Positions 1-64,000 of a DNA stretch of 64,000 bases are shown here, piece by piece. The translations under genes were made by a program, and so were the position numbers. Source of the stretch: Phycisphaerales bacterium. GTDB taxonomy: Bacteria; Planctomycetota; Phycisphaerae; Phycisphaerales; SM1A02. The notes beneath the pieces were generated by a model, which saw only the letters and a program-made list of their open reading frames with translations, did no database searches and was not told the DNA's origin. Position 1 is the first letter of the stretch. Each line of letters opens with the position of its first letter. The DNA lies in NCBI GenBank assembly GCA_022446885.1, contig JAKVBU010000013.1:1-64000 (forward strand), given 5' to 3'.

Positions 1-167
1 CCAGCATCGGCTTGCTTCTCCTTTGGGTAGCAGCCTCACACAGTGGCATCACCGCCGCAGCCGGCGTGGTCGCTGGAGTGATGACTGCATGCGCCCTAGC
101 GGAAGCAATAGCTGTCAAGCGGACGACAGGCCTACGGAGCCATCTGGACCTGAATGCGAGGCGATGA
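1..167 (+). CDS. C-terminal fragment of a membrane protein, possibly a polysaccharide flippase
   Basis: An open frame enters from the left edge (codons begin at position 3) and stops at the TGA at 165-167. The 54 visible residues begin with a hydrophobic stretch (SIGLLLLWVAA), continue as an Ala/Gly/Val-rich second hydrophobic stretch (ITAAAGVVAGVMTACALAEA) and end in a short basic cytoplasmic-like tail (AVKRTTGLRSHLDLNARR). This is how a polytopic membrane protein usually ends. Because every gene that follows belongs to a polysaccharide locus, a Wzx-type flippase or another exporter is the best guess, but no family motif can be seen in so short a piece. Membrane protein: fairly sure. Flippase: inference from context only. 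Confidence 0.5.
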   Translation, partial: SIGLLLLWVAASHSGITAAAGVVAGVMTACALAEAIAVKRTTGLRSHLDLNARR

Positions 168-233
168 GGGGCCTCGCCCTCGAAGTTGATTGCGCATACA
201 CTGCCGCCACCCACGTCCAATGGGACAATATTC

Positions 234-1142
234 ATGACTACTGTCACTGACTCAATCCGCTCAAGAGCAGGCGGCCTCCTCACCAATCGACTCCGCCAGA
301 TTCGAAATCACCTGCACATTCGATTGAGCGGCCGACGCCAAGGCTTGATTCACCTCGTCGAGTACCCCAAGTGTGGCGCATCATGGATACGCAACATGCT
401 TGAAACGTATCTCGAAGTTCCTCACACCGACATCAACTCAAGACGAATTCCCAGCGGCGCGGTCCTGCAGAGCCACCGGCTCCGCCGCCGCTGGATGCGC
501 CCAGCAGTCATCGTTATCCGTGATCCGAGAGACGCATACACCTCGTTCTATCACTATTCCAACAACTATGAAAACCGCCCGGCCTCCATTCAATTGGCCC
601 CCCACTATGTACACGACGTCGGAAGGCCAATTGAAGAGGACTTTGCAGCGTTTCTTCGTGCCAAGCTGACTCACCAGTCCTTCCCTAGATTCATGTACCG
701 TGAGTTTGTCGAGAGTTGGCATGGCCAACCAGACACACATGTCGTCCGGTATGAAGACTGCTTGGCTGACGCCGGTGAAGAGTTGACCAAGATCTTGGCG
801 ACACTTGATGTCGTGATCGACCCGGATCGAGTAGAGACTGCAGTCCAGCAGAACTCATTTGAGTCACACACCAAACGGATGTACGGGGAGAAACGACTAC
901 CGGGCGATTCAGACAACCGTCGGTTCGTGCGTAAGGGCGTCGCAGGTGACTGGGTAAACCACTTCAACTTGGATGCAGCTGAGTTACTTGAGTCGATCGA
1001 TGGCTCAATTCTGCGCCAGTTTGGCTATGAGCAGGACGCATCGTGGATCGACCGACACTTCGGATCCAATGCACCTGAGGGCCATGCCTCCACATGTGGT
1101 TCTTCTCACACAGCCTCAGTCTCACCGAGTAGTCAGCCGTGA
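234..1142 (+). CDS. PAPS-dependent sulfotransferase
   Basis: 302 aa if started at the ATG at 234; an in-frame TTG at 186 would add 16 residues with no sign of conservation. The 5'-phosphosulfate loop is visible near the N-terminus as YPKCGASWIRNML, and the 3'-phosphate binding motif follows as VIRDPRDAYTSFYHY. This pair is diagnostic of the sulfotransferase domain, which moves sulfate from PAPS onto a hydroxyl or amine. The C-terminal part also carries the typical basic motif before the end (RRFVRKGVAGDW, cf. RKG..GDW in cytosolic sulfotransferases). No signal peptide or membrane segment is seen, so it should act in the cytoplasm on a glycan precursor or small molecule. It lies at the start of the polysaccharide locus, 43 nt before a methyltransferase. 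Family assignment is secure; the acceptor is unknown. Confidence 0.88.
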   Translation: MTTVTDSIRSRAGGLLTNRLRQIRNHLHIRLSGRRQGLIHLVEYPKCGASWIRNMLETYLEVPHTDINSRRIPSGAVLQSHRLRRRWMRPAVIVIRDPRDAYTSFYHYSNNYENRPASIQLAPHYVHDVGRPIEEDFAAFLRAKLTHQSFPRFMYREFVESWHGQPDTHVVRYEDCLADAGEELTKILATLDVVIDPDRVETAVQQNSFESHTKRMYGEKRLPGDSDNRRFVRKGVAGDWVNHFNLDAAELLESIDGSILRQFGYEQDASWIDRHFGSNAPEGHASTCGSSHTASVSPSSQP

Positions 1143-1185
1143 ATTGGCACGATTCCCAACGCCCCCGCAGGGCAGTGGATCATCC

Positions 1186-2022
1186 ATGAAGTACTTGACA
1201 AGCCAATCTACATGGGCCGGGCGACATGACGCCCAAAGACTGGCTGGTCGCCATGCGTTCCGCCGGTCTCCGAATTTTCGGCAGCAAGGGACTTTGCTGG
1301 AGCGACTTCTTCCCAAAGGGCCCACAGTCAGAACCCTGGAGATCGGCTGTTTCCCCGGAGGCTTCTTGGAGTACTTCCACAAGGTTCATGGACACTGCGT
1401 AACCGGGATCGACTACGTTCAAGAGAGCTGTGACCAGTGCCGAGAGATGCTTGAGACTCGAGAGACTCCGGCTGAGATCATTCACGGCGATCTGTTTGAT
1501 GACTCGTGGAATGCGACCGGCACTCAGTGGGACGTGGTGTTCAGCGCCGGGTTGATCGAGCACTTTGACGACTCTTCGCCAGCAATTGATGCTCATCTTC
1601 GACTCACGAGCCCGGCAGGCTACTGTGTGATCTCAATCCCGAACCACAGTTCGATACGCGGCAGACTGATGAAGTTGGTCAACCGGCCCATGTGGGAGAT
1701 CCACAATCGCATGAGCGCCCATGACCTGCAGGATGCGTTCGAACGATCGCCTGACTCCAACCGATTCGAGTTACTCCATTGCGGATATGTAGAGCACGTC
1801 GGCCTGTGGAATTGCGGCGTGTACGAACGATTCAGAGCAATGGGGCGACTACCCTTCAGAATTGTCCGGGGAGCGGGGCTCGTCGCCGAAGCTGCCCTGC
1901 GATGGGTGCCCAATTCACGGGCGTTCTCGCCAAACATCCTGCTGATCGCCAAGGCACGGAACACGTCTGAGGCCAGCGGCTCAGATTCGAGCACCTCAAT
2001 GAACGGAGCGTCAACCACATGA
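1186..2022 (+). CDS. class I SAM-dependent methyltransferase
   Basis: 278 aa from the ATG at 1186. The frame is open further upstream, but that part overlaps the sulfotransferase gene and lacks family features. The SAM-binding motif I reads TLEIGCFPGGFLEYF, followed by an acidic motif II (VTGIDY) and a motif near VVFSAGLIEHFDD, as in Methyltransf_11/23 type enzymes. The Pro-Gly for Gly-x-Gly variation in motif I (GCFPGG) is common in glycan-locus methyltransferases. The stop codon overlaps the ATG of the next gene by 4 nt (ATGA), so it is translationally coupled to the UDP-L-FucNAc genes. It probably methylates a sugar of the same polysaccharide, but the acceptor cannot be read from sequence. 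Confidence 0.82.
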   Translation: MKYLTSQSTWAGRHDAQRLAGRHAFRRSPNFRQQGTLLERLLPKGPTVRTLEIGCFPGGFLEYFHKVHGHCVTGIDYVQESCDQCREMLETRETPAEIIHGDLFDDSWNATGTQWDVVFSAGLIEHFDDSSPAIDAHLRLTSPAGYCVISIPNHSSIRGRLMKLVNRPMWEIHNRMSAHDLQDAFERSPDSNRFELLHCGYVEHVGLWNCGVYERFRAMGRLPFRIVRGAGLVAEAALRWVPNSRAFSPNILLIAKARNTSEASGSDSSTSMNGASTT

Positions 2023-3041
2023 GCAGCACCAAGTCCGTCCTGATCACCGGTGGCACAGGCTCATTCGGCCAGACAATGCTCCATCGTCTCCTGGACTTGG
2101 GCTGCCCTGAGATTCGCATTCTGAGTCGTGATGAAGAAAAGCAGGATGCCCTGCGCAATCGAATCCGCGACCAACGAGTGCAGTACATCATCGGAGACGT
2201 TCGCGATCGCCGCTCAGTGGACCTGGCCATGGCTGGCGTGGATCTCGTCTTTCATGCCGCTGCGCTCAAGCAGGTGCCCTCCTGCGAGTTCTTCCCTGTG
2301 GAAGCGGTCCGCACCAATGTGCTGGGCAGCGGACATGTGGTCGAGTCGGCTGTCAAGCATGGTGTAGAGCGAATCGTGTGCTTGAGCACCGACAAGGCGG
2401 TCCAGCCAGTCAATGCAATGGGCATGACGAAGGCCCTGATGGAGAAGGTCGTCCAGTCAACGGCTCGTCGAATCCCCGAAGGCGGGACCATCGTGGCATG
2501 CGTTCGATACGGCAATGTCATGTGCTCCCGCGGCTCTGTCATCCCCCTGTTCATCCGCCAGATCCTCGCCGGAGAGCCCATGACAATCACGGAGCCCAGC
2601 ATGACCAGATTCATGCTGCCGTTGCGAGATGCGGTTTCTTTGGTGGAATTCGCGCTCGCCAACGCCCAGCAGGGAGACACGTTCATCCAGAAGGCCCCGG
2701 CCTGCACGATTCAAGATCTGGCAACTGCCACGGCAAACGTCATGGGTGTGAAGCCGAACATCAAGGTCATCGGCATCCGACATGGCGAAAAGGTGTTCGA
2801 GACACTCGCCTCTGCAGAGGAGATCGTACATGCGCAAGACATGGGCGACTATTACCGCATTCCCTATGACGATCGAGACCTGAACTATGCCAAGTTCTTC
2901 AGTGAAGGCGAGACATCCGTAGCCCAGACGGACCCATTTCACTCACACAATGCAAGACAACTGAGCGTACCTGAGGTCGAGTCACTGCTGCGAAGCATCG
3001 AGTATGTCCAGGACCGCATTCCGGGTGGGGCCAGAGATTGA
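2019..3041 (+). CDS. wbjB: UDP-GlcNAc 4,6-dehydratase/5-epimerase (CapE/WbjB/FnlA type)
   Basis: 340-aa extended SDR enzyme. The NAD(P)-binding loop is at residues 10-17 (GGTGSFGQ), HAAALKQVP lies in the middle, and the active-site block is STDKAVQPVNAMGMTK, where Met takes the place of the usual SDR tyrosine four residues before the lysine, as in the CapE/WbjB subfamily. The enzyme makes the 4-keto-6-deoxy intermediate from UDP-GlcNAc and inverts C5, the first step towards UDP-N-acetyl-L-fucosamine. It sits first in a tightly overlapping set: its own ATG overlaps the previous stop by 4 nt, and its stop overlaps the TTG of the next gene by 4 nt. The order wbjB-wbjC-wbjD matches the known L-FucNAc pathway, which makes the assignment strong. 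Cytoplasmic; symbol synonyms are capE and fnlA. Confidence 0.9.
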   Translation: MSSTKSVLITGGTGSFGQTMLHRLLDLGCPEIRILSRDEEKQDALRNRIRDQRVQYIIGDVRDRRSVDLAMAGVDLVFHAAALKQVPSCEFFPVEAVRTNVLGSGHVVESAVKHGVERIVCLSTDKAVQPVNAMGMTKALMEKVVQSTARRIPEGGTIVACVRYGNVMCSRGSVIPLFIRQILAGEPMTITEPSMTRFMLPLRDAVSLVEFALANAQQGDTFIQKAPACTIQDLATATANVMGVKPNIKVIGIRHGEKVFETLASAEEIVHAQDMGDYYRIPYDDRDLNYAKFFSEGETSVAQTDPFHSHNARQLSVPEVESLLRSIEYVQDRIPGGARD

Positions 3042-4180
3042 CAGACCAACGGCAACAGTCAATCGGACTGACCGGCGGCGACGGTTTCATCGCTTGGCAC
3101 CTGCGATGCGCCATGCATGTGGCTGGCCTCACACCCCCACGACTCGCGACCAGACAGACATTCTCATCTGAAGCGTCGCTGCAGTCGTTCGTGGACGGCC
3201 TGGACGTGGTCATTCACTTGGCCGGCGTCAACAGAGCTGAAGACGACGACACGCTGGAACGGCAGAATGTCGAGATCGCCGAGTCGCTCGTAGCCGCCAT
3301 GGAGGCAACCGACAGCCGCCCAAGGGTCATCTACGCGTCATCCACCCATGAGGCAAGTGACACTCCCTATGGCCGCTCAAAGCGCAAGGCTGGTTCAACG
3401 CTGGGCTCATGGGCCGACCGGACAGGTGCACCCTTCAGTTGCCTGATCATTCCTCATGTCTTTGGTGAGTGTGGTCGGCCGAACTACAACTCTGTCGTGG
3501 CGACCTTCTGCCACCAACTGGCCCAAGGAGAGGTGCCGACCATCCAGCATGATGGGGCCCTGGAGTTGGTGCACGCTCAGGATCTTGCCGACTCGATCAT
3601 CGACGCTCTGAACACAAGTCCCGTTCTTGAGACCCGCATCGAGGGGGCACCGATGCGCGTCTCCGAGTTGCTGTCTCAGTTGAACCGATTCGAGTCACTC
3701 GCTTCGGAGCGGATCATCCCTCACCTGGGTGATCCGCTGACGCTCAGATTGTTCAATACGTGGCGTAGCGCTCGCTTTCCGGATCACTGGCCCGCATTTC
3801 CGATGCTCCACACCGATGATCGCGGCGCATTGTTTGAAGGTGTGAAGACCGATCATGGCGGCCAGGCTTTCCTGTCTACCACTCGACCTGGGATCTTCAG
3901 AGGCGGCCACTATCATCGATTCAAGGTCGAACGGTTCCTTGTCCTGCAGGGCAGCGCTCGCATTCGAGTCCGAAGGATGTTCACAGATTCAATCGTCTCG
4001 TTCGACGTATCCGGTGACTCGCCCTGCTTCATCGACATGCCTACCCTGCACACGCACGACATCCAGAACACTGGCAAAGACGACCTGCTTACGCTGTTCT
4101 GGTCACATGAGCAGTTTGACCCGGATCAGCCGGACACCTGCATGGCACCGGTAGATCTTCAAGAGGCGAACCGAAAATGA
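3038..4180 (+). CDS. wbjC: CapF/WbjC-type reductase with C-terminal cupin (UDP-L-FucNAc pathway)
   Basis: 380 aa from a TTG start at 3038 that overlaps the previous stop (TTGA). The N-terminal two thirds form an SDR domain (GLTGGDGFIAWHL near residues 9-21, DVVIHLAGVNRA, and SSTHEASDTPYGRSK with the catalytic Tyr and Lys). The last ~120 residues are a cupin (FRGGHYHRFKVERFLVLQG, then HTHDIQNTG), which is the hallmark of CapF and is absent from ordinary epimerases. CapF is bifunctional: the cupin catalyses C3 epimerisation and the SDR domain NADPH-dependent C4 reduction, giving UDP-N-acetyl-6-deoxy-L-talosamine. Metal-ligand histidines are visible in the cupin (HYH and HTH). Coupled to wbjB and wbjD by 4-nt overlaps. 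Very secure; synonyms are capF and fnlB. Confidence 0.92.
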   Translation: MTDQRQQSIGLTGGDGFIAWHLRCAMHVAGLTPPRLATRQTFSSEASLQSFVDGLDVVIHLAGVNRAEDDDTLERQNVEIAESLVAAMEATDSRPRVIYASSTHEASDTPYGRSKRKAGSTLGSWADRTGAPFSCLIIPHVFGECGRPNYNSVVATFCHQLAQGEVPTIQHDGALELVHAQDLADSIIDALNTSPVLETRIEGAPMRVSELLSQLNRFESLASERIIPHLGDPLTLRLFNTWRSARFPDHWPAFPMLHTDDRGALFEGVKTDHGGQAFLSTTRPGIFRGGHYHRFKVERFLVLQGSARIRVRRMFTDSIVSFDVSGDSPCFIDMPTLHTHDIQNTGKDDLLTLFWSHEQFDPDQPDTCMAPVDLQEANRK

Positions 4181-5319
4181 AGCAGTTGCGAGTCATGACT
4201 CTTCTGGGAACACGCCCGGAGATCATCAGGCTGTCTCGGGTCATGGCGGCACTTGACACCTGTACCGAGCACACGATCGTCCACACCGGCCAGAATTGGG
4301 ACCACGAACTCAATCAGGTGTTCTTCGATGACCTGGGCATTCGACAACCCGACCTTCACCTTGAGGTAGACACCGCCAGCCTGGGCGCGACGCTGGGCGA
4401 CATCCTGGCCAAGACCGAAGCGGCCATCAAAGACGTCCGCCCAGATGCGCTTCTCGTTCTTGGAGACACAAACAGCGCACTGGGCTCGATCATGGCCAAG
4501 CGACTGCACGTACCCGTCTACCACATGGAAGCCGGCAACCGGTGCTTCGATGCCAATGTCCCCGAAGAGGTCAATCGCAAGATCGTCGATCATCTGGCCG
4601 ACTTCAATCTTGTCTACAGCGAACATGCTCGACGCCATCTGATCGCGGAGGGCTTTCCGCAACGCCGGATCATCCTCACAGGATCACCGATGCTGGAAGT
4701 GATCGACGCTCACCGATCCGCCATTGAGGCCTCGGATGCGCTAGGCCGGTTCAATCTGGAACCGGGCGGATACCTCCTTGCCAGTCTCCACCGAGAAGAG
4801 AATGTCGATCACCCTGACGATCTCACCCAGTTGGTGGACTCGCTTTCAGCCGCAAGGACGACGTTTGATCGCCCGGTCCTTCTCTCGACGCACCCGCGCA
4901 CCCGCAATCGGCTGGAGGCACTGGGGCGTAATCTCGACGCGGACGGTATTCGATGCAGTCCGCCCATGGGCTTCCTTGACTATTGCCGACTGCAAATGTC
5001 TGCATTCTGCGTGCTGTCTGACAGCGGCACCATTACAGAAGAGTCGTCCATCATCGGGTTCCCGGCAGTGACACTTCGGAGATCCATGGAGCGTCCCGAA
5101 GGCATGGACACGGGGAGCATCATGCTGACCGGGCTGGACTCCGAGACTGTGGTGGATGCGATTGCGTGGACGACGAACCAGTGGGCATCGGGCCATCGCC
5201 CACCGACTCCTGATGCGTACTGCATCTCGAACGTCTCCCAACGCGTCTGCAGCCTCATCCTGGGAACAGCCAAACTGGCCTCAGAGTGGACAGGCGTACG
5301 GCCACGCCAAGAAGTCTGA
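4177..5319 (+). CDS. wbjD: non-hydrolysing UDP-HexNAc 2-epimerase (WbjD/CapG/FnlC type)
   Basis: 380 aa, ATG at 4177 overlapping the previous stop (ATGA). Motifs of the WecB/CapG GT-B-fold epimerases are present: TLLGTRPEIIRLSRV at the N-terminus, HTGQNWDHELN, VLGDTNSALG, HMEAGNRCFDANVPEEVNR, HREENVD, and SDSGTITEESSIIGFP. These hold the catalytic Asp, Glu and His residues of the family. On its own it could be a WecB (ManNAc-forming) enzyme, but directly behind wbjB and wbjC it most likely makes UDP-N-acetyl-L-fucosamine by C2 epimerisation, the last step of the pathway. Synonyms are capG and fnlC. Cytoplasmic. The HMEAGNRCFD variant, with NR in place of LR, is typical of the L-FucNAc clade as far as I can recall. 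Confidence 0.9.
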   Translation: MKQLRVMTLLGTRPEIIRLSRVMAALDTCTEHTIVHTGQNWDHELNQVFFDDLGIRQPDLHLEVDTASLGATLGDILAKTEAAIKDVRPDALLVLGDTNSALGSIMAKRLHVPVYHMEAGNRCFDANVPEEVNRKIVDHLADFNLVYSEHARRHLIAEGFPQRRIILTGSPMLEVIDAHRSAIEASDALGRFNLEPGGYLLASLHREENVDHPDDLTQLVDSLSAARTTFDRPVLLSTHPRTRNRLEALGRNLDADGIRCSPPMGFLDYCRLQMSAFCVLSDSGTITEESSIIGFPAVTLRRSMERPEGMDTGSIMLTGLDSETVVDAIAWTTNQWASGHRPPTPDAYCISNVSQRVCSLILGTAKLASEWTGVRPRQEV

Positions 5320-5348
5320 GCGATCTCGAAGCTCACTATCATCCTCCC

Positions 5349-6770
5349 GTGCGTTGTTGGCCTATAACCCCCATTCGAGCAGTTCTGGTGCACAGTGCAG
5401 CGGGCGTCTTGCTACTGCTGCTGTTGTTTGCAACTGTGCACAACCGTGACACGTCTGCACAGAACTTCGGAACCGGACCTGAAGTTGGTGGTCGATTCGA
5501 CAGCAGGTGGAACGAACTGTCGGATCACTGGCGATCGGATGGTTGGTGGGCCAATGGCGGCCTCTACTACCTGAACCAATGCGATTGGTTCAACAAGTGG
5601 CGCAAGGGCGGTGGACTCCAGTTCTGGCTTGGATCGGAGGATAACCCGCAAAGCGAGTACTTCTATCGCTCCAACACGATGCTCTGGCTGCTTCCCCTGC
5701 ATGTGGGCCAAGTAGTCGTCACGGAAGTTGCTGGAGGCACTGCACGAGTCTGGGCCATGGTTTGGTACAGCCAGATCGTGGTCCTGCTAACCGCTCTGCT
5801 GCTGGGGCTCTCGGCCACCATGCTGGCAAGGCACATGAAACTGCGTTGGTGTCATGCGCTGCTGTTGGGGCTGACCTGCCAGAGCGTCCTGCAGACTGCC
5901 CCCATCAATCTTGATGCCTACTGGGGGTTCTACATGCAGCACGCATTCACGCTGCCACTGGTGCTGCTGCTACTGTCACTGGTTTGGCCAGGTGGCCGAT
6001 CGCGGCCGTGGATGCGCGGCATTGCGGTCGCAGGCATGCTGCTGGCCGACCTGCCTCATGCAGCTGTGATGCTCGCAGGATGGGCGATCTTGACAGTGAC
6101 TGTCTCCCCCCGGCTGTTTCGATCACAACAGTGGGGCAGAACTGTACTGGTGCCTGCGGGCATCGCCCTCGCATTGATTGCAGGCCAATTCCTCATCGTC
6201 AAGATTGGCACACCCAACGCGGAGTTTGCCGGCAGCAGCCTGTTCTTCCGAACAGGACTGGATGGAGACACGCGGTATTTCCAATCGATCTGGGATGGCG
6301 CATTTGGATTCATCGCGAAGTCCAACCTGCAACCCGGCAATCAAGTGGGCGTCACATCGCGCATCTTCTGGCTGACAGGCCTCTGTGCTTCAGGCGTTGT
6401 GCTGCTGTTGGGCACTCGCCGACGAGACTTGGGTCGCATCTGCCATGCAGTTGCGCTACTGTTGCTGGGCTTTTTGCCCTTCTTTCTGCTCTTCCCTCAG
6501 GCAGTCGCCATTCACCCCTACGCCTATCCAGTGCTTGTTGTTCCTTTGGCCACGCTTGCCCTGTTCGCCGCGCTTCCGCTCTCGCTTGTGCCTGGTGCCC
6601 GGCGTGCCTGGCCGATCGTGCTGGCAGCCATGCTTGGAGGAATGGTGCTCAGTGCCTCGAACCTGCGCGACTACATGGTGGCCCGCCCGCTCGATACCGA
6701 CCACCTGCTCATTCAGTTGCCCGGGCTCTCCATCAGTTCGCCCGAAGAGGCGCCGTCAATTGAGGAGTGA
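5349..6770 (+). CDS. polytopic membrane protein of the polysaccharide locus, function unknown
   Basis: About 473 aa from a GTG at 5349; another GTG at 5286 would add 21 residues but overlap wbjD by 34 nt. There is an N-terminal membrane anchor (AAGVLLLLLLF), then an extracytoplasmic-looking loop of ~110 residues rich in Trp and Asp (DSRWNELSDHWRSDGWW), then roughly ten hydrophobic segments to the end. The layout (one N-terminal helix, a large loop, many helices) resembles GT-C type glycosyltransferases or a Wzy-like polymerase, but no DD/DxD catalytic motif stands out and I do not recognise the family. Its 3' end overlaps the convergent GT4 gene by 15 nt. It probably acts on lipid-linked glycan at the inner membrane; that is inference from location. 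Confidence 0.7.
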   Translation: MRCWPITPIRAVLVHSAAGVLLLLLLFATVHNRDTSAQNFGTGPEVGGRFDSRWNELSDHWRSDGWWANGGLYYLNQCDWFNKWRKGGGLQFWLGSEDNPQSEYFYRSNTMLWLLPLHVGQVVVTEVAGGTARVWAMVWYSQIVVLLTALLLGLSATMLARHMKLRWCHALLLGLTCQSVLQTAPINLDAYWGFYMQHAFTLPLVLLLLSLVWPGGRSRPWMRGIAVAGMLLADLPHAAVMLAGWAILTVTVSPRLFRSQQWGRTVLVPAGIALALIAGQFLIVKIGTPNAEFAGSSLFFRTGLDGDTRYFQSIWDGAFGFIAKSNLQPGNQVGVTSRIFWLTGLCASGVVLLLGTRRRDLGRICHAVALLLLGFLPFFLLFPQAVAIHPYAYPVLVVPLATLALFAALPLSLVPGARRAWPIVLAAMLGGMVLSASNLRDYMVARPLDTDHLLIQLPGLSISSPEEAPSIEE

Positions 6771-7847
6771 CCTATACAGGTCCAGATAAGATTGGACCAT
6801 CGCCCCTTGAGATCGGCCTGCGACAAGGTCCGAAGCGGTTGCCGCACGCAAGCGAATCTGCGCCCCACCCGACAAGGCCTCTTCCAAACCAGCAGCGATT
6901 GAGTCAGGGGCATCCTTGTCCACCAGCGTCGCCCCTGCCTCACCGAAAAATGATCGGTAGGCATCGATGTCAGACAGCACCAGAGGACACCCGCAGGCAG
7001 CTGCCTCCAGAGGCACGTTCGGATCCCCTTCGAAGTGACTGACAGCCACAAGTGCATCCGCTGCGTGCATCCATGACCACACTTGGTCCGACCAGCCGAC
7101 CAGATGCAATCGCGAGGCATGCGCCGACCGGGCGATCAACTCCCTGACCTGATCCTGACGAGGCCCGACGCCGAGCATCACCAGATGCACATCGGCATGT
7201 CGCTCAAGCAACAGTTCAACTCCCCTCAACATGGAAGGGATGTTCTTTTCGTCTGACAGCCGGCCAACATAGAGGATCACTCTCGCATCGACCGGAATGC
7301 CAGACACCTTGCGGTCAATCGCCCGAGCAGCCTTGATCTGCTCCAACCGCAAGCCGTTGGGAATCACGTGGACTCGCTCATCGTGAGCAGCGCCCCGCCA
7401 ATACTGAGCCCCACCACTGGAGTTTGCCACGATTGCGGCTGCGCGACGCCCGATCCTCCGGCGCAGGCGATCTCGCAAGGGGCGGCGATACGACCCTGCC
7501 TGCGACCGCTCGGAGAGGACGTGGCGTACTCGTCTGCTTGGACACAGAGTCCCACCGAGAATGTCCATCATCGGCAGCCATGTTTGCAGGATGTCTGGCT
7601 TCCAAGTCCTGATCAACCGGCGAATTGATGAGATGTTCGAGACACCGAATTGACTCTGCGATGGAAGCCGAATGACGGCTTCGCTGGACATCGCTTGAAT
7701 GTTGGCCTCATTCGGGCCACCCCTGCAGCAAGCCACAGCGGTCTGAACACCAGTTTCAATCAATCCTTGAGTCAGCATCGAAACCTGCCGCTCAGCGCCG
7801 CCAGATCCAAGGCTGTAAATCAGATGCAACACTCTCGGGCAGTTCAA
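6756..7847 (-). CDS. GT4-family glycosyltransferase
   Basis: About 363 aa if translation starts at the TTG at 7847, which overlaps the preceding stop as TTGA; an in-frame TTG at 7862 is the alternative. The N-terminus (RVLHLIYSLGSGGAERQ) is the classic opening of GT4 enzymes, with the GGAER acceptor-side loop. The C-terminal Rossmann half has ILYVGRLSDEKN, LVMLGVGPRQ, LHLVGWSDQVW and the nucleotide-sugar block FEGDPNVPLEAAACGCPLV, with the E-x7-E pattern here shifted to a D/E-rich version. It retains the sugar configuration and should add one residue to the lipid-linked repeat unit. It is the last gene of a minus-strand operon with the ligase/polymerase and the asnB-like gene. Donor and acceptor are unknown. 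Confidence 0.88.
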   Translation of the reverse strand: MNCPRVLHLIYSLGSGGAERQVSMLTQGLIETGVQTAVACCRGGPNEANIQAMSSEAVIRLPSQSQFGVSNISSIRRLIRTWKPDILQTWLPMMDILGGTLCPSRRVRHVLSERSQAGSYRRPLRDRLRRRIGRRAAAIVANSSGGAQYWRGAAHDERVHVIPNGLRLEQIKAARAIDRKVSGIPVDARVILYVGRLSDEKNIPSMLRGVELLLERHADVHLVMLGVGPRQDQVRELIARSAHASRLHLVGWSDQVWSWMHAADALVAVSHFEGDPNVPLEAAACGCPLVLSDIDAYRSFFGEAGATLVDKDAPDSIAAGLEEALSGGAQIRLRAATASDLVAGRSQGAMVQSYLDLYRSLLN

Positions 7848-9187
7848 TTGAGTCCACCCCAACGGGTTTCAGTCGGCATCCCACTCACCAACGCCTCACT
7901 CTCAAGAGAACAAGGGCGATCGGCGATGAGAAACCCGGTCCTTCTGCGGGCGAAGATCGGCCCCTTGTACAAAGCTGCACAGATCAGAGCCAAGACGATC
8001 CAGGTCGGTCGAAGTGTGCCGATCGAATTGGAGGCGAATCCGAGGATTAGCACGGCAAGCACAAATTGCCACACCACGTTTGAGCCAATCTCCCACTCCA
8101 TCTTCGATCGATGCCGGTTGGCCAGGAGCACAAGGAACAACACAACCCAGACGCCCGTCACTGGTATGCCAAACTCGTAAGCCAGGTGCAGGTACTCATT
8201 ATGAGGGGCGCGAACACGCTCCTCTCGTTGTAGCACCTCAGACGCACCCATCCCATGCCCAAACCAGGGGCGTTGCTCGATGCGATCCAGATAGCCCCGG
8301 GCCGCCTCGACTCTGCGGCTCACGCTTCGATCCTGTTCTTGCGACTGTAAGGACCTGTCGAACTGGACCACGGACAATGCCCGCTTGATGCTCTCGCCGG
8401 TCTTGTCCGAAGATTGTGACGACAGTGGCATGAACTGCGCTGCCGCTATCAGTGCCAGTATCGCCATCAATAGTGCCGCTGCACGAGCGGCCTGCATCAA
8501 TCGCATGACTGCTCTAGAAGCGAGTCCCGACTGCTGCGTCAAGACTGCCAGCATGGCCACCAAGGCCGCCACTGCAACACCGGCGCGAGATCCGGTCGAG
8601 GCGACAAGGAGTAGGAGTGACACTGAGGCAATGACTGTCCACCAAAAAGTCCTTCGAGCAAGTAGCCCCCAGGCCACGAACAGCAGAATCAACTGACTCG
8701 CGGCCATGTTTGGCTGCAAGTAGAACCCTGACAGCCGCCCGCCACTCTCATAGTTCTTCCCAGAGACGGCCGACACAGTGTCAGAGATGAAACTCGACTG
8801 ATAGTCCACCGCGAGAGCGACCAACACCAGGCCGGCCGCCAGAAAAAACGTGGCTCTTGCAACTGACGGGCTGACTCGACTCCCCCACACAAATGTGGCG
8901 AGATACAGCATGAGGAGAGTTAAAAATCGCCCGACACCCGAGATCGAGTGGGGGCCCGCGACAGCAGCGCCGATGATGATCGCCGCCATCAGAAATAGCG
9001 TCCAAGCAACAACCAACTGACGCGTGAATAGAGCAAACACAGACCTGGCCCGCATCAGGAGATACAACAGGCAGCAGATCAGCGTACTGACCGTGCCGGC
9101 AGCGATGGGCAAGCCAACCGCGGTTGTCAACAACAGCCAAGCGCCACTCATCTTGAGTGACAGGAGCAGGCCGAACAGGATCTCCAT
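7844..9187 (-). CDS. O-antigen ligase/polymerase-type membrane protein (Wzy_C domain)
   Basis: 447 aa from the ATG at 9187. The frame continues upstream to 9334, but that would overlap asnB by ~97 nt and lacks hydrophobic character, whereas MEILFGLLLSLKMSGAWLL looks like a true N-terminus. About ten to twelve membrane segments are separated by a long loop in the second half carrying RPWFGHGMGASEVLQRE and APHNEYLHLAYEFGIP. That pattern (pGxG ... HNxYL ... G) is the Wzy_C/WaaL signature. The protein either polymerises repeat units or ligates polysaccharide to an acceptor; sequence alone does not separate the two. It lies between asnB and the GT4 gene and overlaps the latter by 4 nt. Confidence 0.85.
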   Translation of the reverse strand: MEILFGLLLSLKMSGAWLLLTTAVGLPIAAGTVSTLICCLLYLLMRARSVFALFTRQLVVAWTLFLMAAIIIGAAVAGPHSISGVGRFLTLLMLYLATFVWGSRVSPSVARATFFLAAGLVLVALAVDYQSSFISDTVSAVSGKNYESGGRLSGFYLQPNMAASQLILLFVAWGLLARRTFWWTVIASVSLLLLVASTGSRAGVAVAALVAMLAVLTQQSGLASRAVMRLMQAARAAALLMAILALIAAAQFMPLSSQSSDKTGESIKRALSVVQFDRSLQSQEQDRSVSRRVEAARGYLDRIEQRPWFGHGMGASEVLQREERVRAPHNEYLHLAYEFGIPVTGVWVVLFLVLLANRHRSKMEWEIGSNVVWQFVLAVLILGFASNSIGTLRPTWIVLALICAALYKGPIFARRRTGFLIADRPCSLESEALVSGMPTETRWGGLN

Positions 9188-9237
9188 GACGCAGAGTCTA
9201 GAGTTCAGAGGCGCAAGAGCCAAGCCAGAGCATCTGC

Positions 9238-11163
9238 TCACCTTGACTCCGATCGATCCGCCCAGGCAAGCAACATCAATATGGTCCATGTTGGCCGCAC
9301 TGCACGTCGATCCCCTCTCACGAGCGCAGCCCATGTCTTGCGTGCGAATGCTGGTTTGATGCCCACCCGTTCAGAAAGATCGGATGTGCACAATGCGTGC
9401 CCCCACTCACGCAGCGGTCCACGTAGCCAAGCCTGAATCGGCGCACCGAAGCCCTGCTTAGGTCGGTCCCACAGATCCTTGGGTACGTATTGTCCGAGTA
9501 GCTGACGCAGCGGCCATTTTGCCACCCCATCCCGCCGCCGCCATGCCACAGGCGTGCGCCAGGCGTACTCCACCACTCGGTGATCCAGCAAAGGCACTCG
9601 GGCCTCTAATGAGCAGGCCATGCTGGCCCGATCAACCTTGGTGAGAATGTCGTCAATCAGATAGGTCTCCGAGTCGGCAAACATCGCCCGTTCGACCAAG
9701 TCCGGGCACTCAAGACGAGCGGCGGCAGCTTCGATCGTACAACCAGCGTCCGGAGGATCGATCATCGCAACGCTCACATCAGTCCGTGAAGACATGGCCC
9801 ACGCATGGGCGGCATCGGACGGGATGAGAGAGAGCATCCTCGTCGCCGTTCGAAGTTGTTTGGCATCGACCCGACCGCGACCTGCCGACAGCACACGAGC
9901 CACAGCCCCCAAAGCGAGCGAAGGCGTGAGTGAGGTAGCTGCATCGATCAAACGGCGCAAGGCATGGGGTATTCGCCTGGCAGTGCGGGCCAGCTGGTGC
10001 AGCCGGCCATAGATGTGATAACCGCCGAATGTCTCATCACCGCCATCTCCACTGAGCGCTACTGTGACATGCTGCCGAGCGAGAGCGCACACAAGATGGG
10101 TTGGAATCTGTGATGAGTCCCCAAATGGCTCGTCGTACATCGTCGCCAGTTGCGGCACAACATTGAGCGCGTCCGACTCGGTCACGACCAGTTGGGTGTG
10201 GTCTGATCCAATAGCTTGGGCAACCCTCGCTGCATGCACTGACTCGTCGAGCCGGCCATCCTCAAACCCGGCGGAGAAGGTTCGAATAGCGCCGGATGCC
10301 TGCTCTGCTGCAATCGCGGCCACCAGGCTTGAGTCAATCCCACCCGAGAGCAGCACGCCCAGTGGCACATCAGACACCAGCCGCTGACCCACGGCTTGGC
10401 GCAAGAGGGCATGCAGTCTTTCAATCGCATCGGTGGCGTCAAAATCCCTTTCAGAAGATACGACATGATCCTTGAGGTCCCAGTAACGCGTCTCTTCAAC
10501 CCTCAGTCGCCCGTTGCCAAACTGCAGTGCGAGCATGTGGCCTGGCTTGACCTTCCAGCAAGATGCCCAGATGGACCTCGGCCCAGGCACGTAGGAGCAG
10601 CGCAAATAGGCAGCTACAGACGCACTGTCGATGGACGGGTCAAATCTCGGATGCGCCTGTAGTGCCTTCAGTTCAGACCCGAACACAACCGAGCCGTCAG
10701 CCAACTTCCCCCAGTACAGCGGCTTGATCCCCAATCGATCACGTACAAGCGTGAGTTGCTGGGTGCGACTGTCCCACACGGCAATGGCAAACATGCCAAC
10801 ACAGCGATCGACTGTCTCTCTCAGCCCCCAACGATCGATGCCCTCCAACAGCACTTCTGTGTCGCTGCTTCCTCGAAACTGGTGTCCGAGCGACTCCAGA
10901 TCACGACGGATGACATCTGCGTTGTAGATCTCGCCATTGAATGCGACGATAGTCTCGCCGGAGGCCGAGACCATAGGCTGATGGCCAGTTGGAGAGAGAT
11001 CCCTGATCGCCAACCGCCGGTGCCCCAAAGCGACGCCAGCACCATGATCCACCCACACGCCTCGATCATCCGGCCCACGGTGGGTCAGGGCATCCACCAT
11101 GTCGTCTAGTGGCGATCGATCGAGCAACTCGCTCGGCGCCAGGATGCCCGTCACTCCACACAT
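9238..11163 (-). CDS. asnB: glutamine-hydrolysing asparagine synthase-type amidotransferase
   Basis: 641 aa starting MCGVTGIL, so the catalytic nucleophile Cys2 of the class II glutaminase domain is present after Met removal. The glutaminase domain (to ~residue 200) has HRRLAIRDLSPTGHQPM and VAFNGEIYN. The synthase domain has the ATP pyrophosphatase loop LLSGGIDSSL and SGDGGDETFGGY. AsnB makes Asn from Asp, Gln and ATP, but paralogues inside exopolysaccharide or exosortase-linked loci are thought to amidate sugar acids or modify surface polymers. It heads a three-gene minus-strand operon (asnB, ligase, GT4) read away from the WbuB-like gene, with 262 bp between them. Family certain; whether it serves Asn synthesis or glycan amidation is open. 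Confidence 0.85.
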   Translation of the reverse strand: MCGVTGILAPSELLDRSPLDDMVDALTHRGPDDRGVWVDHGAGVALGHRRLAIRDLSPTGHQPMVSASGETIVAFNGEIYNADVIRRDLESLGHQFRGSSDTEVLLEGIDRWGLRETVDRCVGMFAIAVWDSRTQQLTLVRDRLGIKPLYWGKLADGSVVFGSELKALQAHPRFDPSIDSASVAAYLRCSYVPGPRSIWASCWKVKPGHMLALQFGNGRLRVEETRYWDLKDHVVSSERDFDATDAIERLHALLRQAVGQRLVSDVPLGVLLSGGIDSSLVAAIAAEQASGAIRTFSAGFEDGRLDESVHAARVAQAIGSDHTQLVVTESDALNVVPQLATMYDEPFGDSSQIPTHLVCALARQHVTVALSGDGGDETFGGYHIYGRLHQLARTARRIPHALRRLIDAATSLTPSLALGAVARVLSAGRGRVDAKQLRTATRMLSLIPSDAAHAWAMSSRTDVSVAMIDPPDAGCTIEAAAARLECPDLVERAMFADSETYLIDDILTKVDRASMACSLEARVPLLDHRVVEYAWRTPVAWRRRDGVAKWPLRQLLGQYVPKDLWDRPKQGFGAPIQAWLRGPLREWGHALCTSDLSERVGIKPAFARKTWAALVRGDRRAVRPTWTILMLLAWADRSESR

Positions 11164-11425
11164 GGTTCCCAGCGCACTCCCGGCCCGGTCGTCCCGACGT
11201 CAATCACCTATTGCACCGGACAAGTGGCAAATGCTCCTAACCCTGACGCAGCCGGTGCGCCCTGCTTGAGCGTGCTCATTCTACCTCACAGCCCGGCGCC
11301 AGTCCTGCTGGATCAGTGGATCGATCCCCTATCCCAAAGTCGTATAGTGTCGCCCCTGAGTATCGAGTTGACTCGAATTCTGGAGCAGACTGGCCTGCCC
11401 CTGATCCAGCCAGGCACATAGACCA

Positions 11426-12652
11426 ATGCCCCCCCAACCCAAGGCTCGCGTATTGTTGATTCACCGGTTCTATTGGCCGGACACCCCTCCCTACGGCCAC
11501 ATCCTTCGCCAGATTGCCTTACGGCTGGGGGATGATGGCCATGACGTGGAGGTGTTGAGTACACAGCCGTGCTACAAAGCGACGTCCAAGTCACTGCGCC
11601 AACCGCGTGTCTCTCAAGACGGCCCCGTTCGTATCACACGGATGCGATTGGGCTGTGAAGTGGGCCGAGGTGGGCTGTTCAAGATTTGGAATGTGCTTCG
11701 GTATCTGCTCGGTATCACGCTGTTTGTAGTCAGACGACGACGGTTCGACATTGTCATGACTGCAACAACCCCCGCAGTTTTCGCCGGCCTGGCAGGCCGA
11801 ATCGCAGCTCGACTGTCCGGAGCCAGATTGATCTACCACTGCATGGATCTGCACCCGGAATTGGCCCGATGCTCGGGAGTGGTTCGTAGCCCACTGGCCA
11901 ATCGAATGCTCGATCGCATCGAGCGCAAGACCAGACACCGCGCAGCTCGCATCATTGTGCTCTCTGAGGACATGCGGCAGACGCTGCTGGAGTCTCTACC
12001 AGAGTTGAGCGGCAAGGTACACATCTTCAACAACTTCACAACCCCCAACGAAGGCAAAGAGGCCGAGAGACGCCCCGAGTCAAACGCCAAAGGAAGTGCC
12101 TTCAAGATCATCTATGCCGGAAATGTAGGTCGCTTCCAGGGTTTGGAGACGCTCCTTGAAGCACTCGGGAAGGTCGAGTCCACCACTGATGTCGAACTGC
12201 AGATTGTTGGCGACGGAAAGGCCCTTGAGGGCCTCAAGCAACAGGCGGCCGAGTTGAAAGATCAACGCATCGAGTTTCTCCCCCACCAGAGCGCTGCAGC
12301 AGCTGCCGAGTTGGTCCGCAATGCACAGATGGGCTTCATCTCGCTGCAGCCGGAGATTATTCGATACGCCTACCCAAGCAAGACTATGTTCTATCTTGAG
12401 GAGGGCACACCCCTGCTGTGCGCCGTCGAGCCAGACAGCGAATTGGGCCGCCTGGTGGTCGAGGCTGAATTGGGCATCGTGGTACCTCCTGATGATGCCG
12501 ACGCGCTTGCTGAGGCCATTCGTACTGCAGTCACCAAGTTTTCAGCATCCAACCGATCCAGATCACGAATCAAACAGATTGCCGAGGATCAGTTTGGACG
12601 AAGCACCATGCTCGATCGCTGGTCCGAGTTTTTCGCAGAGCTCTCAGCCTGA
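11426..12652 (+). CDS. GT4 glycosyltransferase, WbuB-like (probable L-FucNAc transferase)
   Basis: 408 aa. The N-terminus RVLLIHRFYWPDTPPYGHIL, with the aromatic-Pro-Asp motif, is typical of the WbuB/GT4 branch. The C-terminal half contains IIYAGNVGRFQGLETL, ELQIVGDGKAL, IEFLPHQS and the nucleotide-sugar site region YPSKTMFYLEEGTPLLC. WbuB of E. coli lies next to fnlABC and transfers L-FucNAc. The complete UDP-L-FucNAc pathway is 6 kb away in this locus, so this enzyme is the best candidate to use that donor. It reads towards and overlaps the sulfotransferase gene by 9 nt at the 3' ends. Upstream, a TATAGT at 11343-11348 could be a -10 element, but no good -35 accompanies it. Confidence 0.85.
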   Translation: MPPQPKARVLLIHRFYWPDTPPYGHILRQIALRLGDDGHDVEVLSTQPCYKATSKSLRQPRVSQDGPVRITRMRLGCEVGRGGLFKIWNVLRYLLGITLFVVRRRRFDIVMTATTPAVFAGLAGRIAARLSGARLIYHCMDLHPELARCSGVVRSPLANRMLDRIERKTRHRAARIIVLSEDMRQTLLESLPELSGKVHIFNNFTTPNEGKEAERRPESNAKGSAFKIIYAGNVGRFQGLETLLEALGKVESTTDVELQIVGDGKALEGLKQQAAELKDQRIEFLPHQSAAAAAELVRNAQMGFISLQPEIIRYAYPSKTMFYLEEGTPLLCAVEPDSELGRLVVEAELGIVVPPDDADALAEAIRTAVTKFSASNRSRSRIKQIAEDQFGRSTMLDRWSEFFAELSA

Positions 12653-13531
12653 CTCACCATTCTGGCTGTACTCCAAACTCCATCGCTCAACCCGCACCCT
12701 CTGCTCATCGGTCAGACAGTTCAGTGACCGCAGCACCGTGATCGCATCCTGCACATCCCCAACCACGGAAGATGACAGGCCATCGGGTGGCGCAACTGTA
12801 GGTGTGGGCTTGGAGGCTGATCGTGCAAACACCTCCCCTCTTCGAGCGGCCTGCGGATCCATGGGTTCCAGTGCCGCTTGGACAGCACCTGGATGGCTCA
12901 GATCTTCGTGAAAGAGAACCGCCTCACACGCTTCAGGGTTGGCGGCAATCCAATTGGCAGTAGAACGAACCGACCAAGCCCACTGCTTGGCGCAAACCTC
13001 GTCTGTGGACAGATGCAGCAGATCTTCCTGAATACCCGGGTACCGCACGCCCCAGATGCGAGGAGATCGCCGAACTCGCTCCAATATGCGATCGGTCAGG
13101 AATCCGGGATTCCATCGCAATATGGAGACGAACTTCCGTCTTGCGTCAGTAGCGGTCACCTCCCCCGCCCAGCACCGCGCGGATGATCGAATCACTGCAG
13201 AGGGGCTTCGAAACAGCGCCACCAATCGAGCGGCCGGTAGCGCTCGACGAACAAAGCCGGGCCGAATGCTGTTGGAGACGGTCTTCTCAATGACCGCGCC
13301 TGTTGTGCTGCCAGCGATCGAGCGAAGGCAGCGGTCAAAATGCCGCCCCAGCGCGGGCGTGGCCTCATCTTCCCCACGCAGATCGGATGGCCCCCGCGCG
13401 CCTCGCATCCAAACGTAATTGGCATCCCAAGGCACCTGAGCTGCATCAAAGGCCTCGGCCAGTACCCGCCGAACAAATCGTGAGCCTGTTCTTGCTGCCC
13501 CCAGCACACAGATCATGATGCCTTTACTCAT
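12644..13531 (-). CDS. sulfotransferase-family protein
   Basis: 295 aa from the ATG at 13531, which overlaps the stop of the upstream gene by 8 nt. It starts GIMICVLGAARTGSRFV, a P-loop-like 5'-phosphosulfate motif of the R-T-G-S/T type found in bacterial carbohydrate sulfotransferases. RLVALFRSPSAVIRSS is the 3'-phosphate (PAPS) binding element, with Arg and Ser in the expected places. Between them, VIEKTVSNSIRPGFV resembles the KTP motif of the family. It is the last gene of a minus-strand operon (formyltransferase, PIG-L deacetylase, phosphoglycosyl transferase, this gene). It is only distantly similar to the sulfotransferase at 234-1142, so the two are probably not recent duplicates. Sulfation of the same polysaccharide is the likely role. 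Fold assignment moderate to good; substrate unknown. Confidence 0.75.
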   Translation of the reverse strand: MSKGIMICVLGAARTGSRFVRRVLAEAFDAAQVPWDANYVWMRGARGPSDLRGEDEATPALGRHFDRCLRSIAGSTTGAVIEKTVSNSIRPGFVRRALPAARLVALFRSPSAVIRSSARCWAGEVTATDARRKFVSILRWNPGFLTDRILERVRRSPRIWGVRYPGIQEDLLHLSTDEVCAKQWAWSVRSTANWIAANPEACEAVLFHEDLSHPGAVQAALEPMDPQAARRGEVFARSASKPTPTVAPPDGLSSSVVGDVQDAITVLRSLNCLTDEQRVRVERWSLEYSQNGESG

Positions 13532-14138
13532 CCGGATGCTTTCCCCTCTTCCCACACAGCTGGACAGACATCAGCCGTATGGTCTCGGCTATGAGTCCAG
13601 TGTCTGAGATCAGCGTCCGCCGCTGAAAATAGTCCAGATCCAGTTTGATCCGCCAAGGCAGCACCCGACGGCGATAGAAGGCTTCCGGGTCAGCAGCATC
13701 GTGCCGATGTTCAATCCGATACACCAACAGCGCCCCCAACGAGACCAAACCAGGTCGATAGGCAAGCAATGCCTGCCAGCGAGGGTCATCAATCTCAGCC
13801 GAGAGACCGGGATCTTCAGGCCGAGGTCCAATGATCGCCATCTTGCCCCGCAGCACATCAATCAGCTGCGGCAATTCGTCGATCTTTGTGGCACGCAATA
13901 CCCGCCCCCACCAGAAGACGCGTGGGTCACATCCAGCGGTGATGCGCGGCCCATCCTGCCGCCGCATGGACCTGAACTTGTGCATCGTGAAGACCTGACC
14001 ATGGCGGCCCATGCGCCGTGCCCGGTACAGCACCGGGCCCGGGTCACAAACCAGAATGCCAACCGCCGCGACGATGCAGATTGGCATCGTCACGACCATT
14101 GCAATCGAGACGATCAAAATGTCGATCAATCTGCGCAA
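13524..14138 (-). CDS. bacterial sugar transferase (PglC/WcaJ-like phosphoglycosyl transferase)
   Basis: About 204 aa. Starts at TTG 14138 (as used here), TTG 14129 (giving a TTGA overlap) or GTG 14192 are all possible; the charged RRLID just before the hydrophobic segment favours 14138 or longer. There is one membrane-associated re-entrant helix (ILIVSIAMVVTMPICIVAAV). The catalytic core has VLYRARRMGRHGQVFTMHKF, the Asp-Glu dyad in ATKIDELPQL and the IIGPRPE loop, all diagnostic of monotopic phosphoglycosyl transferases. These move a sugar-1-phosphate from UDP-sugar to undecaprenyl phosphate and so start repeat-unit synthesis. It has the small PglC-like size, without the N-terminal helices of WcaJ. 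It is in one operon with the formyltransferase, suggesting that the starting sugar is the amino sugar made by the adjacent PglF/PglE-like pair. Confidence 0.9.
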   Translation of the reverse strand: MRRLIDILIVSIAMVVTMPICIVAAVGILVCDPGPVLYRARRMGRHGQVFTMHKFRSMRRQDGPRITAGCDPRVFWWGRVLRATKIDELPQLIDVLRGKMAIIGPRPEDPGLSAEIDDPRWQALLAYRPGLVSLGALLVYRIEHRHDAADPEAFYRRRVLPWRIKLDLDYFQRRTLISDTGLIAETIRLMSVQLCGKRGKHPDE

Positions 14139-14806
14139 GTAGGTAACTCGACACGACGAACCGTTCGAAACACCTCTGCAAATGGGAGACACGCCTGCGT
14201 ACCCCAGAACTGGGCCTGCGCCCGAATCGACTCAAGACTGCGCGGGTGGGGGTACGCTCGCACTTCACTCTCATAGCAGGCCATGGCCTCGATCTTTCGA
14301 TCGATCGCCTCGCTGATGTCCACCCAGGTGTCTGGCGTGAACGTACGAGGAAAAGCCCAATCCGTACTGCTTGCGGTGTACCAGGTCAGGAATGACCGCA
14401 CTGACTCAGCCGTCGGACGAAAGGCCACGAGCGCTGCTCGAAACAGCGCAAGGTGATCTGAATTCACATCTTCGCCCGACTGGCAGTACACGACGTTGGG
14501 CTCGTAGCCTTCCGTCGCACGCATGAGGGCGTCGATGATTGCAGTCTGCGGTGTTGTATCGAGCGTCTGGTCATTGAATCCCAAGAGTGACCAGTCGTTG
14601 ACGCCCAAGGCGGCTGCTGCAGCCTCGATGTGGCCATGCTGCCCCACGCCTGCCTCGCCATATCGAAGCGACTCGCCTTCGCAGGCGATGAGTAGTTTCA
14701 CTTCATCACCTCTATCCCTGTGCAGGGCCATCGCCCCACCACACCCGAGCACCTCGTCATCGGGATGGGCTGCAATCACCAGTACTCGCGTCTGTTCCTC
14801 AGACAA
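14126..14806 (-). CDS. PIG-L (LmbE-like) zinc-dependent deacetylase
   Basis: 226 aa from a TTG at 14806. I prefer this start because a GGGAG (minus strand, 14817-14813) lies 6 nt before it and it overlaps the previous stop by 8 nt; an ATG at 14851 is the alternative. The zinc site is clear: VLVIAAHPDDEVLGCGG (AHPDDE motif) and the downstream NSDHLALFRAAL with the third ligand His. PIG-L enzymes remove N-acetyl groups from GlcNAc-type residues. Here it sits between a formyltransferase and the phosphoglycosyl transferase gene, so it may deacetylate a sugar that is then N-formylated or otherwise modified. No signal peptide is present, so it should be cytoplasmic. Confidence 0.88.
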   Translation of the reverse strand: MSEEQTRVLVIAAHPDDEVLGCGGAMALHRDRGDEVKLLIACEGESLRYGEAGVGQHGHIEAAAAALGVNDWSLLGFNDQTLDTTPQTAIIDALMRATEGYEPNVVYCQSGEDVNSDHLALFRAALVAFRPTAESVRSFLTWYTASSTDWAFPRTFTPDTWVDISEAIDRKIEAMACYESEVRAYPHPRSLESIRAQAQFWGTQACLPFAEVFRTVRRVELPTCAD

Positions 14807-15710
14807 GTTGATCTCCCTTAGTGAAACAATTGGCAGGAAGTTCACTTCCATCTACTGTCGTGACATCGGTCAGGAGCAGCCCTCGATCAGCGCATCGTAC
14901 TAGCGGGCAACGGGACCCACTACGCGACTCGATCGCGGCAACTTGACCAACCACCCCGCCATCAGCCTCCATAGAGCAGACCTGACTGGACCAAACTGAG
15001 AGCCGAGTGCCCCGCAAGGTGCTCCACGCACCTGGATATGGCCTTGTCGTCGCGCGGATCAAGGCGTCGATCTGGCCCGCCTCACAGTTCCAATCGATCT
15101 TCCCGTCGTCCGGACACCGCCGCCGAAATGGCGGCTCAGCCGATGGTTCCTGCGGCCGCGTATCCACTCGGCCCGCCTCCAGATCGGCCAGCCAACACTG
15201 CACAAGCTCCAGATTCGACGACTCCACCCGCTCATAGACACTGGCAACCGTGTCCTGATCACCCAATGGAAACAGAGATTGACCAATCACGTCCCCGCCG
15301 TCCAGTCGGCTCGACAGCCGCATGAGCGTATTGCCCCATCTGGTCTCCCTGTTGATGATCGCCCAGTTGACAGGAGATCCCCCACGCCCACGAGGCAGCG
15401 GCGACGCATGTGCCCCCACTGCCCAGGGTGCCACGCTCAACGCCGTCGCGCCCAGTATCTGGCTCCATCCCAGCACGACAAGTGCATCCAATCTCAGCGA
15501 CTGGAGCCACTGAAGTGACTGGTCCGAGTTGATGTCTTGGGTTCGATGCACGGGCAGCCCAGGCACATTGGCCGGGTCCCAACCACCACTGCGGCAAGCG
15601 AGCGCTGCCTCCGACAGCGTCATGGCATGCACGTCATGGCCGGAGTTCTCGAACAGCCATTGCACCGTTGCTCTGGCCTCCACATGCGCTGCTGCAATTG
15701 CAATCTGCAT
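14799..15710 (-). CDS. formyltransferase-family protein (probable sugar N-formyltransferase)
   Basis: 303 aa with the Formyl_trans_N fold: HASPLPRGRGGSP at residues 101-113 carries the catalytic His101, and RLDGGDVIGQ carries the catalytic Asp (D137). A C-terminal domain similar to that of Fmt follows (RATTRPYPGAWSTLRGTRL). The position two before the His, normally Asn in Fmt and sugar formyltransferases, is Gly99 (VGAHAS). It uses N10-formyl-tetrahydrofolate to formylate an amine. It is unlikely to be the housekeeping Fmt, because it shares an operon with polysaccharide genes and is divergent, over 51 bp, from the DegT aminotransferase, which would make its 4-amino-sugar substrate. The sugar N-formyltransferase role is inferred from context. 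Confidence 0.78.
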   Translation of the reverse strand: MQIAIAAAHVEARATVQWLFENSGHDVHAMTLSEAALACRSGGWDPANVPGLPVHRTQDINSDQSLQWLQSLRLDALVVLGWSQILGATALSVAPWAVGAHASPLPRGRGGSPVNWAIINRETRWGNTLMRLSSRLDGGDVIGQSLFPLGDQDTVASVYERVESSNLELVQCWLADLEAGRVDTRPQEPSAEPPFRRRCPDDGKIDWNCEAGQIDALIRATTRPYPGAWSTLRGTRLSVWSSQVCSMEADGGVVGQVAAIESRSGSRCPLVRCADRGLLLTDVTTVDGSELPANCFTKGDQLV

Positions 15711-15761
15711 CGGGCCATTCTATCCGCGATCTCGCCACGGCCCGCCCGGTACGATCCGCCC

Positions 15762-16916
15762 ATGCAGGTCCCCTTCTTCAGGCTTGACGTCACAGATGAC
15801 ATGCGCTCAGCGGCAGACGAAGTCATCGCCTCCGGGTGGCTCACAAGCGGCCCAAAGGTGCAGGCCTTCGAAGCAGCCTTTGCCCAGGCCACTGGCGCTC
15901 GACATGCCGTCGCCGTGAACTCCTGCACAGCCGCGCTGCATCTGGCCCTCGAGGCCCTGGGCGTGGGCCCGGGAGATCGAGTGCTTGTGCCGACCATGAC
16001 CTTCGCCGCTACCGCCGAGGTGGTGCGGTATCTGGGCGCCGATCCGGTTCTTGCCGATGTCTGCCCTGAGACGGCATTGCTCACACCAGAAGTCGTCGAG
16101 TCTGCGCTCGCTCGAGACCCCGACATCAGCGTGTGCATGCCGGTGCACTTCGGTGGGCTCCCATGCGACATGCAGGCCATTGGCGACATATGCCGTGCAC
16201 ATGACGTGCGAATTGTGGATGACGCCGCCCACGCACTCCCGGCCGCCGACACGGGCGGCCCTGTAGGCACGCTCGCTGATGCAACCTGCTTTTCCTTCTA
16301 CGCCAACAAGACGCTTACCACCGGCGAGGGGGGCATGCTGGTCACCGATGATGATGCCATCGCAGCCCGAGCTCGGGTCATGCGGCTGCACGGCATGAAC
16401 CGCGATGCGTGGGGCCGCTTCACGGTTGACACGGCACGCTGGGAGTACGACCTCGTCGCCCCGGGCTACAAATACAACATGCCCGACATCGCTGCGGCTC
16501 TCGGGCTCTCGCAATTGGACCGCCGCCACTGTGACCGCGACGCCCGAGGGGCCATCGCCACCGCCTATGACGAAGCGCTTGGCGATCTGCCAAACCTGCG
16601 ACGGTGCGGCAGGCGGACAGCAGCTTCGGTTGAACACGCTTGGCATCTCTACTGGATCGTGCTCGAGCCTGATGCACCGATCAACCGCAATGCCTGCATC
16701 GATGCGCTGCAAGCCCTTGGTGTGTCATGTTCGGTGCACTACAAGCCACTGCACCGGATGACGTATTGGATCGAGCAACTCGATTGCACCCCGGAGCAGT
16801 TTCCCGGAGCCGAGGCGATCTGGCGCGGCTGCTTCTCTCTGCCGATATTCCCGGCTCTGACGTCGTCAGAACAAGGCCACGTCATCGATTCGCTACATCA
16901 GGTGCTGCAGGGCTGA
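15762..16916 (+). CDS. DegT/DnrJ/EryC1 PLP aminotransferase (PglE/WbpE-like)
   Basis: 384 aa from the ATG at 15762 (the frame is open upstream, but that part is antisense to the formyltransferase). Family motifs: MQVPFFRLDVTDDM, SGWLTSGPKVQAFEAAFA, NSCTAALHLALEALGVGPGD, VPTMTFAATAEVVRYLGA, VDDAAHAL and the PLP lysine K183 in FYANKTLTTGEGG. These sugar aminotransferases convert a 4-keto-6-deoxy-UDP-HexNAc to the 4-amino sugar using Glu. The next gene is a WbpM/PglF-type dehydratase that would make the keto sugar, and the divergent gene is a formyltransferase, so the product is most likely UDP-4-amino-4,6-dideoxy-HexNAc. Very clear family call. Confidence 0.92.
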   Translation: MQVPFFRLDVTDDMRSAADEVIASGWLTSGPKVQAFEAAFAQATGARHAVAVNSCTAALHLALEALGVGPGDRVLVPTMTFAATAEVVRYLGADPVLADVCPETALLTPEVVESALARDPDISVCMPVHFGGLPCDMQAIGDICRAHDVRIVDDAAHALPAADTGGPVGTLADATCFSFYANKTLTTGEGGMLVTDDDAIAARARVMRLHGMNRDAWGRFTVDTARWEYDLVAPGYKYNMPDIAAALGLSQLDRRHCDRDARGAIATAYDEALGDLPNLRRCGRRTAASVEHAWHLYWIVLEPDAPINRNACIDALQALGVSCSVHYKPLHRMTYWIEQLDCTPEQFPGAEAIWRGCFSLPIFPALTSSEQGHVIDSLHQVLQG

Positions 16917-16990
16917 GTGTCGGGGCTATACTCACCCCCGCTGACCATCCACAGGACTACACACACCCTGTCTGGAGCCCGGGGGGATCG

Positions 16991-19018
16991 ATGACTATCC
17001 GACGACGCATTCAACGACTCGACCACGGCACGCGCCGAAGGCTGCTGAGCCTTCCCCGCTGGGCCAAACTCGGCTGCATGGTGGCCTTCGATCTGGTTGC
17101 CATTGCCCTCGCTCTCACCTTGGCGGTGTTGCTGCGGCACAGCGATCAACCGCTGCCTGACCTTGTCGAACAGTGGTGGTGGCTCTGGGTCACGGTGCCT
17201 CCCGCCGCGGTGCCAATCTTTGTGGGTTGCGGCCTGTATCGACAGGTCATTCGGTACATCGGCGCCCGTGCAGCCATGCAGATCCTCGTGGGCGTCGCCG
17301 CACTGGCGCTTGTGATTCCCGCAACGGCCCTGCTGGCTGACTACGTGACCATGTTCCGGGCGGCGGTGATGGTCAACTTCTTTGTCATCGCCTGCGCCTT
17401 CATCGGTGCGAGCCGTTTCGCAATGCGATCGTGGTTCGGTACCGGTCGATCACGTAAAGCCGATCGCGTCGTGGTGTGGGGTGCGGGCTATGCCGGCGTT
17501 CAATTGGCGCAGGCCCTGCACGCCCATCGCCGCTGGACGCCCGTCGCATTTGTCGATGACGATCGGAAACTCTGGGGGCGCATCGTCAATCGCCTGCCGT
17601 GCATCAGCCCCGATCGTCTTGCCTCACTGACCAAACGCAGGCAAGTAGGGACGATCATTCTGGCTCTGCCATCAGCCTCACGACAGCAGCGGCGGCGCAT
17701 ACTGGACCGCCTCGAGCCCTTGGGTCTGTCGATCAAGACGGTGCCCGGCATTGTGGAGATTCTCTCGGGCCGTGGTTCCGAGAGCGAGGTCCGTGAGGTG
17801 TCAATCTCTGACCTGCTCGGCCGCAATCCCATTCCGGCCCACGAGAGCCTGCTGCGACGCAACATCGAGGCGAAGACGGTGTTGGTGACAGGAGCGGGTG
17901 GGTCGATCGGCAGTGAGTTGTGCCGCCAAATCCTGGCTCTGAGCCCCAAGCGGCTCATTCTGCTGGAACGAAGCGAGTTTGCGCTCTACAGCATCGACCG
18001 GGAACTGCGGCAGAGGTTGGTATTGGAGACTGGCGCCGCCGGCGAAGTCGAACTGATCTCCCTGCTGGGCTCGGCAGGTGATCAGGCACTGGTGGAACGG
18101 CTCTTTTCCACCTGGCCGGTTGACACTGTCTATCACGCAGCCGCCCACAAGCATGTGCCCATCGTCGAAGAAAATGTGCCCGAGGGCATCGCCAACAATA
18201 CGCTTGCCACTTGGACCACCGCTACCGCTGCGCTCAAACACCATGTCTCGACCTTCGTGCTGATCTCGACCGACAAGGCGGTGCGGCCGACCAACGTCAT
18301 GGGTGCATCCAAGCGCATGGCCGAAATGGTGCTCCAGGGGCTCATGGGGACGCAGCGTGATACCTCAACTACCCGATTCTCCATGGTTCGATTCGGCAAT
18401 GTCCTTGGCTCCAGTGGAAGCGTCATTCCCCTGTTTCGCGAGCAGATTCGAATGGGTGGCCCCGTCACCGTCACGCATCCAAAGATCACCCGGTTCTTCA
18501 TGACCGTGGAAGAGGCTGTACAGCTGGTCATCCAGGCCGGCTCAATGGCTGAGGGCGGCGAGGTCCACCTGCTGGACATGGGAGAGCCGGTCCCGATTCT
18601 GGATCTCGCTCGCCGCATGATCCAACTTTCGGGCCACACGATTCGCGATGAGCACAACCCTGATGGCTCGATTGCCATTGAGTACACCGGCCTGCGTCCG
18701 GGCGAAAAGCTTTATGAAGAGTTGCTCATCAGCGATGACGTGTGCGGCACGGTGCACCCACGCATCATGCGAGGTGACGAAGAGGCTCCACCATGGGAGC
18801 GAGTTGAGTCTTGGCTCATGGTGCTGCAGCAGGCTGTTGCCACCGGAGATTGCGCCGCCATCCGCAGCGTGCTGAACGAGGCCGTAGCCGGGTATGCTCC
18901 TGCCAACGAGATTCATGATGTGCAGTGGCGTCAGCGTCCGAAGCCACAATGGGATGACCCCGCACATCAGGCAGTTTCTGAGCCCAGGACCACTCAGCCC
19001 CATGGCCGAATCAACTGA
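16991..19018 (+). CDS. membrane-bound UDP-HexNAc 4,6-dehydratase (PglF/WbpM/CapD type)
   Basis: 675 aa from the ATG at 16991 (MTIRRRIQ). Four membrane helices occupy roughly residues 30-145. A CoA-binding-like Rossmann domain follows (VVVWGAGYAGVQLAQAL ... VAFVDDD), then the SDR dehydratase domain with VLVTGAGGSIGSELCRQI, DTVYHAAAHKHVPIVEEN, LISTDKAVRPTNVMGASKR and RFGNVLGSSGSVIPLF. As in this whole family, Met stands in the place of the SDR tyrosine (VMGASK). It converts UDP-GlcNAc to the 4-keto-6-deoxy sugar with retained C5 configuration, feeding the DegT aminotransferase 74 nt upstream. Both size and domain order match PglF/WbpM. The last 17 nt overlap the Wzz-like gene. Confidence 0.92.
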   Translation: MTIRRRIQRLDHGTRRRLLSLPRWAKLGCMVAFDLVAIALALTLAVLLRHSDQPLPDLVEQWWWLWVTVPPAAVPIFVGCGLYRQVIRYIGARAAMQILVGVAALALVIPATALLADYVTMFRAAVMVNFFVIACAFIGASRFAMRSWFGTGRSRKADRVVVWGAGYAGVQLAQALHAHRRWTPVAFVDDDRKLWGRIVNRLPCISPDRLASLTKRRQVGTIILALPSASRQQRRRILDRLEPLGLSIKTVPGIVEILSGRGSESEVREVSISDLLGRNPIPAHESLLRRNIEAKTVLVTGAGGSIGSELCRQILALSPKRLILLERSEFALYSIDRELRQRLVLETGAAGEVELISLLGSAGDQALVERLFSTWPVDTVYHAAAHKHVPIVEENVPEGIANNTLATWTTATAALKHHVSTFVLISTDKAVRPTNVMGASKRMAEMVLQGLMGTQRDTSTTRFSMVRFGNVLGSSGSVIPLFREQIRMGGPVTVTHPKITRFFMTVEEAVQLVIQAGSMAEGGEVHLLDMGEPVPILDLARRMIQLSGHTIRDEHNPDGSIAIEYTGLRPGEKLYEELLISDDVCGTVHPRIMRGDEEAPPWERVESWLMVLQQAVATGDCAAIRSVLNEAVAGYAPANEIHDVQWRQRPKPQWDDPAHQAVSEPRTTQPHGRIN

Positions 19019-20231
19019 CGTCACCCCACACGCTTCCCCATCCGCCCATGGGGCGTCTGACCGCCCCATCGTCTATCTGGTCAATGCCGAAGACGATGGC
19101 GGTCGTTCGGTGAACCTGCCGACCTTGCTGGCCCCGATCTGGAGATGGAGATGGGTTTCGGTGCTCATCATGTTGCTGGCCATCGCCGCGGCTGGATGGA
19201 AGGTGCTCGTGCCCGGATCCCTCCAGCAACAACTTGTGATTCGCCCTGGCGTTCTGACCCAGAGCTACGTGTTGGCCCAACTTGAGCACTCGATCATTCC
19301 GATTGCCAAGGCGAGCGTGGCCCCATGGCGTCCAGAGATTGAAGTGGAGGTTGATGACCTGAGTCTGGACTCAGAAGACGCGAACGCGGCCTCATCACTG
19401 GCAAATCTGCGGGACATTCTGGTCTCCTTTCGCTTTGATCATGCAAAGGCCGCAGATCAACTCACACAGGCGATCGAAGAAGGTCTGGCCGGTCTGAAAA
19501 GCATCTCAGAGGCCATGTCCAGCGTAAAGCGCGAACAGGTCCGTCTACGTCTCAGAGACAATCTTCGAATTGCGCAAGATGGACTGCAGCAGGTCACGAG
19601 CCCAGATTATGTGGCTGCGCTGCGGGGCCAGTCTGAAGCCGCCATCGCCACGTCCCAGGCCGCGATCGATCGAGAAGATGCCACCTTGGACTCCCTGATG
19701 GCTCGTCGCAGCGCGATCGAGTCACGGGCCCCTGTGCTGCAGAACCTGCTACAGGAATTGACCCAGTCCATGTCCCCGGAAGAGTCCAGCGACCCTGCTA
19801 TGGCCCAGATCCTCGCTGATCGTGTGGCAAGTCTGCGCCTGGAGTTGGAGACCGCCATACCTCGCGAACGACTCGAGCTCATTCAGAGCCAGAAGCAGGC
19901 CCAAGCTGACAAGGACAAGTGGTTCGCCACCCTCAGTGCCCAGCGTCTGAAGGCGGCCACATTTGAGAGTGACCTCCTAGCGCAACAGGCGGAGGCCACG
20001 CAAGCCGTGACTGCTGCGGAATCTGCGCTCAGCGAGTATGAGACCCGAATTCAGGCGCAGTTGGCAGATTCACCATTGACCATTGTGGGCGAGTATCAAG
20101 ACCGCGGAGACGGACTGCCAATGATTGCATGGGCGGCCGTCCTGTTGATCGCCGGCGTGATTTGCAGCCTGTGTGCCACCTTGGGGCTTGAAGCGCTGCG
20201 GCTGGCCCGCATGGGAGTTGAGCAGGGCTGA
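19002..20231 (+). CDS. Wzz-like polysaccharide co-polymerase (coiled-coil inner-membrane protein)
   Basis: 409 aa from the ATG at 19002, overlapping the dehydratase gene by 17 nt. A ~40-residue cytoplasmic N-terminus is followed by a membrane helix (VSVLIMLLAIAAAGW), a ~300-residue periplasmic region predicted to be mostly coiled coil (runs such as QSEAAIATSQAAIDREDATL), and a second membrane helix near the C-terminus (MIAWAAVLLIAGVICSLC). Helix, coiled coil, helix is the Wzz/PCP layout that controls chain length. There is no C-terminal tyrosine-kinase domain, and the Pro/Gly-rich motif before the second helix is weak (PLTIVGEYQDRGDGLP). A structural role in export is likely from position and topology; direct sequence similarity to Wzz is not obvious to me. 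Confidence 0.65.
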   Translation: MAESTDVTPHASPSAHGASDRPIVYLVNAEDDGGRSVNLPTLLAPIWRWRWVSVLIMLLAIAAAGWKVLVPGSLQQQLVIRPGVLTQSYVLAQLEHSIIPIAKASVAPWRPEIEVEVDDLSLDSEDANAASSLANLRDILVSFRFDHAKAADQLTQAIEEGLAGLKSISEAMSSVKREQVRLRLRDNLRIAQDGLQQVTSPDYVAALRGQSEAAIATSQAAIDREDATLDSLMARRSAIESRAPVLQNLLQELTQSMSPEESSDPAMAQILADRVASLRLELETAIPRERLELIQSQKQAQADKDKWFATLSAQRLKAATFESDLLAQQAEATQAVTAAESALSEYETRIQAQLADSPLTIVGEYQDRGDGLPMIAWAAVLLIAGVICSLCATLGLEALRLARMGVEQG

Positions 20232-20321
20232 GACAGACTGTGGCTGGTCCATCCGCGGTTGAGCACATGTGAGGGCGGATCGCCTCTCACCCACGAACCA
20301 ACACTCAAACACGGGCAAGAA

Positions 20322-20356
20322 ACAGTCCCCGGCAGGATGCGCCTGCCGGGGACTGT
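20322..20356. terminator. bidirectional hairpin terminator between convergent genes
   Basis: A perfect 15-bp inverted repeat (arms 20322-20336 and 20342-20356, loop of 5 nt) lies in the 169-bp gap between the Wzz-like gene and the convergent VCBS-like gene. The stem is GC-rich (core CCCCGGCAGG). There is no long T run on either side, so it would be an unusual intrinsic terminator, or a processing or stabilising hairpin for both 3' ends. Confidence 0.7.
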
Positions 20357-20400
20357 GCATGTTTGAGAGAGGACCCCCTCGTCAAGACACCGTCGCTGGA

Positions 20401-22152
20401 TCAGTTGTGTGGTCCCGTTGGTGCGTCGATCCTCCAACCAGGAATGGCGCCCGAATACAACCACTGAGAGGTGTAGTCATGGCCATTTGCATCCATGAAC
20501 CAGACGATCACGCTGCCATCGTCATCTCTCCAGACGACATCACTACGGCCATTGCCATCCATGTCACCCACGCCGGCGACAAACCAGAGTTCAGGAACCG
20601 GTGCGCCGGTAGCATGACCGTTGTAGACAAAGCTGGAATCGTATCCAAAGTCGGTCCCATCCCAGTTGACCCAACTGATCAAGGAACCCGCATAATCGCC
20701 AGCGCCTTCGTCCCCATATTCCCCCATCCAGAGTATGTCGCAGTTGCCGTCGCCGTTGAAGTCACCCAGTCCCCTGATGGACCAGCCTGGAATCGCACCG
20801 CTGTACAACCACTGAGAGGTGTAGTCATGGCCAGAGGCCTCCATGTACCAGACGATCACACTACCGTCACCATCTCTCCAGATGAGATCATCCCGACCGT
20901 CACCGTTCATGTCGCCAACGCCAGACACGATCCACTCCTCTGGAACCGGTGCGCCGGTAGCATCACCGTTGTACAGGAAGTTGGACGAATACCCGAAGTC
21001 AGTGCCGTCCCAATCGGTCCAGGTGATCAAGGAACCCGCATAGTCGCCAGCGCCATCGACCCCATAGTCCCCCATCCAGAGAATGTCGGCGTCGCCATCG
21101 CCGTTAAAATCACCTATCGCAGGAATAGACCAGCCTGGAATAGCGCCTGAATACAACCACTGACTGGTGTAATCATGACCGTTAGCATCCATGAACCACA
21201 CAATGACGCTGCCGTCACCATCTCGCCAGATGATGTCGTCACGACCATCGGAGTTCATGTCACCGGTACCGGCAACAAACCACTCTTCTGGAATAGTCGC
21301 GCCAGCATCAAGTCCGTCATAGACAAAGTGTGAATCGTAGCCCTGATCGGTCCCATCCCAGTTGACCCAACTGATCATGGATCCCTCGTAGACTCCAGCG
21401 CCGCCGGCACCGTACTCACCCCACCAGAGAATGTCGCTCTTGCCGTCTCCGTTGAAATCATTGGCTGCGTCATAGTCCTCAGGGGCGTCCGGCTCGGCCA
21501 CCTTGGAGAAACTTTGCCCGTCCGCCTCGACATTTTCGCCATCAGCGGCGTTGTTGTACATGTAGTTGATCGTGCCCGAAACCGTGGATCCAGACGCCAC
21601 CGTGAACTGACCGATGAACACCCGATTGTCAGTCGCGTCCCCTTGGCTGTCTTCGGGCGTGATGAACCAACCACCGCCCTCGGTGGCATCTATCGGCGCC
21701 AGCGCCCCGCCTGCATTGAATGTGGCCCAGTCCATTCCGGTCGTGATCAGCGCATCGGTTCCCGAATCGTTGTTGAGCAGACCAATGCTCACATAGCTGT
21801 CTGCCTGAGCAGACGGAAACGCTCCGATGATTGCCGTGGTACGAGTCATACTCGTGTCAGAACTGCCATTGGCAGAATGAAAAAACCCACTGGCATCATC
21901 GGTCGAGATCGACATGTTCGCTGCAGGCTTACCATTGACGATGATGAGCCGGTCAGATGGGTCGTCAAAGGTGATGTAGACGCTGACGCTAATCAACGTT
22001 CGCGGGTCTGTTGACGACCATCCAGACTGATCCACCTCGGTCACAACGTACTCAAAGCCCGTTGCCGCCCCCTGAGAGGCCGAAGCAATCCCCAATGCGC
22101 CGATGCATCCCAGCGCCGCCAGTCCTTGAAATCGATTTGCCTGTTGTGTCAT
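20401..22152 (-). CDS. secreted FG-GAP/VCBS-like triple-repeat protein with an unnamed N-terminal domain
   Basis: 583 aa from the ATG at 22152, with AGGAACAGGA just upstream as a ribosome site. The signal peptide is at ~1-30 (FQGLAALGCIGALGIASASQG). Residues ~35-215 form a beta-rich domain that recurs in the serine protease at 28373-30772. From residue 231 there are three 116-residue repeats, each opening DFNGDG.(S/A/C)DILW and holding a second calcium-like loop (GDMNGDGRDDLIWRDGDG), as in FG-GAP/VCBS propeller repeats. No membrane anchor or sorting tail is seen at the C-terminus (IPGWRIDAPTGPHN). Probably an exported surface or matrix protein with Ca-binding propeller blades; binding partner unknown. 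Confidence 0.8.
   Translation of the reverse strand: MTQQANRFQGLAALGCIGALGIASASQGAATGFEYVVTEVDQSGWSSTDPRTLISVSVYITFDDPSDRLIIVNGKPAANMSISTDDASGFFHSANGSSDTSMTRTTAIIGAFPSAQADSYVSIGLLNNDSGTDALITTGMDWATFNAGGALAPIDATEGGGWFITPEDSQGDATDNRVFIGQFTVASGSTVSGTINYMYNNAADGENVEADGQSFSKVAEPDAPEDYDAANDFNGDGKSDILWWGEYGAGGAGVYEGSMISWVNWDGTDQGYDSHFVYDGLDAGATIPEEWFVAGTGDMNSDGRDDIIWRDGDGSVIVWFMDANGHDYTSQWLYSGAIPGWSIPAIGDFNGDGDADILWMGDYGVDGAGDYAGSLITWTDWDGTDFGYSSNFLYNGDATGAPVPEEWIVSGVGDMNGDGRDDLIWRDGDGSVIVWYMEASGHDYTSQWLYSGAIPGWSIRGLGDFNGDGNCDILWMGEYGDEGAGDYAGSLISWVNWDGTDFGYDSSFVYNGHATGAPVPELWFVAGVGDMDGNGRSDVVWRDDDGSVIVWFMDANGHDYTSQWLYSGAIPGWRIDAPTGPHN
20404..21462 (-). repeat. three tandem 348-bp coding repeats in the VCBS-like gene
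   Basis: Repeat 1 covers 21115-21462, repeat 2 20767-21114 and repeat 3 20404-20766 (with a short tail). Each encodes 116 residues with the same spacing, and stretches such as SVIVW(F/Y)M and GHDYTSQWLYSGAIPGW are nearly identical in all three. The Trp and Asp positions are invariant. Confidence 0.9.
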
Positions 22153-22477
22153 GGTCCTGTTCCTGACCCTTACTGGCCCTCTCATAGGAGAGCTCATCTG
22201 TTGACCTGAGAAGAGATGCGTGACCATCAGTGGCCAGAATGGGCTCCGCGGGCCGGTCCTGCGAGTGCTTCTTCAATTCGGGCATGGCCCTACGTGGCCA
22301 GTACCCCTCACTACCAGATAGTACAGTAGCTTCCGTCTGTGAGAGCAAACCTCCTAATCGGCCCTAACGACCCCAAGATGAGCACAATTCACGGGTGCCA
22401 ATTGATATCCAGACCGGATAATTGGACTGCATGTCACCTCCGACCAAACTGCACCTCATCGACGTAGCAATCAGACC
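22153..22477. other. 325-bp divergent intergenic region, no gene seen
   Basis: This holds the upstream regions of two divergent secreted-protein genes. A ribosome site (AGGA) for the minus-strand gene is visible next to its start. CCAATT and AATTGG form a short inverted repeat around 22397-22426, and a few weak AT-rich boxes are present, but I could not place a convincing -35/-10 pair on either strand. Confidence 0.5.
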
Positions 22478-23746
22478 ATGCCCGCGATCCTGACTGTTGC
22501 CCTCGCCTGTGCAATGTGGGCCGCACCATCAGGCGGCCCCGCACCGATCTACGCGGCCCGTGACGCGGCCCGGATCATCGATCGACTCGGTCTGGAGGGT
22601 GCGCAAGATGGCCAAATCATCGAACTCTTACTCGTTGATTATGAGACGCAATGGGCCCAAGCGGCCGCGTCGCTCCGGTCGGACCTGACCAGTTTCAAGG
22701 ATGGGCCCACCAGCACGGCGTTGTCCGATCGGCTCATCGCTTTCAATCAAACTCAACTTGCACTGGCCAGCATCCTGCAGGAGCACATGGACCTTTTGCT
22801 CGAGCCCGAAGACCAGGCCAAGTGGACTCGCCTCCAGCATGAGTTGCTCATGGAGCGACGCCTGAAGTACGGGCAACTTGCAGGCGAGTCGCTTGATTTG
22901 CGCAGCATCACGCGTGACCTGGGTGCAGAGGTCGCCTCAGCTTCCACGATCGGTGCCTGGGAAGCAGATCTGGCCCATTTACTCCAGCGGCGAACTGCTT
23001 ACGACATCGGGGGCCCCAGCCGAGTCCAGGCGCTCATGCTGGCGGGGCAATTCAATGAAGCGCTTGAATGGATGCAGGGCTGGATCGACGCAAGGGTGGC
23101 GATTCGCGATGCGAACCTGAGCTACGTCAAACTTCTCCAGACAACCCTCCCTGCCCAACAGGCAGCGGCACTGGCCGATGTTGTTGAGCGGGCCACCCGG
23201 CTCCATGTCCGAGACGGCCGCGCTGTGGATGTGCTGGCGGCAGCTGTGGCCGCCGATCCATCCATCACCGAGGCAGTAAAGGCCGCTGTGGCCCGGACAC
23301 TTCAAGGCTACCAACAGCGCACTGAGCTCATTCACGAGCAACGTGAGGCCCTTGAGCGTCGGCTGGAACCCGAGATGCTGCTGGCGCCCATCCAACAACG
23401 GCTGGGCCGCGATGACGTGTTCAGGCGACTGAAACAAGAACAAGCCGACAACGAGGCGCGATTGAGCGCCCAGGGCGAGGCAACGATCGAGGCAATCTGC
23501 TCCCTGATCGGCGAGGCACACTGCCATCGGTTGCTGGAAGGAGTTGATGCAGTCAATCGAAGAGATCACCCTAGCGGTCTACCCGGCCCTGCTGCACCGC
23601 CCAGCGGCTCCCACTCTGACACTGACTCACCCTTGTCACCTCCGCAACCGAGCACACCTCCCGGTCCATTCTTGCCGGACACGCCAGACAGGCCAGAAGG
23701 TCCAGTAGCGCCCAATCCGCACCCGCCCATGCCACCGCCAGCCTGA
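22478..23746 (+). CDS. secreted helical protein with proline-rich C-terminus, function unknown
   Basis: 422 aa. A cleavable signal peptide is likely (MPAILTVALACAMWAAPSGG). The body (~35-345) is highly charged and helical, with long runs such as EHMDLLLEPEDQAKWTRLQ and AALERRLEPEMLLAPI-like heptads, and contains no cysteine-rich or catalytic motif that I recognise. The tail (~350-422) is Pro/Ser/Gly rich and ends PNPHPPMPPPA, a probable disordered linker or wall-spanning segment. The general make-up (EQRExLERRLEPEML, LEGVDAVNR) recalls periplasmic helical proteins that planctomycetes have in numbers. It stands alone between the VCBS-like gene (divergent) and the methyltransferase operon, 27 nt before the latter. 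Confidence 0.65.
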   Translation: MPAILTVALACAMWAAPSGGPAPIYAARDAARIIDRLGLEGAQDGQIIELLLVDYETQWAQAAASLRSDLTSFKDGPTSTALSDRLIAFNQTQLALASILQEHMDLLLEPEDQAKWTRLQHELLMERRLKYGQLAGESLDLRSITRDLGAEVASASTIGAWEADLAHLLQRRTAYDIGGPSRVQALMLAGQFNEALEWMQGWIDARVAIRDANLSYVKLLQTTLPAQQAAALADVVERATRLHVRDGRAVDVLAAAVAADPSITEAVKAAVARTLQGYQQRTELIHEQREALERRLEPEMLLAPIQQRLGRDDVFRRLKQEQADNEARLSAQGEATIEAICSLIGEAHCHRLLEGVDAVNRRDHPSGLPGPAAPPSGSHSDTDSPLSPPQPSTPPGPFLPDTPDRPEGPVAPNPHPPMPPPA

Positions 23747-23773
23747 GTTGAGCCTTCAAGTCACGTACCTATC

Positions 23774-24346
23774 ATGCCTGCCATGCTGTACCGACTGCTG
23801 GCGCTGTTTCACTGGCGACCAAGAGCCCTGGCTGTCAAACGTGCGTTGAGTTGCGTCAATGATGCCAAGCGGGTGGTTGACGTGGGCTGCGGTCCTGCTT
23901 GGCTTGCTCGAGTCGCCCGATCCTGCGATCTGGACTATCTAGGGGTTGACCCCTCTGTTCGACGTGCAAAGGGGATTGAGCGAGGCCAGGTGGAGCCAGG
24001 CGACGCTGAATCAGTCATTGGGCAATTGCACAGGTTGGACATCGTCGTGCTCAATGGCGTGGCCCATCATCTGCCAAACCAAACGCTTGCGGCGCTGCTG
24101 AATGCTGCCGAGGCCTGCAAGGCACTGGTCATCTGCGATCACCGGTCCGAGCCTCAAAACCACTCGGTGTGCCGTACCCTCCAACGATTGGATCGCGGGC
24201 AGTACATTCGTCCACGGTCATTCTTCGAAACGCTTGCTGGATGGACGCTCATACGCATGGAGCCATTTGAGATTTGCGTTCTGGGTCTGCCCGTCTGGTC
24301 CTACTTCACGGCGATCTATCAGCCAACTGGAGCCCCACGTGACTGA
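23774..24346 (+). CDS. class I SAM-dependent methyltransferase-like protein
   Basis: 190 aa. Motif I reads VVDVGCGPAWLARVA, motif II is LDYLGVDPS, and the post-II region has DIVVLNGVAHHLP, matching small Methyltransf_11/12 domains. The start at 23774 is one of two close ATGs (the second at 23783). Its stop overlaps the GTG of the GT2 gene by 8 nt (GTGACTGA), and the operon continues with two further methyltransferases. The C-terminal segment IRMEPFEICVLGLPVWSYF resembles the end of methyltransferases linked to lipid-carrier glycosyltransferases. Substrate unknown. Confidence 0.78.
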   Translation: MPAMLYRLLALFHWRPRALAVKRALSCVNDAKRVVDVGCGPAWLARVARSCDLDYLGVDPSVRRAKGIERGQVEPGDAESVIGQLHRLDIVVLNGVAHHLPNQTLAALLNAAEACKALVICDHRSEPQNHSVCRTLQRLDRGQYIRPRSFFETLAGWTLIRMEPFEICVLGLPVWSYFTAIYQPTGAPRD

Positions 24347-25289
24347 GGCATGCATCATTGTTGTGCCAGTGTTCAACGAGGCCGCCAGCATCGATCAACT
24401 GTTGCAACGGACGGCCGCTGTCAGCCCCGGTGGGTGGACGATGGTCGTGGTCGATGATGGAAGCAGCGACGAGACCATCGAGCGGCTTTCTGCCGAGGCG
24501 GCCCACATTGATCCCGCCAAAATGCAGATCCAGTTGATCCAGCTCAGTCGAAACTTCGGGCATCAACGGGCCCTGATGGCCGGGCTGGATGTGGCACTGC
24601 GACTCGCAGATGAACGTGATGTAGATCGGATCGCAATCATCGACGCCGATTTGCAGGACCGCCCAGAAGACATACCAGACCTGCTCGAAGCCACGGCCGA
24701 GTGTGACGTGGCTTATGCCGTCAGAGCGTCGCGCCGTGAATCGGCCTTGTTCCAGATGGCAGCATCGGTCTTCTATCGCCTGCTTGCCCGGTGGGCCCGC
24801 AGCCCGGTACCACCCAATGCCGGCACGTTCTCAGTGCTGAATCTGCCAGCAGCCACCGCCATCCTCCGCAACGCAGATGAAAACGTCTTCTTTCCTGGGC
24901 TACGAGCCTGGGTTGGGTTCAAGCAGATCGCGGTGCCCTTGCAGCGAGACGCTCGAGGCGACGGACACTCTCGTGTTGGCATCAAGGGGCTTGTCAGGCT
25001 GGCCGTCGGCGCCCTGTTTGGCTATTCACGCCTGCCGCTGTATCTGATGATGTGCATCAGCGCTACAGCCCTTGTGCTGTCCGTAGTCGCAACCATCGTC
25101 ATGTCGATCCTGAAACTGACCGGCCAGGTCGCGGTAGAGGGCATTCCGCTGCTGGTCGTGCTGATCTTCTTCAGCCTGAGCGTACTTGCGGTGTTCCTCA
25201 CAATTCTCGCCTACATGGTCAGCCGTAACCCGGCGCCTGTTCAATCTCGCGAGCTCTATGTGATCGCCCACGAGACGAGCCTGAATTGA
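24339..25289 (+). CDS. GT2 polyprenyl-phosphate glycosyltransferase (DPM1/GtrB/ArnC-like)
   Basis: 316 aa from the GTG at 24339. The GT-A domain starts CIIVVPVFNEAASIDQLL; MVVVDDGSSDETIE, LSRNFGHQRALMAGLDVAL and the metal-binding IIDADLQDRPEDIP with the DxD-type acidic cluster follow. Two C-terminal membrane helices (LPLYLMMCISATALVLSVV and IPLLVVLIFFSLSVLAVFL) are as in GtrB/ArnC. It should transfer a sugar from a nucleotide donor to undecaprenyl phosphate on the cytoplasmic side, for later use in side-chain glycosylation. It is coupled by overlap to methyltransferase genes on both sides (8 nt and a 4-nt TTGA), so the sugar or acceptor is probably methylated. Confidence 0.9.
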   Translation: MTEACIIVVPVFNEAASIDQLLQRTAAVSPGGWTMVVVDDGSSDETIERLSAEAAHIDPAKMQIQLIQLSRNFGHQRALMAGLDVALRLADERDVDRIAIIDADLQDRPEDIPDLLEATAECDVAYAVRASRRESALFQMAASVFYRLLARWARSPVPPNAGTFSVLNLPAATAILRNADENVFFPGLRAWVGFKQIAVPLQRDARGDGHSRVGIKGLVRLAVGALFGYSRLPLYLMMCISATALVLSVVATIVMSILKLTGQVAVEGIPLLVVLIFFSLSVLAVFLTILAYMVSRNPAPVQSRELYVIAHETSLN

Positions 25290-25960
25290 CGCCCCCCACC
25301 CTCTATCGGGATCCGGAAGCCCACGGCTATCTCGATCAGCCCATCGATGATCCGCACCAACAGGCGATTGTTGACGCAGTCCTGCATGAAGCTGGTGTCT
25401 CAGCGGGGGACTGTGTCCTGGAAGTGGGCGCTGGAACGGGTCGCTATACGAGGCTGCTGCTGCAACGAGAACTCCGCGTCATCGCAGCAGAGCCTGATGA
25501 AACGCTGCGGGGCAGACTGGTCCAGCAGGTTGGCGAAACATGCAGGATTTCCGCTTCCGATGCCGCTGCAGTGATACCTGATGAAGTCGATGCCGTGGTT
25601 GGATTCCATGTGCTGCATCATCTCGACCGAGCGGCGCTCGATGGTCTTCAAACCCGATTGATGCGTGCAGCCAGCCAACGCTCATGGAAGGGCGCCGCCT
25701 TCCTCGAACCCAATCCCCTCAATCTGCTGTACCTGCCACAGATCATCCTGACCAGTGGCATGCGGCTTCGTGAGGAAGCGCGGCTTTGGGCACCTCGCTT
25801 TTACGGACGAGCAGTGGGTCGCCTGCATGTGCCCTGCCACGTCGGCCTCGTGCCCCCAGGTGTTGCTCGCCGCACTCGCCTCTCTCCCAAGCGGCCTTGC
25901 CGAGTCCCAGGTCGATGGTGTCCGTGGTCTGCCTACCGGGTCGTGGCGCAGCGAAGATGA
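25286..25960 (+). CDS. class I SAM-dependent methyltransferase
   Basis: 224 aa from a TTG that overlaps the GT2 stop (TTGA). Motif I is VLEVGAGTGRYTRLLLQ, motif II VIAAEPDETL, and VVGFHVLHHLD follows, all in the normal order. FLEPNPLNLLYLPQIIL in the C-terminal half is the signature of the branch found beside polyprenyl glycosyltransferases. The last 50 residues are rich in Arg and Pro, and I checked whether a frameshift occurs, but the end (AYRVVAQR) fits the usual final beta strand, so the frame appears intact. The stop overlaps the next start by 4 nt (ATGA). Substrate unknown. Confidence 0.8.
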   Translation: MTPPTLYRDPEAHGYLDQPIDDPHQQAIVDAVLHEAGVSAGDCVLEVGAGTGRYTRLLLQRELRVIAAEPDETLRGRLVQQVGETCRISASDAAAVIPDEVDAVVGFHVLHHLDRAALDGLQTRLMRAASQRSWKGAAFLEPNPLNLLYLPQIILTSGMRLREEARLWAPRFYGRAVGRLHVPCHVGLVPPGVARRTRLSPKRPCRVPGRWCPWSAYRVVAQRR

Positions 25961-26748
25961 ACATGCATCGAGCGCATTACGACACGCTGGCTGACCATGA
26001 CCAGCACTACTGGTGGTTTCAGACTCGCCACCGTCTGGCTCGCCGGCTCCTGGGCCTAGGCAGGCGATTCGACGGCAAACTCCTTGATGTAGGTTGCGGC
26101 GCAGGTGGCTTTCTGGCCAGTTGCCTCGATGCGGGCGTCCCCCGGGAGCGGACGCACGGGCTCGACATCGACCCTGAGAGCGTGCAGCGAGCGAGTGATC
26201 GCGGCTTGCAAGTTGGCACGATGGGGCCAAGCGGACCGGATGAAACAGACCTCCCCTTCACCCCCGATGTCATCACGATGCTCGATGTGCTTGAGCACAT
26301 TGAGGCGCCCGCCCAGTTCTTGCAGGCACTCCACCGAGTTGCGGCACCCGGCTGTCGGATTCTGATTCTGGTCCCCGCCCACCGCTGGCTCTGGTCTCCG
26401 TGGGACGATCGCCTCGGCCACAAACGCCGCTATGACCGGCGCACGCTCCGAGATCACCTGCTTCAAGGCAGGTGGACTCTCCAGCACCAGAGATACATCT
26501 TCCCCTCGATGGTCCTGCCGGGCTTGATTCGTGCTCGGCTGCTTCGATCCAATCGGCTCCCCAAAGACGAATTCCCCCGTGTTCCCAAATGGGCCAACGC
26601 CCTGCTGCGAATTGGAACGAGCTTGGGCGCCAGATTCCCTGTGTGGCCTGTAGGAACCTCGCTTGCAGCCCTCGCCCTCAAGTGCAGCGACCGAAGCGAT
26701 CCAGCAGCACCAGCAGATCCAGCAGACCCACCTGCAGATCCTCGTTGA
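25957..26748 (+). CDS. class I SAM-dependent methyltransferase
   Basis: 263 aa from the ATG at 25957 (MNMHRAHYDTLADHDQHYWWF). The N-terminus with the HYWWFQTRH motif, motif I (LLDVGCGAGGFLASCLDAG), VITMLDVLEHIEAPAQFL and the H..LWSPWDDRLGHKRRY segment mark the Methyltransf_23 branch linked to cell-surface glycan loci. The C-terminal ~20 residues are a low-complexity Asp/Ala/Pro run (DPAAPADPADPPADPR). This comes from reading antisense into the dockerin-like tail of the convergent metalloprotease gene, which it overlaps by 71 nt. That tail is probably not functional. Fourth and last gene of the operon. Confidence 0.85.
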   Translation: MNMHRAHYDTLADHDQHYWWFQTRHRLARRLLGLGRRFDGKLLDVGCGAGGFLASCLDAGVPRERTHGLDIDPESVQRASDRGLQVGTMGPSGPDETDLPFTPDVITMLDVLEHIEAPAQFLQALHRVAAPGCRILILVPAHRWLWSPWDDRLGHKRRYDRRTLRDHLLQGRWTLQHQRYIFPSMVLPGLIRARLLRSNRLPKDEFPRVPKWANALLRIGTSLGARFPVWPVGTSLAALALKCSDRSDPAAPADPADPPADPR

Positions 26749-28132
26749 TGTCGGCCCCGTGGCCGCCCGAGACCACTCCCCAGGCACCCAGCATCTGAAT
26801 CAAATCCAGCATGTCGACCTCGCCCGAGGCATCGACATCGCCAGGGCAGTCCAATGGAATCAGGCTCGCTCGATATCCGGCAGTGACCGGCGCCCGGTCG
26901 TTCCAAACCCGCACGTTGTCCGCCTCGACGGCGTCACCGACCGCTGTGCCATCGTGGTCCAGATCAGGCGTTGAGAACAACCCGATTCGCTGCGTCCACA
27001 CAAACTCGCTGTCACCCTCATCAGGGCAGTCGTCAATCTCATCGAGCCCACCGTAAGCCATCACCGTGCACCAACGATCATCATCGCACGAGTCATCGGC
27101 GCCCCAGAACACCCAGCCATAGGCATGGGGTTCAATGCCGGACACACCGGCATTTGCAGCATCATGAGCGCACCCGTGCAGATGCCCCATCTCATGAATC
27201 AGGGTGTACCCGGTGGCGGCGCAGGTCGTCTGAATGACAGCGCAGGCTGATGAGGGCGACCCACCAGCTGACTTGATCACGTACGCCCTGCCGCAGTAGT
27301 CGTTGACGCCATTGCCGTCTTCGTCTGTTGAATTGACGAACAACACCATGACATCGGCCCCCAGCCCGTTGCGCAGACCATGGGCCTCGTCGAACACCCC
27401 GTCGGCTGTGGCCCGAAACTGCGCCAACAAGTCTCCACTCTCAGCGCCCTCGACAAGCTCCATGCCCACCACCCGCAACTGGGTGTTGATGCCGCTGTCC
27501 GACAGTGTCACATTGCCCGCGTCGAACCAGGAGAGCACATTGGTCTCAAGGTCATGGGGCGAATCGAAGTCGGCCAAAGCGGCTGTGGTGTACATCGCCA
27601 GCACGTCAATGATCGCCCCGTCATCACCAGCGCCATCCCGCGCCGGTGGCCCACCAGCACCCGACGCACGCCAACGCGTCAGTGCTGGCACATCACCCGC
27701 TTGCCCATGAGCATGGCCATGGGGCAGGCTGCCACAGGGGCACATGGCATCCACGACCGGCTCGCCCAGTTGCCAAGTGAGACGACCATCCACCCCACCC
27801 CGAAAGGCAACCACGTCCCCCGTCTCAGTCGTGATACGGCCAGCGACATGCCCCTGATGGCGTCGCACGATCAACGTGCCGCCGCCATCCAAAGGTGCTC
27901 GCGTCACACCGGTCGCTTCCAGCCCCAGAATCGCTTCCTGCGCAAGTTCAAAGCGGCCCAACCCGGTCAGTTCGACCGCCTGCAGCACCCCTAGCGGGCC
28001 ATCAATCGACAATACGCCGCCCCCCTGCATTGGCGCTGGAAGCCCCCCAATCGGGCTTGAGATCGCGCCCAGCAGCATGCCCAACATCAGCATGAGCGGA
28101 GCATACGATCCATCAACCGCCCTCGCCGACAC
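26678..28132 (-). CDS. secreted zinc metalloprotease (reprolysin-like) with dockerin-like tail
   Basis: 484 aa from a GTG at 28132, or ~471 from an ATG at 28093; either gives a hydrophobic leader (MLMLGMLLGAIS). A propeptide-like region runs to ~residue 165. The catalytic domain then has the long zinc motif HEMGHLHGCAHD (His313, Glu314, His317, His323) and a Met-turn (CTVMAYG), placing it with metzincins. Cys residues around the site suggest disulfides and therefore an extracellular location. The last ~60 residues hold two calcium-loop/helix units (GDVDASGEVDMLDLIQML and ADINEDLQVGLLDLLVLLDR), similar to dockerin or EF-hand repeats common in Phycisphaerae exoproteins. Divergent from the serine protease gene over 240 bp. 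Substrate unknown. Confidence 0.85.
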   Translation of the reverse strand: MSARAVDGSYAPLMLMLGMLLGAISSPIGGLPAPMQGGGVLSIDGPLGVLQAVELTGLGRFELAQEAILGLEATGVTRAPLDGGGTLIVRRHQGHVAGRITTETGDVVAFRGGVDGRLTWQLGEPVVDAMCPCGSLPHGHAHGQAGDVPALTRWRASGAGGPPARDGAGDDGAIIDVLAMYTTAALADFDSPHDLETNVLSWFDAGNVTLSDSGINTQLRVVGMELVEGAESGDLLAQFRATADGVFDEAHGLRNGLGADVMVLFVNSTDEDGNGVNDYCGRAYVIKSAGGSPSSACAVIQTTCAATGYTLIHEMGHLHGCAHDAANAGVSGIEPHAYGWVFWGADDSCDDDRWCTVMAYGGLDEIDDCPDEGDSEFVWTQRIGLFSTPDLDHDGTAVGDAVEADNVRVWNDRAPVTAGYRASLIPLDCPGDVDASGEVDMLDLIQMLGAWGVVSGGHGADINEDLQVGLLDLLVLLDRFGRCT

Positions 28133-28372
28133 TCAAATCAACATTGGATCCGGGAATTGAGCCCCTCAGTGCTGATTTCGGGGGATCTCGATGGCTCTGG
28201 GGCTCGAATCGTGCAATGCTCTGTAGTGCCCGATGCCATTGGCCGAGCAGTCTGAAGGAGACTGCCTGACGGGCCCCAATCAAGTTTTTGCGGCTCCAAT
28301 CCCACGCCTCGGGATGATAAGGGCCAATCAGACCGCCCCGGAATCGATCCGACTCGAGAGGACCTGTAGATC

Positions 28373-30772
28373 ATGAAACTGGCCACCCACGCGTGCCTCA
28401 CCCTCGCTCTAACCACTGTTGCATCAACCATCGCTGCAGGCGAGGCCCTGCCCCCGAGTTGGAGCGCATCGCAATCTGCTCTCGAAGCGATTCCAACATA
28501 CGAGGTGGCCGGCCCGGACTACGCCGCACTGTGGGAAGAAGACAACCAGCGAGCTTCAATGGGCCAGCCCTGGCGATTCGCGGTGCCCACCAAAGCCGCC
28601 ATCACAGCCGCAACCTCCGGCGCATGGAACCTGACCCCTGAAGGACGATTGCTCTGGCAGGTGCGAATCGTGGCCCGCGATGCCATGCATCTGAACTTCG
28701 GATTCGAACACTGGGCCCTTCCTCCCTCAGCACGTGTCTGGCTCTCCAGCGCCCGTGGCGATCATGTTCGTGGCCCATGGGACCAGTCCACCAATGACAC
28801 GCACGGCGAGTTCTGGACCCCATTCGTGTGGGGCGACGACGTCATCATTGAAATCGAGGTGGACATCGCCGAGCGTCACTTGATCGAACAGGATGTCCAG
28901 TTGACCTGGATCAACGTAGGCTACCGTGGATTCGATCCACCAGATCTCCCTGACCAACGCGGCTCTTCTGAGTCCTGCAATGTAGACGTGATGTGCCCAC
29001 TGGGAGATAACTGGTGGGACGAAATCCCATCGGTCGGCGTCTACTCGCTTTCGGGGTACTGGACCTGCACCGGCGCATTGATCAACAACACGCTGCAGGA
29101 CGAACGCATGCTCTTCCTCACCGCCGATCACTGCGGGATCAACACCGGCAACGACCAGACCATGGTCGTGTACTGGAATCACCAGAATTCCACCTGTCGC
29201 ACCGGAAGTGCCAGCGGCAACAACGGCAATGGTCATTACAACGACTACAGCAGCGGCGTGACCTGGAAAGTAGATGCCTCCTCTACCGATTGCTGCCTGG
29301 TCGAAATCAACAGTGACCCCAATGACAGTTGGGAGTTGACTTGGTCAGGCTGGAATCGAAGTTCCAGCACACCCAGTGAAGGTGTGAGCATTCACCACCC
29401 GGCAACTGCTGAAAAGCGAATCTCCAGCGTAGAGGACATCTATTCCTACAACGCTTGGGGATACAACTTCTGGCGCGTCAACTGGGATCAGGGCCGCACG
29501 GCCGGCGGGTCGTCCGGTTCCCCATTGTTCGACGGCAACAATCGAATCATCGGGCAACTCTACGGCGGTTGGTCCTACTGCACCAATGACGACGACGACG
29601 TCTATGGCCGCTCACTCTCGGTCAGTTGGAATTCGCTCAAGCCCTATCTCGATCCGAACAACAGCAACGCGACCACCCTCGACTCGTGGAATCCCACCGC
29701 AAATGAGGGCGCCTGCTGCCTCGTCGGCGGCCAGTGCATCGTTGGCCCCGAGAGCGCCTGCGATACCGTCGGCGGGACGTACAACGGGAACGGCTCCGAT
29801 TGCAGCGATGTCGACTGTGATGAACCCGACGAAACGGGCGCCTGCTGCGTCGGCACGACCTGCATCGACAATCTCACCAGCACCGTCTGCTACTCCGGCG
29901 GCGGCGACTATCAGGGCGATGGCTCCAACTGCAGCAGTACTGACTGCGGCGATGATCCCCCCGGTGACATCGTGATCAAGTCAGTCATTTCTGCTCAGGA
30001 TGCTGTCGATGGCGTCACCAACGACTGGACGGTTGATCTTTACGCCGTAGTCGACGACGGCTGGCGAATTGACGCGGTTGCCGGCACCGAGTCGCAGCCC
30101 AAGACGATCTCGTGCAGCACGTCGTTCTACCAGCACCAGTTCGGTGGGCCCACGTCCATGGACATCAATCCAAATCTCTACGGCGCTTTCCCGAACCTGC
30201 CCCACGACTCTCGCGTGACGATCGGCGCCCTGGACGCCAGTGGTGATCCGTTCCCCGCCAATGAGCTGCAGAACATCAATATCGACTGGACCACCTTTGA
30301 GAACGGTGGAGACCTGTCGGTGACAAACGGCACTTGGTTCATCCTCCCCTCTGAGGATCAGGGTGAAGCCCGCGAGTTTGTCAGTGGTGACTGCGACACG
30401 CAGCACGGCGTGCTCATTGCCCGCCTGACCGCGATCGGGCACAACGCCACCGTCACCTTCGACGGCCTGCTGCAAGGTCGCGACGCATCCAATGAACCGT
30501 GGCAACAGGTTGCCTCATCAACCATCACGTGGTCCCAAACAAATGACTGCAACGCCAATGGTGTTCCAGATTCATGTGACATCGCCAACGGCACGTCCGA
30601 AGATGCCAATGGAGACGGTGTGCCGGATGAGTGCAACACCTGCCCGGGCGATCTTGATGGTTCCGGCACCGTGGACGTGGACGACATCCTGGCCTGCATC
30701 GCCGGATTCGGCACCGACTACACAGTGGACGACATCCTTACGGTGCTGGCCAACTTCGGCAACGACTGCTGA
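28373..30772 (+). CDS. secreted trypsin-like serine protease with multi-domain C-terminus
   Basis: 799 aa. Signal peptide at 1-22 (LTLALTTVASTIAAGEA). The protease domain is at about residues 195-430: catalytic His253 in LTADHCG, Asp306 in SSTDCCL and Ser381 in GGSSGSPLF, the layout of lysyl-endopeptidase-like S1 enzymes, with paired cysteines. Two GACC cysteine-rich repeats (~446-526) follow, then a ~190-residue domain (532-722) shared with the VCBS-like protein of this window. It ends with a calcium-binding linker (CNANGVPDSCDI, DANGDGVPDEC) and a dockerin-like tail (PGDLDGSGTVDVDDILACI) up to the end. It should be exported, cut amino-acid chains outside the cell and be retained on a surface or complex by its C-terminal domains. 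Confidence 0.87.
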   Translation: MKLATHACLTLALTTVASTIAAGEALPPSWSASQSALEAIPTYEVAGPDYAALWEEDNQRASMGQPWRFAVPTKAAITAATSGAWNLTPEGRLLWQVRIVARDAMHLNFGFEHWALPPSARVWLSSARGDHVRGPWDQSTNDTHGEFWTPFVWGDDVIIEIEVDIAERHLIEQDVQLTWINVGYRGFDPPDLPDQRGSSESCNVDVMCPLGDNWWDEIPSVGVYSLSGYWTCTGALINNTLQDERMLFLTADHCGINTGNDQTMVVYWNHQNSTCRTGSASGNNGNGHYNDYSSGVTWKVDASSTDCCLVEINSDPNDSWELTWSGWNRSSSTPSEGVSIHHPATAEKRISSVEDIYSYNAWGYNFWRVNWDQGRTAGGSSGSPLFDGNNRIIGQLYGGWSYCTNDDDDVYGRSLSVSWNSLKPYLDPNNSNATTLDSWNPTANEGACCLVGGQCIVGPESACDTVGGTYNGNGSDCSDVDCDEPDETGACCVGTTCIDNLTSTVCYSGGGDYQGDGSNCSSTDCGDDPPGDIVIKSVISAQDAVDGVTNDWTVDLYAVVDDGWRIDAVAGTESQPKTISCSTSFYQHQFGGPTSMDINPNLYGAFPNLPHDSRVTIGALDASGDPFPANELQNINIDWTTFENGGDLSVTNGTWFILPSEDQGEAREFVSGDCDTQHGVLIARLTAIGHNATVTFDGLLQGRDASNEPWQQVASSTITWSQTNDCNANGVPDSCDIANGTSEDANGDGVPDECNTCPGDLDGSGTVDVDDILACIAGFGTDYTVDDILTVLANFGNDC
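29708..29950 (+). repeat. two tandem GACC-type cysteine-rich repeats
   Basis: Two ~40-residue units inside the serine protease gene, each GACC...C(I).....C....G(G)..(Y)....G(S).C....C. They sit between the protease domain and the unnamed domain. Even spacing of six cysteines suggests three disulfides per unit. Similar units occur in many Phycisphaerae exoproteins. Confidence 0.75.
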
Positions 30773-30796
30773 ATTCAACCCCACACTCGATTGAAG

Positions 30797-30826
30797 CAGA
30801 CGCCGCCGGTCATCCGGCGGCGTCTG
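30797..30826. terminator. bidirectional hairpin between convergent genes
   Basis: A perfect 13-bp inverted repeat (30797-30809 and 30814-30826, loop TCAT) with a GC-rich core lies in the 70-bp gap between the serine protease and the convergent hydantoinase gene. Only a weak T-containing stretch follows on the plus strand. The symmetry and position suggest a shared 3' terminator. Confidence 0.7.
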
Positions 30827-30842
30827 TCATTGCGCCTCTCGC

Positions 30843-33800
30843 TCAAAGAGCCTCTCCAGCATCACCGAAGGCGCCCCACCCGCCGCCTCCGGGGGTCTCG
30901 ATGACCAGCCGCTCACCCACCTCCACATCGATCACGCAGCGGCCTTCCAGCGGTTCAACGCTGCCGTCGGGCAGCACCCGCCACTGACGGCCGCACTGCC
31001 CCGCAGCACCACCTGCCAGACCAGGAGACGCAATCAGCCGACGACTGGACAGCAGGCTCACTCGAAGCGGCGCTCGCCACTCGACTTCTCGGCACACCCC
31101 GTCGCCACCTCGATGCGTCCCCTCACCACCTGATCCAAGCCGCCGCTCAAGACGCCACAGACGCACCGGGAATCGACGCTCCAGCAGTTCAGGATCCGTC
31201 AGGCGTGAGTTCGTCATGTGGGCCTGCACACAGTGGGCCCCATCGAATGAAGGCCCGGCCCCGGTTCCGCCACAGATCGTCTCATAGTGCTGCAGCGTCC
31301 CGTCACCGAAGGCCAGATTGTTCATCGTGCCCTGGCTGGCTGCCTGAAGCCCAAGCGCCGCCAACAGCGCGTCTACCACCTGCTGGCTGGTCTCCACATT
31401 TCCGCCCGCAACGGCGACCCCCGAAGGCGGAGAGAGCAAACTGCCCGGCTCGAGCATGATTCGCACAGGCCGCAGGCACCCGTCGTTGAGGGCGATCTCA
31501 GACCCGGCAAGGGCCCGCAGCACATACAACACCGCCGCCCGTGTCACCGCTTCAGGCGCATTGGTGTTTCCCTCTGCACATGGCCGAGTGCCCCTGAAAT
31601 CGATGGTCAACGCCTCGTCTTCAGGTTCGACACGCACCTGCACTTCACCGCCCTCATCAAGCAGCATTGCAGTCTCTCCTCCCGAGCAGCCTTTGAGCGC
31701 CTGTCGAACGAGGGCCTCACCTTGATCGAGCACCCGACCCATGAGGGTACGGACCATCGATGGACCGACCTGACATGCGAAGGCCTCAATGGCATTGATG
31801 CCACGCTGGTTGGCGGCCAGTTGCGCCCGCAGATCGTCAAGGACTCGATCCGGAGCCCGGCAGGGCCATTTGCTCTGGGAGAGTGCCAGCCGCAGCGAAG
31901 CCTCCTGCAACTTGCCATCTCGCACCAGGGGCAGGGCGTCGATGATCACACCCTCCTCCTCGAGCGTTGTCGCATCAGGCGGCATTGACCCTGGAACGGT
32001 CGAGCCAACGTCACTGTGGTGCCCCCGGGAGGCCACCCATGCGAGCGCTGCCCCGTTCTCATCGAAGACTCTTGACACCACCGTGAGGTCGGGCAGGTGC
32101 GTGCCGCCGCGGAACGGGTGATTCAGCAACACTGCGTCGCCCGGCCCGGCGGCGTCGGAGCAGGTCTCCATCACATGTCGCACACTCGCCCCCATCGACC
32201 CAAGATGGACCGGCATGTGCGGACCATTGGCGACTAGGTCTCCCTCGGGGGTGAAGATCGCGCAGGAGTAGTCCAGTCGCTCGCGGATGTTTACCGAACG
32301 AGCGGTAAATCGAAGCAAAGCCCCCATCTCATCTGCGATGGCCGACAGTCGGCTCGCGGCCAAGGCTCCGCCGGCGGCATCATCCGCAACCAGCGGCTGA
32401 GGCGGCCGCTGACGAGGCGTAATCTGCAACGTACCCCCGGCCAACACCAGGGCTTCGAAGCCCTCGTCGACAAACACCGTGGATCCTATTTCCACGACGA
32501 CACACGGCCCGAGAATGCGATGCCCGGTACGAAGCTCATGTCTGTAGATTCGATCCCCTGCAGGGGCAGGCGTATCGTCGGTTCCGTCACTCCACTCAAT
32601 CGATGCCGGGGCTGCGTCGACGCGTTCGCTGCGCACCGCGATGATCACCGCCGGGGACACACCGGGATCCCAGCCATAGCGCTTCAGGCAAGCCTCACGA
32701 AATGCTTGGTGCGCTCTTACTGGATCACGCAGTAAGACGGCTGGCAATGTGACAGCTCGGTCCCAGTCTTCGATGGCCACCTCGATGTGCACATCAGTGG
32801 CATCGGCATCCACGTGCGCTTCGACCTGCGCTCGAGCCGACGGATCATGCAGATCAACCCGAACACTCGAGCGGTGAATACGCCGCGGCCGAGCTTGGGC
32901 GATGCCCATCGCCGATAGCAGACCGCCCAACGGATGACACAAGACACAGCCGATATTCAATCTTGCAGCCAGCGGACATGCCAGAAGGCCCCCGGCACCG
33001 CCGAACGCCACCAGCGCCGCATCGGCCAGAGAGCGGCCCTGCTCGGTGGAAATTCGTCGCAAGGCTGCGGCCATGTGCTCTAGGGCCAGATCGCAGCAGG
33101 CCTGCGCCAGTGCCTCGATTGACCCGAGCGCGGCCCCTACCCGTTTCATTTCGGCGTGCAGCACTTCAAGTGCCCGCTTGGATGCCTGTGCGTCGGCGGG
33201 TGCGTTGCCGTTTGGCCCGAAGGTCGAGGGCAGGACATCCGCAGGTAGACGACCCAGCACCACAAGACAGTCGGTGATGGTCGGCGGTCCCCCCAGACCA
33301 TGACAGGCCGGCCCGGGATGGGCCCCCGCACTGTCGGGCCCCACCCGCAGTCGGACGCCATCAAAATGGCAGATCGACCCTCCCCCGGCAGCAACCGTCT
33401 CCACCTTCAAAGCCGCCACGGCCAGCGTAAGCCCGCCGACATGCGTTTCGGGGCTGCGTTCCAACTCACCTTCGATCCAGGCCACATCGGTTGACGTGCC
33501 GCCCATGTCCAGGGTGAGCGTCCGCTCCACGCCAGCGGCCCGGGCCACCTGTGCAGCTGCAACCACTCCGCCAGCGGGACCGGAGAGCACCGCCTGCACC
33601 CCTCGAAACGCACTGCTGTCAACCAATCCCCCAGCGGAGTGCATGCAGGCCAGATCAGCTCCAGCCAGCGTTCGCCGTAGCGGGCCGAGGCTCTGCTGCA
33701 CAACGGGCGTAAGTGCTGCGTCGGCGACAAGCGTCTGCATTCGAGGAATGAGCCCCTCAACGGGGCAGTCGCTGCTGCACACCACGCGGGCCGCATCAAA

Positions 33801-34313
33801 GCCCATGTCAACAGCCAGATCTCGAATCTGCCGCTCATGCCCGCCATGGGCCCAGCCATGCAGCAGACAGATCGCAAGAGCGCTGCAGCCTTGATCCAGC
33901 GCCGATTGCAAACGGCTTCGCATGATGTCGTGATCGAGCGGCAAGAGAACCCGACCATCGACTGCCAGACGCTCGGGCGCCTCGAGACAGATCTGATGCA
34001 AGGGTGCAGGTCGCCTGATGTTCAGATCAAAGAGCGACGGTCGCCGCTGATCACCGATCCAGGCCAGATCTCCCAGCCCCTGCGTGAGCACAAGCGCGGT
34101 AGGCACACCGCTGCGCGTGAGCAGGGCATTCGTCGCCACAGTTGTGCCAAGGTGCACAAGAGAAGGCACTGCACTGAGTGTGCTGATCGCGTCCGACACC
34201 GGATCAACCACGTCATCATCGACCGACAGCACCTTGCGTGTATGCAACTCACCTGCGTCATCAACAGCGATGACGTCGGTGAACGTGCCACCGCGATCAA
34301 CAAATACCTTCAT
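30843..34313 (-). CDS. fused hydantoinase A/B protein (5-oxoprolinase type)
   Basis: 1156 aa, the size of fused HyuA-HyuB enzymes. The N-terminal HyuA half starts VFVDRGGTFTDVIAVDD (ATP site) and repeats the motif as LDMGGTSTDVAWIEG. The second half has FRGGTHLPDLTVVSRVF, GHHSDVGSTVPGSMPPDATT and MNNLAFGDGTLQHYETICGG, characteristic of HyuB. It should use ATP to open a cyclic amide ring, most likely 5-oxoproline (to Glu, in glutathione or pyroglutamate turnover) or a hydantoin. Cytoplasmic. It lies 12 nt after marC, so the two may be co-transcribed. Which ring compound is used cannot be told from sequence. Confidence 0.9.
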   Translation of the reverse strand: MKVFVDRGGTFTDVIAVDDAGELHTRKVLSVDDDVVDPVSDAISTLSAVPSLVHLGTTVATNALLTRSGVPTALVLTQGLGDLAWIGDQRRPSLFDLNIRRPAPLHQICLEAPERLAVDGRVLLPLDHDIMRSRLQSALDQGCSALAICLLHGWAHGGHERQIRDLAVDMGFDAARVVCSSDCPVEGLIPRMQTLVADAALTPVVQQSLGPLRRTLAGADLACMHSAGGLVDSSAFRGVQAVLSGPAGGVVAAAQVARAAGVERTLTLDMGGTSTDVAWIEGELERSPETHVGGLTLAVAALKVETVAAGGGSICHFDGVRLRVGPDSAGAHPGPACHGLGGPPTITDCLVVLGRLPADVLPSTFGPNGNAPADAQASKRALEVLHAEMKRVGAALGSIEALAQACCDLALEHMAAALRRISTEQGRSLADAALVAFGGAGGLLACPLAARLNIGCVLCHPLGGLLSAMGIAQARPRRIHRSSVRVDLHDPSARAQVEAHVDADATDVHIEVAIEDWDRAVTLPAVLLRDPVRAHQAFREACLKRYGWDPGVSPAVIIAVRSERVDAAPASIEWSDGTDDTPAPAGDRIYRHELRTGHRILGPCVVVEIGSTVFVDEGFEALVLAGGTLQITPRQRPPQPLVADDAAGGALAASRLSAIADEMGALLRFTARSVNIRERLDYSCAIFTPEGDLVANGPHMPVHLGSMGASVRHVMETCSDAAGPGDAVLLNHPFRGGTHLPDLTVVSRVFDENGAALAWVASRGHHSDVGSTVPGSMPPDATTLEEEGVIIDALPLVRDGKLQEASLRLALSQSKWPCRAPDRVLDDLRAQLAANQRGINAIEAFACQVGPSMVRTLMGRVLDQGEALVRQALKGCSGGETAMLLDEGGEVQVRVEPEDEALTIDFRGTRPCAEGNTNAPEAVTRAAVLYVLRALAGSEIALNDGCLRPVRIMLEPGSLLSPPSGVAVAGGNVETSQQVVDALLAALGLQAASQGTMNNLAFGDGTLQHYETICGGTGAGPSFDGAHCVQAHMTNSRLTDPELLERRFPVRLWRLERRLGSGGEGTHRGGDGVCREVEWRAPLRVSLLSSRRLIASPGLAGGAAGQCGRQWRVLPDGSVEPLEGRCVIDVEVGERLVIETPGGGGWGAFGDAGEAL

Positions 34314-34325
34314 AAGGTCGTCAGG

Positions 34326-35036
34326 TCACTTGTCGTGCACGTGAGCGGCATCGACATGGGCATCATTGGCCTGCACAATGTCCCGTACAACACCGTCTGT
34401 GCCGGAGATCATCATCTGGGCGGCGATGCACACCAGCAGAAAGCCCATGATTCGGGTGAGGGCGTTCATGCCCGTCGTCCCCAGCGCCTTCAGCACCAGA
34501 CCCGAGGATCGAAGGCAGATCCAGCTGACGAACATGGCGACTACAACGGCCCCGGCAACGGCCACCCACCCCTCCCAGAGCTTCATGCCGTGGGCCGTCA
34601 AATGTCTGATGCTGTTGGGATCAGTCAGCTTTGCACCCTGAGAGATGACTACCGCAATTGCGCCCGGGCCGGCAATGAGCGGAAGGGCCAGGGGGCAGAA
34701 TGAGATGTCCGTAGCGGCCTTGGACTCTTTTTCCTCTTTGTCGGTGTGCTTGCGCTTTTCCTTGGGGTGCAGCAGCCCCCAGCCCACATAGCCCACCACG
34801 AGCCCACCCCCGAGATTCACCGCATTGAGCGTGATCCCGAAGAACTCGAGGATGTAGGTGCCTCCGAAGAGAAAGGCCAGCAGCAGGACCAGCGCGTACA
34901 GATTGCCCTTGAACGCCTGCCGCTTCCTGAACTTGGCATCATCACCATCAGTGATGCTGAGAAAGATCCCGACGTTGCCGAACGGATCGGTGATCACAAA
35001 CAGCGAGACAAATGCGCCCAGAAAGAGCTCGAACAT
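34326..35036 (-). CDS. MarC family integral membrane protein
   Basis: 236 aa with six hydrophobic segments and the MarC/UPF0056 features: FVITDPFGNVGIFLSIT at the N-terminus, LGGGLVVGYVGWGLL, and FCPLALPLIAGPGAIAVVI in the middle. The family is widespread in bacteria, its function is still unproven (an earlier link to multiple antibiotic resistance was withdrawn), and transport or stress roles are proposed. A charged cytoplasmic loop (PKEKRKHTDKEEKESK) separates helices 3 and 4. It follows the PEP-CTERM-like gene by 53 nt and precedes the hydantoinase gene by 12 nt on the same strand. Confidence 0.9.
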   Translation of the reverse strand: MFELFLGAFVSLFVITDPFGNVGIFLSITDGDDAKFRKRQAFKGNLYALVLLLAFLFGGTYILEFFGITLNAVNLGGGLVVGYVGWGLLHPKEKRKHTDKEEKESKAATDISFCPLALPLIAGPGAIAVVISQGAKLTDPNSIRHLTAHGMKLWEGWVAVAGAVVVAMFVSWICLRSSGLVLKALGTTGMNALTRIMGFLLVCIAAQMMISGTDGVVRDIVQANDAHVDAAHVHDK

Positions 35037-35089
35037 GGCTCAGACCATAGTCGATTTTCAGATCAGGCAGCAGGGTCTGAACGCGATCT

Positions 35090-35785
35090 TCAGCGACGTC
35101 GGCGCCGGCACACGCCGGCGATCGCCAGCAGCGCCAATGCGCTCGGAGCAGGTACCACGCTGAAGGTGTAGTGATACTGCTCCGTGCTGTGTGAGCCCCC
35201 ACCCCAACCATCCTGTGTCCCCTCTTCACCCAGCAGATCGATCGCGGGATCGCCCCAGTTTCCACCCGTGGTGGCCACCTCGATGTCGAACCCGGTGTAG
35301 CCGTCGGCGATGGACCCGGTCACGGCATTGTGGAACGTCAGGTTGATCGCATTGGCAGCCCAGTCAACCGACATGCTGGCCCAGACGGATCCAGAAGACC
35401 CCTCCCACCAACCGCCGGCGTTGTAGTCCTGAATGTCGACCCCACCACCGCCATCCAACCAGATGCCAACGAATGTGTCGGTGCCCATCAGCCCCGAGAC
35501 ATTTCGCCCCCAGGGGTTGTCGTTGTCTCCAGACCCGACGGCATCACCATCGAAGTCGAGGAAGAGCATGTACTTGCCCCAGTCACCGTCTAGGTTGTCA
35601 ACTGTGATGGACAAGAAGACATCGGTGCCGTCATCCGTGATCGACACGGCAGTGAGGTCCAGATTGGGATTCCCGGTGGCGATGTCTCCGGTCGGATCGA
35701 CCACCACATCACCCGCCGCGACGGCAGCGCAACTGAGCATCGTCAAGATTGCTGTGCAACGAACCAAACTTCTCTCCCGAGCCAT
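35090..35785 (-). CDS. secreted protein with PEP-CTERM-like sorting tail
   Basis: 231 aa from the ATG at 35785 (a TTG four codons earlier is possible). Signal peptide near the N-terminus (CTAILTMLSCAAVAAG). The body (~25-205) is acidic and beta-rich, with repeated Asp/Gly/Asn/Trp (FLDFDGDAVGSGDNDN, WWEGSSGSVWASMS), and no enzyme motif. The C-terminus is VPAPSALALLAIAGVCRRRRR: a V-P-A-P motif, a short hydrophobic helix and an Arg cluster, as in PEP-CTERM tripartite tails recognised by exosortases. No exosortase gene is in the window. Likely an exported surface or matrix protein; the role is unknown. Confidence 0.8.
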   Translation of the reverse strand: MARERSLVRCTAILTMLSCAAVAAGDVVVDPTGDIATGNPNLDLTAVSITDDGTDVFLSITVDNLDGDWGKYMLFLDFDGDAVGSGDNDNPWGRNVSGLMGTDTFVGIWLDGGGGVDIQDYNAGGWWEGSSGSVWASMSVDWAANAINLTFHNAVTGSIADGYTGFDIEVATTGGNWGDPAIDLLGEEGTQDGWGGGSHSTEQYHYTFSVVPAPSALALLAIAGVCRRRRR

Positions 35786-35831
35786 GGAAAGCACCAAGGC
35801 GGACTACAGCCTAGGTCACTCAGGCCGATCT

Positions 35832-36497
35832 TCAAGCAGCTTTTGGGCCGTTTTTTTGCTCTGGTCTAGGCTCCGGTTCTGAGGCCGGGGCCTGCTCAGG
35901 TGCCGCCAACTGCTCCAATGCCCCTCTCAGGGCTCGATAGCCGGCATCTGCCCGAGCTTTGCGTGGATCATCACTCGGATAGAACTCCGGCCCACGATGG
36001 GCATGAACGAGACGCCGCTGCGGGTCCAGCACGAGCGTCACGCTCGTCGCGGACAGCCCCCCTGGGGCCCCCGCAAGCCGCCCCAGTTCTGACCAGTCCT
36101 CGTCGATCGCCACAGGGCCATTGAACCCCAGTGCCCGCCCTGTTGCTGCAGCAGTCGAGCCCACGACGGGGGACGGTGGCTTTGGGTGGAATACCGCCAC
36201 GACCTGAATGCCACGAGGCCCGAACTCCTGACGCAACTGCTCCAGGGCCGGTAGTGACCGACGACACCATGGGCAGCCCGACGTGAACCAGCGGTAGACG
36301 ACGGCCCGAAGGGCCTTGTCCGGCCGATTCATGGGAACCGCCCAGCCATCAAACTGCGGCTTGGGCCGAATGGTGTTGATCGTCTTCTTCAGTGCTGGTG
36401 GCAGCCTCTGCCCTTGGACAGGCGCTGAAGCGTGGCCGTCATCAGCCCCCATAACGCTCACTACCGCAAGCAGGATGGACAGAGCGATCGTCATCAC
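35832..36497 (-). CDS. secreted TlpA/thioredoxin-like redoxin
   Basis: 221 aa; the GTG at 36497 overlaps the previous stop (GTGA) and an ATG follows directly at 36494. Signal peptide (IALSILLAVVSVMGADDG). The thioredoxin-like domain has VYRWFTSGCPWCRRSLPAL with an intact CPWC active site, then GIQVVAVFHPK, a cis-Pro region near LSATSVTLVLDP and the final strands. The CPWC dipeptide and flanking sequence resemble TlpA-type periplasmic disulfide reductases. A run of seven As near the 3' end of the gene encodes a Lys-Asn in the disordered tail. It sits between the AsmA-like and PEP-CTERM-like genes on one strand. Partner proteins unknown. Confidence 0.82.
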   Translation of the reverse strand: MMTIALSILLAVVSVMGADDGHASAPVQGQRLPPALKKTINTIRPKPQFDGWAVPMNRPDKALRAVVYRWFTSGCPWCRRSLPALEQLRQEFGPRGIQVVAVFHPKPPSPVVGSTAAATGRALGFNGPVAIDEDWSELGRLAGAPGGLSATSVTLVLDPQRRLVHAHRGPEFYPSDDPRKARADAGYRALRGALEQLAAPEQAPASEPEPRPEQKNGPKAA

Positions 36498-37408
36498 CCA
36501 CCCGACTCCTTCTTGTCCGTTTCCTTCTTGCCCTCATCGGATGATTCCCCTGAGGGCGATTTCCCCTTGCCCCCACCCAATAGTCCACCCAGGCCCTCGC
36601 CGATGTTGTCGCCGAGATTCTTGATCTCATCAGTCGCCTTTCCCAATCCCTCATTGAGACCGCGATTCACTTCGAGAAGGGCCTTGCCCACCCCGATCTT
36701 GCGCAATCCGGGAACCGACTCCAACGCGGTCGCGATCGAACCAACGGCTGCGCCGCTGAGACCTTGTACCGGATTGTCCTGAATGTGCTTGAGAAGAATG
36801 CTCAATGCCAGAGACACGACTTGAGATGTGATGTCACCTTCCTCTGTCTTGGTACCGACGTTCTCCATCGTAAAACTGGGAATCTCGGCATCGAGTTTGC
36901 CACCGGCCAGATTCACGATCGAACCAGTCGCTGTCAGACGGATGTCATGAATCTCCAGTTTGCCGATGTTCAGGTGGACCCGCTCCGAGGGCTCGGTGGA
37001 CGTCTCTGACGAAGTGGCTGCGCTGACGTGTTCCACGATGACGTTGGCATTGAGTCGGTCGTCTATCTGCTCCAGATCCAGCGTCAGTCCCTGCAATATG
37101 ACAGTGGGAATCTCGATCTTGTCTGAGAGCATCGTGCCAATCGATGCGGCAATATCGGCGGACGTCAGTTGCACGAAGTCGGGTTTCTCAAATCCCTCGG
37201 GGTTGGCGATCTTCAGTCCCCGAATCTGCGTGTCATCGCTGAAGATGCCCAGCTTGACCGATGAAACATCGGTCTTCACACCGAGGATGGTGGTGCCCTG
37301 AGAGCGAATCACAGACGCGGCGATAGCGTCAATTGACATGAACGCCACCAGCAACAGGATGAGCACTGCCACAATGAGCCCGGCGATGATTTTTCTGGTG
37401 CGAGTCAT
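36494..37408 (-). CDS. AsmA-like membrane-anchored periplasmic protein
   Basis: 304 aa. N-terminal membrane anchor (IIAGLIVAVLILLLVAFM), then a beta-strand-rich region with the features of AsmA/YhjG-like proteins: LGVKTDVSSVKLGIFSDDTQ, IRGLKIANPEGFEKPDFVQL and LQGLTLDLEQIDDRLNANVI. The last 60 residues are Gly/Lys/Glu rich (GGLLGGGKGKSPSGESSDEG) and should be disordered. AsmA-like proteins take part in outer-membrane lipid or protein homeostasis. This one is short and holds only the N-terminal part of that fold. First gene of a minus-strand run that continues with the TlpA-like redoxin (4-nt overlap). Confidence 0.72.
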   Translation of the reverse strand: MTRTRKIIAGLIVAVLILLLVAFMSIDAIAASVIRSQGTTILGVKTDVSSVKLGIFSDDTQIRGLKIANPEGFEKPDFVQLTSADIAASIGTMLSDKIEIPTVILQGLTLDLEQIDDRLNANVIVEHVSAATSSETSTEPSERVHLNIGKLEIHDIRLTATGSIVNLAGGKLDAEIPSFTMENVGTKTEEGDITSQVVSLALSILLKHIQDNPVQGLSGAAVGSIATALESVPGLRKIGVGKALLEVNRGLNEGLGKATDEIKNLGDNIGEGLGGLLGGGKGKSPSGESSDEGKKETDKKESGG

Positions 37409-37758
37409 GTGGGCAACTTATCGCAGCAGCACTCGTCACAGTGGCGTTGTAGATGCAAAGTGGAGAGGTGTGCACGACATGCTGGCCGTGCTGGCCGGCT
37501 TGGGGCCATCAGGCCAGACCGACTCTGACGCCCCACGAGCAGGCCCGGGCCCACTGTGGGCCAGGGGCCGAATCTTCCAAGCTGACGCGATCGACACAAG
37601 CATGACCTGATCGCGGTGGGGTTGGATGAGGGCACCCCGCGGAGGGCGTGAAGCACAAGGATGCACTTCTTGAACACCCCCCCTCCGTGAGGCCGGGGGA
37701 GACACCGCCGGGGCCTTTGCATCCAACTGTGAAGGTGCTAGACTGCCCCTCCCCAACT
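37409..37758. other. 350-bp intergenic region, no gene supported
   Basis: Lies between the start of the AsmA-like gene and tRNA-Asp. Short open frames here have no start context or protein-like composition. Several GC-rich partial inverted repeats are present, but none is long or followed by a T run. The only element I can support is the probable tRNA promoter at its right end. Confidence 0.5.
37717..37744 (+). promoter_or_regulatory. probable sigma-70-type promoter of tRNA-Asp
   Basis: TTGCAT at 37717-37722, a 16-nt spacer and TAGACT at 37739-37744, ending 14 nt before the mature tRNA 5' end. Spacing and position fit a short-leader tRNA transcript. Only partial matches to consensus. Confidence 0.4.
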
Positions 37759-37832
<74 letters not shown>

Positions 37833-37839
37833 CTTGAAA

Positions 37840-37863
37840 CAGCCCCCGCTTGTGCGGGGGCTG
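37840..37863 (+). terminator. intrinsic terminator of tRNA-Asp
   Basis: 10-bp perfect GC-rich stem (37840-37849 with 37854-37863, 4-nt loop) followed by CTTTCGTT. It lies 7 nt after the tRNA and 18 nt before the end of the convergent arsC-like gene, so it may serve both. Confidence 0.75.
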
Positions 37864-37881
37864 CTTTCGTTCCTGACCAGG

Positions 37882-38301
37882 TCAGTGTTCGGCCAACCAG
37901 GCCTCGAGTTTGGCGCGAATCAAGTCACGGGTCGTTCGGAACGAGGCGAGCTGCTCATCTTCGGGCCCGCTCGTCTGCGGATCGTTGAAGGGCCAGAGCG
38001 TGATCGCCCCGACGGCATCCACCAGCACAGGGCAAGATTCAGCCGCCGCTGCACACACCGCGAATGCATGGGCCACCGGACCGCCAGACAGGGCGTCCTC
38101 GATAGAGGTGGACGAGAGGCTCTCGGTGGACACCCCCGCCTCCTTGAGCACCCGAATGGACATGGGATGCACCTGCGAGGGGTGCGTGCCGGCTGAGCAC
38201 GCCTCGTAGCGATCGCCGGCGAGATGCCGCAGCAGGGCCTCGGCCATCTGGGACCGAGCGCTGTTGGCTGTGCACAGGAACAGCACCCGCTGCCGACTCA
38301 T
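37882..38301 (-). CDS. arsC: thioredoxin-coupled arsenate reductase (low-Mr PTP fold)
   Basis: 139 aa. The phosphatase-like loop is at residues 10-16 (CTANSAR, nucleophile Cys10 and Arg16), and a second pair, Cys83 and Cys90, lies in the AVCAAAAESC helix with a spacing of 7. This matches the Cys10/Cys82/Cys89 relay of the ArsC of plasmid pI258, which reduces arsenate to arsenite with thioredoxin. Simple low-Mr tyrosine phosphatases lack that pair. TLWPFNDPQ is also typical. Its ATG overlaps the PhoU-like stop by 4 nt. Placing it after a phosphate importer makes sense, since arsenate enters through phosphate systems. Confidence 0.87.
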   Translation of the reverse strand: MSRQRVLFLCTANSARSQMAEALLRHLAGDRYEACSAGTHPSQVHPMSIRVLKEAGVSTESLSSTSIEDALSGGPVAHAFAVCAAAAESCPVLVDAVGAITLWPFNDPQTSGPEDEQLASFRTTRDLIRAKLEAWLAEH

Positions 38302-38990
38302 ACGTCGTCGGGCTTGCCGTCCTTCTTCGGCTTGCGGAAGTCCAGTTCCTCGATCTTGCCGAACACCGCAGTGGCGATGTTGGCCAGGTGTGAGGCCACT
38401 CGCTTGTAGTGACGACCAAGCAGTGAGTAGGCCACGGCTTCGTGGGTGGGCACGGCACTCTTGTCGCGCAGGAGCGACTCTTCAACCGCGTCGCACTCAC
38501 CACGAATCCGATCGGCTGCCTTGATCGCCTGCTTGGCCTGCTTCACGCTGGACTGGGCGAATGCGTCGCGAACATCTGTGAAGAGCGTCTGCATGCGGCT
38601 GCGGATGTCCTCCAGCGGCTCGTGGTACTGCTCAATCTGATAGTCAACCTCGTAGAACCGGCCCACTTCAAACACGTTCTTGCAGTAGTCGCCAATCCGC
38701 TCGGCGTCCTTGGCCACGCTCATCAGGGCCAGACACCCAGGGATGTCCGCGACCGGGTTCACGGTCAGGTGGGTGAGGATGTTGCCACGCAGCGACCGCA
38801 GCAGTCGATTGATCTCCTGATCGCGGGCGTACAGGGCCTCGCGAACATCCGCGGCGGGCTTCGTGCGGCGAAGAACATCGTTGGCTTCGTCGAACATCCA
38901 GGCAGCGGCCTCGAGCATCTGGGCGAACTCGTTGAACGCCGCGTCGAGCTTGTCGGAGGCCCGCAAGGCCGCGATGAGTTGGCTGAACAT
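38298..38990 (-). CDS. PhoU-domain protein, partner of the Na/Pi cotransporter
   Basis: 230 aa, all-helical. It has PhoU-like features: an N-terminal helix (MFSQLIAALRASDKLDAAF), a central E/DxxxD metal-binding-like signature (SVAKDAERIGDYCKNVFEVG) and a second copy near the C-terminus (LGRHYKRVASHLANIATAVF). PhoU proteins restrain phosphate uptake, and copies fused or adjacent to NptA-type cotransporters are common. It lies 50 nt downstream of the cotransporter gene and overlaps arsC by 4 nt, so the three form one operon for phosphate uptake and arsenate defence. Confidence 0.85.
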   Translation of the reverse strand: MFSQLIAALRASDKLDAAFNEFAQMLEAAAWMFDEANDVLRRTKPAADVREALYARDQEINRLLRSLRGNILTHLTVNPVADIPGCLALMSVAKDAERIGDYCKNVFEVGRFYEVDYQIEQYHEPLEDIRSRMQTLFTDVRDAFAQSSVKQAKQAIKAADRIRGECDAVEESLLRDKSAVPTHEAVAYSLLGRHYKRVASHLANIATAVFGKIEELDFRKPKKDGKPDDV

Positions 38991-39040
38991 GTCGAACTCC
39001 TTCGGGCGATGGTAGCGCCGCCCGAGCCACGCTGAAGAGA

Positions 39041-40246
39041 CTAGAAGATGAACAGTTCCGTGATCACCAGACCGATGACCGGAGCGATCAGAAACACGGT
39101 GGCCAGAAAGATGAAGGCGTGCTTACGCTTTCTCGCGGCCAGCGATGAGAGCCATTTGGAGATCCGGATCGGGATCATCCGAAGCGGATACCAGACGAGA
39201 TTGTCGGTGATGTTGAAGAGCACGTGGGCGATAGCGACTGACACGGCCCCGGCGGTTGGATTGGCCGTTGCGGCCAGTACGCCGGTCACCGTAGTACCGA
39301 TGTTGCAGCCGAGCATGTAGGGGAACACGCGACGGAGTTTCACCGCGCCAGCGCCGGCGATGGGCACCATCAGGCTCGTGCTCACCGAACTCGATTGCAC
39401 AGCAACGGTCGTACCAAGGCCTGAAATCCAGGCGAGGAAGTCATTGCGGAAGATCACCTTGCTGAAGAGCCCTTCCATCTTGGTGAGCATGGCCCCCTTG
39501 AGGTTTCGCACGAGCCCGACAAGACCGCAAAAGAGTGTCACCAGGCCCACCACCGCAATCAACACGCCTCCCAGAACCGCGGCTTCTTCGGTCATCCAGT
39601 TGATGGCATCCTTCACTGCACTCACCACTGGCTTGGTGATCAGTTTCACCGGGCTTGTGCCCTTCCCGATCTCCCCCAGCCCGATGGCACTGGTCAACCA
39701 CTCAGCGGTCGAGGTGAGTATGCCTACGCCTGGCTCACCGTCAGGGCCGCGCTTGGCCATGACCGCGGTAATCCACTCCAGCGGAAACAGCAGAAGCACC
39801 GTCATCACATTTGGCACAGCGTGCATGAGGGCCGTGCAGTAGGACCGTCGAAACTGACGGCGGATCCGCATCGTTCCCAGCGACACGATGATGCCGGTGA
39901 CACTCGTTCCGATGTTGGCGCCCATCACCGCGAACACGGCTGTTCGCACGCTCATCTCCTGGGCTGCCACCAGCGTGATGATGAGCGACGTAGTGAACGA
40001 CGACGACTGCACAATGGCGGTTACGAGCACCGCCGCAAGCAGCGCAACCAGTGGGTTGTCACCTTCGGCTATGGCCGTCTGCAGCCAGCTGGTCTCTTTG
40101 CCAATCACCTTGAGCCCACTGCCCATGATGTTGATTGCGCAGAGGAAGAAGTACAGGGCCACCAGCGCCCACATGGCGTGCCACCAGAAGGGTCGCACCT
40201 TGGTCGTGGGGATCTTCGGCATTGAGTTCGGCTTCGACACTGTCAT
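39041..40246 (-). CDS. Na+/phosphate cotransporter (NptA/PF02690 family)
   Basis: 401 aa, about eight to ten membrane helices. It contains the family's inverted duplicated motif: AVLVTAIVQSSSFTTSLII in the first half and GLGTTVAVQSSSVSTSLMVP in the second, each a QSSS substrate loop. MGANIGTSVTGII and LGCNIGTTVTGVL are the matching second elements. These transporters import phosphate with sodium. There is no fused PhoU domain; instead the next gene encodes one. Likely first gene of the three-gene operon with PhoU-like and arsC. Phosphate-dependent control is expected but no Pho box was identified. Confidence 0.9.
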   Translation of the reverse strand: MTVSKPNSMPKIPTTKVRPFWWHAMWALVALYFFLCAINIMGSGLKVIGKETSWLQTAIAEGDNPLVALLAAVLVTAIVQSSSFTTSLIITLVAAQEMSVRTAVFAVMGANIGTSVTGIIVSLGTMRIRRQFRRSYCTALMHAVPNVMTVLLLFPLEWITAVMAKRGPDGEPGVGILTSTAEWLTSAIGLGEIGKGTSPVKLITKPVVSAVKDAINWMTEEAAVLGGVLIAVVGLVTLFCGLVGLVRNLKGAMLTKMEGLFSKVIFRNDFLAWISGLGTTVAVQSSSVSTSLMVPIAGAGAVKLRRVFPYMLGCNIGTTVTGVLAATANPTAGAVSVAIAHVLFNITDNLVWYPLRMIPIRISKWLSSLAARKRKHAFIFLATVFLIAPVIGLVITELFIF

Positions 40247-40476
40247 CGAGAGACTTGCTCCAGACGCCCGTCGCCCGAGGCTCGACGAGCATTGATGGCG
40301 AGCATGAGACCAGCTCAGGGCTCATGCCCCGTTGCCGCCATGTTCAAATTGTGTTCAGCCGGCGAGGTGAGCTCAGGCCGCTGAAATCGCCCTGCCCCCC
40401 TCAGGCCAGTCTGGGCGGCTTACAACAGGCCAGCTTGCCAGCGTTAGGGGCAGCGCTGGCCCCGTACACTCGATCC

Positions 40477-41976
40477 ATGCTCGCCCCCATTTTGACACTG
40501 TGCCTGCTGGCTACATCTCAGCCCAATATCGTCATCGTGATGGTCGACGATCTGGGCTGGCAAGACGTCTCCGTGCCCATGCACGAGTCGAGAACGCCAC
40601 TCAACGACCAGTGGCACACCCCGGCACTGGAAGGGCTCGCCAGTCAGGGAACGGTGCTCACCAATGGCTACGCGGCCGCACCGGTGTGCACACCCACCCG
40701 CGTGAGCCTCATGACCGGCCAGATGCCCTGCCGCCACAACATCACCTACTGGACGCTCCACCACGACCGCGACACGTCTCGAAACCACCCACGCATCAAG
40801 GCCCCTGACTGGGCCAAGGAGGGGCTTCAACCCGACACCCCCACCTTGGCAGCGCTGCTCAAGGACGCCGGCTACCGGACCATTCACTGTGGCAAGGCCC
40901 ATTTTGGCGCCCACGGCACGCCCGGCAGCGATCCGATGACGCTTGGGTTCGATGTCAACATCGCAGGGCACGGCTCGGGCGGGCCAGCGAGTTTCTACGG
41001 CACGCACAACTTCTCTGCGGCCGGCCGCAAGAGGGCGAACAACCCCAACGCGGATCCGGGGGGCAAGAGCGTGTGGGACATTCCCGGTCTTGAGAAGTAC
41101 CACGGACAGGACATCTATCTCACCGAGGCACTCTGCAATGAGGCCATCGAGGCGCTTGACCAAGCAGTCGCCGAAGACAAGCCGGTCTTTCTGCACTTTG
41201 CCCCCTACGCCGTCCATGTGCCGATCATGGCCAACCGCCCCTTGCTGGGCCGCTACGACGGACTGCAACCCAAGGAAGCGGCCTACGCCACGATGATTGA
41301 GTCGGTGGATCAGGCACTGGGCCGCATTCTTGAGAGGCTCGACCACCACGGCCTCGCCGACAACACGATCGTCGTCTTCACCTCTGACAACGGCGGGCTC
41401 AGCGCACACGCCCGCGGCGGCGAACCCCACACACACAATGCCCCCCTCAAGTCGGGCAAGGGCTCAAGCTACGAGGGTGGCACTCGAGTGCCGTGGGTGA
41501 TTCGTTGGCCCGGCGTCACAGAGGCTGGCGCTCGTATCGATACGCCGGTGATCACGCAGGACTTGGCCCCCACGCTGGCCCGGGCTGCTGGAACGGCATT
41601 CCCTCCAACCCACCCCATCGACGGCGTGGACCTCAGGAGCGTGCTGGAAAGTGAGGCCAACCCAGATCGCCCGCTCGTGTGGCATCAGCCTCATCAGTGG
41701 GGCGCCAGCGGCCCTGGCATCGAGCCCTTCACTGCCATTCGGGTAGGGCGGTGGAAACTGCTGCTCTACCACGACGGCCCCAGCGTGGAGCTCTACGACC
41801 TGTCAGAGGACATCTCCGAGGCGCATAACGTGGCTCAGGATCACCCTGAGCAGGTTGAGTTGCTACTGGAGCACCTCCGGCGCGTCGCCGCCGGCACGGG
41901 GCTGCAGATGAGCATCGACAAGGCCACCGGGGCGCCGGTGGCGATTTCGAATCCGGCACAATCCACCGAGCCGTGA
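40477..41976 (+). CDS. secreted type I sulfatase (formylglycine-dependent)
   Basis: 499 aa from the ATG at 40477 with a short signal peptide (MLAPILTLCLLATSQ). The metal-binding start PNIVIVMVDDLGWQDV and the sulfatase signature CTPTRVSLMTGQ (Cys71, the residue oxidised to formylglycine) are intact. GYRTIHCGKAHFG, VVFTSDNGGLSAHARGG and the C-terminal region with DLSEDISEAHNVAQDHPEQ complete the family. The enzyme cleaves sulfate esters in the periplasm or outside, typically of algal polysaccharides in marine planctomycetes. Divergent from the cotransporter gene over 230 bp. Substrate cannot be told; no formylglycine-generating enzyme or carbohydrate lyase lies nearby. Confidence 0.9.
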   Translation: MLAPILTLCLLATSQPNIVIVMVDDLGWQDVSVPMHESRTPLNDQWHTPALEGLASQGTVLTNGYAAAPVCTPTRVSLMTGQMPCRHNITYWTLHHDRDTSRNHPRIKAPDWAKEGLQPDTPTLAALLKDAGYRTIHCGKAHFGAHGTPGSDPMTLGFDVNIAGHGSGGPASFYGTHNFSAAGRKRANNPNADPGGKSVWDIPGLEKYHGQDIYLTEALCNEAIEALDQAVAEDKPVFLHFAPYAVHVPIMANRPLLGRYDGLQPKEAAYATMIESVDQALGRILERLDHHGLADNTIVVFTSDNGGLSAHARGGEPHTHNAPLKSGKGSSYEGGTRVPWVIRWPGVTEAGARIDTPVITQDLAPTLARAAGTAFPPTHPIDGVDLRSVLESEANPDRPLVWHQPHQWGASGPGIEPFTAIRVGRWKLLLYHDGPSVELYDLSEDISEAHNVAQDHPEQVELLLEHLRRVAAGTGLQMSIDKATGAPVAISNPAQSTEP

Positions 41977-42110
41977 GAATCGTCTGAAAAATCGACGGCT
42001 GAGTACTTGCATCAGCCGGGCAATCGGTCATTGTGGGGGTGACCCGGGCCGTGACCACGGCCGTCCGCCCGGACAACCGGCGACAGCCGGATGGGCTCCG
42101 CGGAAGGACG

Positions 42111-42333
42111 CCTGCCGAGCAGATCAGCTCCTTGTGGGTTCACGCTCGGCGACATGGCACGGGACTCGACGCCTGAGAATGTCGATGATCTGAAGATCAG
42201 CTCAGGAACCATCGGGAGAGTGGTTCCAACGGGTGCTCCCGACGAGAGAGGCGCACGCATCACGCGTGCACGATGGCGGCGGAGAGGAAGGACGATGACG
42301 CCCGTGCTGAAAGGCCGGGCGTCGACGTTTTTT
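42111..42333 (+). ncRNA. candidate structured small RNA ending in an intrinsic terminator
   Basis: In the 364-bp gap between the sulfatase and polA 3' ends there is a row of hairpins: 42114-42120/42144-42150 (7 bp), 42172-42177/42201-42206 enclosing 42186-42190/42195-42199, and 42253-42258/42264-42269 (6 bp). In addition, 42205-42211 pairs with 42221-42227 (7 bp), and its loop, 42212-42218, pairs with 42236-42242 (7 bp), giving a possible H-type pseudoknot. The row ends in a hairpin with a T6 run on the plus strand. I do not recognise it as tmRNA, RNase P, SRP or 6S RNA, and the 5' end and promoter are unknown. GC-rich DNA forms hairpins by chance, so this is a hypothesis. Confidence 0.35.
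42297..42333 (+). terminator. intrinsic terminator on the plus strand
   Basis: 8-bp stem (42297-42304 with 42316-42323, loop of 11 nt) followed by GACG and six Ts at 42328-42333. The T run is on the plus strand, so it cannot serve polA, which ends at 42341 on the other strand. It lies 320 nt after the sulfatase stop. Confidence 0.65.
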
Positions 42334-42340
42334 CCGTCGC

Positions 42341-45166
42341 CTACTTGGCGTCGTACCAGTCGCGTGACACGCTCGCATCGACGAGAAGCGGCACCCGCAG
42401 ATCCATCGCATGCTCCATGCGATCGACGAGCAGGTCTTTCCCCTCCTCCGCTACCGATTGGGGCACTTCGATCACGAGTTCGTCGTGCACCTGCAACACC
42501 AATCGAGCATCGGGGTGCAGCCCCGGAAGATCCCGATGCAGATTGATCATGGCGATCTTGATGAGATCGGCTGCTGATCCTTGCACCACGGAGTTGATCG
42601 CCAGTCGCTCCGCCAGGGCCCGCTCCTGGCCATTGGCTGAGTTGATGTTGTGAATCCAGCGCCGACGCCCTCGCATCGTTGCAACCCAACCCTGACGCTG
42701 AGCAGTCTCTACACAGTCCTCGAGGAACGACTCGATGCCTTCAAATCGAGCCTTGTAGTCGCCGATGATCTGGGCGGCTCGGGCGACCGACGTGCCCTCT
42801 CCCAAACGCCGCGAGAGGCCATAGGGCGTGATGCCGTAGACGATGCCGAAGTTGACCATCTTGGCCGCCCCACGCTGTTCGCTGGTGACGTCCTCAGGTG
42901 CCACTCCAAACACCTCTGCCGCCACCGCCCGGTGAATGTCCTCTCCCGCTTCGAATGCAGCCATCAGGCCATCGTCTTTGGAGAGATGAGCCAGCATCCG
43001 CAACTCAACCTGTGAGTAGTCAGCCGTCACCAGCATGAATCCTTCTCGGGCGACGAACGCCTTGCGGATCGCCCGCCCCAGATCGGTTCGAATGGGGATG
43101 TTCTGCAAATTGGGATCGCTGGAACTCAGGCGCCCTGTTGCCGTGGCAATCTGATTGAAGCGGGTGTGTACGCGTCCGGTGTCTTCGTTGATGCACGTCT
43201 TGAGCGCCACCAGATACGTGCCCACGAGCTTGGCCAACTGCCTGTACTCAAGCACGAGTGCCGGCAGAGGCGTCAGAACGTCTGGGTCGGCATCGAGCTT
43301 CTCGAGCACCTCCACGTCGGTCGATGGGCCGGTCTTTCGTCGCTTGATCACCTTGAGGCCCAATCCCGGAACCTCGTCATCTGGCGCATTGAACAGAGCT
43401 GCGGCCAGTTGCTTGGGAGAGTCTGGGTTGAGCGGCCCGGGCGCCGCCTCAAGGATGGCTGCTCGCAGCGACTCCATCTTGCCCACCAGACGATTGCGTT
43501 GCCGATCGAGTTCATCGGGATCCACGCGGACCCCGGTGTACTCCATGTCCGCCAGCACAGGTACCAGCGGCAGTTCCAGATCTTCAAGCAGGCTGTCCAA
43601 CCCTTCCTCGGACACCTTTTCCAGCAGCGGAGCTACAAGCCGCAGCGTGATGTCGGCATCTTCCGCGGCGTAGGTGGAGGCTCGATCCAGTTCGACGGTG
43701 TCGAAGGAAACTTGGTTCTTCCCCGACCCGATCAGTGACGAGAGGGGAATGCAGTCGATCTGCAACAGGCCCAACGCAAGCGCATCCATTCGATGGCTTC
43801 CTCTGGAGGGATCAGCTACGTTCGACGCGATCATGGTGTCGATGCAGCGGCCCTTCAGATGCAGGCCAGCTCGCCGCAACACCTTGAGGTCGAACTTCGC
43901 GTTGTGCGCTGCCCAACACAGGTCCGGGCGTTCCAGCACATCCCGCAGAGCCTCAACCACCGTGGCCTGATCCAAGTGGCTTTGCGGTTGAGGCGACCGC
44001 ACCGGGATGTAGTACCCAGAAGCAGCCTCCAGGGCGATCGAGATGCCGCAGAGTTCGCAGGTCATCGGGTCGAGACCAGTTGTCTCAGTGTCGATGGCCA
44101 CAAGTTCAGCCGAAGCGATCTGTGCGGCAAGCGAGCCGAGCGCTTCCAGATCTCGAACACACGTGTAGGTGGCGTCGGGGTCGCCTTGGCGAGCAGGCTC
44201 ATCCGACAGACCACCCCAGAGCGTTCCCGCATCAGACGCTGCGTTGGCATCATCCGCCCCACCGCCAGAGGCCTCGGCCCGAGCAGCCTCGATGAGCTTG
44301 GTCAACTGAGCGGGCGTACGGCGAAAGTCCAGCTGCTTGAAGAGGGCGGCCGGGCGGTCCAGCGACAGTGAGGCCAGATCCACGCGGGCGCTCTCAATGT
44401 CGAAGTCGAACGCAAGATCGTCACGCAATGTGACCAGATCCCGATTGAGCAGCAACCGCTCTTTGGCGCCCTCGAGGTTCTCACGGCGCTTGCCCTTGAT
44501 CTCATCAATGTGATCGTAGATGCCCTCGATGCTGCCGTATTCCAGAATGAGTTTCGCAGCGGTCTTGGGCCCGATTCCCGGAACACCCGGGATGTTGTCC
44601 ACCGAGTCGCCCATCAGACTCAGCATGTCGATCACATGTTCGGGTTCAACACCCTCCGTCTTGAACACGTCGGCCGGTGTGCGCATTGCATCACGCTGGG
44701 GATCGAATAGCTGCACACGATCAGAAACGATCTGCGTCAAGTCTTTGTCGGCGGAGATGATCCAGACCCGCATGTCGTCTGTCGAATTGGCGACGCGGCG
44801 GGCAACGGTGGCGATGACATCGTCGGCCTCCGCACCCTCGACGCCCAAGAGCGGAATGTCGAGCGCCTCGATCACCTCCAGACATCGCTCAACCTGCGGA
44901 TGGAAGTCATCCGGTGCCGCCTCACGATTCGCCTTGTAGTCTTCGTCGATCTCGCTGCGAAACGTGCCCGTGTCTCCTGAGACATCAAGCGCGACGGCCA
45001 GATGCGTCGGGCCCCCGGTCTCAAGCAGATGCAGCAGGATGTCGCAGAACCCCGCCACCAGCTTTGTGGGCTCCCCCGTAACGCTGGAACTCTGGTAGGG
45101 CCGGCGGGCGTAGTAAGCGCGGAAGAACTGGGAGTACCCGTCGATCAGGCAGAGCGTGCGTGTCAT
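42341..45166 (-). CDS. polA: DNA polymerase I
   Basis: 941 aa, full length. The 5'-nuclease domain is at 1-~300 (LCLIDGYSQFFRAYYA, GVEGAEADDVIATVAR, GDSVDNIPGVPGIGPKTA). The 3'-5' exonuclease domain keeps all catalytic acids: VAIDTETTGLD, AHNAKFDLKVL and YAAEDADITLRL, so it should proofread, unlike many bacterial Pol I enzymes that have lost this. The polymerase domain has motif A (VTADYSQVELRMLAHLS), motif B (GAAKMVNFGIVYGITPYG) and motif C (VLQVHDELVIEVP). It acts in Okazaki-fragment maturation and repair. The ATG overlaps the stop of the GlmU-like gene by 4 nt, so it is coupled to the mreBCD run. Confidence 0.97.
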   Translation of the reverse strand: MTRTLCLIDGYSQFFRAYYARRPYQSSSVTGEPTKLVAGFCDILLHLLETGGPTHLAVALDVSGDTGTFRSEIDEDYKANREAAPDDFHPQVERCLEVIEALDIPLLGVEGAEADDVIATVARRVANSTDDMRVWIISADKDLTQIVSDRVQLFDPQRDAMRTPADVFKTEGVEPEHVIDMLSLMGDSVDNIPGVPGIGPKTAAKLILEYGSIEGIYDHIDEIKGKRRENLEGAKERLLLNRDLVTLRDDLAFDFDIESARVDLASLSLDRPAALFKQLDFRRTPAQLTKLIEAARAEASGGGADDANAASDAGTLWGGLSDEPARQGDPDATYTCVRDLEALGSLAAQIASAELVAIDTETTGLDPMTCELCGISIALEAASGYYIPVRSPQPQSHLDQATVVEALRDVLERPDLCWAAHNAKFDLKVLRRAGLHLKGRCIDTMIASNVADPSRGSHRMDALALGLLQIDCIPLSSLIGSGKNQVSFDTVELDRASTYAAEDADITLRLVAPLLEKVSEEGLDSLLEDLELPLVPVLADMEYTGVRVDPDELDRQRNRLVGKMESLRAAILEAAPGPLNPDSPKQLAAALFNAPDDEVPGLGLKVIKRRKTGPSTDVEVLEKLDADPDVLTPLPALVLEYRQLAKLVGTYLVALKTCINEDTGRVHTRFNQIATATGRLSSSDPNLQNIPIRTDLGRAIRKAFVAREGFMLVTADYSQVELRMLAHLSKDDGLMAAFEAGEDIHRAVAAEVFGVAPEDVTSEQRGAAKMVNFGIVYGITPYGLSRRLGEGTSVARAAQIIGDYKARFEGIESFLEDCVETAQRQGWVATMRGRRRWIHNINSANGQERALAERLAINSVVQGSAADLIKIAMINLHRDLPGLHPDARLVLQVHDELVIEVPQSVAEEGKDLLVDRMEHAMDLRVPLLVDASVSRDWYDAK

Positions 45167-46368
45167 GCGCCAGCCAGCGCCTCAATGCGACTGCGAAGCG
45201 GGGCATCCAGCGTGCGGCCGCGGCGTGCCATGACTGCTTCAGTCGATTCAAGAAACCGCCCCAAACGCCAGGATGTCTCACCCTCATCGGTCAGCCAGCG
45301 AAGCGGGCCCATACAGGTCGGCGGAGGCGTCGAGGAAGCAATCATGCAACCGGTACCGATCACGGTGCCCGTCATGAGTCTGGTGCCGATCGCGGTCTTG
45401 ACGTGATCGCCGACGATGACGCCAAGGTAGGTCCGGCCCGTACGAATCCGTTGCCCTTCTGGGGTGGTTCGCATGCTGATCTCACCGTACGTGTTGAGCA
45501 GATTGGAGTTGGTCGTGCCTGCACCCAGGTTGACCCACTCGCCCACCCACGAGTCGCCCAGATATCCATCATGGGCCTTGTTTGACCAACCCTGCAGCAC
45601 GCTTGAGCCAATCTCTCCACCTACTTTGCAGTGTGGCCCCACAACCGTGCCACCACGAATCACGGCCTGATCCACGACGGTAGACCCCCGTCCGATGTGG
45701 CAGGGGCCAGTGAGTACGGCGCCGGGACGAATCGTTGCAGATCTGGCAACCACCACCGGGCCAGCACTGGCATCGATTACAACACCGGGAAAGACGATTG
45801 CTTCCGGATGCACCCGCACCGGTGCCGTGCCGACGACGGACACGTGCGTTGGGTTTCCAATGGGCGTCGAAGCGTGTTCCAGATCATCGAGCAGGCACGA
45901 GGGCAGTGACGAAATCAGATCCCAAGGATGCTCAAGCATGGGCAGATCGACCGTCTGCACGTCCACACCATCCGGCAACTCACCGCCACCGAGCAGAACG
46001 GCTGCATCCGCACGCTCCAGACAAGCGCCGATGATGGCCCCGTCCTCGCTGAGCGCCGCCTGCCCTGGCGACAGCCGAGGTAACTCGCCCAATCCCAGCC
46101 ATCGGCCATTGACCAGCAGCAACGTGTCGCCTTCAGGCAACTCATTGACCGGATGCTCTGTCGATTGGGCCCAGACACCGGCAAGGTGCGCAGGCACCCA
46201 CCAGGCTGCGGGAAACTGCCCCAGCCGCCGCTCGATACGTTCCAATGATCGATGGGCACCGGTTCGAAGCTCAAAGGCCGGACGCAGGTCCGTCATCGGC
46301 CCGAGCTGGCCGCGACCGTCATCGAAGATCACGAGTGTGGGCACGTCAGCCTCCGCGGCGGCCAGCAT
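45163..46368 (-). CDS. GlmU-family putative sugar nucleotidyltransferase with left-handed beta-helix
   Basis: 401 aa from the ATG at 46368 (overlapping mreD by 23 nt). The N-terminal half (LVIFDDGRGQLGPMTDLRPA, FELRTGAHRSLERIERRLG) matches the alternative GlmU-like group of Bacteroidetes and Planctomycetes rather than true GlmU, and lacks the usual GxGTRM loop. The C-terminal half has hexapeptide repeats of a left-handed beta-helix (VVVARSATIRPGAVLTGPC, GRGSTVVDQAVIRGGTVVG). Together this suggests a nucleotide-sugar or acyltransferase role in cell-wall precursor synthesis, in keeping with its place after mreBCD. The exact sugar is not known. Confidence 0.8.
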   Translation of the reverse strand: MLAAAEADVPTLVIFDDGRGQLGPMTDLRPAFELRTGAHRSLERIERRLGQFPAAWWVPAHLAGVWAQSTEHPVNELPEGDTLLLVNGRWLGLGELPRLSPGQAALSEDGAIIGACLERADAAVLLGGGELPDGVDVQTVDLPMLEHPWDLISSLPSCLLDDLEHASTPIGNPTHVSVVGTAPVRVHPEAIVFPGVVIDASAGPVVVARSATIRPGAVLTGPCHIGRGSTVVDQAVIRGGTVVGPHCKVGGEIGSSVLQGWSNKAHDGYLGDSWVGEWVNLGAGTTNSNLLNTYGEISMRTTPEGQRIRTGRTYLGVIVGDHVKTAIGTRLMTGTVIGTGCMIASSTPPPTCMGPLRWLTDEGETSWRLGRFLESTEAVMARRGRTLDAPLRSRIEALAGA

Positions 46369-46930
46369 AGTCCAGCCGGCCTGGCAGCGTCTCGAATCGC
46401 CACGCCCGAGTGGAGGCCAGCAACACCCAGCCCACGAGAATCGCCAGCACAGCCGTGGCACCACCGTCTCCGACAAGCCGCAGCAGCACGTCAGAGGCCG
46501 GCTCAGGCGTTGCCGCCGAGGTCCAGGGCAGCCAGAACCGAAGCGTCTTTACCGAAGCGACAACCAGCGCAGACGAGGCTGCGACAACACCCGACACGAC
46601 CACCAACGTCACCCCACGTGATCGAAACAGCATGCCTCTGCACAGGAGCACGAACCAGACTGCCGCTGTACACCCCAACGCATGTGGGCCCAAGACGACC
46701 AGGGCTGCCCCACTGGATCCACTGCCGGGCGCGGCATCAAGGAGAAGGCCGGCAGACCATCCGGCCCAGAGCGCCGAAGTGGGCGAAGCCTGCAAGGCCA
46801 CGAAGGCCACGAGCACGGCAACCAACGACGGAGCCGCACCAGCCAGCCATCCGATGGACAGAAGTCCCCCAACGCCCGAGTCGAGGCCGGAGAACACGAT
46901 CAGCACCGGAATGAAGACCACCCACCTCAT
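46346..46930 (-). CDS. mreD: rod shape-determining membrane protein MreD-like
   Basis: 194 aa with about five membrane segments (FIPVLIVFSGLDSGVGGLL, LVAVLVAFVALQASPTSAL, SAGLLLDAAPGSGSSGAALVV and others). Similarity to MreD is weak in sequence, as is normal for this family, but the SAGLLLDAAPGSGSSG loop resembles the G...DxxxGxxxG motif of MreD, and the ATG overlaps the mreC stop by 4 nt. MreD, with MreB and MreC, organises peptidoglycan synthesis along the cell. Identification rests on topology plus position in mreBCD order. Confidence 0.8.
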   Translation of the reverse strand: MRWVVFIPVLIVFSGLDSGVGGLLSIGWLAGAAPSLVAVLVAFVALQASPTSALWAGWSAGLLLDAAPGSGSSGAALVVLGPHALGCTAAVWFVLLCRGMLFRSRGVTLVVVSGVVAASSALVVASVKTLRFWLPWTSAATPEPASDVLLRLVGDGGATAVLAILVGWVLLASTRAWRFETLPGRLDYAGRRGG

Positions 46931-47793
46931 GGCGCGTCCTCCTGCCGGGAGGACACGACCGCAACCTGCACCAGAGAGGCTGGTGGCGCCACCGGAACGG
47001 CGACGACCCGTTGTCGCAATGGGGCCTCATCAATGGGCTCGATGGCCTGTACCCGAGCCAGCACGAGCCCCTGCACCCGCCATGGCCACCCTGGATCCGT
47101 GAGCATCAACTCGTCACCCACGGCAACGTCGATGCGACGGTCGATCTGAGCAACGAATTCGCCCGTGCCCGTAGGCTGCAGCAGCAGTCGATTGAGTGGC
47201 GCTTGCGAATGCTCCGAATCGGGCACCAACGCAACCTCGATGGGACCGGTGTCGGGATGCGCAACCGGTCGCACCAGCACCCGCATCGACGTGACCCGCT
47301 CAAGACGGCCAACCACTCGGGCCTCGTCGGCTACGACCACGTCACCCTCGGCGATCCGGCCAAGCGTCTCCTCAGGAGGCTGCAATTCGATCCGGGCCGT
47401 GGCATCAGAGACGGCGCGGCCCGTTACGACCCGTGACATGGTGGTTGGGGGTACGGGCGCCCGCAACGCCGTGTCGGGCAGTGACTCCAACAGACGCACA
47501 CGACGGGCCAGTTCATCGGCCCGGATGCGTTCCTGACGAAACAGCAACTCAATGCGGTCTCGTTCTCGTTTCAGCAGTTCCACATGGCCCGGCTCGACCC
47601 CCTCCAGAGCGAGTGGCCTCCTGGGCCTCAGCCAATCATCCAGCAGCACGCCCATTCGGGCGAAGGGCATCTGCCCTACTCGAAGCAAATCGGCGACGTC
47701 GGCCGTCCACCTCGACCGCCCCGGTGGCAGCAGCGCGGCGACCAGCGTGAGCGCCAATACGATTCCAAATGCCAGGCGACGCCGGCTGAACAT
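46927..47793 (-). CDS. mreC: rod shape-determining protein MreC
   Basis: 288 aa. One N-terminal membrane helix (LAFGIVLALTLVAALLPPG), a coiled-coil stretch (~60-95, HVELLKRERDRIELLF), then the beta-domain (~110-270) with MSRVVTGRAVSDATARIEL and GRIAEGDVVVADEARVVGRL. This is the MreC layout. It works as a periplasmic scaffold that links MreB and MreD to peptidoglycan synthases. It follows mreB by 6 nt and overlaps mreD by 4 nt. Confidence 0.9.
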   Translation of the reverse strand: MFSRRRLAFGIVLALTLVAALLPPGRSRWTADVADLLRVGQMPFARMGVLLDDWLRPRRPLALEGVEPGHVELLKRERDRIELLFRQERIRADELARRVRLLESLPDTALRAPVPPTTMSRVVTGRAVSDATARIELQPPEETLGRIAEGDVVVADEARVVGRLERVTSMRVLVRPVAHPDTGPIEVALVPDSEHSQAPLNRLLLQPTGTGEFVAQIDRRIDVAVGDELMLTDPGWPWRVQGLVLARVQAIEPIDEAPLRQRVVAVPVAPPASLVQVAVVSSRQEDAP

Positions 47794-47799
47794 GGTCGA

Positions 47800-48852
47800 T
47801 CACAGATCGTCCACGTCGGACTCCATGGTCGCCTTCCACATCTCGAGATTCTCGAGGTAGATGCTGGTGCCACGGGCCACGCAGGTCAGAGGGTCCTCCG
47901 CGATGGTCACATCCAACCCTGTATCGCGGTTGAGCACCACGTCGAGGCCGCGAAGCAATGCTCCACCACCAACGAGGCAAATGCCGTTGTCCACAAGATC
48001 CGCTGCCAATTCCGGAGCCGCTCGCTCAAGCGTGCGCTTCACCGCATCGACGATCGCTCGGATCGGCTCCTGCAGTGCCTCACGAATCTCCTCACTTGTG
48101 ACCTCGGTCTTCCTGGGAAGGCCCGAGAGGTTGTCACGGCCACGAACCTCCATGGTGGTGTCGTCACCGGTCGCTGCAGCCGAACCAATCTCGATCTTGA
48201 TTCGCTCGGCCGTCTGCTCACCGATCGTGAGGTTGTAGGTCTTCTTCATGTGGCCGATGATCGCTTCATCGAAGTCGTCACCGGCGGTGCGAACCGACTC
48301 ACACGTGGCGATGTCGGCCAGAGACATGATCGCGACTTCAGTCGTACCGCCGCCGATGTCCACGACCATCGATGCGGTCGGCTCGGCAATCGGCAACCCA
48401 GCGCCGATGCCTGCAGCCATGGGCTCTTCGACCAGAAAGACACGTCTGGCGCCTGCCCGCTCAGCCGAGTCGAGCACGGCTCGCTTTTCCACCGCCGTGA
48501 TGCCGCTGGGCACCGCTACAACAACGCGTGGGCTCACAATGCGGGCCTTGCCGGTCGCCTTTCGAATGAAGTAGGCGAGCATCGCCTCTGTGATCTCAAA
48601 ATCACTGATCACGCCATCTTTGAGTGGGCGGATGGCGCTGATGGAGCCCGGGGTCTTGCCCAGCATCTCTTTGGCGTCCCAACCCACAGCGTTGCCATTA
48701 TTGAGCACACGATTGGTGCCCTTGTGCACAGCGACGACTGAAGGCTCATTGAGAATGATGCCTTCACCTCGAACTGCGACGAGCGTATTGCACGTCCCCA
48801 GATCGATGCCCATGTCAACACTGAACCAGCCGAGTATGCGGTCTAGGACCAC
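47800..48852 (-). CDS. mreB: rod shape-determining actin homologue MreB
   Basis: 350 aa from a GTG at 48852 with GGAGGG about 6 nt upstream. Phosphate-1 motif MGIDLGTCNTLVAV, phosphate-2 DIGGGTTEVAIMSL and adenosine motif LVGGGALLRGLDVVL are all intact, as are the connecting motifs (RPLKDGVISDFEITEAML). It forms cytoplasmic filaments at the membrane that direct sidewall synthesis. First of the mreB-mreC-mreD-GlmU-like-polA run. Presence of a standard MreBCD set indicates a peptidoglycan-dependent elongation system in this organism. Confidence 0.97.
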   Translation of the reverse strand: MVLDRILGWFSVDMGIDLGTCNTLVAVRGEGIILNEPSVVAVHKGTNRVLNNGNAVGWDAKEMLGKTPGSISAIRPLKDGVISDFEITEAMLAYFIRKATGKARIVSPRVVVAVPSGITAVEKRAVLDSAERAGARRVFLVEEPMAAGIGAGLPIAEPTASMVVDIGGGTTEVAIMSLADIATCESVRTAGDDFDEAIIGHMKKTYNLTIGEQTAERIKIEIGSAAATGDDTTMEVRGRDNLSGLPRKTEVTSEEIREALQEPIRAIVDAVKRTLERAAPELAADLVDNGICLVGGGALLRGLDVVLNRDTGLDVTIAEDPLTCVARGTSIYLENLEMWKATMESDVDDL

Positions 48853-48990
48853 GGTCTTCCCTCCAACAGGTGGACGGGCATCATAGACACCCCGGATCGC
48901 CGTCGCTGGGGCGGCGGCTCAATCAAGTGCCAGATGTCCCACAGAGGCCCTGTGAATCCAGCAAAGGCGACATCAGAGGCGGATGAGCGA

Positions 48991-49179
48991 TCAGCGCGAT
49001 TCGATGATCTCGAAGGGTGTGCCCGCCTCGACCCCTTCGCGGGTCGAACCATGCTCCATGTTGTGGAACACCAGGTACAAGCAGCCCAACACCATCACGA
49101 TCAGCGCGATACCGGACACGGCCGTGTAGATATCCAGCCGAGCACGAACAGATCCGTTTGCAGATGAGAAGCGACTCAT
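48991..49179 (-). CDS. small single-helix membrane protein
   Basis: 62 aa. A basic N-terminus (MSRFSSANGSVRARLDIY) precedes one membrane helix (ALIVMVLGCLYLVFHNM) and an acidic, short extracytoplasmic tail (EGVEAGTPFEIIESR). No family recognised. It starts 5 nt after the stop of the MreC-like coiled-coil gene on the same strand and is 138 nt upstream of mreB, so it is probably co-expressed with them and may be a small component of the shape machinery. This role is inference only, but the composition and conserved-looking position argue that it is a real gene. Confidence 0.65.
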   Translation of the reverse strand: MSRFSSANGSVRARLDIYTAVSGIALIVMVLGCLYLVFHNMEHGSTREGVEAGTPFEIIESR

Positions 49180-49184
49180 GAGAC

Positions 49185-50072
49185 TCAGCCGTCACCTTCC
49201 AAGGCGTGGGCCGTATGGCCAGGTCGGGCCAGCCCCCGCTGAGGATCCTCGAGCGTCAGCACGCCCGTAGAGCGATTGAGGTCAACATGACTGATCCGGA
49301 GTCGGCCGATGTACGTGCCGCCGTCACCGATCGTCATGATCCAGCCTTCCTTCACGCCATCACGCGAACCGGCATCGATCTCGACCAGCGTGTTGTCACC
49401 ACGCTCGACATTCACGACGACCGCATCGAGCGTGCGATCAGGTGCGATGCCTTCGTTCAGAAGCGACTCGACGCCGTCCATGGCTCCAAGGCCTGCTTGG
49501 AAGCGAGCCACGATCTCTTCCATGGACTGCTGTTCCTGCCGCAGTGACTGGTTGTCTTCCTTGAGCGCCTTGCGGGCATCTTCGGAAGCGAGCAGATCCG
49601 CCTGGGTCTGGGCCAAGCGTTCATTAATCTCGATGGTGCGTGTTTCGGCGCTGACCGTGCGGGTTCGCATGTCATCGCGATCATCGATGAGCATCTTGTT
49701 CAGATCGGTCGTGGTCTCAAGGCTCTGCGTCAGGGCACGCTCGAGCTGTTCACGGCTGACCAGCTGGCTTCGAGCTTCGAGCACCTCGTGCTCGGACTGC
49801 ACCAACTGCATGGCTTGCATCTCAATCTGAGCGGTCTGGGCCTGTGCACGCTGGCTGTAGATGGTTGACTCTTGCTGCAGGGCGGCCATGCGAGCCTCGG
49901 CCTGCTGTCGGTGCTGGGAAAGGTCACTGCGGGCAGCCTGCAATTGGGTCTGGCTGTCCAAGGCAGCGGCTCGCCAATGAGCCTGATTCAGCGTAGATAC
50001 GACAACCAGCGGCACCATGAAGATGGCCAGCAGACAGACGAGAATCACGAAGATCTTGGTAAGAATGTGCAC
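49185..50072 (-). CDS. membrane-anchored coiled-coil protein with MreC-like beta-domain
   Basis: 295 aa from a GTG at 50072. Residues 5-27 form a membrane helix (FVILVCLLAIFMVPLVVV), ~30-205 a long coiled coil rich in Gln, Glu and Ala, and ~215-290 a compact beta region (TLVEIDAGSRDGVKEGWIM, GGTYIGRLRISHVDL, GVLTLEDPQ). The last part matches the pattern of the MreC periplasmic domain (G-S-x-D-G-V-x-x-G ... G-x-x-G-R/x-V). So the architecture is helix, coiled coil, beta-domain, as in MreC, but with a much longer coiled coil and no close sequence similarity to the MreC of this window. Encoded just upstream of the small membrane protein and mreB. Confidence 0.72.
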   Translation of the reverse strand: MHILTKIFVILVCLLAIFMVPLVVVSTLNQAHWRAAALDSQTQLQAARSDLSQHRQQAEARMAALQQESTIYSQRAQAQTAQIEMQAMQLVQSEHEVLEARSQLVSREQLERALTQSLETTTDLNKMLIDDRDDMRTRTVSAETRTIEINERLAQTQADLLASEDARKALKEDNQSLRQEQQSMEEIVARFQAGLGAMDGVESLLNEGIAPDRTLDAVVVNVERGDNTLVEIDAGSRDGVKEGWIMTIGDGGTYIGRLRISHVDLNRSTGVLTLEDPQRGLARPGHTAHALEGDG

Positions 50073-50162
50073 GAGTGTGTTCCGTGATGGCCCCTCCCAC
50101 GGGGCAGATGCGATGGAAGCCGATTCGGCAAGTGGGCTTTGTAGGTTCCCGGAGGCGATACG

Positions 50163-51143
50163 TCAATTCGCAACCCCCCTAGAAGCGGCTCTGTGGAGGA
50201 CTGAACCGGCCGCACGGACCCGTACGAGGGGGTTGTCGTCAAGACAAAGTTTGGCGAGCGCTTCGTCCTGCCCGTTGGCTTCACCAAAGGCCAGCGCCGC
50301 GGCGGCCTGGGCCCGGATACGTGGCTGCTCGTGGTCAACGTACCTGAGCGCCAGACGAGGCTGGGCTGCCTCCGGCGACAGTCTCCCCAAGGCCTCTATG
50401 GCGATGAGTTGCAGCTCTTCTCCAACAGGCCTGGGGCCGGTGTTGAAGGCCATCTGTTCCAGCGAGTAGCCCAGCCCGGCATCACCGAGCTGACCAGCCA
50501 TCTGAGCGGCCAACGCGATGATTTCGCCATCTTCGGCAGACCCAAAAAAGGCAGCCCGAATCTCCTCCAGATGCTCAAGGCTGCCCAGCCGCACCAAGGC
50601 TTCGGCTGTGGTCAATTCGACGAGGCGAATCCGCCTTGCATCCAGCCCCACAATGGGCCGGGCCAGCGAGGACCGCAGCAATCCTGTAGCCGTTGCATCG
50701 CCCAATTTGCCAAGTACCAGCGCCCCGTTGGAACGCTCAGTGGGATCCTGGCCCAGCAGCATCGAGGCCAGCACCGTCAGATCGACCTCTTCGTCGCACT
50801 TGGCCAGGGCGTACAGGGCCGCGGCCTGTACCGATCGAGACGGATCCTCGAGCAGCGGCCGCACCAAATCGGCTAGTTCACAGTGCCCCCCATCTCCCAA
50901 GCTCATCGCGGCGACAAAACGCACGCCCTCGTTTTCATCAACCAAGGCAAAGGAGAGGGCAGAGGCCTGTGCATCGGGCGCGGGAGCGAGCGCCTCGATG
51001 GCATTTGCCCGCACCTGTGGGTGATCGGCCTTGGCCGCGGCGTTCAGCAGTTCCTTTGCCGTCGGTGGCGGCGGCGCGTCAACCGGCGCAGGGGCGGCGC
51101 AACCGGCCGCCAACACCAACCCTGCTGTCCACCATCTGCTCAT
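50163..51143 (-). CDS. HEAT-repeat lipoprotein
   Basis: 326 aa. The lipobox LAAGC ends at Cys15 (MSRWWTAGLVLAAGC), so it should be a lipid-anchored, exported protein. From residue ~30 onward it is built of ~30-residue helical repeats with Asp/Asn-Val-Arg turns (HPQVRANAIEALA, NEGVRFVAAMSLGD, RSVQAAALYALA, QPRIRAQAAAALAFGE, NPLVRVRAAGSVLH), typical of HEAT repeats. No enzymatic motif is seen; these proteins serve as binding scaffolds. The ATG overlaps the stop of lnt by 4 nt, which pairs a lipoprotein with the enzyme that finishes lipoproteins. Confidence 0.82.
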   Translation of the reverse strand: MSRWWTAGLVLAAGCAAPAPVDAPPPPTAKELLNAAAKADHPQVRANAIEALAPAPDAQASALSFALVDENEGVRFVAAMSLGDGGHCELADLVRPLLEDPSRSVQAAALYALAKCDEEVDLTVLASMLLGQDPTERSNGALVLGKLGDATATGLLRSSLARPIVGLDARRIRLVELTTAEALVRLGSLEHLEEIRAAFFGSAEDGEIIALAAQMAGQLGDAGLGYSLEQMAFNTGPRPVGEELQLIAIEALGRLSPEAAQPRLALRYVDHEQPRIRAQAAAALAFGEANGQDEALAKLCLDDNPLVRVRAAGSVLHRAASRGVAN

Positions 51144-52783
51144 GCGACTTGCTCGGTGGAATATTCCATCGACTCATTCATCGGCCGCAAGGGCCCCCTG
51201 ACGACACGAACCACAATCCCGACTGCCGACAACCCGACGCACAGCCAAGCAAACCAGTTACCCCAACGAGCATACTTCGTGGTCACTTGGGCAGCTCGAG
51301 GGATGGACAGGGGCACAGCGATGGGATCTCGTGCTGGCAGGCTCAGCATCACTTGCCCCGAGGGCGAGATCAGCGATGTACAGCCGGTGTTGACAACCCG
51401 CAGCAGTGGCCGCCTCAATTCGACAGCGCGAAAGACCGCCGCTGCCTCATGCGCTCGACGGGCGGCATCGTCGTCTCCGAACCAGCCGTCATTGCTCAGG
51501 TTGACAATGAGATCTGCTGTGGTCTGGCCATCGGTCACGGCCAAACGCCGCACGACGCTGGGCACGGTGTCCTCAAAGCAAATGGGCACGGCCAGCTCCC
51601 AGTTCCCGTCCACTGACAGCTGCTTTGGCTTGTCGCCGGGCGAGAGGCTGAAGGCCATGCCAGCGGCGCCCAGTGCCATGAGCCGATCTTCCAGCCAAGG
51701 CCAAGCGCGAATCCAAGGCATCGTCTCTCCGAACGGCGTGAGGAAGATCTTGTCGTAGCGTTGATGGGTGCCATCTGGGTCTACCAGCACCGCGCTGTTG
51801 AATTGGAACATGGCGTCGAGCGAACCGGTGTCTGCCAGCTTCACCTCGACCCAGGTGGGCGAACCCACCAGCCAAGGCGTCTGGGTTTCCTTGGCCAACT
51901 TCTCGATCGTGCGGGGCCACAGATGCAAGTGGGCAGCCCCCGGACCGAACGACTCGAGCTTCTTGCGGGTATCGACATCAAATCCCAGCCCCGGCACCAT
52001 CGTCTCGGGCCAGATGACCAGATCCACCGGGCCTTCTTCATCGAGTGCATGCAGCGTGTGCTCGACGAAGCCGGATACATCCACGTGCTGCTGCTCAGGT
52101 GTCCACTGGAGTTTGTTGTTCTGTGGCAAGTTGGTCTGAACGGCCAGCACCCGCAGCGGCGTCGCTTCACTCGAGCCCGAGGCGTAAAACAGTGACGGAA
52201 GCAGCCAGAGCCCGGCCGCTACCAGGGGAAGCAAAAACCCAGTTCGGCCACGACCGACACTCACCAGTGAGACCGACAGGAACACAACGAAGAAGCTCAC
52301 CAGCCAGACACCGCCGATCGACGCGGCATGCACCAGATGGGTTCCGATCATCGGGTGGGCGGTGAGATAGAAGGGCCAGGCGTCGAAGATCACCTCGGCC
52401 CGCAGGTATTCCAGCGCCGTGAACCAGAGGGCAGCGACCAGCGGCAGCGGCACCCGTGCGAGCCCACGCGCTCGAGCCAGCGCAGCCACCCCGAGCACCG
52501 TCAACGCCGCCCAACTTGCGGAGTAGACCGACAAGGCAGGCCAACCGGCAACAGACACTTCGCGAACCCACGCCAGCATGATCAACCATGGGATGAGGAA
52601 GATCCCCCAAGCGATCAGGGCACACCGCCAACACTTGTCGGTTGACAACGCTGCTCGCACAAGCATGTATGGCCAGACGAAAGCGCTGGCGAACTCAACG
52701 GGCTGCCATGACTGGGCAGTTGAGGGCATGGACAACCACCAGAACAGCGCCGACAGGCACAGCCACCGCGTGACCTGAGCCAT
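51140..52783 (-). CDS. lnt: apolipoprotein N-acyltransferase
   Basis: 547 aa from the ATG at 52783 (the frame is open further back, but that part overlaps accD and is not hydrophobic). Seven or eight membrane helices surround a nitrilase-like periplasmic domain with the catalytic triad: Glu in VIWPETMVPG, Lys in YDKIFLTPFGE and Cys in PICFEDTVPS. It adds the third acyl chain to lipoproteins at the inner membrane. The 4-nt overlap with the HEAT lipoprotein gene indicates coupled translation, and accD lies just upstream. Confidence 0.95.
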   Translation of the reverse strand: MAQVTRWLCLSALFWWLSMPSTAQSWQPVEFASAFVWPYMLVRAALSTDKCWRCALIAWGIFLIPWLIMLAWVREVSVAGWPALSVYSASWAALTVLGVAALARARGLARVPLPLVAALWFTALEYLRAEVIFDAWPFYLTAHPMIGTHLVHAASIGGVWLVSFFVVFLSVSLVSVGRGRTGFLLPLVAAGLWLLPSLFYASGSSEATPLRVLAVQTNLPQNNKLQWTPEQQHVDVSGFVEHTLHALDEEGPVDLVIWPETMVPGLGFDVDTRKKLESFGPGAAHLHLWPRTIEKLAKETQTPWLVGSPTWVEVKLADTGSLDAMFQFNSAVLVDPDGTHQRYDKIFLTPFGETMPWIRAWPWLEDRLMALGAAGMAFSLSPGDKPKQLSVDGNWELAVPICFEDTVPSVVRRLAVTDGQTTADLIVNLSNDGWFGDDDAARRAHEAAAVFRAVELRRPLLRVVNTGCTSLISPSGQVMLSLPARDPIAVPLSIPRAAQVTTKYARWGNWFAWLCVGLSAVGIVVRVVRGPLRPMNESMEYSTEQVA

Positions 52784-52808
52784 CGAGGCCCCGCGCTCCC
52801 AACTCAGA

Positions 52809-53666
52809 TCACTTCCCGGAATAGTCGATGATGCTGGAGATCTCACTGCGGAGATCCTTGCGATCGATGACACGATCAACAAACCCACGGGTTTGCAGGA
52901 ATTCCGATCGCTGGAACCCCTCCGGAAGATCCTGCCGGATTGTCTGTTTGATCACACGCGGCCCTGCGAAGCCGATCAGCGCATTGGGTTCGGCGAGAAT
53001 GAAGTCACCCAGCATTGCAAAGCTCGCCGTAACACCGCCGGTCGTCGGGTCGGTGAGCACGCTGATGAACAGGCCACCCATGTCATCGAGCCGGGCCAGT
53101 GCAGCCGACGTCTTGGCCATCTGCATGAGCGACAAACCCGACTCCATCATGCGAGCCCCACCGGAAGACGACACGACTACCAGCGGTAAATCGTTTGCGG
53201 TGGCAGCCTCGGCCGCCCGAGCGATCTTCTCTCCGACGGCGGACCCCATCGATCCGCCGAGGAATCGGAAATCCATGACGGCGAAGATGGTCTTTCGTCC
53301 CTTCACGAACCCAGTGCCACACCGCACCGCCTCATTGACCCCGGTCTTGCGGCGGGCGTCCTTAAGCCGGTCGGGATAAGGCCGCAGATCCACGAATGAC
53401 AGAGGATCTTGGCCCACGACGTCGTCATCAAACTCGACGAACGTGCCGGGATCACAGAGTTGATCGATCCGAGCCTGGGCCGAGATGCGGAAGTGGTACC
53501 GGCACTCCGGGCACACACTCAGGCTGTTCTCCAATGTTCGCTTGAACAGAATTGCAGCGCAGTCAGGACACCGCAGCCACAGCCCTTCCGGAACCGGCTT
53601 CTTGCGGGTGGCAGACTGAACGTCGTCATCAGTCCAGGATCGAGGTGTGGGCGCGGCCTTGGCCAT
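52809..53666 (-). CDS. accD: acetyl-CoA carboxylase carboxyltransferase subunit beta
   Basis: 285 aa from the ATG at 53666 (MAKAAPTPRSW). The N-terminal zinc ribbon C-x2-C ... C-x2-C is visible (LRCPDCAAIL ... SVCPECRYHF). The carboxyltransferase domain carries FRFLGGSMGSAVGEKI-like ordering, VVSSSGGARMMESGLSLMQM and TGGVTASFAMLGDFILAEP. With AccA it moves the carboxyl group from biotin to acetyl-CoA to give malonyl-CoA. It lies between rpe and lnt on one strand. Confidence 0.96.
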   Translation of the reverse strand: MAKAAPTPRSWTDDDVQSATRKKPVPEGLWLRCPDCAAILFKRTLENSLSVCPECRYHFRISAQARIDQLCDPGTFVEFDDDVVGQDPLSFVDLRPYPDRLKDARRKTGVNEAVRCGTGFVKGRKTIFAVMDFRFLGGSMGSAVGEKIARAAEAATANDLPLVVVSSSGGARMMESGLSLMQMAKTSAALARLDDMGGLFISVLTDPTTGGVTASFAMLGDFILAEPNALIGFAGPRVIKQTIRQDLPEGFQRSEFLQTRGFVDRVIDRKDLRSEISSIIDYSGK

Positions 53667-53748
53667 GTGCACTCCATCGGCCAGTGAGGCCGCTGGTGGG
53701 CATGATCGGGTTCTGAGTCCGCGAGTCAAGCCCGTTGGGCTGGAAAGT

Positions 53749-54453
53749 TCACGCAGGCCCTCTCAAGGCGGCCACCGCCGCGGTGTAGTCGTCACTGCCA
53801 AACAACGCTGAGGCGCTCACCAATACGTTGCAGCCGGCATCTCGGCAAGCAGGTGCCGTGACCGGGGAAACACCGCCATCCATCTGAATGTGGGCATGGG
53901 GCCCCAGCCGGTCCCGTAAACGGCGAGTCTTCTCGAGCACCTCGGACATGAACGCTTGGCCTGAGAAGCCCGGCACAACACTCATCACCAGCGTCATGTC
54001 AAAGGCCTCCGCTACGTCGAGCACGCACGCCACATCGGTCCCGGGATTGAGGGCTATGCCAGCCGTGCAGCCCAGTTCGCGAATGGCGTGCGCCATCGCG
54101 GGTGCGTCTTCAAGCACCTCGATGTGCACTGTCAGGTGGTCTGCCCCCGCCTTGGCGAACGACTCGATTCGCTCACCGGGATTGTCGATCATCAAATGGA
54201 CATCCTGCATAACGTCAGGCAGGTGTTGACGCATCGCGCCGCACACAACCGGGCCCATTGAGAGGTTGGGCACAAAATGCCCGTCCATGACATCGATGTG
54301 CAGCATGTCAGCCCCAGCCGCGACGGCCGCTGAGGCATCCTGTGCAAGTGCACCAAAGTCGGCAGAGAGCACCGATGCGGCAACCTGCGCCGTAGATGCG
54401 GGCGAACGAAAGGTGGAGCGATCAGCCACCTGGTTCAGTGTGCTGTTTGACAT
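53749..54453 (-). CDS. rpe: ribulose-phosphate 3-epimerase
   Basis: 234 aa from the ATG at 54453; the start overlaps the upstream gene by 32 nt. TIM-barrel motifs of the family are all present: ASVLSADFGALAQD, ADMLHIDVMDGHFVPNLSMG, DVHLMIDNP, VMSVVPGFSGQAFM, IQMDGGVSP and LVSASALFG. The metal-ligand His and Asp residues (HIDVMDG, DVHLM, MDGG) are conserved. It interconverts ribulose 5-phosphate and xylulose 5-phosphate in the pentose phosphate pathway. Confidence 0.95.
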   Translation of the reverse strand: MSNSTLNQVADRSTFRSPASTAQVAASVLSADFGALAQDASAAVAAGADMLHIDVMDGHFVPNLSMGPVVCGAMRQHLPDVMQDVHLMIDNPGERIESFAKAGADHLTVHIEVLEDAPAMAHAIRELGCTAGIALNPGTDVACVLDVAEAFDMTLVMSVVPGFSGQAFMSEVLEKTRRLRDRLGPHAHIQMDGGVSPVTAPACRDAGCNVLVSASALFGSDDYTAAVAALRGPA

Positions 54454-55510
54454 ACAGCCAACGCTCCTTGAGGTCCGGCTTGATGTGCACCGGCGCGATT
54501 CGGTAGGCCGTCTTTGCCTGTTCGCGAGCGATGGCATCATTGCCCTGTCGCACATTGACCAGCGCCATACGGCCTAATGCAACGGCTCTCGCCTCAGACG
54601 ACTCGGCTGCATTGTGCGACTCCAGAGCCGCTTGGGCCGCCAGAGCGAGCATGCGTCGATCGTCGGGAATCAGCGGATCGTTGGCCAGCCGCTCAGCGAG
54701 CATGCCCAGAAAGTCGGGGTCGGTCGTGGAACGCTCCATGATCCACTGAGACACCTGCGATTGACCCAAAACAGGGTCATCCTGCTCAGTCAAAACGGAC
54801 ACGAGATAGTCGAGTTCCTCTTTGGCGAAGTACTTGGATCCACGCTCAACGAGCCTCCCGAGCACAAGCTTGTATTGAGTCCAGTCTCGGTTTCTGCGGT
54901 ACTTCTCCATCTCGGCCCGGTAGGGCTCAGCGAAACGCTCCACGCTGACCTCGTACCGGCCTGAGATGAGCTTGGCCACGATGTCGTTGAGTTCTTCATC
55001 CAGCGGAGAAGTGATCGCCTGGATCTTGCCTTCCTCGTTGACGACAATCACGAGAAAGTAGGGCTCGGGCCGCTTGCGCATCCAAGTTCGACTGACATCG
55101 CGATCTTGGATCACGCTATTGGGGAACTTGACTCGTGGCCCCTGCCGAATCACGAAGGGCTCGACCGTGGGCACCTTCTCGGCGTTGTAGTCCTTTGGCG
55201 GTCGCTCAACACCAAATCCCAATATGCGTAGTCGGTTGGTGCCCCACCGCTGCTGCAACTGACTCAGCAGCGGCATGGCAAGACGAGTTCCCGTGTACGA
55301 GGGTTCCCAGAAGAAGAGCACCTTGACGGTGGGCGCCTGCAGGTCTGGCTTCTCGCCGACCCAGACGCCCTCGGGCAAGGGAGGCGCTTGATTACCAACC
55401 GCTACTTCTTCGTTGTCACTGCCCCGACGCTGGAAGGCGTCAGCTGTCTCGACGGTGCCAAGGGTGCACAAAAGGACAATCAAGGCGACAGGAAATCTGG
55501 TCAGAACCAT
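54422..55510 (-). CDS. secreted thioredoxin-fold protein without CxxC, plus helical C-terminal repeats
   Basis: 362 aa from the ATG at 55510. Signal peptide (MVLTRFPVALIVLLCTLG...ADAF). Residues ~45-170 look like a TlpA/AhpC-type thioredoxin fold (VKVLFFWEPSYTGTRLAMPL, LRILGFGVERP, PYFLVIVVNEEGKIQAI), but the place of the CxxC motif reads EPSYTGT, so no redox cysteines are present. The C-terminal ~190 residues are helical and resemble TPR-like repeats (ALAAQAALESHNAAESS, AREQAKTAYRIAP). It may be a chaperone or binding protein derived from a redoxin. It sits between pgk and rpe on the same strand. Confidence 0.72.
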   Translation of the reverse strand: MVLTRFPVALIVLLCTLGTVETADAFQRRGSDNEEVAVGNQAPPLPEGVWVGEKPDLQAPTVKVLFFWEPSYTGTRLAMPLLSQLQQRWGTNRLRILGFGVERPPKDYNAEKVPTVEPFVIRQGPRVKFPNSVIQDRDVSRTWMRKRPEPYFLVIVVNEEGKIQAITSPLDEELNDIVAKLISGRYEVSVERFAEPYRAEMEKYRRNRDWTQYKLVLGRLVERGSKYFAKEELDYLVSVLTEQDDPVLGQSQVSQWIMERSTTDPDFLGMLAERLANDPLIPDDRRMLALAAQAALESHNAAESSEARAVALGRMALVNVRQGNDAIAREQAKTAYRIAPVHIKPDLKERWLYVKQHTEPGG

Positions 55511-55561
55511 CTCGAAGACTCCATCATCTGAACAGGCGAGTATAGGCCCTGAGCGTGCCAC

Positions 55562-56782
55562 TCAGGCCTGATCCAGACAGGCAACAGCCTCGAAGGACGC
55601 CCCCTCGAGCATCTTCAGGCTCGCCCCACCGCCTGTTGAGACATGAGACATGGATGCGGCCACGCCAGCCATCTCCACTGCTGCGGCAGTCTCGCCACCA
55701 CCCACAATCGAAACGGCGTCACTGTTCTTGGTGGCCTGCGCCAAGGCTTGAGCCAACGCCCGAGTGCCAGTGTCCATCGGGGGCCGCTCAAAGACGCCCA
55801 TCGGACCGTTCCACACGATGGTGCCCGCCTTCAGAACCACTGCCGCAAAGGCATCAATTGAGGCAGGGCCAATGTCCAGCCCCATTCGCCCCTCGGGAAT
55901 CGCCCCTGTGAACGTCTCCACCTGATCCACGGCATCAAAGGACGGCGCCGTGCGGTGATCCACCGGCAGTTCGATGGTCGCTGCCTCGGGCGACTGGGCT
56001 GCATCGAGCAGCGCTGCGGCAGTATCCACCATGTCCCGCTCGACCAGACTGTCGCCCACGTCCACCGAGCGAGCGGCCAAAAAGGTGTAGGCCATCGCGC
56101 CGCCCACGAGAATGGTGTCCACGCGTTCCATCAGGTGGCGAATGGCACCGAGTTTGTCCGACACTTTTGCACCACCGAGCACCGCCACAAAGGGCCGCCG
56201 GGGAGACTCGATCGCTTCGCCCAGAAAGCGAAGTTCCTTTTCGAGCAGCAGGCCCGCAACGCAGGGGCGTGGAGCCATGGCGCGGGGCAGCGCCACCATC
56301 GATGCATCGTGGCGGTGGGCCGTGCCGAAGGCGTCATTCACGTAGGCATCGCCGAGTCTGGCCAGATCCGCCGCGAAGGCCTCGTCAGCCCCCTTCTCGC
56401 CTGCTTCGAACCGGAGATTGTCCAGCAGCACCACATCACCAGGCGCCGCTGCCTCAATGGCTTGGGCCGCCTTTGGGCCTCGGCAGGCACCTTCGACAAA
56501 ATGCACCTGCCCCGCATCACCCAGTTGGGCCTGCAACGAGTCAGCCACGGGCGACAATGAGAGCCCTGGCTCTGGGCCCTGCCCCGCTGGACGCCCAAGA
56601 TGGCTCATACACACCGCGATACCACCCTGACTTCGCACCGTCTCGATCGTGGGCAGTGCCATGCGAATGCGACGGTCGTCCAGCACAGACCCGTCGGGCC
56701 GCAGCGGCACGTTGAAGTCGGCGCGAATCAGCACCGATTGTCCGGGTTCGACTTTCAAATCACCGACAGTCTTGACGCCCAT
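55562..56782 (-). CDS. pgk: phosphoglycerate kinase
   Basis: 406 aa from the ATG at 56782 (MGVKTVGDLKV). Family motifs: SVLIRADFNVPLRPDG, SHLGRPAGQGPEPGLSLSPV, VLLDNLRFEAGEKGADEAFA, YVNDAFGTAHRHDAS, VLGGAKVSDKLGAIRHLM and the C-terminal SIVGGGETAAAVEMAG. It interconverts 1,3-bisphosphoglycerate and 3-phosphoglycerate with ADP/ATP in glycolysis. Divergent from miaA over 58 bp and followed at 51 nt by the thioredoxin-fold gene. Confidence 0.97.
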   Translation of the reverse strand: MGVKTVGDLKVEPGQSVLIRADFNVPLRPDGSVLDDRRIRMALPTIETVRSQGGIAVCMSHLGRPAGQGPEPGLSLSPVADSLQAQLGDAGQVHFVEGACRGPKAAQAIEAAAPGDVVLLDNLRFEAGEKGADEAFAADLARLGDAYVNDAFGTAHRHDASMVALPRAMAPRPCVAGLLLEKELRFLGEAIESPRRPFVAVLGGAKVSDKLGAIRHLMERVDTILVGGAMAYTFLAARSVDVGDSLVERDMVDTAAALLDAAQSPEAATIELPVDHRTAPSFDAVDQVETFTGAIPEGRMGLDIGPASIDAFAAVVLKAGTIVWNGPMGVFERPPMDTGTRALAQALAQATKNSDAVSIVGGGETAAAVEMAGVAASMSHVSTGGGASLKMLEGASFEAVACLDQA

Positions 56783-56840
56783 GCCCTTGGACACTCCTAC
56801 CTCGGATAGTGGCCCGAGTCGCGTACGGTAGCGTCCAGCC

Positions 56841-57791
56841 ATGTCGCAGACGAACCCACAACGACCTGTGATCGTGATTGTCGGCCCGACAGCCGGTGGC
56901 AAGACACATCTCGCTGTTTCGATCGCTCGAGGGCTCGGCGTTCCCGGCGAGTGCATCAATGCCGATTCGATGCAGATCTATCGCGGCATGGACATCGGCA
57001 CGGCCAAGCCGACCATGGAGGAGCGTTGTGGAGTCCCACATCACCTGCTCGACGTGGCGGACCCGGACACACCATTCACGCTGGAAGACTGGCATCGGCA
57101 AGCCGAAGAGGCGATTGCAGATGTTCGATCGCGGGGCGCATGGCCGATTGTGGTGGGCGGGTCGAATCTGTATGTGCAGGCCCTGCTGTTCGGGTTGCTC
57201 CAAGGCCCTCCGGCAGACCTGGGCCTGCGGGCCCAACTCGACGCCCTCGACGACGACACGCTACGTACTCGACTTGAAGCGGCCGACCCTCAAGCGGCCC
57301 AACGCATTCACCGAGCAGATCGCCGCCGCACGATCAGAGCGCTGGAGGTAGCTGCCTCAGGAACCACGATCTCGAGCCTCCAGACACAGTGGAACGCCGA
57401 GCCCCGTTCAGACGCCCTGCTGGTGGGGCTGGAGTGGCCCACCGAGGCGATCAACAGTCGAATCAACCAGCGAGTCAAAGCCATGGCTCAAGCGGGGCTT
57501 GCTCAGGAGGTGCGTCGCCTGGCCCCTCGCCTTGGGCCACAGGCTCGTGAGGCCTTGGGCTATCGGCAACTGCTCGACAATGATGACCTCGACGAGGCGT
57601 TGGAGCAGGTCAAGATTCGCACCCGTCGCTTTGCCAAGCAGCAACGCACCTGGCTGCGCCGATTCAGGGCGATTCCCAGGTCCCTGTGGCTGAGTGCGGC
57701 CGATCTAGAGCCACAATCCCTTGCAGACAAGGCAATTGCGTGGATTCTGCAGGAATCCCCCCTGGGGGCCGATTCTAGAGGGTCGGCTTGA
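56841..57791 (+). CDS. miaA: tRNA dimethylallyltransferase
   Basis: 316 aa. P-loop VIVGPTAGGKTHLAV, then INADSMQIYRGMDIGTAKPT and VPHHLLDVADP, the three signature blocks of MiaA; GGSNLYVQALLFGLL also fits. It prenylates A37 of tRNAs that read U-starting codons, using DMAPP. The isoprenoid gene ispG is two genes downstream on the same strand and a prenyl diphosphate synthase lies at the window end. topA follows 42 nt later. Confidence 0.96.
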   Translation: MSQTNPQRPVIVIVGPTAGGKTHLAVSIARGLGVPGECINADSMQIYRGMDIGTAKPTMEERCGVPHHLLDVADPDTPFTLEDWHRQAEEAIADVRSRGAWPIVVGGSNLYVQALLFGLLQGPPADLGLRAQLDALDDDTLRTRLEAADPQAAQRIHRADRRRTIRALEVAASGTTISSLQTQWNAEPRSDALLVGLEWPTEAINSRINQRVKAMAQAGLAQEVRRLAPRLGPQAREALGYRQLLDNDDLDEALEQVKIRTRRFAKQQRTWLRRFRAIPRSLWLSAADLEPQSLADKAIAWILQESPLGADSRGSA

Positions 57792-57833
57792 CAAGCCCCC
57801 CTTGGGCTTTCTAAGAATCCCGCCTGAGCAACC

Positions 57834-60425
57834 ATGTCCACCAATCTTGTCATCGTGGAATCGCCCGCCAAGGCCAAGACCATCGAGCGCTATCTCGGCG
57901 ACGGATGGGTCGTGAAGGCCTCGGTCGGCCATATTCGTGATCTGCCCAAGCGAGAGAAGGGCAATCCCGTACCCGGCGTTGATGTCGCAAACGACTTTCA
58001 CGCCTCCTATCAGGTGTCGGCGGATTCAAAGAAGGTCGTCACGGAGCTCAAGAAGCTCGCCAAGAAGACAGAAGAGATCTGGTTCGCGACGGACCTCGAT
58101 CGAGAAGGCGAGGCAATCGCCTGGCATCTGGCAGAAGAACTCAAGGTGGACCCCGCAAACGCCAAGCGGGTCACGTTCAACGCGATCACCAAACAGGCCA
58201 TCGCCGAGGCATTCGCCAGCCCACGCCCGATCGACATGGACTATGTCAATGCGCAGCAGACCCGCCGCATTCTCGATCGAATCGTCGGCTATCAGGTGTC
58301 ACCGCTTCTTTGGCGGAGAGTTGCACCGGGCTTGAGCGCCGGACGTGTGCAGTCAGTCGCTGTGCGGCTGGTCGTTGAACGCGAGCGCGAGATTCGAGCA
58401 CACATCCCCGACGAGTCATGGCGGGTGATCGGACGGTTCCTCCCTGAAGACGCCGACATTGACGCAATTCAATCTCAGTGGAAGGCATTCATTGAGTCGC
58501 ATGCGCCCGACGGACCCACCCGCAAAGACCGATTCAACTGGATGGCCGACAAAGGTGCGTTGGGCTCTTTGCTGGCTGCACTGCCCGAAGCAAGCGCCTC
58601 CATGGACCTGCCCGCCGAGGGATGGGCGATCGACGCCCCGGAGGAAGCCGCCCATCGGCAACACCTGCTCGACATGGGGTCGGCGATGGGTCTGACCGAT
58701 CCGGTGCTTCACATGGAAGACGACCCGGACGGCAAGGGGCCGGCTCGGCGCAAACTCAAACTGGAAGGCACGCTTGATCCGGATGCCCGGTACACAGTGG
58801 CGTCGATCAAGCAGAAGCAGTCAAGATCGAGACCGCATGCCCCGTTCATCACGAGCAGTCTGCAGGCGTCTGCGGCCAACGTGCTCGGGTACACAGCCAA
58901 GCGCACGATGGGCGCCGCCCAGAAGCTCTATCAGGGCCTGGAGATTCGCGGCGAGGGTCAGGTTGCGTTGATCACCTACATGCGGACAGACTCCACGCAC
59001 CTGTCTCCCGATGCGTTGACAATGGCTCGTGGCTACATTTCCGAGCGTCATGGCGAGGCGTATCTGCCCGAGAAGCCGATCGTCTACACATCAGCGAACA
59101 AGGATGCACAAGAGGCGCACGAGGCCATTCGTCCCACTGACGTCACTCGACACCCTGATGATCTGCCTGCATCGGTCGACGAAGATCTACGGCGGCTCTA
59201 TCGCCTGATCTGGAATCGATTCGTGTCCAGCCAGATGACGCCAGCCGTCTGGGATCGCACAGAAATCACCTTGGAGCGAAGTGACACAAGCACAGGAGCT
59301 TCCTTCCGCTCTACGGGCCGTGTACTTCGCTTCGATGGGTTCTATCGAGTCGCTGGCATACCTTCGACCGACTCGGAACAGACGCTTCCGCCGCTGAAGG
59401 AAGGCGACATTGTCCGCCCGTTCAGCATCGAACCTGAACAGAAGTTCAGCCCGCCGCCGGCGCGATACACCGAAGCGAGCCTCGTCAAGAACCTCGAGAA
59501 GGAGGGAATCGGCCGCCCGTCCACCTACGCATCGATCATCGACACCATTCAGCGACGACGCTACGTGGAGAAGATGGAGCGCAACTTCCGCGCCACCTAC
59601 ATGGGCGAGAAAGTGACCGATCGCCTGCTGGAGGCGTTCCCCAAACTCATGGATCTGGGCTACACCCGTTACATGGAGGGAGAACTCGACCGAATCGCCG
59701 ATGGGGAACTCGACTGGGTCGCCGAACTCAAGGCCTTCTACGGCGACTTCACAGAGGCCTTGGAGCACGCCGAAGAGAACATGACGCATGCCAAGGCGGA
59801 GACCGAGCCCGCCGATTGGAAGTGCCCCGAGTGTGGAGCGCGTACGGCCTACAGACTGGGCCGCCGCGGTCGATTCCTCACGTGCAGCGCTTATCCCGAC
59901 TGCACATTCGGTTGCAGCGTAGACCGCGATGGCTTGCCGCAGTTGGTGCAGAGTGTGGACATCAAGCACCCCACGACTGGTGAGACGATGGTGCTGCGAA
60001 ATGGACGATTCGGCCCATTCATCGCTGCCGCGGACTACAGCAAGGGTGATCTCGTCCTGAACATGGACAAGAAGACCGGCGGCCTCAAGTTCCCCGCAAC
60101 ACCACCGCTCACGACTGAACTCACCTGTGACAAGTGCGACAGCCCGCTGAATCTGCGAAACGGAAAACGTGGCCCCTGGCTGGGATGTTCGAAGTTCCCC
60201 AAGTGCCGCGGGCGAGGCAAGTGGTCGACGCTTGACGAAGAAGTGCAGGCCACCCTGGAGAAGGCGTTGGCCCAGCAGGAGAAAGACCATCCCCCGCCGG
60301 TGCTGATGCGGACGGATGGCAAGACACCCGTCGTCGAAGGTGAGTCGCTGCAGAGTCTGATGCTCCCAGGAAGCGAACAAGAGTTGGAACTGCATCCTGA
60401 GGCATTGGCTGAGAAGCAGGTCTGA
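57834..60425 (+). CDS. topA: DNA topoisomerase I
   Basis: 863 aa. The TOPRIM domain is at the N-terminus (LVIVESPAKAKTIERYLG, WFATDLDREGEAIAWHLAEE, with the DxD metal site). The catalytic Tyr is in ALITYMRTDSTHLS. GIGRPSTYASIIDTIQRRRY and EGELDRIADGELDW belong to domains II-IV. At the C-terminus, two zinc-ribbon repeats (CPECGARTAYRLGRRGRFLT and CDKCDSPLNLRNGKRGPWLG, each closed by a C-S-x-(F/Y)-P-x-C) help DNA binding. It relaxes negative supercoils by a type IA mechanism. Full length; 38 nt before ispG. Confidence 0.97.
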   Translation: MSTNLVIVESPAKAKTIERYLGDGWVVKASVGHIRDLPKREKGNPVPGVDVANDFHASYQVSADSKKVVTELKKLAKKTEEIWFATDLDREGEAIAWHLAEELKVDPANAKRVTFNAITKQAIAEAFASPRPIDMDYVNAQQTRRILDRIVGYQVSPLLWRRVAPGLSAGRVQSVAVRLVVEREREIRAHIPDESWRVIGRFLPEDADIDAIQSQWKAFIESHAPDGPTRKDRFNWMADKGALGSLLAALPEASASMDLPAEGWAIDAPEEAAHRQHLLDMGSAMGLTDPVLHMEDDPDGKGPARRKLKLEGTLDPDARYTVASIKQKQSRSRPHAPFITSSLQASAANVLGYTAKRTMGAAQKLYQGLEIRGEGQVALITYMRTDSTHLSPDALTMARGYISERHGEAYLPEKPIVYTSANKDAQEAHEAIRPTDVTRHPDDLPASVDEDLRRLYRLIWNRFVSSQMTPAVWDRTEITLERSDTSTGASFRSTGRVLRFDGFYRVAGIPSTDSEQTLPPLKEGDIVRPFSIEPEQKFSPPPARYTEASLVKNLEKEGIGRPSTYASIIDTIQRRRYVEKMERNFRATYMGEKVTDRLLEAFPKLMDLGYTRYMEGELDRIADGELDWVAELKAFYGDFTEALEHAEENMTHAKAETEPADWKCPECGARTAYRLGRRGRFLTCSAYPDCTFGCSVDRDGLPQLVQSVDIKHPTTGETMVLRNGRFGPFIAAADYSKGDLVLNMDKKTGGLKFPATPPLTTELTCDKCDSPLNLRNGKRGPWLGCSKFPKCRGRGKWSTLDEEVQATLEKALAQQEKDHPPPVLMRTDGKTPVVEGESLQSLMLPGSEQELELHPEALAEKQV

Positions 60426-60463
60426 CCCGGGCCGAAACGACCCATCGGGTCTACCATGTCCTG

Positions 60464-61723
60464 ATGCCGCAGCGCAGATCAACCCGCCAGGTGACCGTCG
60501 GCGACGAGCGAACCGGATTGGTGCGCATCGGCGGCGACGCGCCGGTCTCGGTGCAAACCATGACCGCCGGATACACCCACGACATCGACGCCTGCGTCCG
60601 CGAGATCAACTCGATGGCCGAGGCCGGAGCAGACATCGTCCGCGTTGCGGTGCCCGAGCGTAAAGACACGGAGGCCCTCCCGGAGATCCTCGCCCAAACG
60701 AGCGTGCCGATCGTGGCCGACGTTCACTTCCACTTCAAACGAGCATTGGAAGCCGTCGAGGCAGGCATACACAAGATCCGCCTCAATCCAGGCAACATCA
60801 GCGACCGGGATCAGGTCAATTCGGTGATTGACGCCTGTCGGGAACGGCGCATTCCGATTCGAGTCGGCGTCAATGAAGGATCGATCATCGAACGAAAGGA
60901 CAAGCAGGCGCGGGCTCAGGAGTTGGGCAAGTTCTTCGCCGACCGCAAGGGCGGACATCTGATCGCCTTGATGATCGCCAAGCTCGAAGAGTATCTGGAC
61001 ATCTTCGACGCCCGTGATTTTCACGATGTCATCATCAGTGCCAAGTCGATGGACCCTGCCCTCGTGATCGATGTGTACACGGAGATCGCCGATCGCTTCG
61101 ACTACCCGCTGCATCTGGGTGTAACGCACGCCGGCCCACGGGAAACCGGCACCATCCGCAGCGTGGTCGCGCTGGGCGCACTGCTCTCCTCGGGCATCGG
61201 CGACACTGTCCGGCTGTCTTACGCCAGTGACCCGATCTACGAAGTCGAAGACGGCATTGAAATGCTCTGTTGTCTGGGGCTGCGAGAGCGCCGCGGCGTG
61301 GAGTTGATCGCCTGCCCGACCTGTGGCCGCATTCAAGTCGATCTGTTCAAACTGGTGCAGGAGGTGCGCACAACGCTCGCCGAGAAGATTGATCTGCCCA
61401 TCAAGGTCGCGGTCATGGGGTGCGTCGTCAACGGCCCGGGAGAGGCCGAAGGCGCAGACGTGGCCGTGTTCGCAGGCGACCGCCGGGGCATCATCTATGT
61501 GCAGGGCCAGCGCGTCGCCAACGTCAAAGAGGAGGAGATCCTCGAGCGGCTCCTGTCGGAGTGCCTTGCGTTTCAAGACCGCGTCAAAGCCGGCGACGCC
61601 AAACTGGGCGAGAAGAACGTGGAGATCGTGCCGCCGGATCCCATCGGTGATCTGGGCAGCGGCATCGAGAAGATTCAGGCTGGACAGGTGGAACAGATCA
61701 CCGTCTCGGCGCCCCGCCGCTGA
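60464..61723 (+). CDS. ispG: 4-hydroxy-3-methylbut-2-enyl diphosphate synthase
   Basis: 419 aa of the compact (non-plant) IspG type. The TIM-barrel half starts PVSVQTMTAGYTHDIDACV, with IVRVAVPERKDTEAL, VADVHFHFKRALEA and KIRLNPGNI. The C-terminal half has the [4Fe-4S] ligands: CPTCGRIQVDLFKL (two Cys) and VMGCVVNGPGEAEGAD (third Cys) with the conserved Glu. It makes HMBPP, the penultimate step of the MEP isoprenoid pathway. Convergent with the TraB-like gene, with only 9 nt between their stop codons. Confidence 0.96.
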   Translation: MPQRRSTRQVTVGDERTGLVRIGGDAPVSVQTMTAGYTHDIDACVREINSMAEAGADIVRVAVPERKDTEALPEILAQTSVPIVADVHFHFKRALEAVEAGIHKIRLNPGNISDRDQVNSVIDACRERRIPIRVGVNEGSIIERKDKQARAQELGKFFADRKGGHLIALMIAKLEEYLDIFDARDFHDVIISAKSMDPALVIDVYTEIADRFDYPLHLGVTHAGPRETGTIRSVVALGALLSSGIGDTVRLSYASDPIYEVEDGIEMLCCLGLRERRGVELIACPTCGRIQVDLFKLVQEVRTTLAEKIDLPIKVAVMGCVVNGPGEAEGADVAVFAGDRRGIIYVQGQRVANVKEEEILERLLSECLAFQDRVKAGDAKLGEKNVEIVPPDPIGDLGSGIEKIQAGQVEQITVSAPRR

Positions 61724-61732
61724 GGCTCAAAC

Positions 61733-62917
61733 TCACTGCCCACCGAACATTGAGCCGGCCATCTTTGACCACTCTCGCATGGCATCAACGTCGTCCGCCG
61801 TCAGATTGGACGCGTCCAAATCAACTGAGATCGCCGCCAGCCATCGAGTGTCGATGGGCGTCCAACCCTTCTGCTGCAGGGCTTCATCGATGCCCTTCAT
61901 GTGGGCGGCGCCGTAGATGAGGCCGATGGTCTCATCGCCGGCCCTGGCGGCAGCCTGACGCATGACTTCTTCAACTGCGGCGTCATTGCGGTCATGCAAA
62001 ATGACTTGTTCAAGCTGTTCGCCGTAGAGCGAGACGCCTTCTTCAACCAGCTTGCGATTTGACAGCATCTCGATCATCAGCAGTCGCAGCCCATCAATGG
62101 CACGGCCGCCCGAGAAGGCGTCGATCGACGGCAACATGCGAACCAGTCCCATGGCCATCTGCCCCGACAGGCTAGACCCCGTCAGAAGCCCGCCGAGTTC
62201 GATCGTGCCACCGCCACCACTGAGCCGCCTTGACACTTCCTCGGCGCTCATGTCGCCCAGCACCCAATGCGGTTGCTCATAGGGCAGTTGCGACAGTTGA
62301 AATCGAAGGCGAAGCGCCTCGGCCAACTCAGCCTGCAGTGATTGGGCCGGCCCAGCATCTACAGGCACTGACACCTCGATGTCGCTCGCCCAGTCACGCC
62401 CACCCAATGCGCCGTCGGCGCCGAGGCTGCGCAGCCGCGTACCCGAGGCATCGGTGATGATCTCTACCGAATTGCCCCACCCATCGTTCTGGAGGGCGCC
62501 TGCGATGTTGGCCAGTACGCGGTGTCGGCTCACGAGCGCATCAGCCATCGCCTTCATGTCCGCTGGAGGGTCATCCAACTCCCCCATCGCGTCGGCAAGG
62601 AACCGCAAAGAAGCCTCGGTGGATCGAGCCCGCGCCTCATTGTCGAGGCCACCAGGCGGACGGGCCCCTTCGGAGAGCACCGCTTCGTATACCACGACAT
62701 CCGCCTCACTCAACAGATCTTCGATGTCGTCGTAGTAAGCCTCGTCGCCAAGATGGGCCACCCCCACAATCAACAGTGACGGGCCTTCGGGGTGCACATA
62801 TCGTCGTGCAGCGGTGTGCAGCGACTGCAGGGATTCTCCTCGGGTCGCCCCGAGCCAAACCAAAGGCTCCGGGGCCGAGGCTGCCACCAACAATGCGGTC
62901 AGAGCGATAGCGTTCAT
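61733..62917 (-). CDS. TraB/GumN-like secreted protein
   Basis: 394 aa. A short hydrophobic leader (MNAIALTALLVAASAP) suggests export. The N-terminal LIVGVAHLGDEAYYDDIEDL and ADVVVYEAVLSEG, and the C-terminal LIYGAAHMKGIDEALQQKGW, form the paired G-x-x-H motifs of the TraB/GumN/TIKI fold. These hold conserved His and Glu residues that act as a metal-dependent hydrolase site in TIKI proteins. Between them the protein is helical and carries a Gly-rich loop (SRRLSGGGGTIELGGLL). The start overlaps the ExbB-like stop by 4 nt. Function in bacteria is unproven. Confidence 0.75.
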   Translation of the reverse strand: MNAIALTALLVAASAPEPLVWLGATRGESLQSLHTAARRYVHPEGPSLLIVGVAHLGDEAYYDDIEDLLSEADVVVYEAVLSEGARPPGGLDNEARARSTEASLRFLADAMGELDDPPADMKAMADALVSRHRVLANIAGALQNDGWGNSVEIITDASGTRLRSLGADGALGGRDWASDIEVSVPVDAGPAQSLQAELAEALRLRFQLSQLPYEQPHWVLGDMSAEEVSRRLSGGGGTIELGGLLTGSSLSGQMAMGLVRMLPSIDAFSGGRAIDGLRLLMIEMLSNRKLVEEGVSLYGEQLEQVILHDRNDAAVEEVMRQAAARAGDETIGLIYGAAHMKGIDEALQQKGWTPIDTRWLAAISVDLDASNLTADDVDAMREWSKMAGSMFGGQ

Positions 62918-63546
62918 TGTGACGACTCCTCGTTCGACGCCGCCATGCCTTCTTGTGCTGCAGCGACCATCGCCTCAATTCGACCCAAGGCATGGCCCAC
63001 CTGCCCTCGAAACGCCATGTAGGGGAACAGCGTCACCAAGGCCACCACAAGGCCGAAGGCTGTCGTGAGCAGTGCTGCGGCGATGCCGCCGGCTACTGCA
63101 GTGGGATCGGTGAGCGTGGACTTGCTCCCGAGCAACTCAAAGCTCTGAATGATGCCCAGCACCGTGCCCAGAATGCCCAGCAGCGGCGCTGCCGTGATGA
63201 TCGTGCTTAGTGACACCATGTATCGATCGAGGCGACCGCGTTCATCTTCCACAGCCTCAGCAGCGACCGCATCGGTGACGCCCTCGAAGAACAGGCGTCT
63301 TGCCAGTCGGCCGTAGGGCGTCGTGTCCCCTTCGATGAGCTCGGCCACCGTATCGCGATTCCCATCACGCAGCGCCCTGTTGAGTCGGGCGATTCTTCGC
63401 AGACTCGCGCGACCATTCACCGACACCCAGAACACAGTACGCTCGATCACCAGCGTGACACTCGCGATCGACAACAACACCAGGGGATACATGACGTATC
63501 CACCTCGCGAGAACAACGCACCCAACTCATTGAACAGCTCAGCCAT
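62914..63546 (-). CDS. ExbB/TolQ/MotA-family proton channel protein
   Basis: 210 aa from the ATG at 63546. Three membrane segments: YVMYPLVLLSIASVTLVIE at the N-terminus, APLLGILGTVLGIIQSFELL and AALLTTAFGLVVALVTLFPY. The last two carry the Gly/Thr/Pro pattern of ExbB/TolQ, where the Thr line the proton path. With an ExbD/TolR partner it would power outer-membrane transport or integrity; no ExbD gene is in view. It is encoded just before the TraB-like gene (4-nt overlap) and is divergent from the polyprenyl synthase gene over 39 bp. Confidence 0.88.
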   Translation of the reverse strand: MAELFNELGALFSRGGYVMYPLVLLSIASVTLVIERTVFWVSVNGRASLRRIARLNRALRDGNRDTVAELIEGDTTPYGRLARRLFFEGVTDAVAAEAVEDERGRLDRYMVSLSTIITAAPLLGILGTVLGIIQSFELLGSKSTLTDPTAVAGGIAAALLTTAFGLVVALVTLFPYMAFRGQVGHALGRIEAMVAAAQEGMAASNEESSQ

Positions 63547-63585
63547 GGAGCCTGCATGGTACGGTGAGCCGTCACGAGCCTGCCG

Positions 63586-64000
63586 ATGTCCACAGCTGAC
63601 CAGCACAATTCGACGATCCGCCTGGAGCAGGCTGCAGATCGAGGCATGGCGCTGCTGGAATCAGCTGCCGCCAAAGTCGAGTCGTGGATGGAGGCATGGC
63701 CCCAGTGGGATCAACTACCCGCGGCACTCGCACAGGCCGGGCGATATGGCGTACTCGGTGACGGCAAGCGACTTCGCCCCACACTCGTGCTAACCGCATG
63801 TGAAGCCTGCGGAGGCGATCCCGACACTGCCATGCCTGCAGCGGCCGCGCTCGAAATGGTGCACTGCTTCAGCCTCGTGCACGACGATCTCCCGGCGCTC
63901 GATGACGATGCACTTCGCCGTGGGCGCCCCACCCTCCACGTGCATGCCGGTGAAGCCATGGCCATTCTCGCTGGCGACCTGCTGCTGACCCAGGCCTTTC
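63586..64000 (+). CDS. polyprenyl (farnesyl/geranylgeranyl) diphosphate synthase, 5' part
   Basis: First 138 residues, cut by the window end, from the ATG at 63586 ([20 protein letters not shown]). The allylic-substrate motif [17 protein letters not shown] and the first Asp-rich motif ([20 protein letters not shown], DDxxxxD) are clear and are followed by [19 protein letters not shown]. It condenses IPP with allylic diphosphates. Chain length is set further downstream and cannot be judged from this part. ispG, the previous isoprenoid gene, lies 1.9 kb upstream on the same strand. Confidence 0.9.

Follow-up and report, generated by a model that had tools for sequence, protein, structure and literature searches.

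Two secreted proteins encoded in the window, the whole 64,000-nucleotide stretch of Phycisphaerales DNA that was analysed, share a genuine protein module of approximately 190–205 residues. The module is best regarded as a new domain family among extracellular accessory modules, whose role is most likely binding. Our reading, held with moderate confidence, is that it forms one family of extracellular, non-catalytic β-sandwich binding modules with a choice of anchor. It is a many-copy module that spans ocean bacteria of two phyla, with 17 copies in a single 2.87 Mb Phycisphaerales genome. As it is unnamed in Pfam and NCBIfam, its carriers can be annotated by their other parts alone. A name would annotate part of the secretomes of ocean bacteria with small genomes, would relate secreted peptidases and nucleases to stand-alone surface proteins, and would make the retention of enzymes near such bacteria a testable question.

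Identification of the shared module

The two carrier genes lie at the locations given in the original prediction. Their features are the following:

20401..22227 (−): gene of an FG-GAP/VCBS-like secreted protein, 608 aa, with a signal-peptide-like N-terminus (by eye)
20416..21468 (−): FG-GAP propeller-type repeats, approximately residues 254–604 of the VCBS-like protein (FG-GAP_3, E 3.8e-20; FG-GAP, E 3.6e-15)
21478..22077 (−): module copy 1, residues 51–250 of the 608 of the VCBS-like protein (BLASTP, Smith–Waterman, hhalign)
28373..30772 (+): gene of a trypsin-like secreted protease, 799 aa, the carrier of copy 2
29066..29554 (+): trypsin-like domain with TADHC and GGSSGSP motifs (Trypsin_2, E 4.7e-5, 24.6 bits at a cut-off of 27.6)
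29708..29947 (+): two GACC repeats directly N-terminal of copy 2 (from the sequence; no Pfam match to them in the protease)
29945..30562 (+): module copy 2, residues 525–730 of 799, in the C-terminal part of the protease (BLASTP, Smith–Waterman, AF2 pLDDT 92.8)
30545..30769 (+): DxNxNG linker and dockerin-like tail of the protease (motif by eye alone)

The likely start of the VCBS-like protein is M26 (22152), which reproduces the residue numbering used in the original prediction. The Pfam and NCBIfam scan of this protein gave no PEP-CTERM or dockerin match, and no known anchor was found in it. The Pfam scan of the window protease gave nothing for Dockerin_1 at E 5. The cysteine-containing GACC repeats are unnamed and also precede the module in several relatives.

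The claim that both proteins share one segment was borne out by three comparisons. BLASTP aligned residues 80–265 of the VCBS-like protein with residues 553–752 of the protease at 29% identity over 208 columns (E 5e-10). The Smith–Waterman alignment of residues 51–250 with residues 529–730 scored 129, which corresponds to a z of 14.3 against 2000 shuffles (mean 37.0, sd 6.4, maximum 73). Using the protease copy and four paralogues as the query, hhalign matched the VCBS segment with a probability of 97.7% and an E-value of 2.1e-12 over 125 columns; the profile comparison of the two segments, named beforehand as a possible refutation, was thus significant. The alignment had been described as extending over the length of the segments. 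Similarity is clear as far as the region of the QG motif, whereas the last strands resemble each other weakly; the end of the BLASTP alignment, at approximately residues 245–265, is a calcium-loop-like sequence lying beyond the module. The proposed landmarks are all present in the proposed order in both copies, but GAFP is not general across the family. The near-invariant core of the family consists of DS.VTIG, the stretch F.Q..GG..S..N, F..GG and G.W....P...QG. With the A1 profile, built from 15 copies of the genome to which the window belongs, copy 1 gave an E-value of 2.3e-56, though it is itself one of the 15 rows.

Database searches

No Pfam or NCBIfam model covers the module in the two window proteins or in 24 members from two phyla, and the 15 copies of A1, which include both window copies, gave no match over the curated cut-off. 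This agrees with the earlier view that the module belongs to no named family. The best weak Pfam match over the module was to BigA_beta (E 0.045, 14 bits versus a cut-off of 24.3 bits). Matches in the PDB sequence library were at chance level (best E 0.67). Spread by viruses found no support in two scans of viral contigs, which returned no relative. Among open-licence PMC texts, no paper was found whose title or abstract start describes the module.

NCBI annotation includes "choice-of-anchor" families of extracellular domains. The module resembles them in that one extracellular domain is joined to different sorting tails, and differs in that no NCBIfam model matches the module family.

Copies in the own genome

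The genome of the window (2.87 Mb, 108 contigs) contains 17 module sites, two of which are the window pair; the copies were assigned to classes from their frames by eye. Seven are whole stand-alone proteins (on C15, C22, C28, C29 and C32, and two on C45), each of which begins like a signal peptide and ends in a PAPGALALLG...RRRR type of tail. One further copy, on C22, is cut by the contig end. Seven copies lie in larger proteins, namely the window protease, two carriers on C87 (one metalloprotease-type and one subtilisin-type), one on C24, two on C12 and one on C58, the last of which is cut by the contig end. A dockerin-like tail was recognised by eye at the end of all six larger proteins that are not cut. 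C12 also encodes a protein of 296 aa made up of the module and a dockerin-like tail alone, and the remaining copy is that of the VCBS-like protein. Within this one genome, identity to the first copy is 27–51%.

The genomes G001, G006 and G009 each carry three stand-alone copies in the same gene neighbourhood. On one flank lies a MiaB-like gene with MurG-like neighbours, and on the other a gene for a TPR protein with Rho-, PsuG-, DEAD-helicase- and alanine-racemase-like genes; these names were given by eye, without a family search. The flanks differ in G020. The own genome has both flanks of G001, G006 and G009, at the starts of C22 and C29, and its 5.4 kb C45 carries two copies. Because of the shared flanks and the two copies on C45, the loci on C29, C22 and C45 (L144, L145 and L023) are probably parts of a single tandem array that the assembly has broken over three contigs. 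The conserved core surroundings of the stand-alone arrays suggest vertical inheritance.

Distribution in two phyla

The A1 profile matches 13 of 41 related genomes, including all three of the own genus. In a sample of 298 genomes from the class it matches 16, the own genome included. With the A5 profile (59 rows, 44 of which make up A6), eight of 392 genomes drawn from the phylum gave a match; three of these belong to f57, a planctomycete family outside the class, with best E-values of 1e-33 to 1e-50. The scan of named genomes yielded 58 loci, 57 in Planctomycetota MAGs, mostly Phycisphaerales or Phycisphaerae, and one in the Flavobacteriales MAG M30B41. This list is incomplete, since the scan used one short conserved pattern. 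Of its loci, 57 were analysed; L054 was excluded from A5 as an apparent copy of L053, judged from the same length and match position and not from a comparison of the sequences.

M30B41 contains 14 module matches. In its order, 153 of 399 genomes match, approximately 103 of them with a best E-value below 1e-20, where strong and weak groups were counted by hand. Nine or ten matches each were obtained in approximately 95 of the 153, with about nine candidates scored per genome. A profile of Flavobacteriales members alone matches A1 with an E-value of 1.2e-41. The assignment of the module to "this clade" in the original prediction therefore holds for the many Phycisphaerae members and is too narrow, as the module is common in the order of M30B41 and also present in f57. 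On a tree of 118 rows, the Flavobacteriales copies need four changes, and a single clade fits better (p-AU 0.657). The simplest reading of this compatibility with one clade is a single old event, an exchange or a split, after which the copies expanded separately. In approximately 50 of the 153 genomes the best E-values were no better than 1e-10 to 1e-18, and many of these genomes have about seven matches; these weak matches may represent a related but different domain.

Domain architectures and tails

The module occurs N-terminally, C-terminally, doubled or alone, and its partners are unrelated to each other, as expected of the mobile element that had been proposed. Among the 57 named relatives analysed, 19 are stand-alone PEP-type proteins. 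The full-length Pfam scan covered 37 of the 38 non-PEP relatives (L082, whose frame contains long masked stretches, was omitted) and detected an M12 peptidase in 15, Trypsin_2 in five, S8 in one, Dockerin_1 in six (E 1e-3) and a T9SS tail in one. The peptidase counts were taken from Pfam because the M12 motif search missed cases. In most of the peptidase carriers examined, the module lies near the C-terminus. G022 encodes a protein with the module, a dockerin-like part and FG-GAP repeats, the module and the repeats being in the same order as in the window protein, and a second protein with CBM96, a dockerin-like part, the module and another dockerin-like part; the dockerin matches in both are below cut-off. 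In the f57 proteins L124, L125 and L126, the module is followed by another kind of C-terminal region, which is conserved, has no Pfam match and looks like a further sorting or anchoring domain.

In M30B41, the first module begins less than 80 residues from the frame start in 13 of 13 frames. In other genomes of the order it is also C-terminal or doubled, and one open frame combines it with Endonuclease I (E 1.3e-32). The Flavobacteriales proteins L183–L192 and L197–L208 have GCTD.xAxNY...DDGSC repeats alongside the module.

PEP-CTERM-like, dockerin-like, T9SS (Por_Secre_tail) and other tails accompany the module, and the combination of the module with a dockerin-like tail in one polypeptide is found in both phyla. 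Tails of the P.P...hydrophobic...RRR type were recognised by eye in the seven stand-alone copies of the own genome. The Pfam PEP-CTERM matches were below cut-off throughout, with two of 15 copies at best E 0.37 and two other proteins at 0.005–0.0084. Exosortase is encoded in 41 of 41 genomes, with one in the own genome (E 4.6e-43). A tree of 72 rows sets 41 multi-domain rows apart (SH-aLRT 97), and carriers with S1 and with M12 partners are intermixed on it. The VCBS copy forms a long branch close to the PEP-type proteins, so its placement is unsure. In the BLAST clustering of N-terminal parts, the short PEP-type proteins L086 and L097 were grouped with M12, probably wrongly.

Predicted structure and conservation

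For the protease copy, AF2 predicted a β-sandwich with high confidence (59 sequences; pLDDT 92.8, pTM 0.88), in which long strands at 10–57 and 152–195 surround a confident middle with short strands alone. The model of the VCBS copy (pLDDT 71.5) shows a closely similar order of elements. The common β fold that had been anticipated is thus predicted for both copies, although the second model is no independent proof of it, because its alignment contains other copies.

Foldseek gave no match in the PDB at E 1e-3. With VIA-align, the N2 domains of Als adhesins rank first for both models (Z 6.4). These Candida domains and staphylococcal MSCRAMM domains form the top structural rows for both models and are likewise extracellular; the module differs from them in that its models stay below Z 8, share 8–9% identity in those rows and have a best PDB sequence match at E 0.67. 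Cohesins reach Z 4.9–6.1 with the protease model and up to 5.7 with the VCBS model, and by title they account for 25 of 50 and 22 of 50 listed rows, respectively. Among the families in the VIA lists, no row reached Z 8 for either model. As all Z values are below 8 and Foldseek found nothing, the likeness in fold is maybe a mere common arrangement. Mean conservation is higher at residues 58–150 than in the rest (2.84 versus 2.22, p 0.0005). Strands 27–46 are as conserved as this region, so a recognition face is not clearly singled out.

Relation to cohesins and dockerins

At E 0.01, the search of the own genome gave 39 matches to Dockerin_1, of which 27 exceed the cut-off, and none to a Pfam cohesin, which leaves these dockerins without a known partner. 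Pfam cohesin (PF00963) also gave no match in the 15 own copies or the 24 members from two phyla at the thresholds applied. Comparison of the module profile with 25 Phycisphaerae cohesins gave a probability of 0.2% and an E-value of 0.28, and the Flavobacteriales members gave 0.5 against the cohesin profile, while two halves of the cohesin set, used as a positive control, matched each other at 1.6e-25. Homology of the module to cohesins was therefore rejected. The two may be alike in their β-sandwich arrangement (Z up to 6.1 over 126–137 residues), and they share secretion and the occurrence with dockerin-like parts. The module differs in the lack of profile similarity, in its length of approximately 205 residues, in its long conserved middle and in having no phyletic link to dockerins.

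Dockerins are present in 40 of 41 relatives, with or without the module, versus 13 for the module. Across the 41 genomes the copy numbers show no correlation (Spearman 0.15 at p 0.35, and −0.002 at p 0.99 within the family), where the dockerin counts of rich genomes are lower bounds. Coupling of the module to dockerin number was rejected on this ground. No conserved calcium-loop motif was seen within the module; such motifs occur in the neighbouring FG-GAP and dockerin-like parts. Together with the missing link to dockerin number in the 41 genomes, this leaves the suggested calcium-dependent assembly unsupported.

Proposed function

We infer that attachment is the most likely role of the module. 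What can be read from the sequences directly is that the carriers have signal-peptide-like starts, that the module stands alone or beside unrelated partners (trypsin-like, M12 and S8 peptidases, endonuclease I, FG-GAP repeats and CBM96), that several sorting tails are used and that copies are many. We propose that the conserved middle (model residues 58–150) would form a recognition face beside a sandwich of the cohesin/adhesin type. Exosortase would bring stand-alone copies to the surface, and copies borne by enzymes would retain these peptidases and nucleases beside the cell, its matrix or a particle. Candidate ligand classes would be surface polysaccharide, matrix protein or other. The binding reading is supported because the module is kept while its partners differ (15 M12, five Trypsin_2, one S8, and Endonuclease I), because stand-alone PEP-type proteins exist (seven in the own genome, 19 of the 57 relatives) alongside exosortase in all 41 genomes, and because the module tree mixes carriers with S1 and with M12 partners. 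It is further supported by the first-ranked structural rows, adhesins and cohesins being binding folds, and by the higher conservation of residues 58–150. The VCBS-like protein, without an anchor known to Pfam or NCBIfam, speaks against it.

Up to 17 copies per genome, tandem stand-alone genes in the same neighbourhood in several genera and doubled modules in Flavobacteriales proteins would also suit a structural lattice, in which module copies bind each other to build a surface or matrix layer with enzyme-borne copies woven into it. The wide divergence of the copies within one genome argues against such a layer, which we regard as unlikely. A role in secretion, sorting or as a pro-domain, by which the module would guide the export or maturation of enzymes and nothing more, appears improbable. 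The carriers are of the secreted type, and the position near the C-terminus in most peptidases examined is in line with it, but many proteins have no recognisable domain besides the module, others carry it at the N-terminus, and separate tails, including the PEP-CTERM-like and T9SS ones, occur together with it. That the module is itself an enzyme is very improbable. The almost invariant polar residues D88, S89, N75, N106 and Q139 could be taken in its favour; however, the module is attached to complete hydrolases of different kinds, its models resemble binding folds, and an unsystematic look recognised no catalytic set.

A more specific form of binding would follow if the module were a cohesin-shaped receptor, unrelated to cohesins in sequence, with surface copies that hold the dockerin-like tails of secreted peptidases and nucleases on the surfaces of marine Phycisphaerales and Flavobacteriales. 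For freshwater Phycisphaerae, a cohesin–dockerin peptidase complex with M12B peptidases, the "planctosome", has been proposed in the excerpted text of PMC6461901. The likeness lies in the class Phycisphaerae and in M12B peptidases that carry dockerins and are presumed to be tethered extracellularly; the difference is that the planctosome depends on cohesins, while Pfam finds none in the own genome, and that the module is not mentioned in that excerpt. The receptor, in effect a planctosome without cohesins, is favoured by this published proposal, by the share of cohesins among the listed structural rows, by the 39 Dockerin_1 matches in a genome without a Pfam cohesin, and by the union of module and dockerin-like tail in one polypeptide in both phyla. 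The profile comparisons were negative while the control worked, dockerins are far more widespread than the module among the relatives, and the counts are uncorrelated; we hold the receptor to be a doubtful candidate with little chance of being correct. If true, such a cohesin stand-in would mean an extracellular degradation complex without cohesins, common to two phyla. The family of binding modules with a choice of anchor remains our preferred reading.

Gene neighbourhood of the window copies

According to Pfam, a surface-polysaccharide locus (7844–25289) adjoins copy 1. Its genes encode a Wzy_C ligase, an asparagine synthase, glycosyltransferases, a sulfotransferase, a DegT aminotransferase and Polysacc_synt_2. 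Work on another bacterium credits one of its PEP-CTERM proteins with promoting floc formation and bound exopolysaccharide (PMC9850573). The polysaccharide genes beside copy 1 and this PEP-CTERM role would circumstantially fit the binding reading; against it stands that proximity to polysaccharide genes was seen for two of 17 copies, in a survey that covered those two. Between both module genes lies a further gene (26678–28132, minus strand), which encodes a secreted M12-type metzincin with a dockerin-like tail and without the module (Reprolysin_5, E 6e-11; NCBIfam Mep72, E 7e-18 but far below cut-off).
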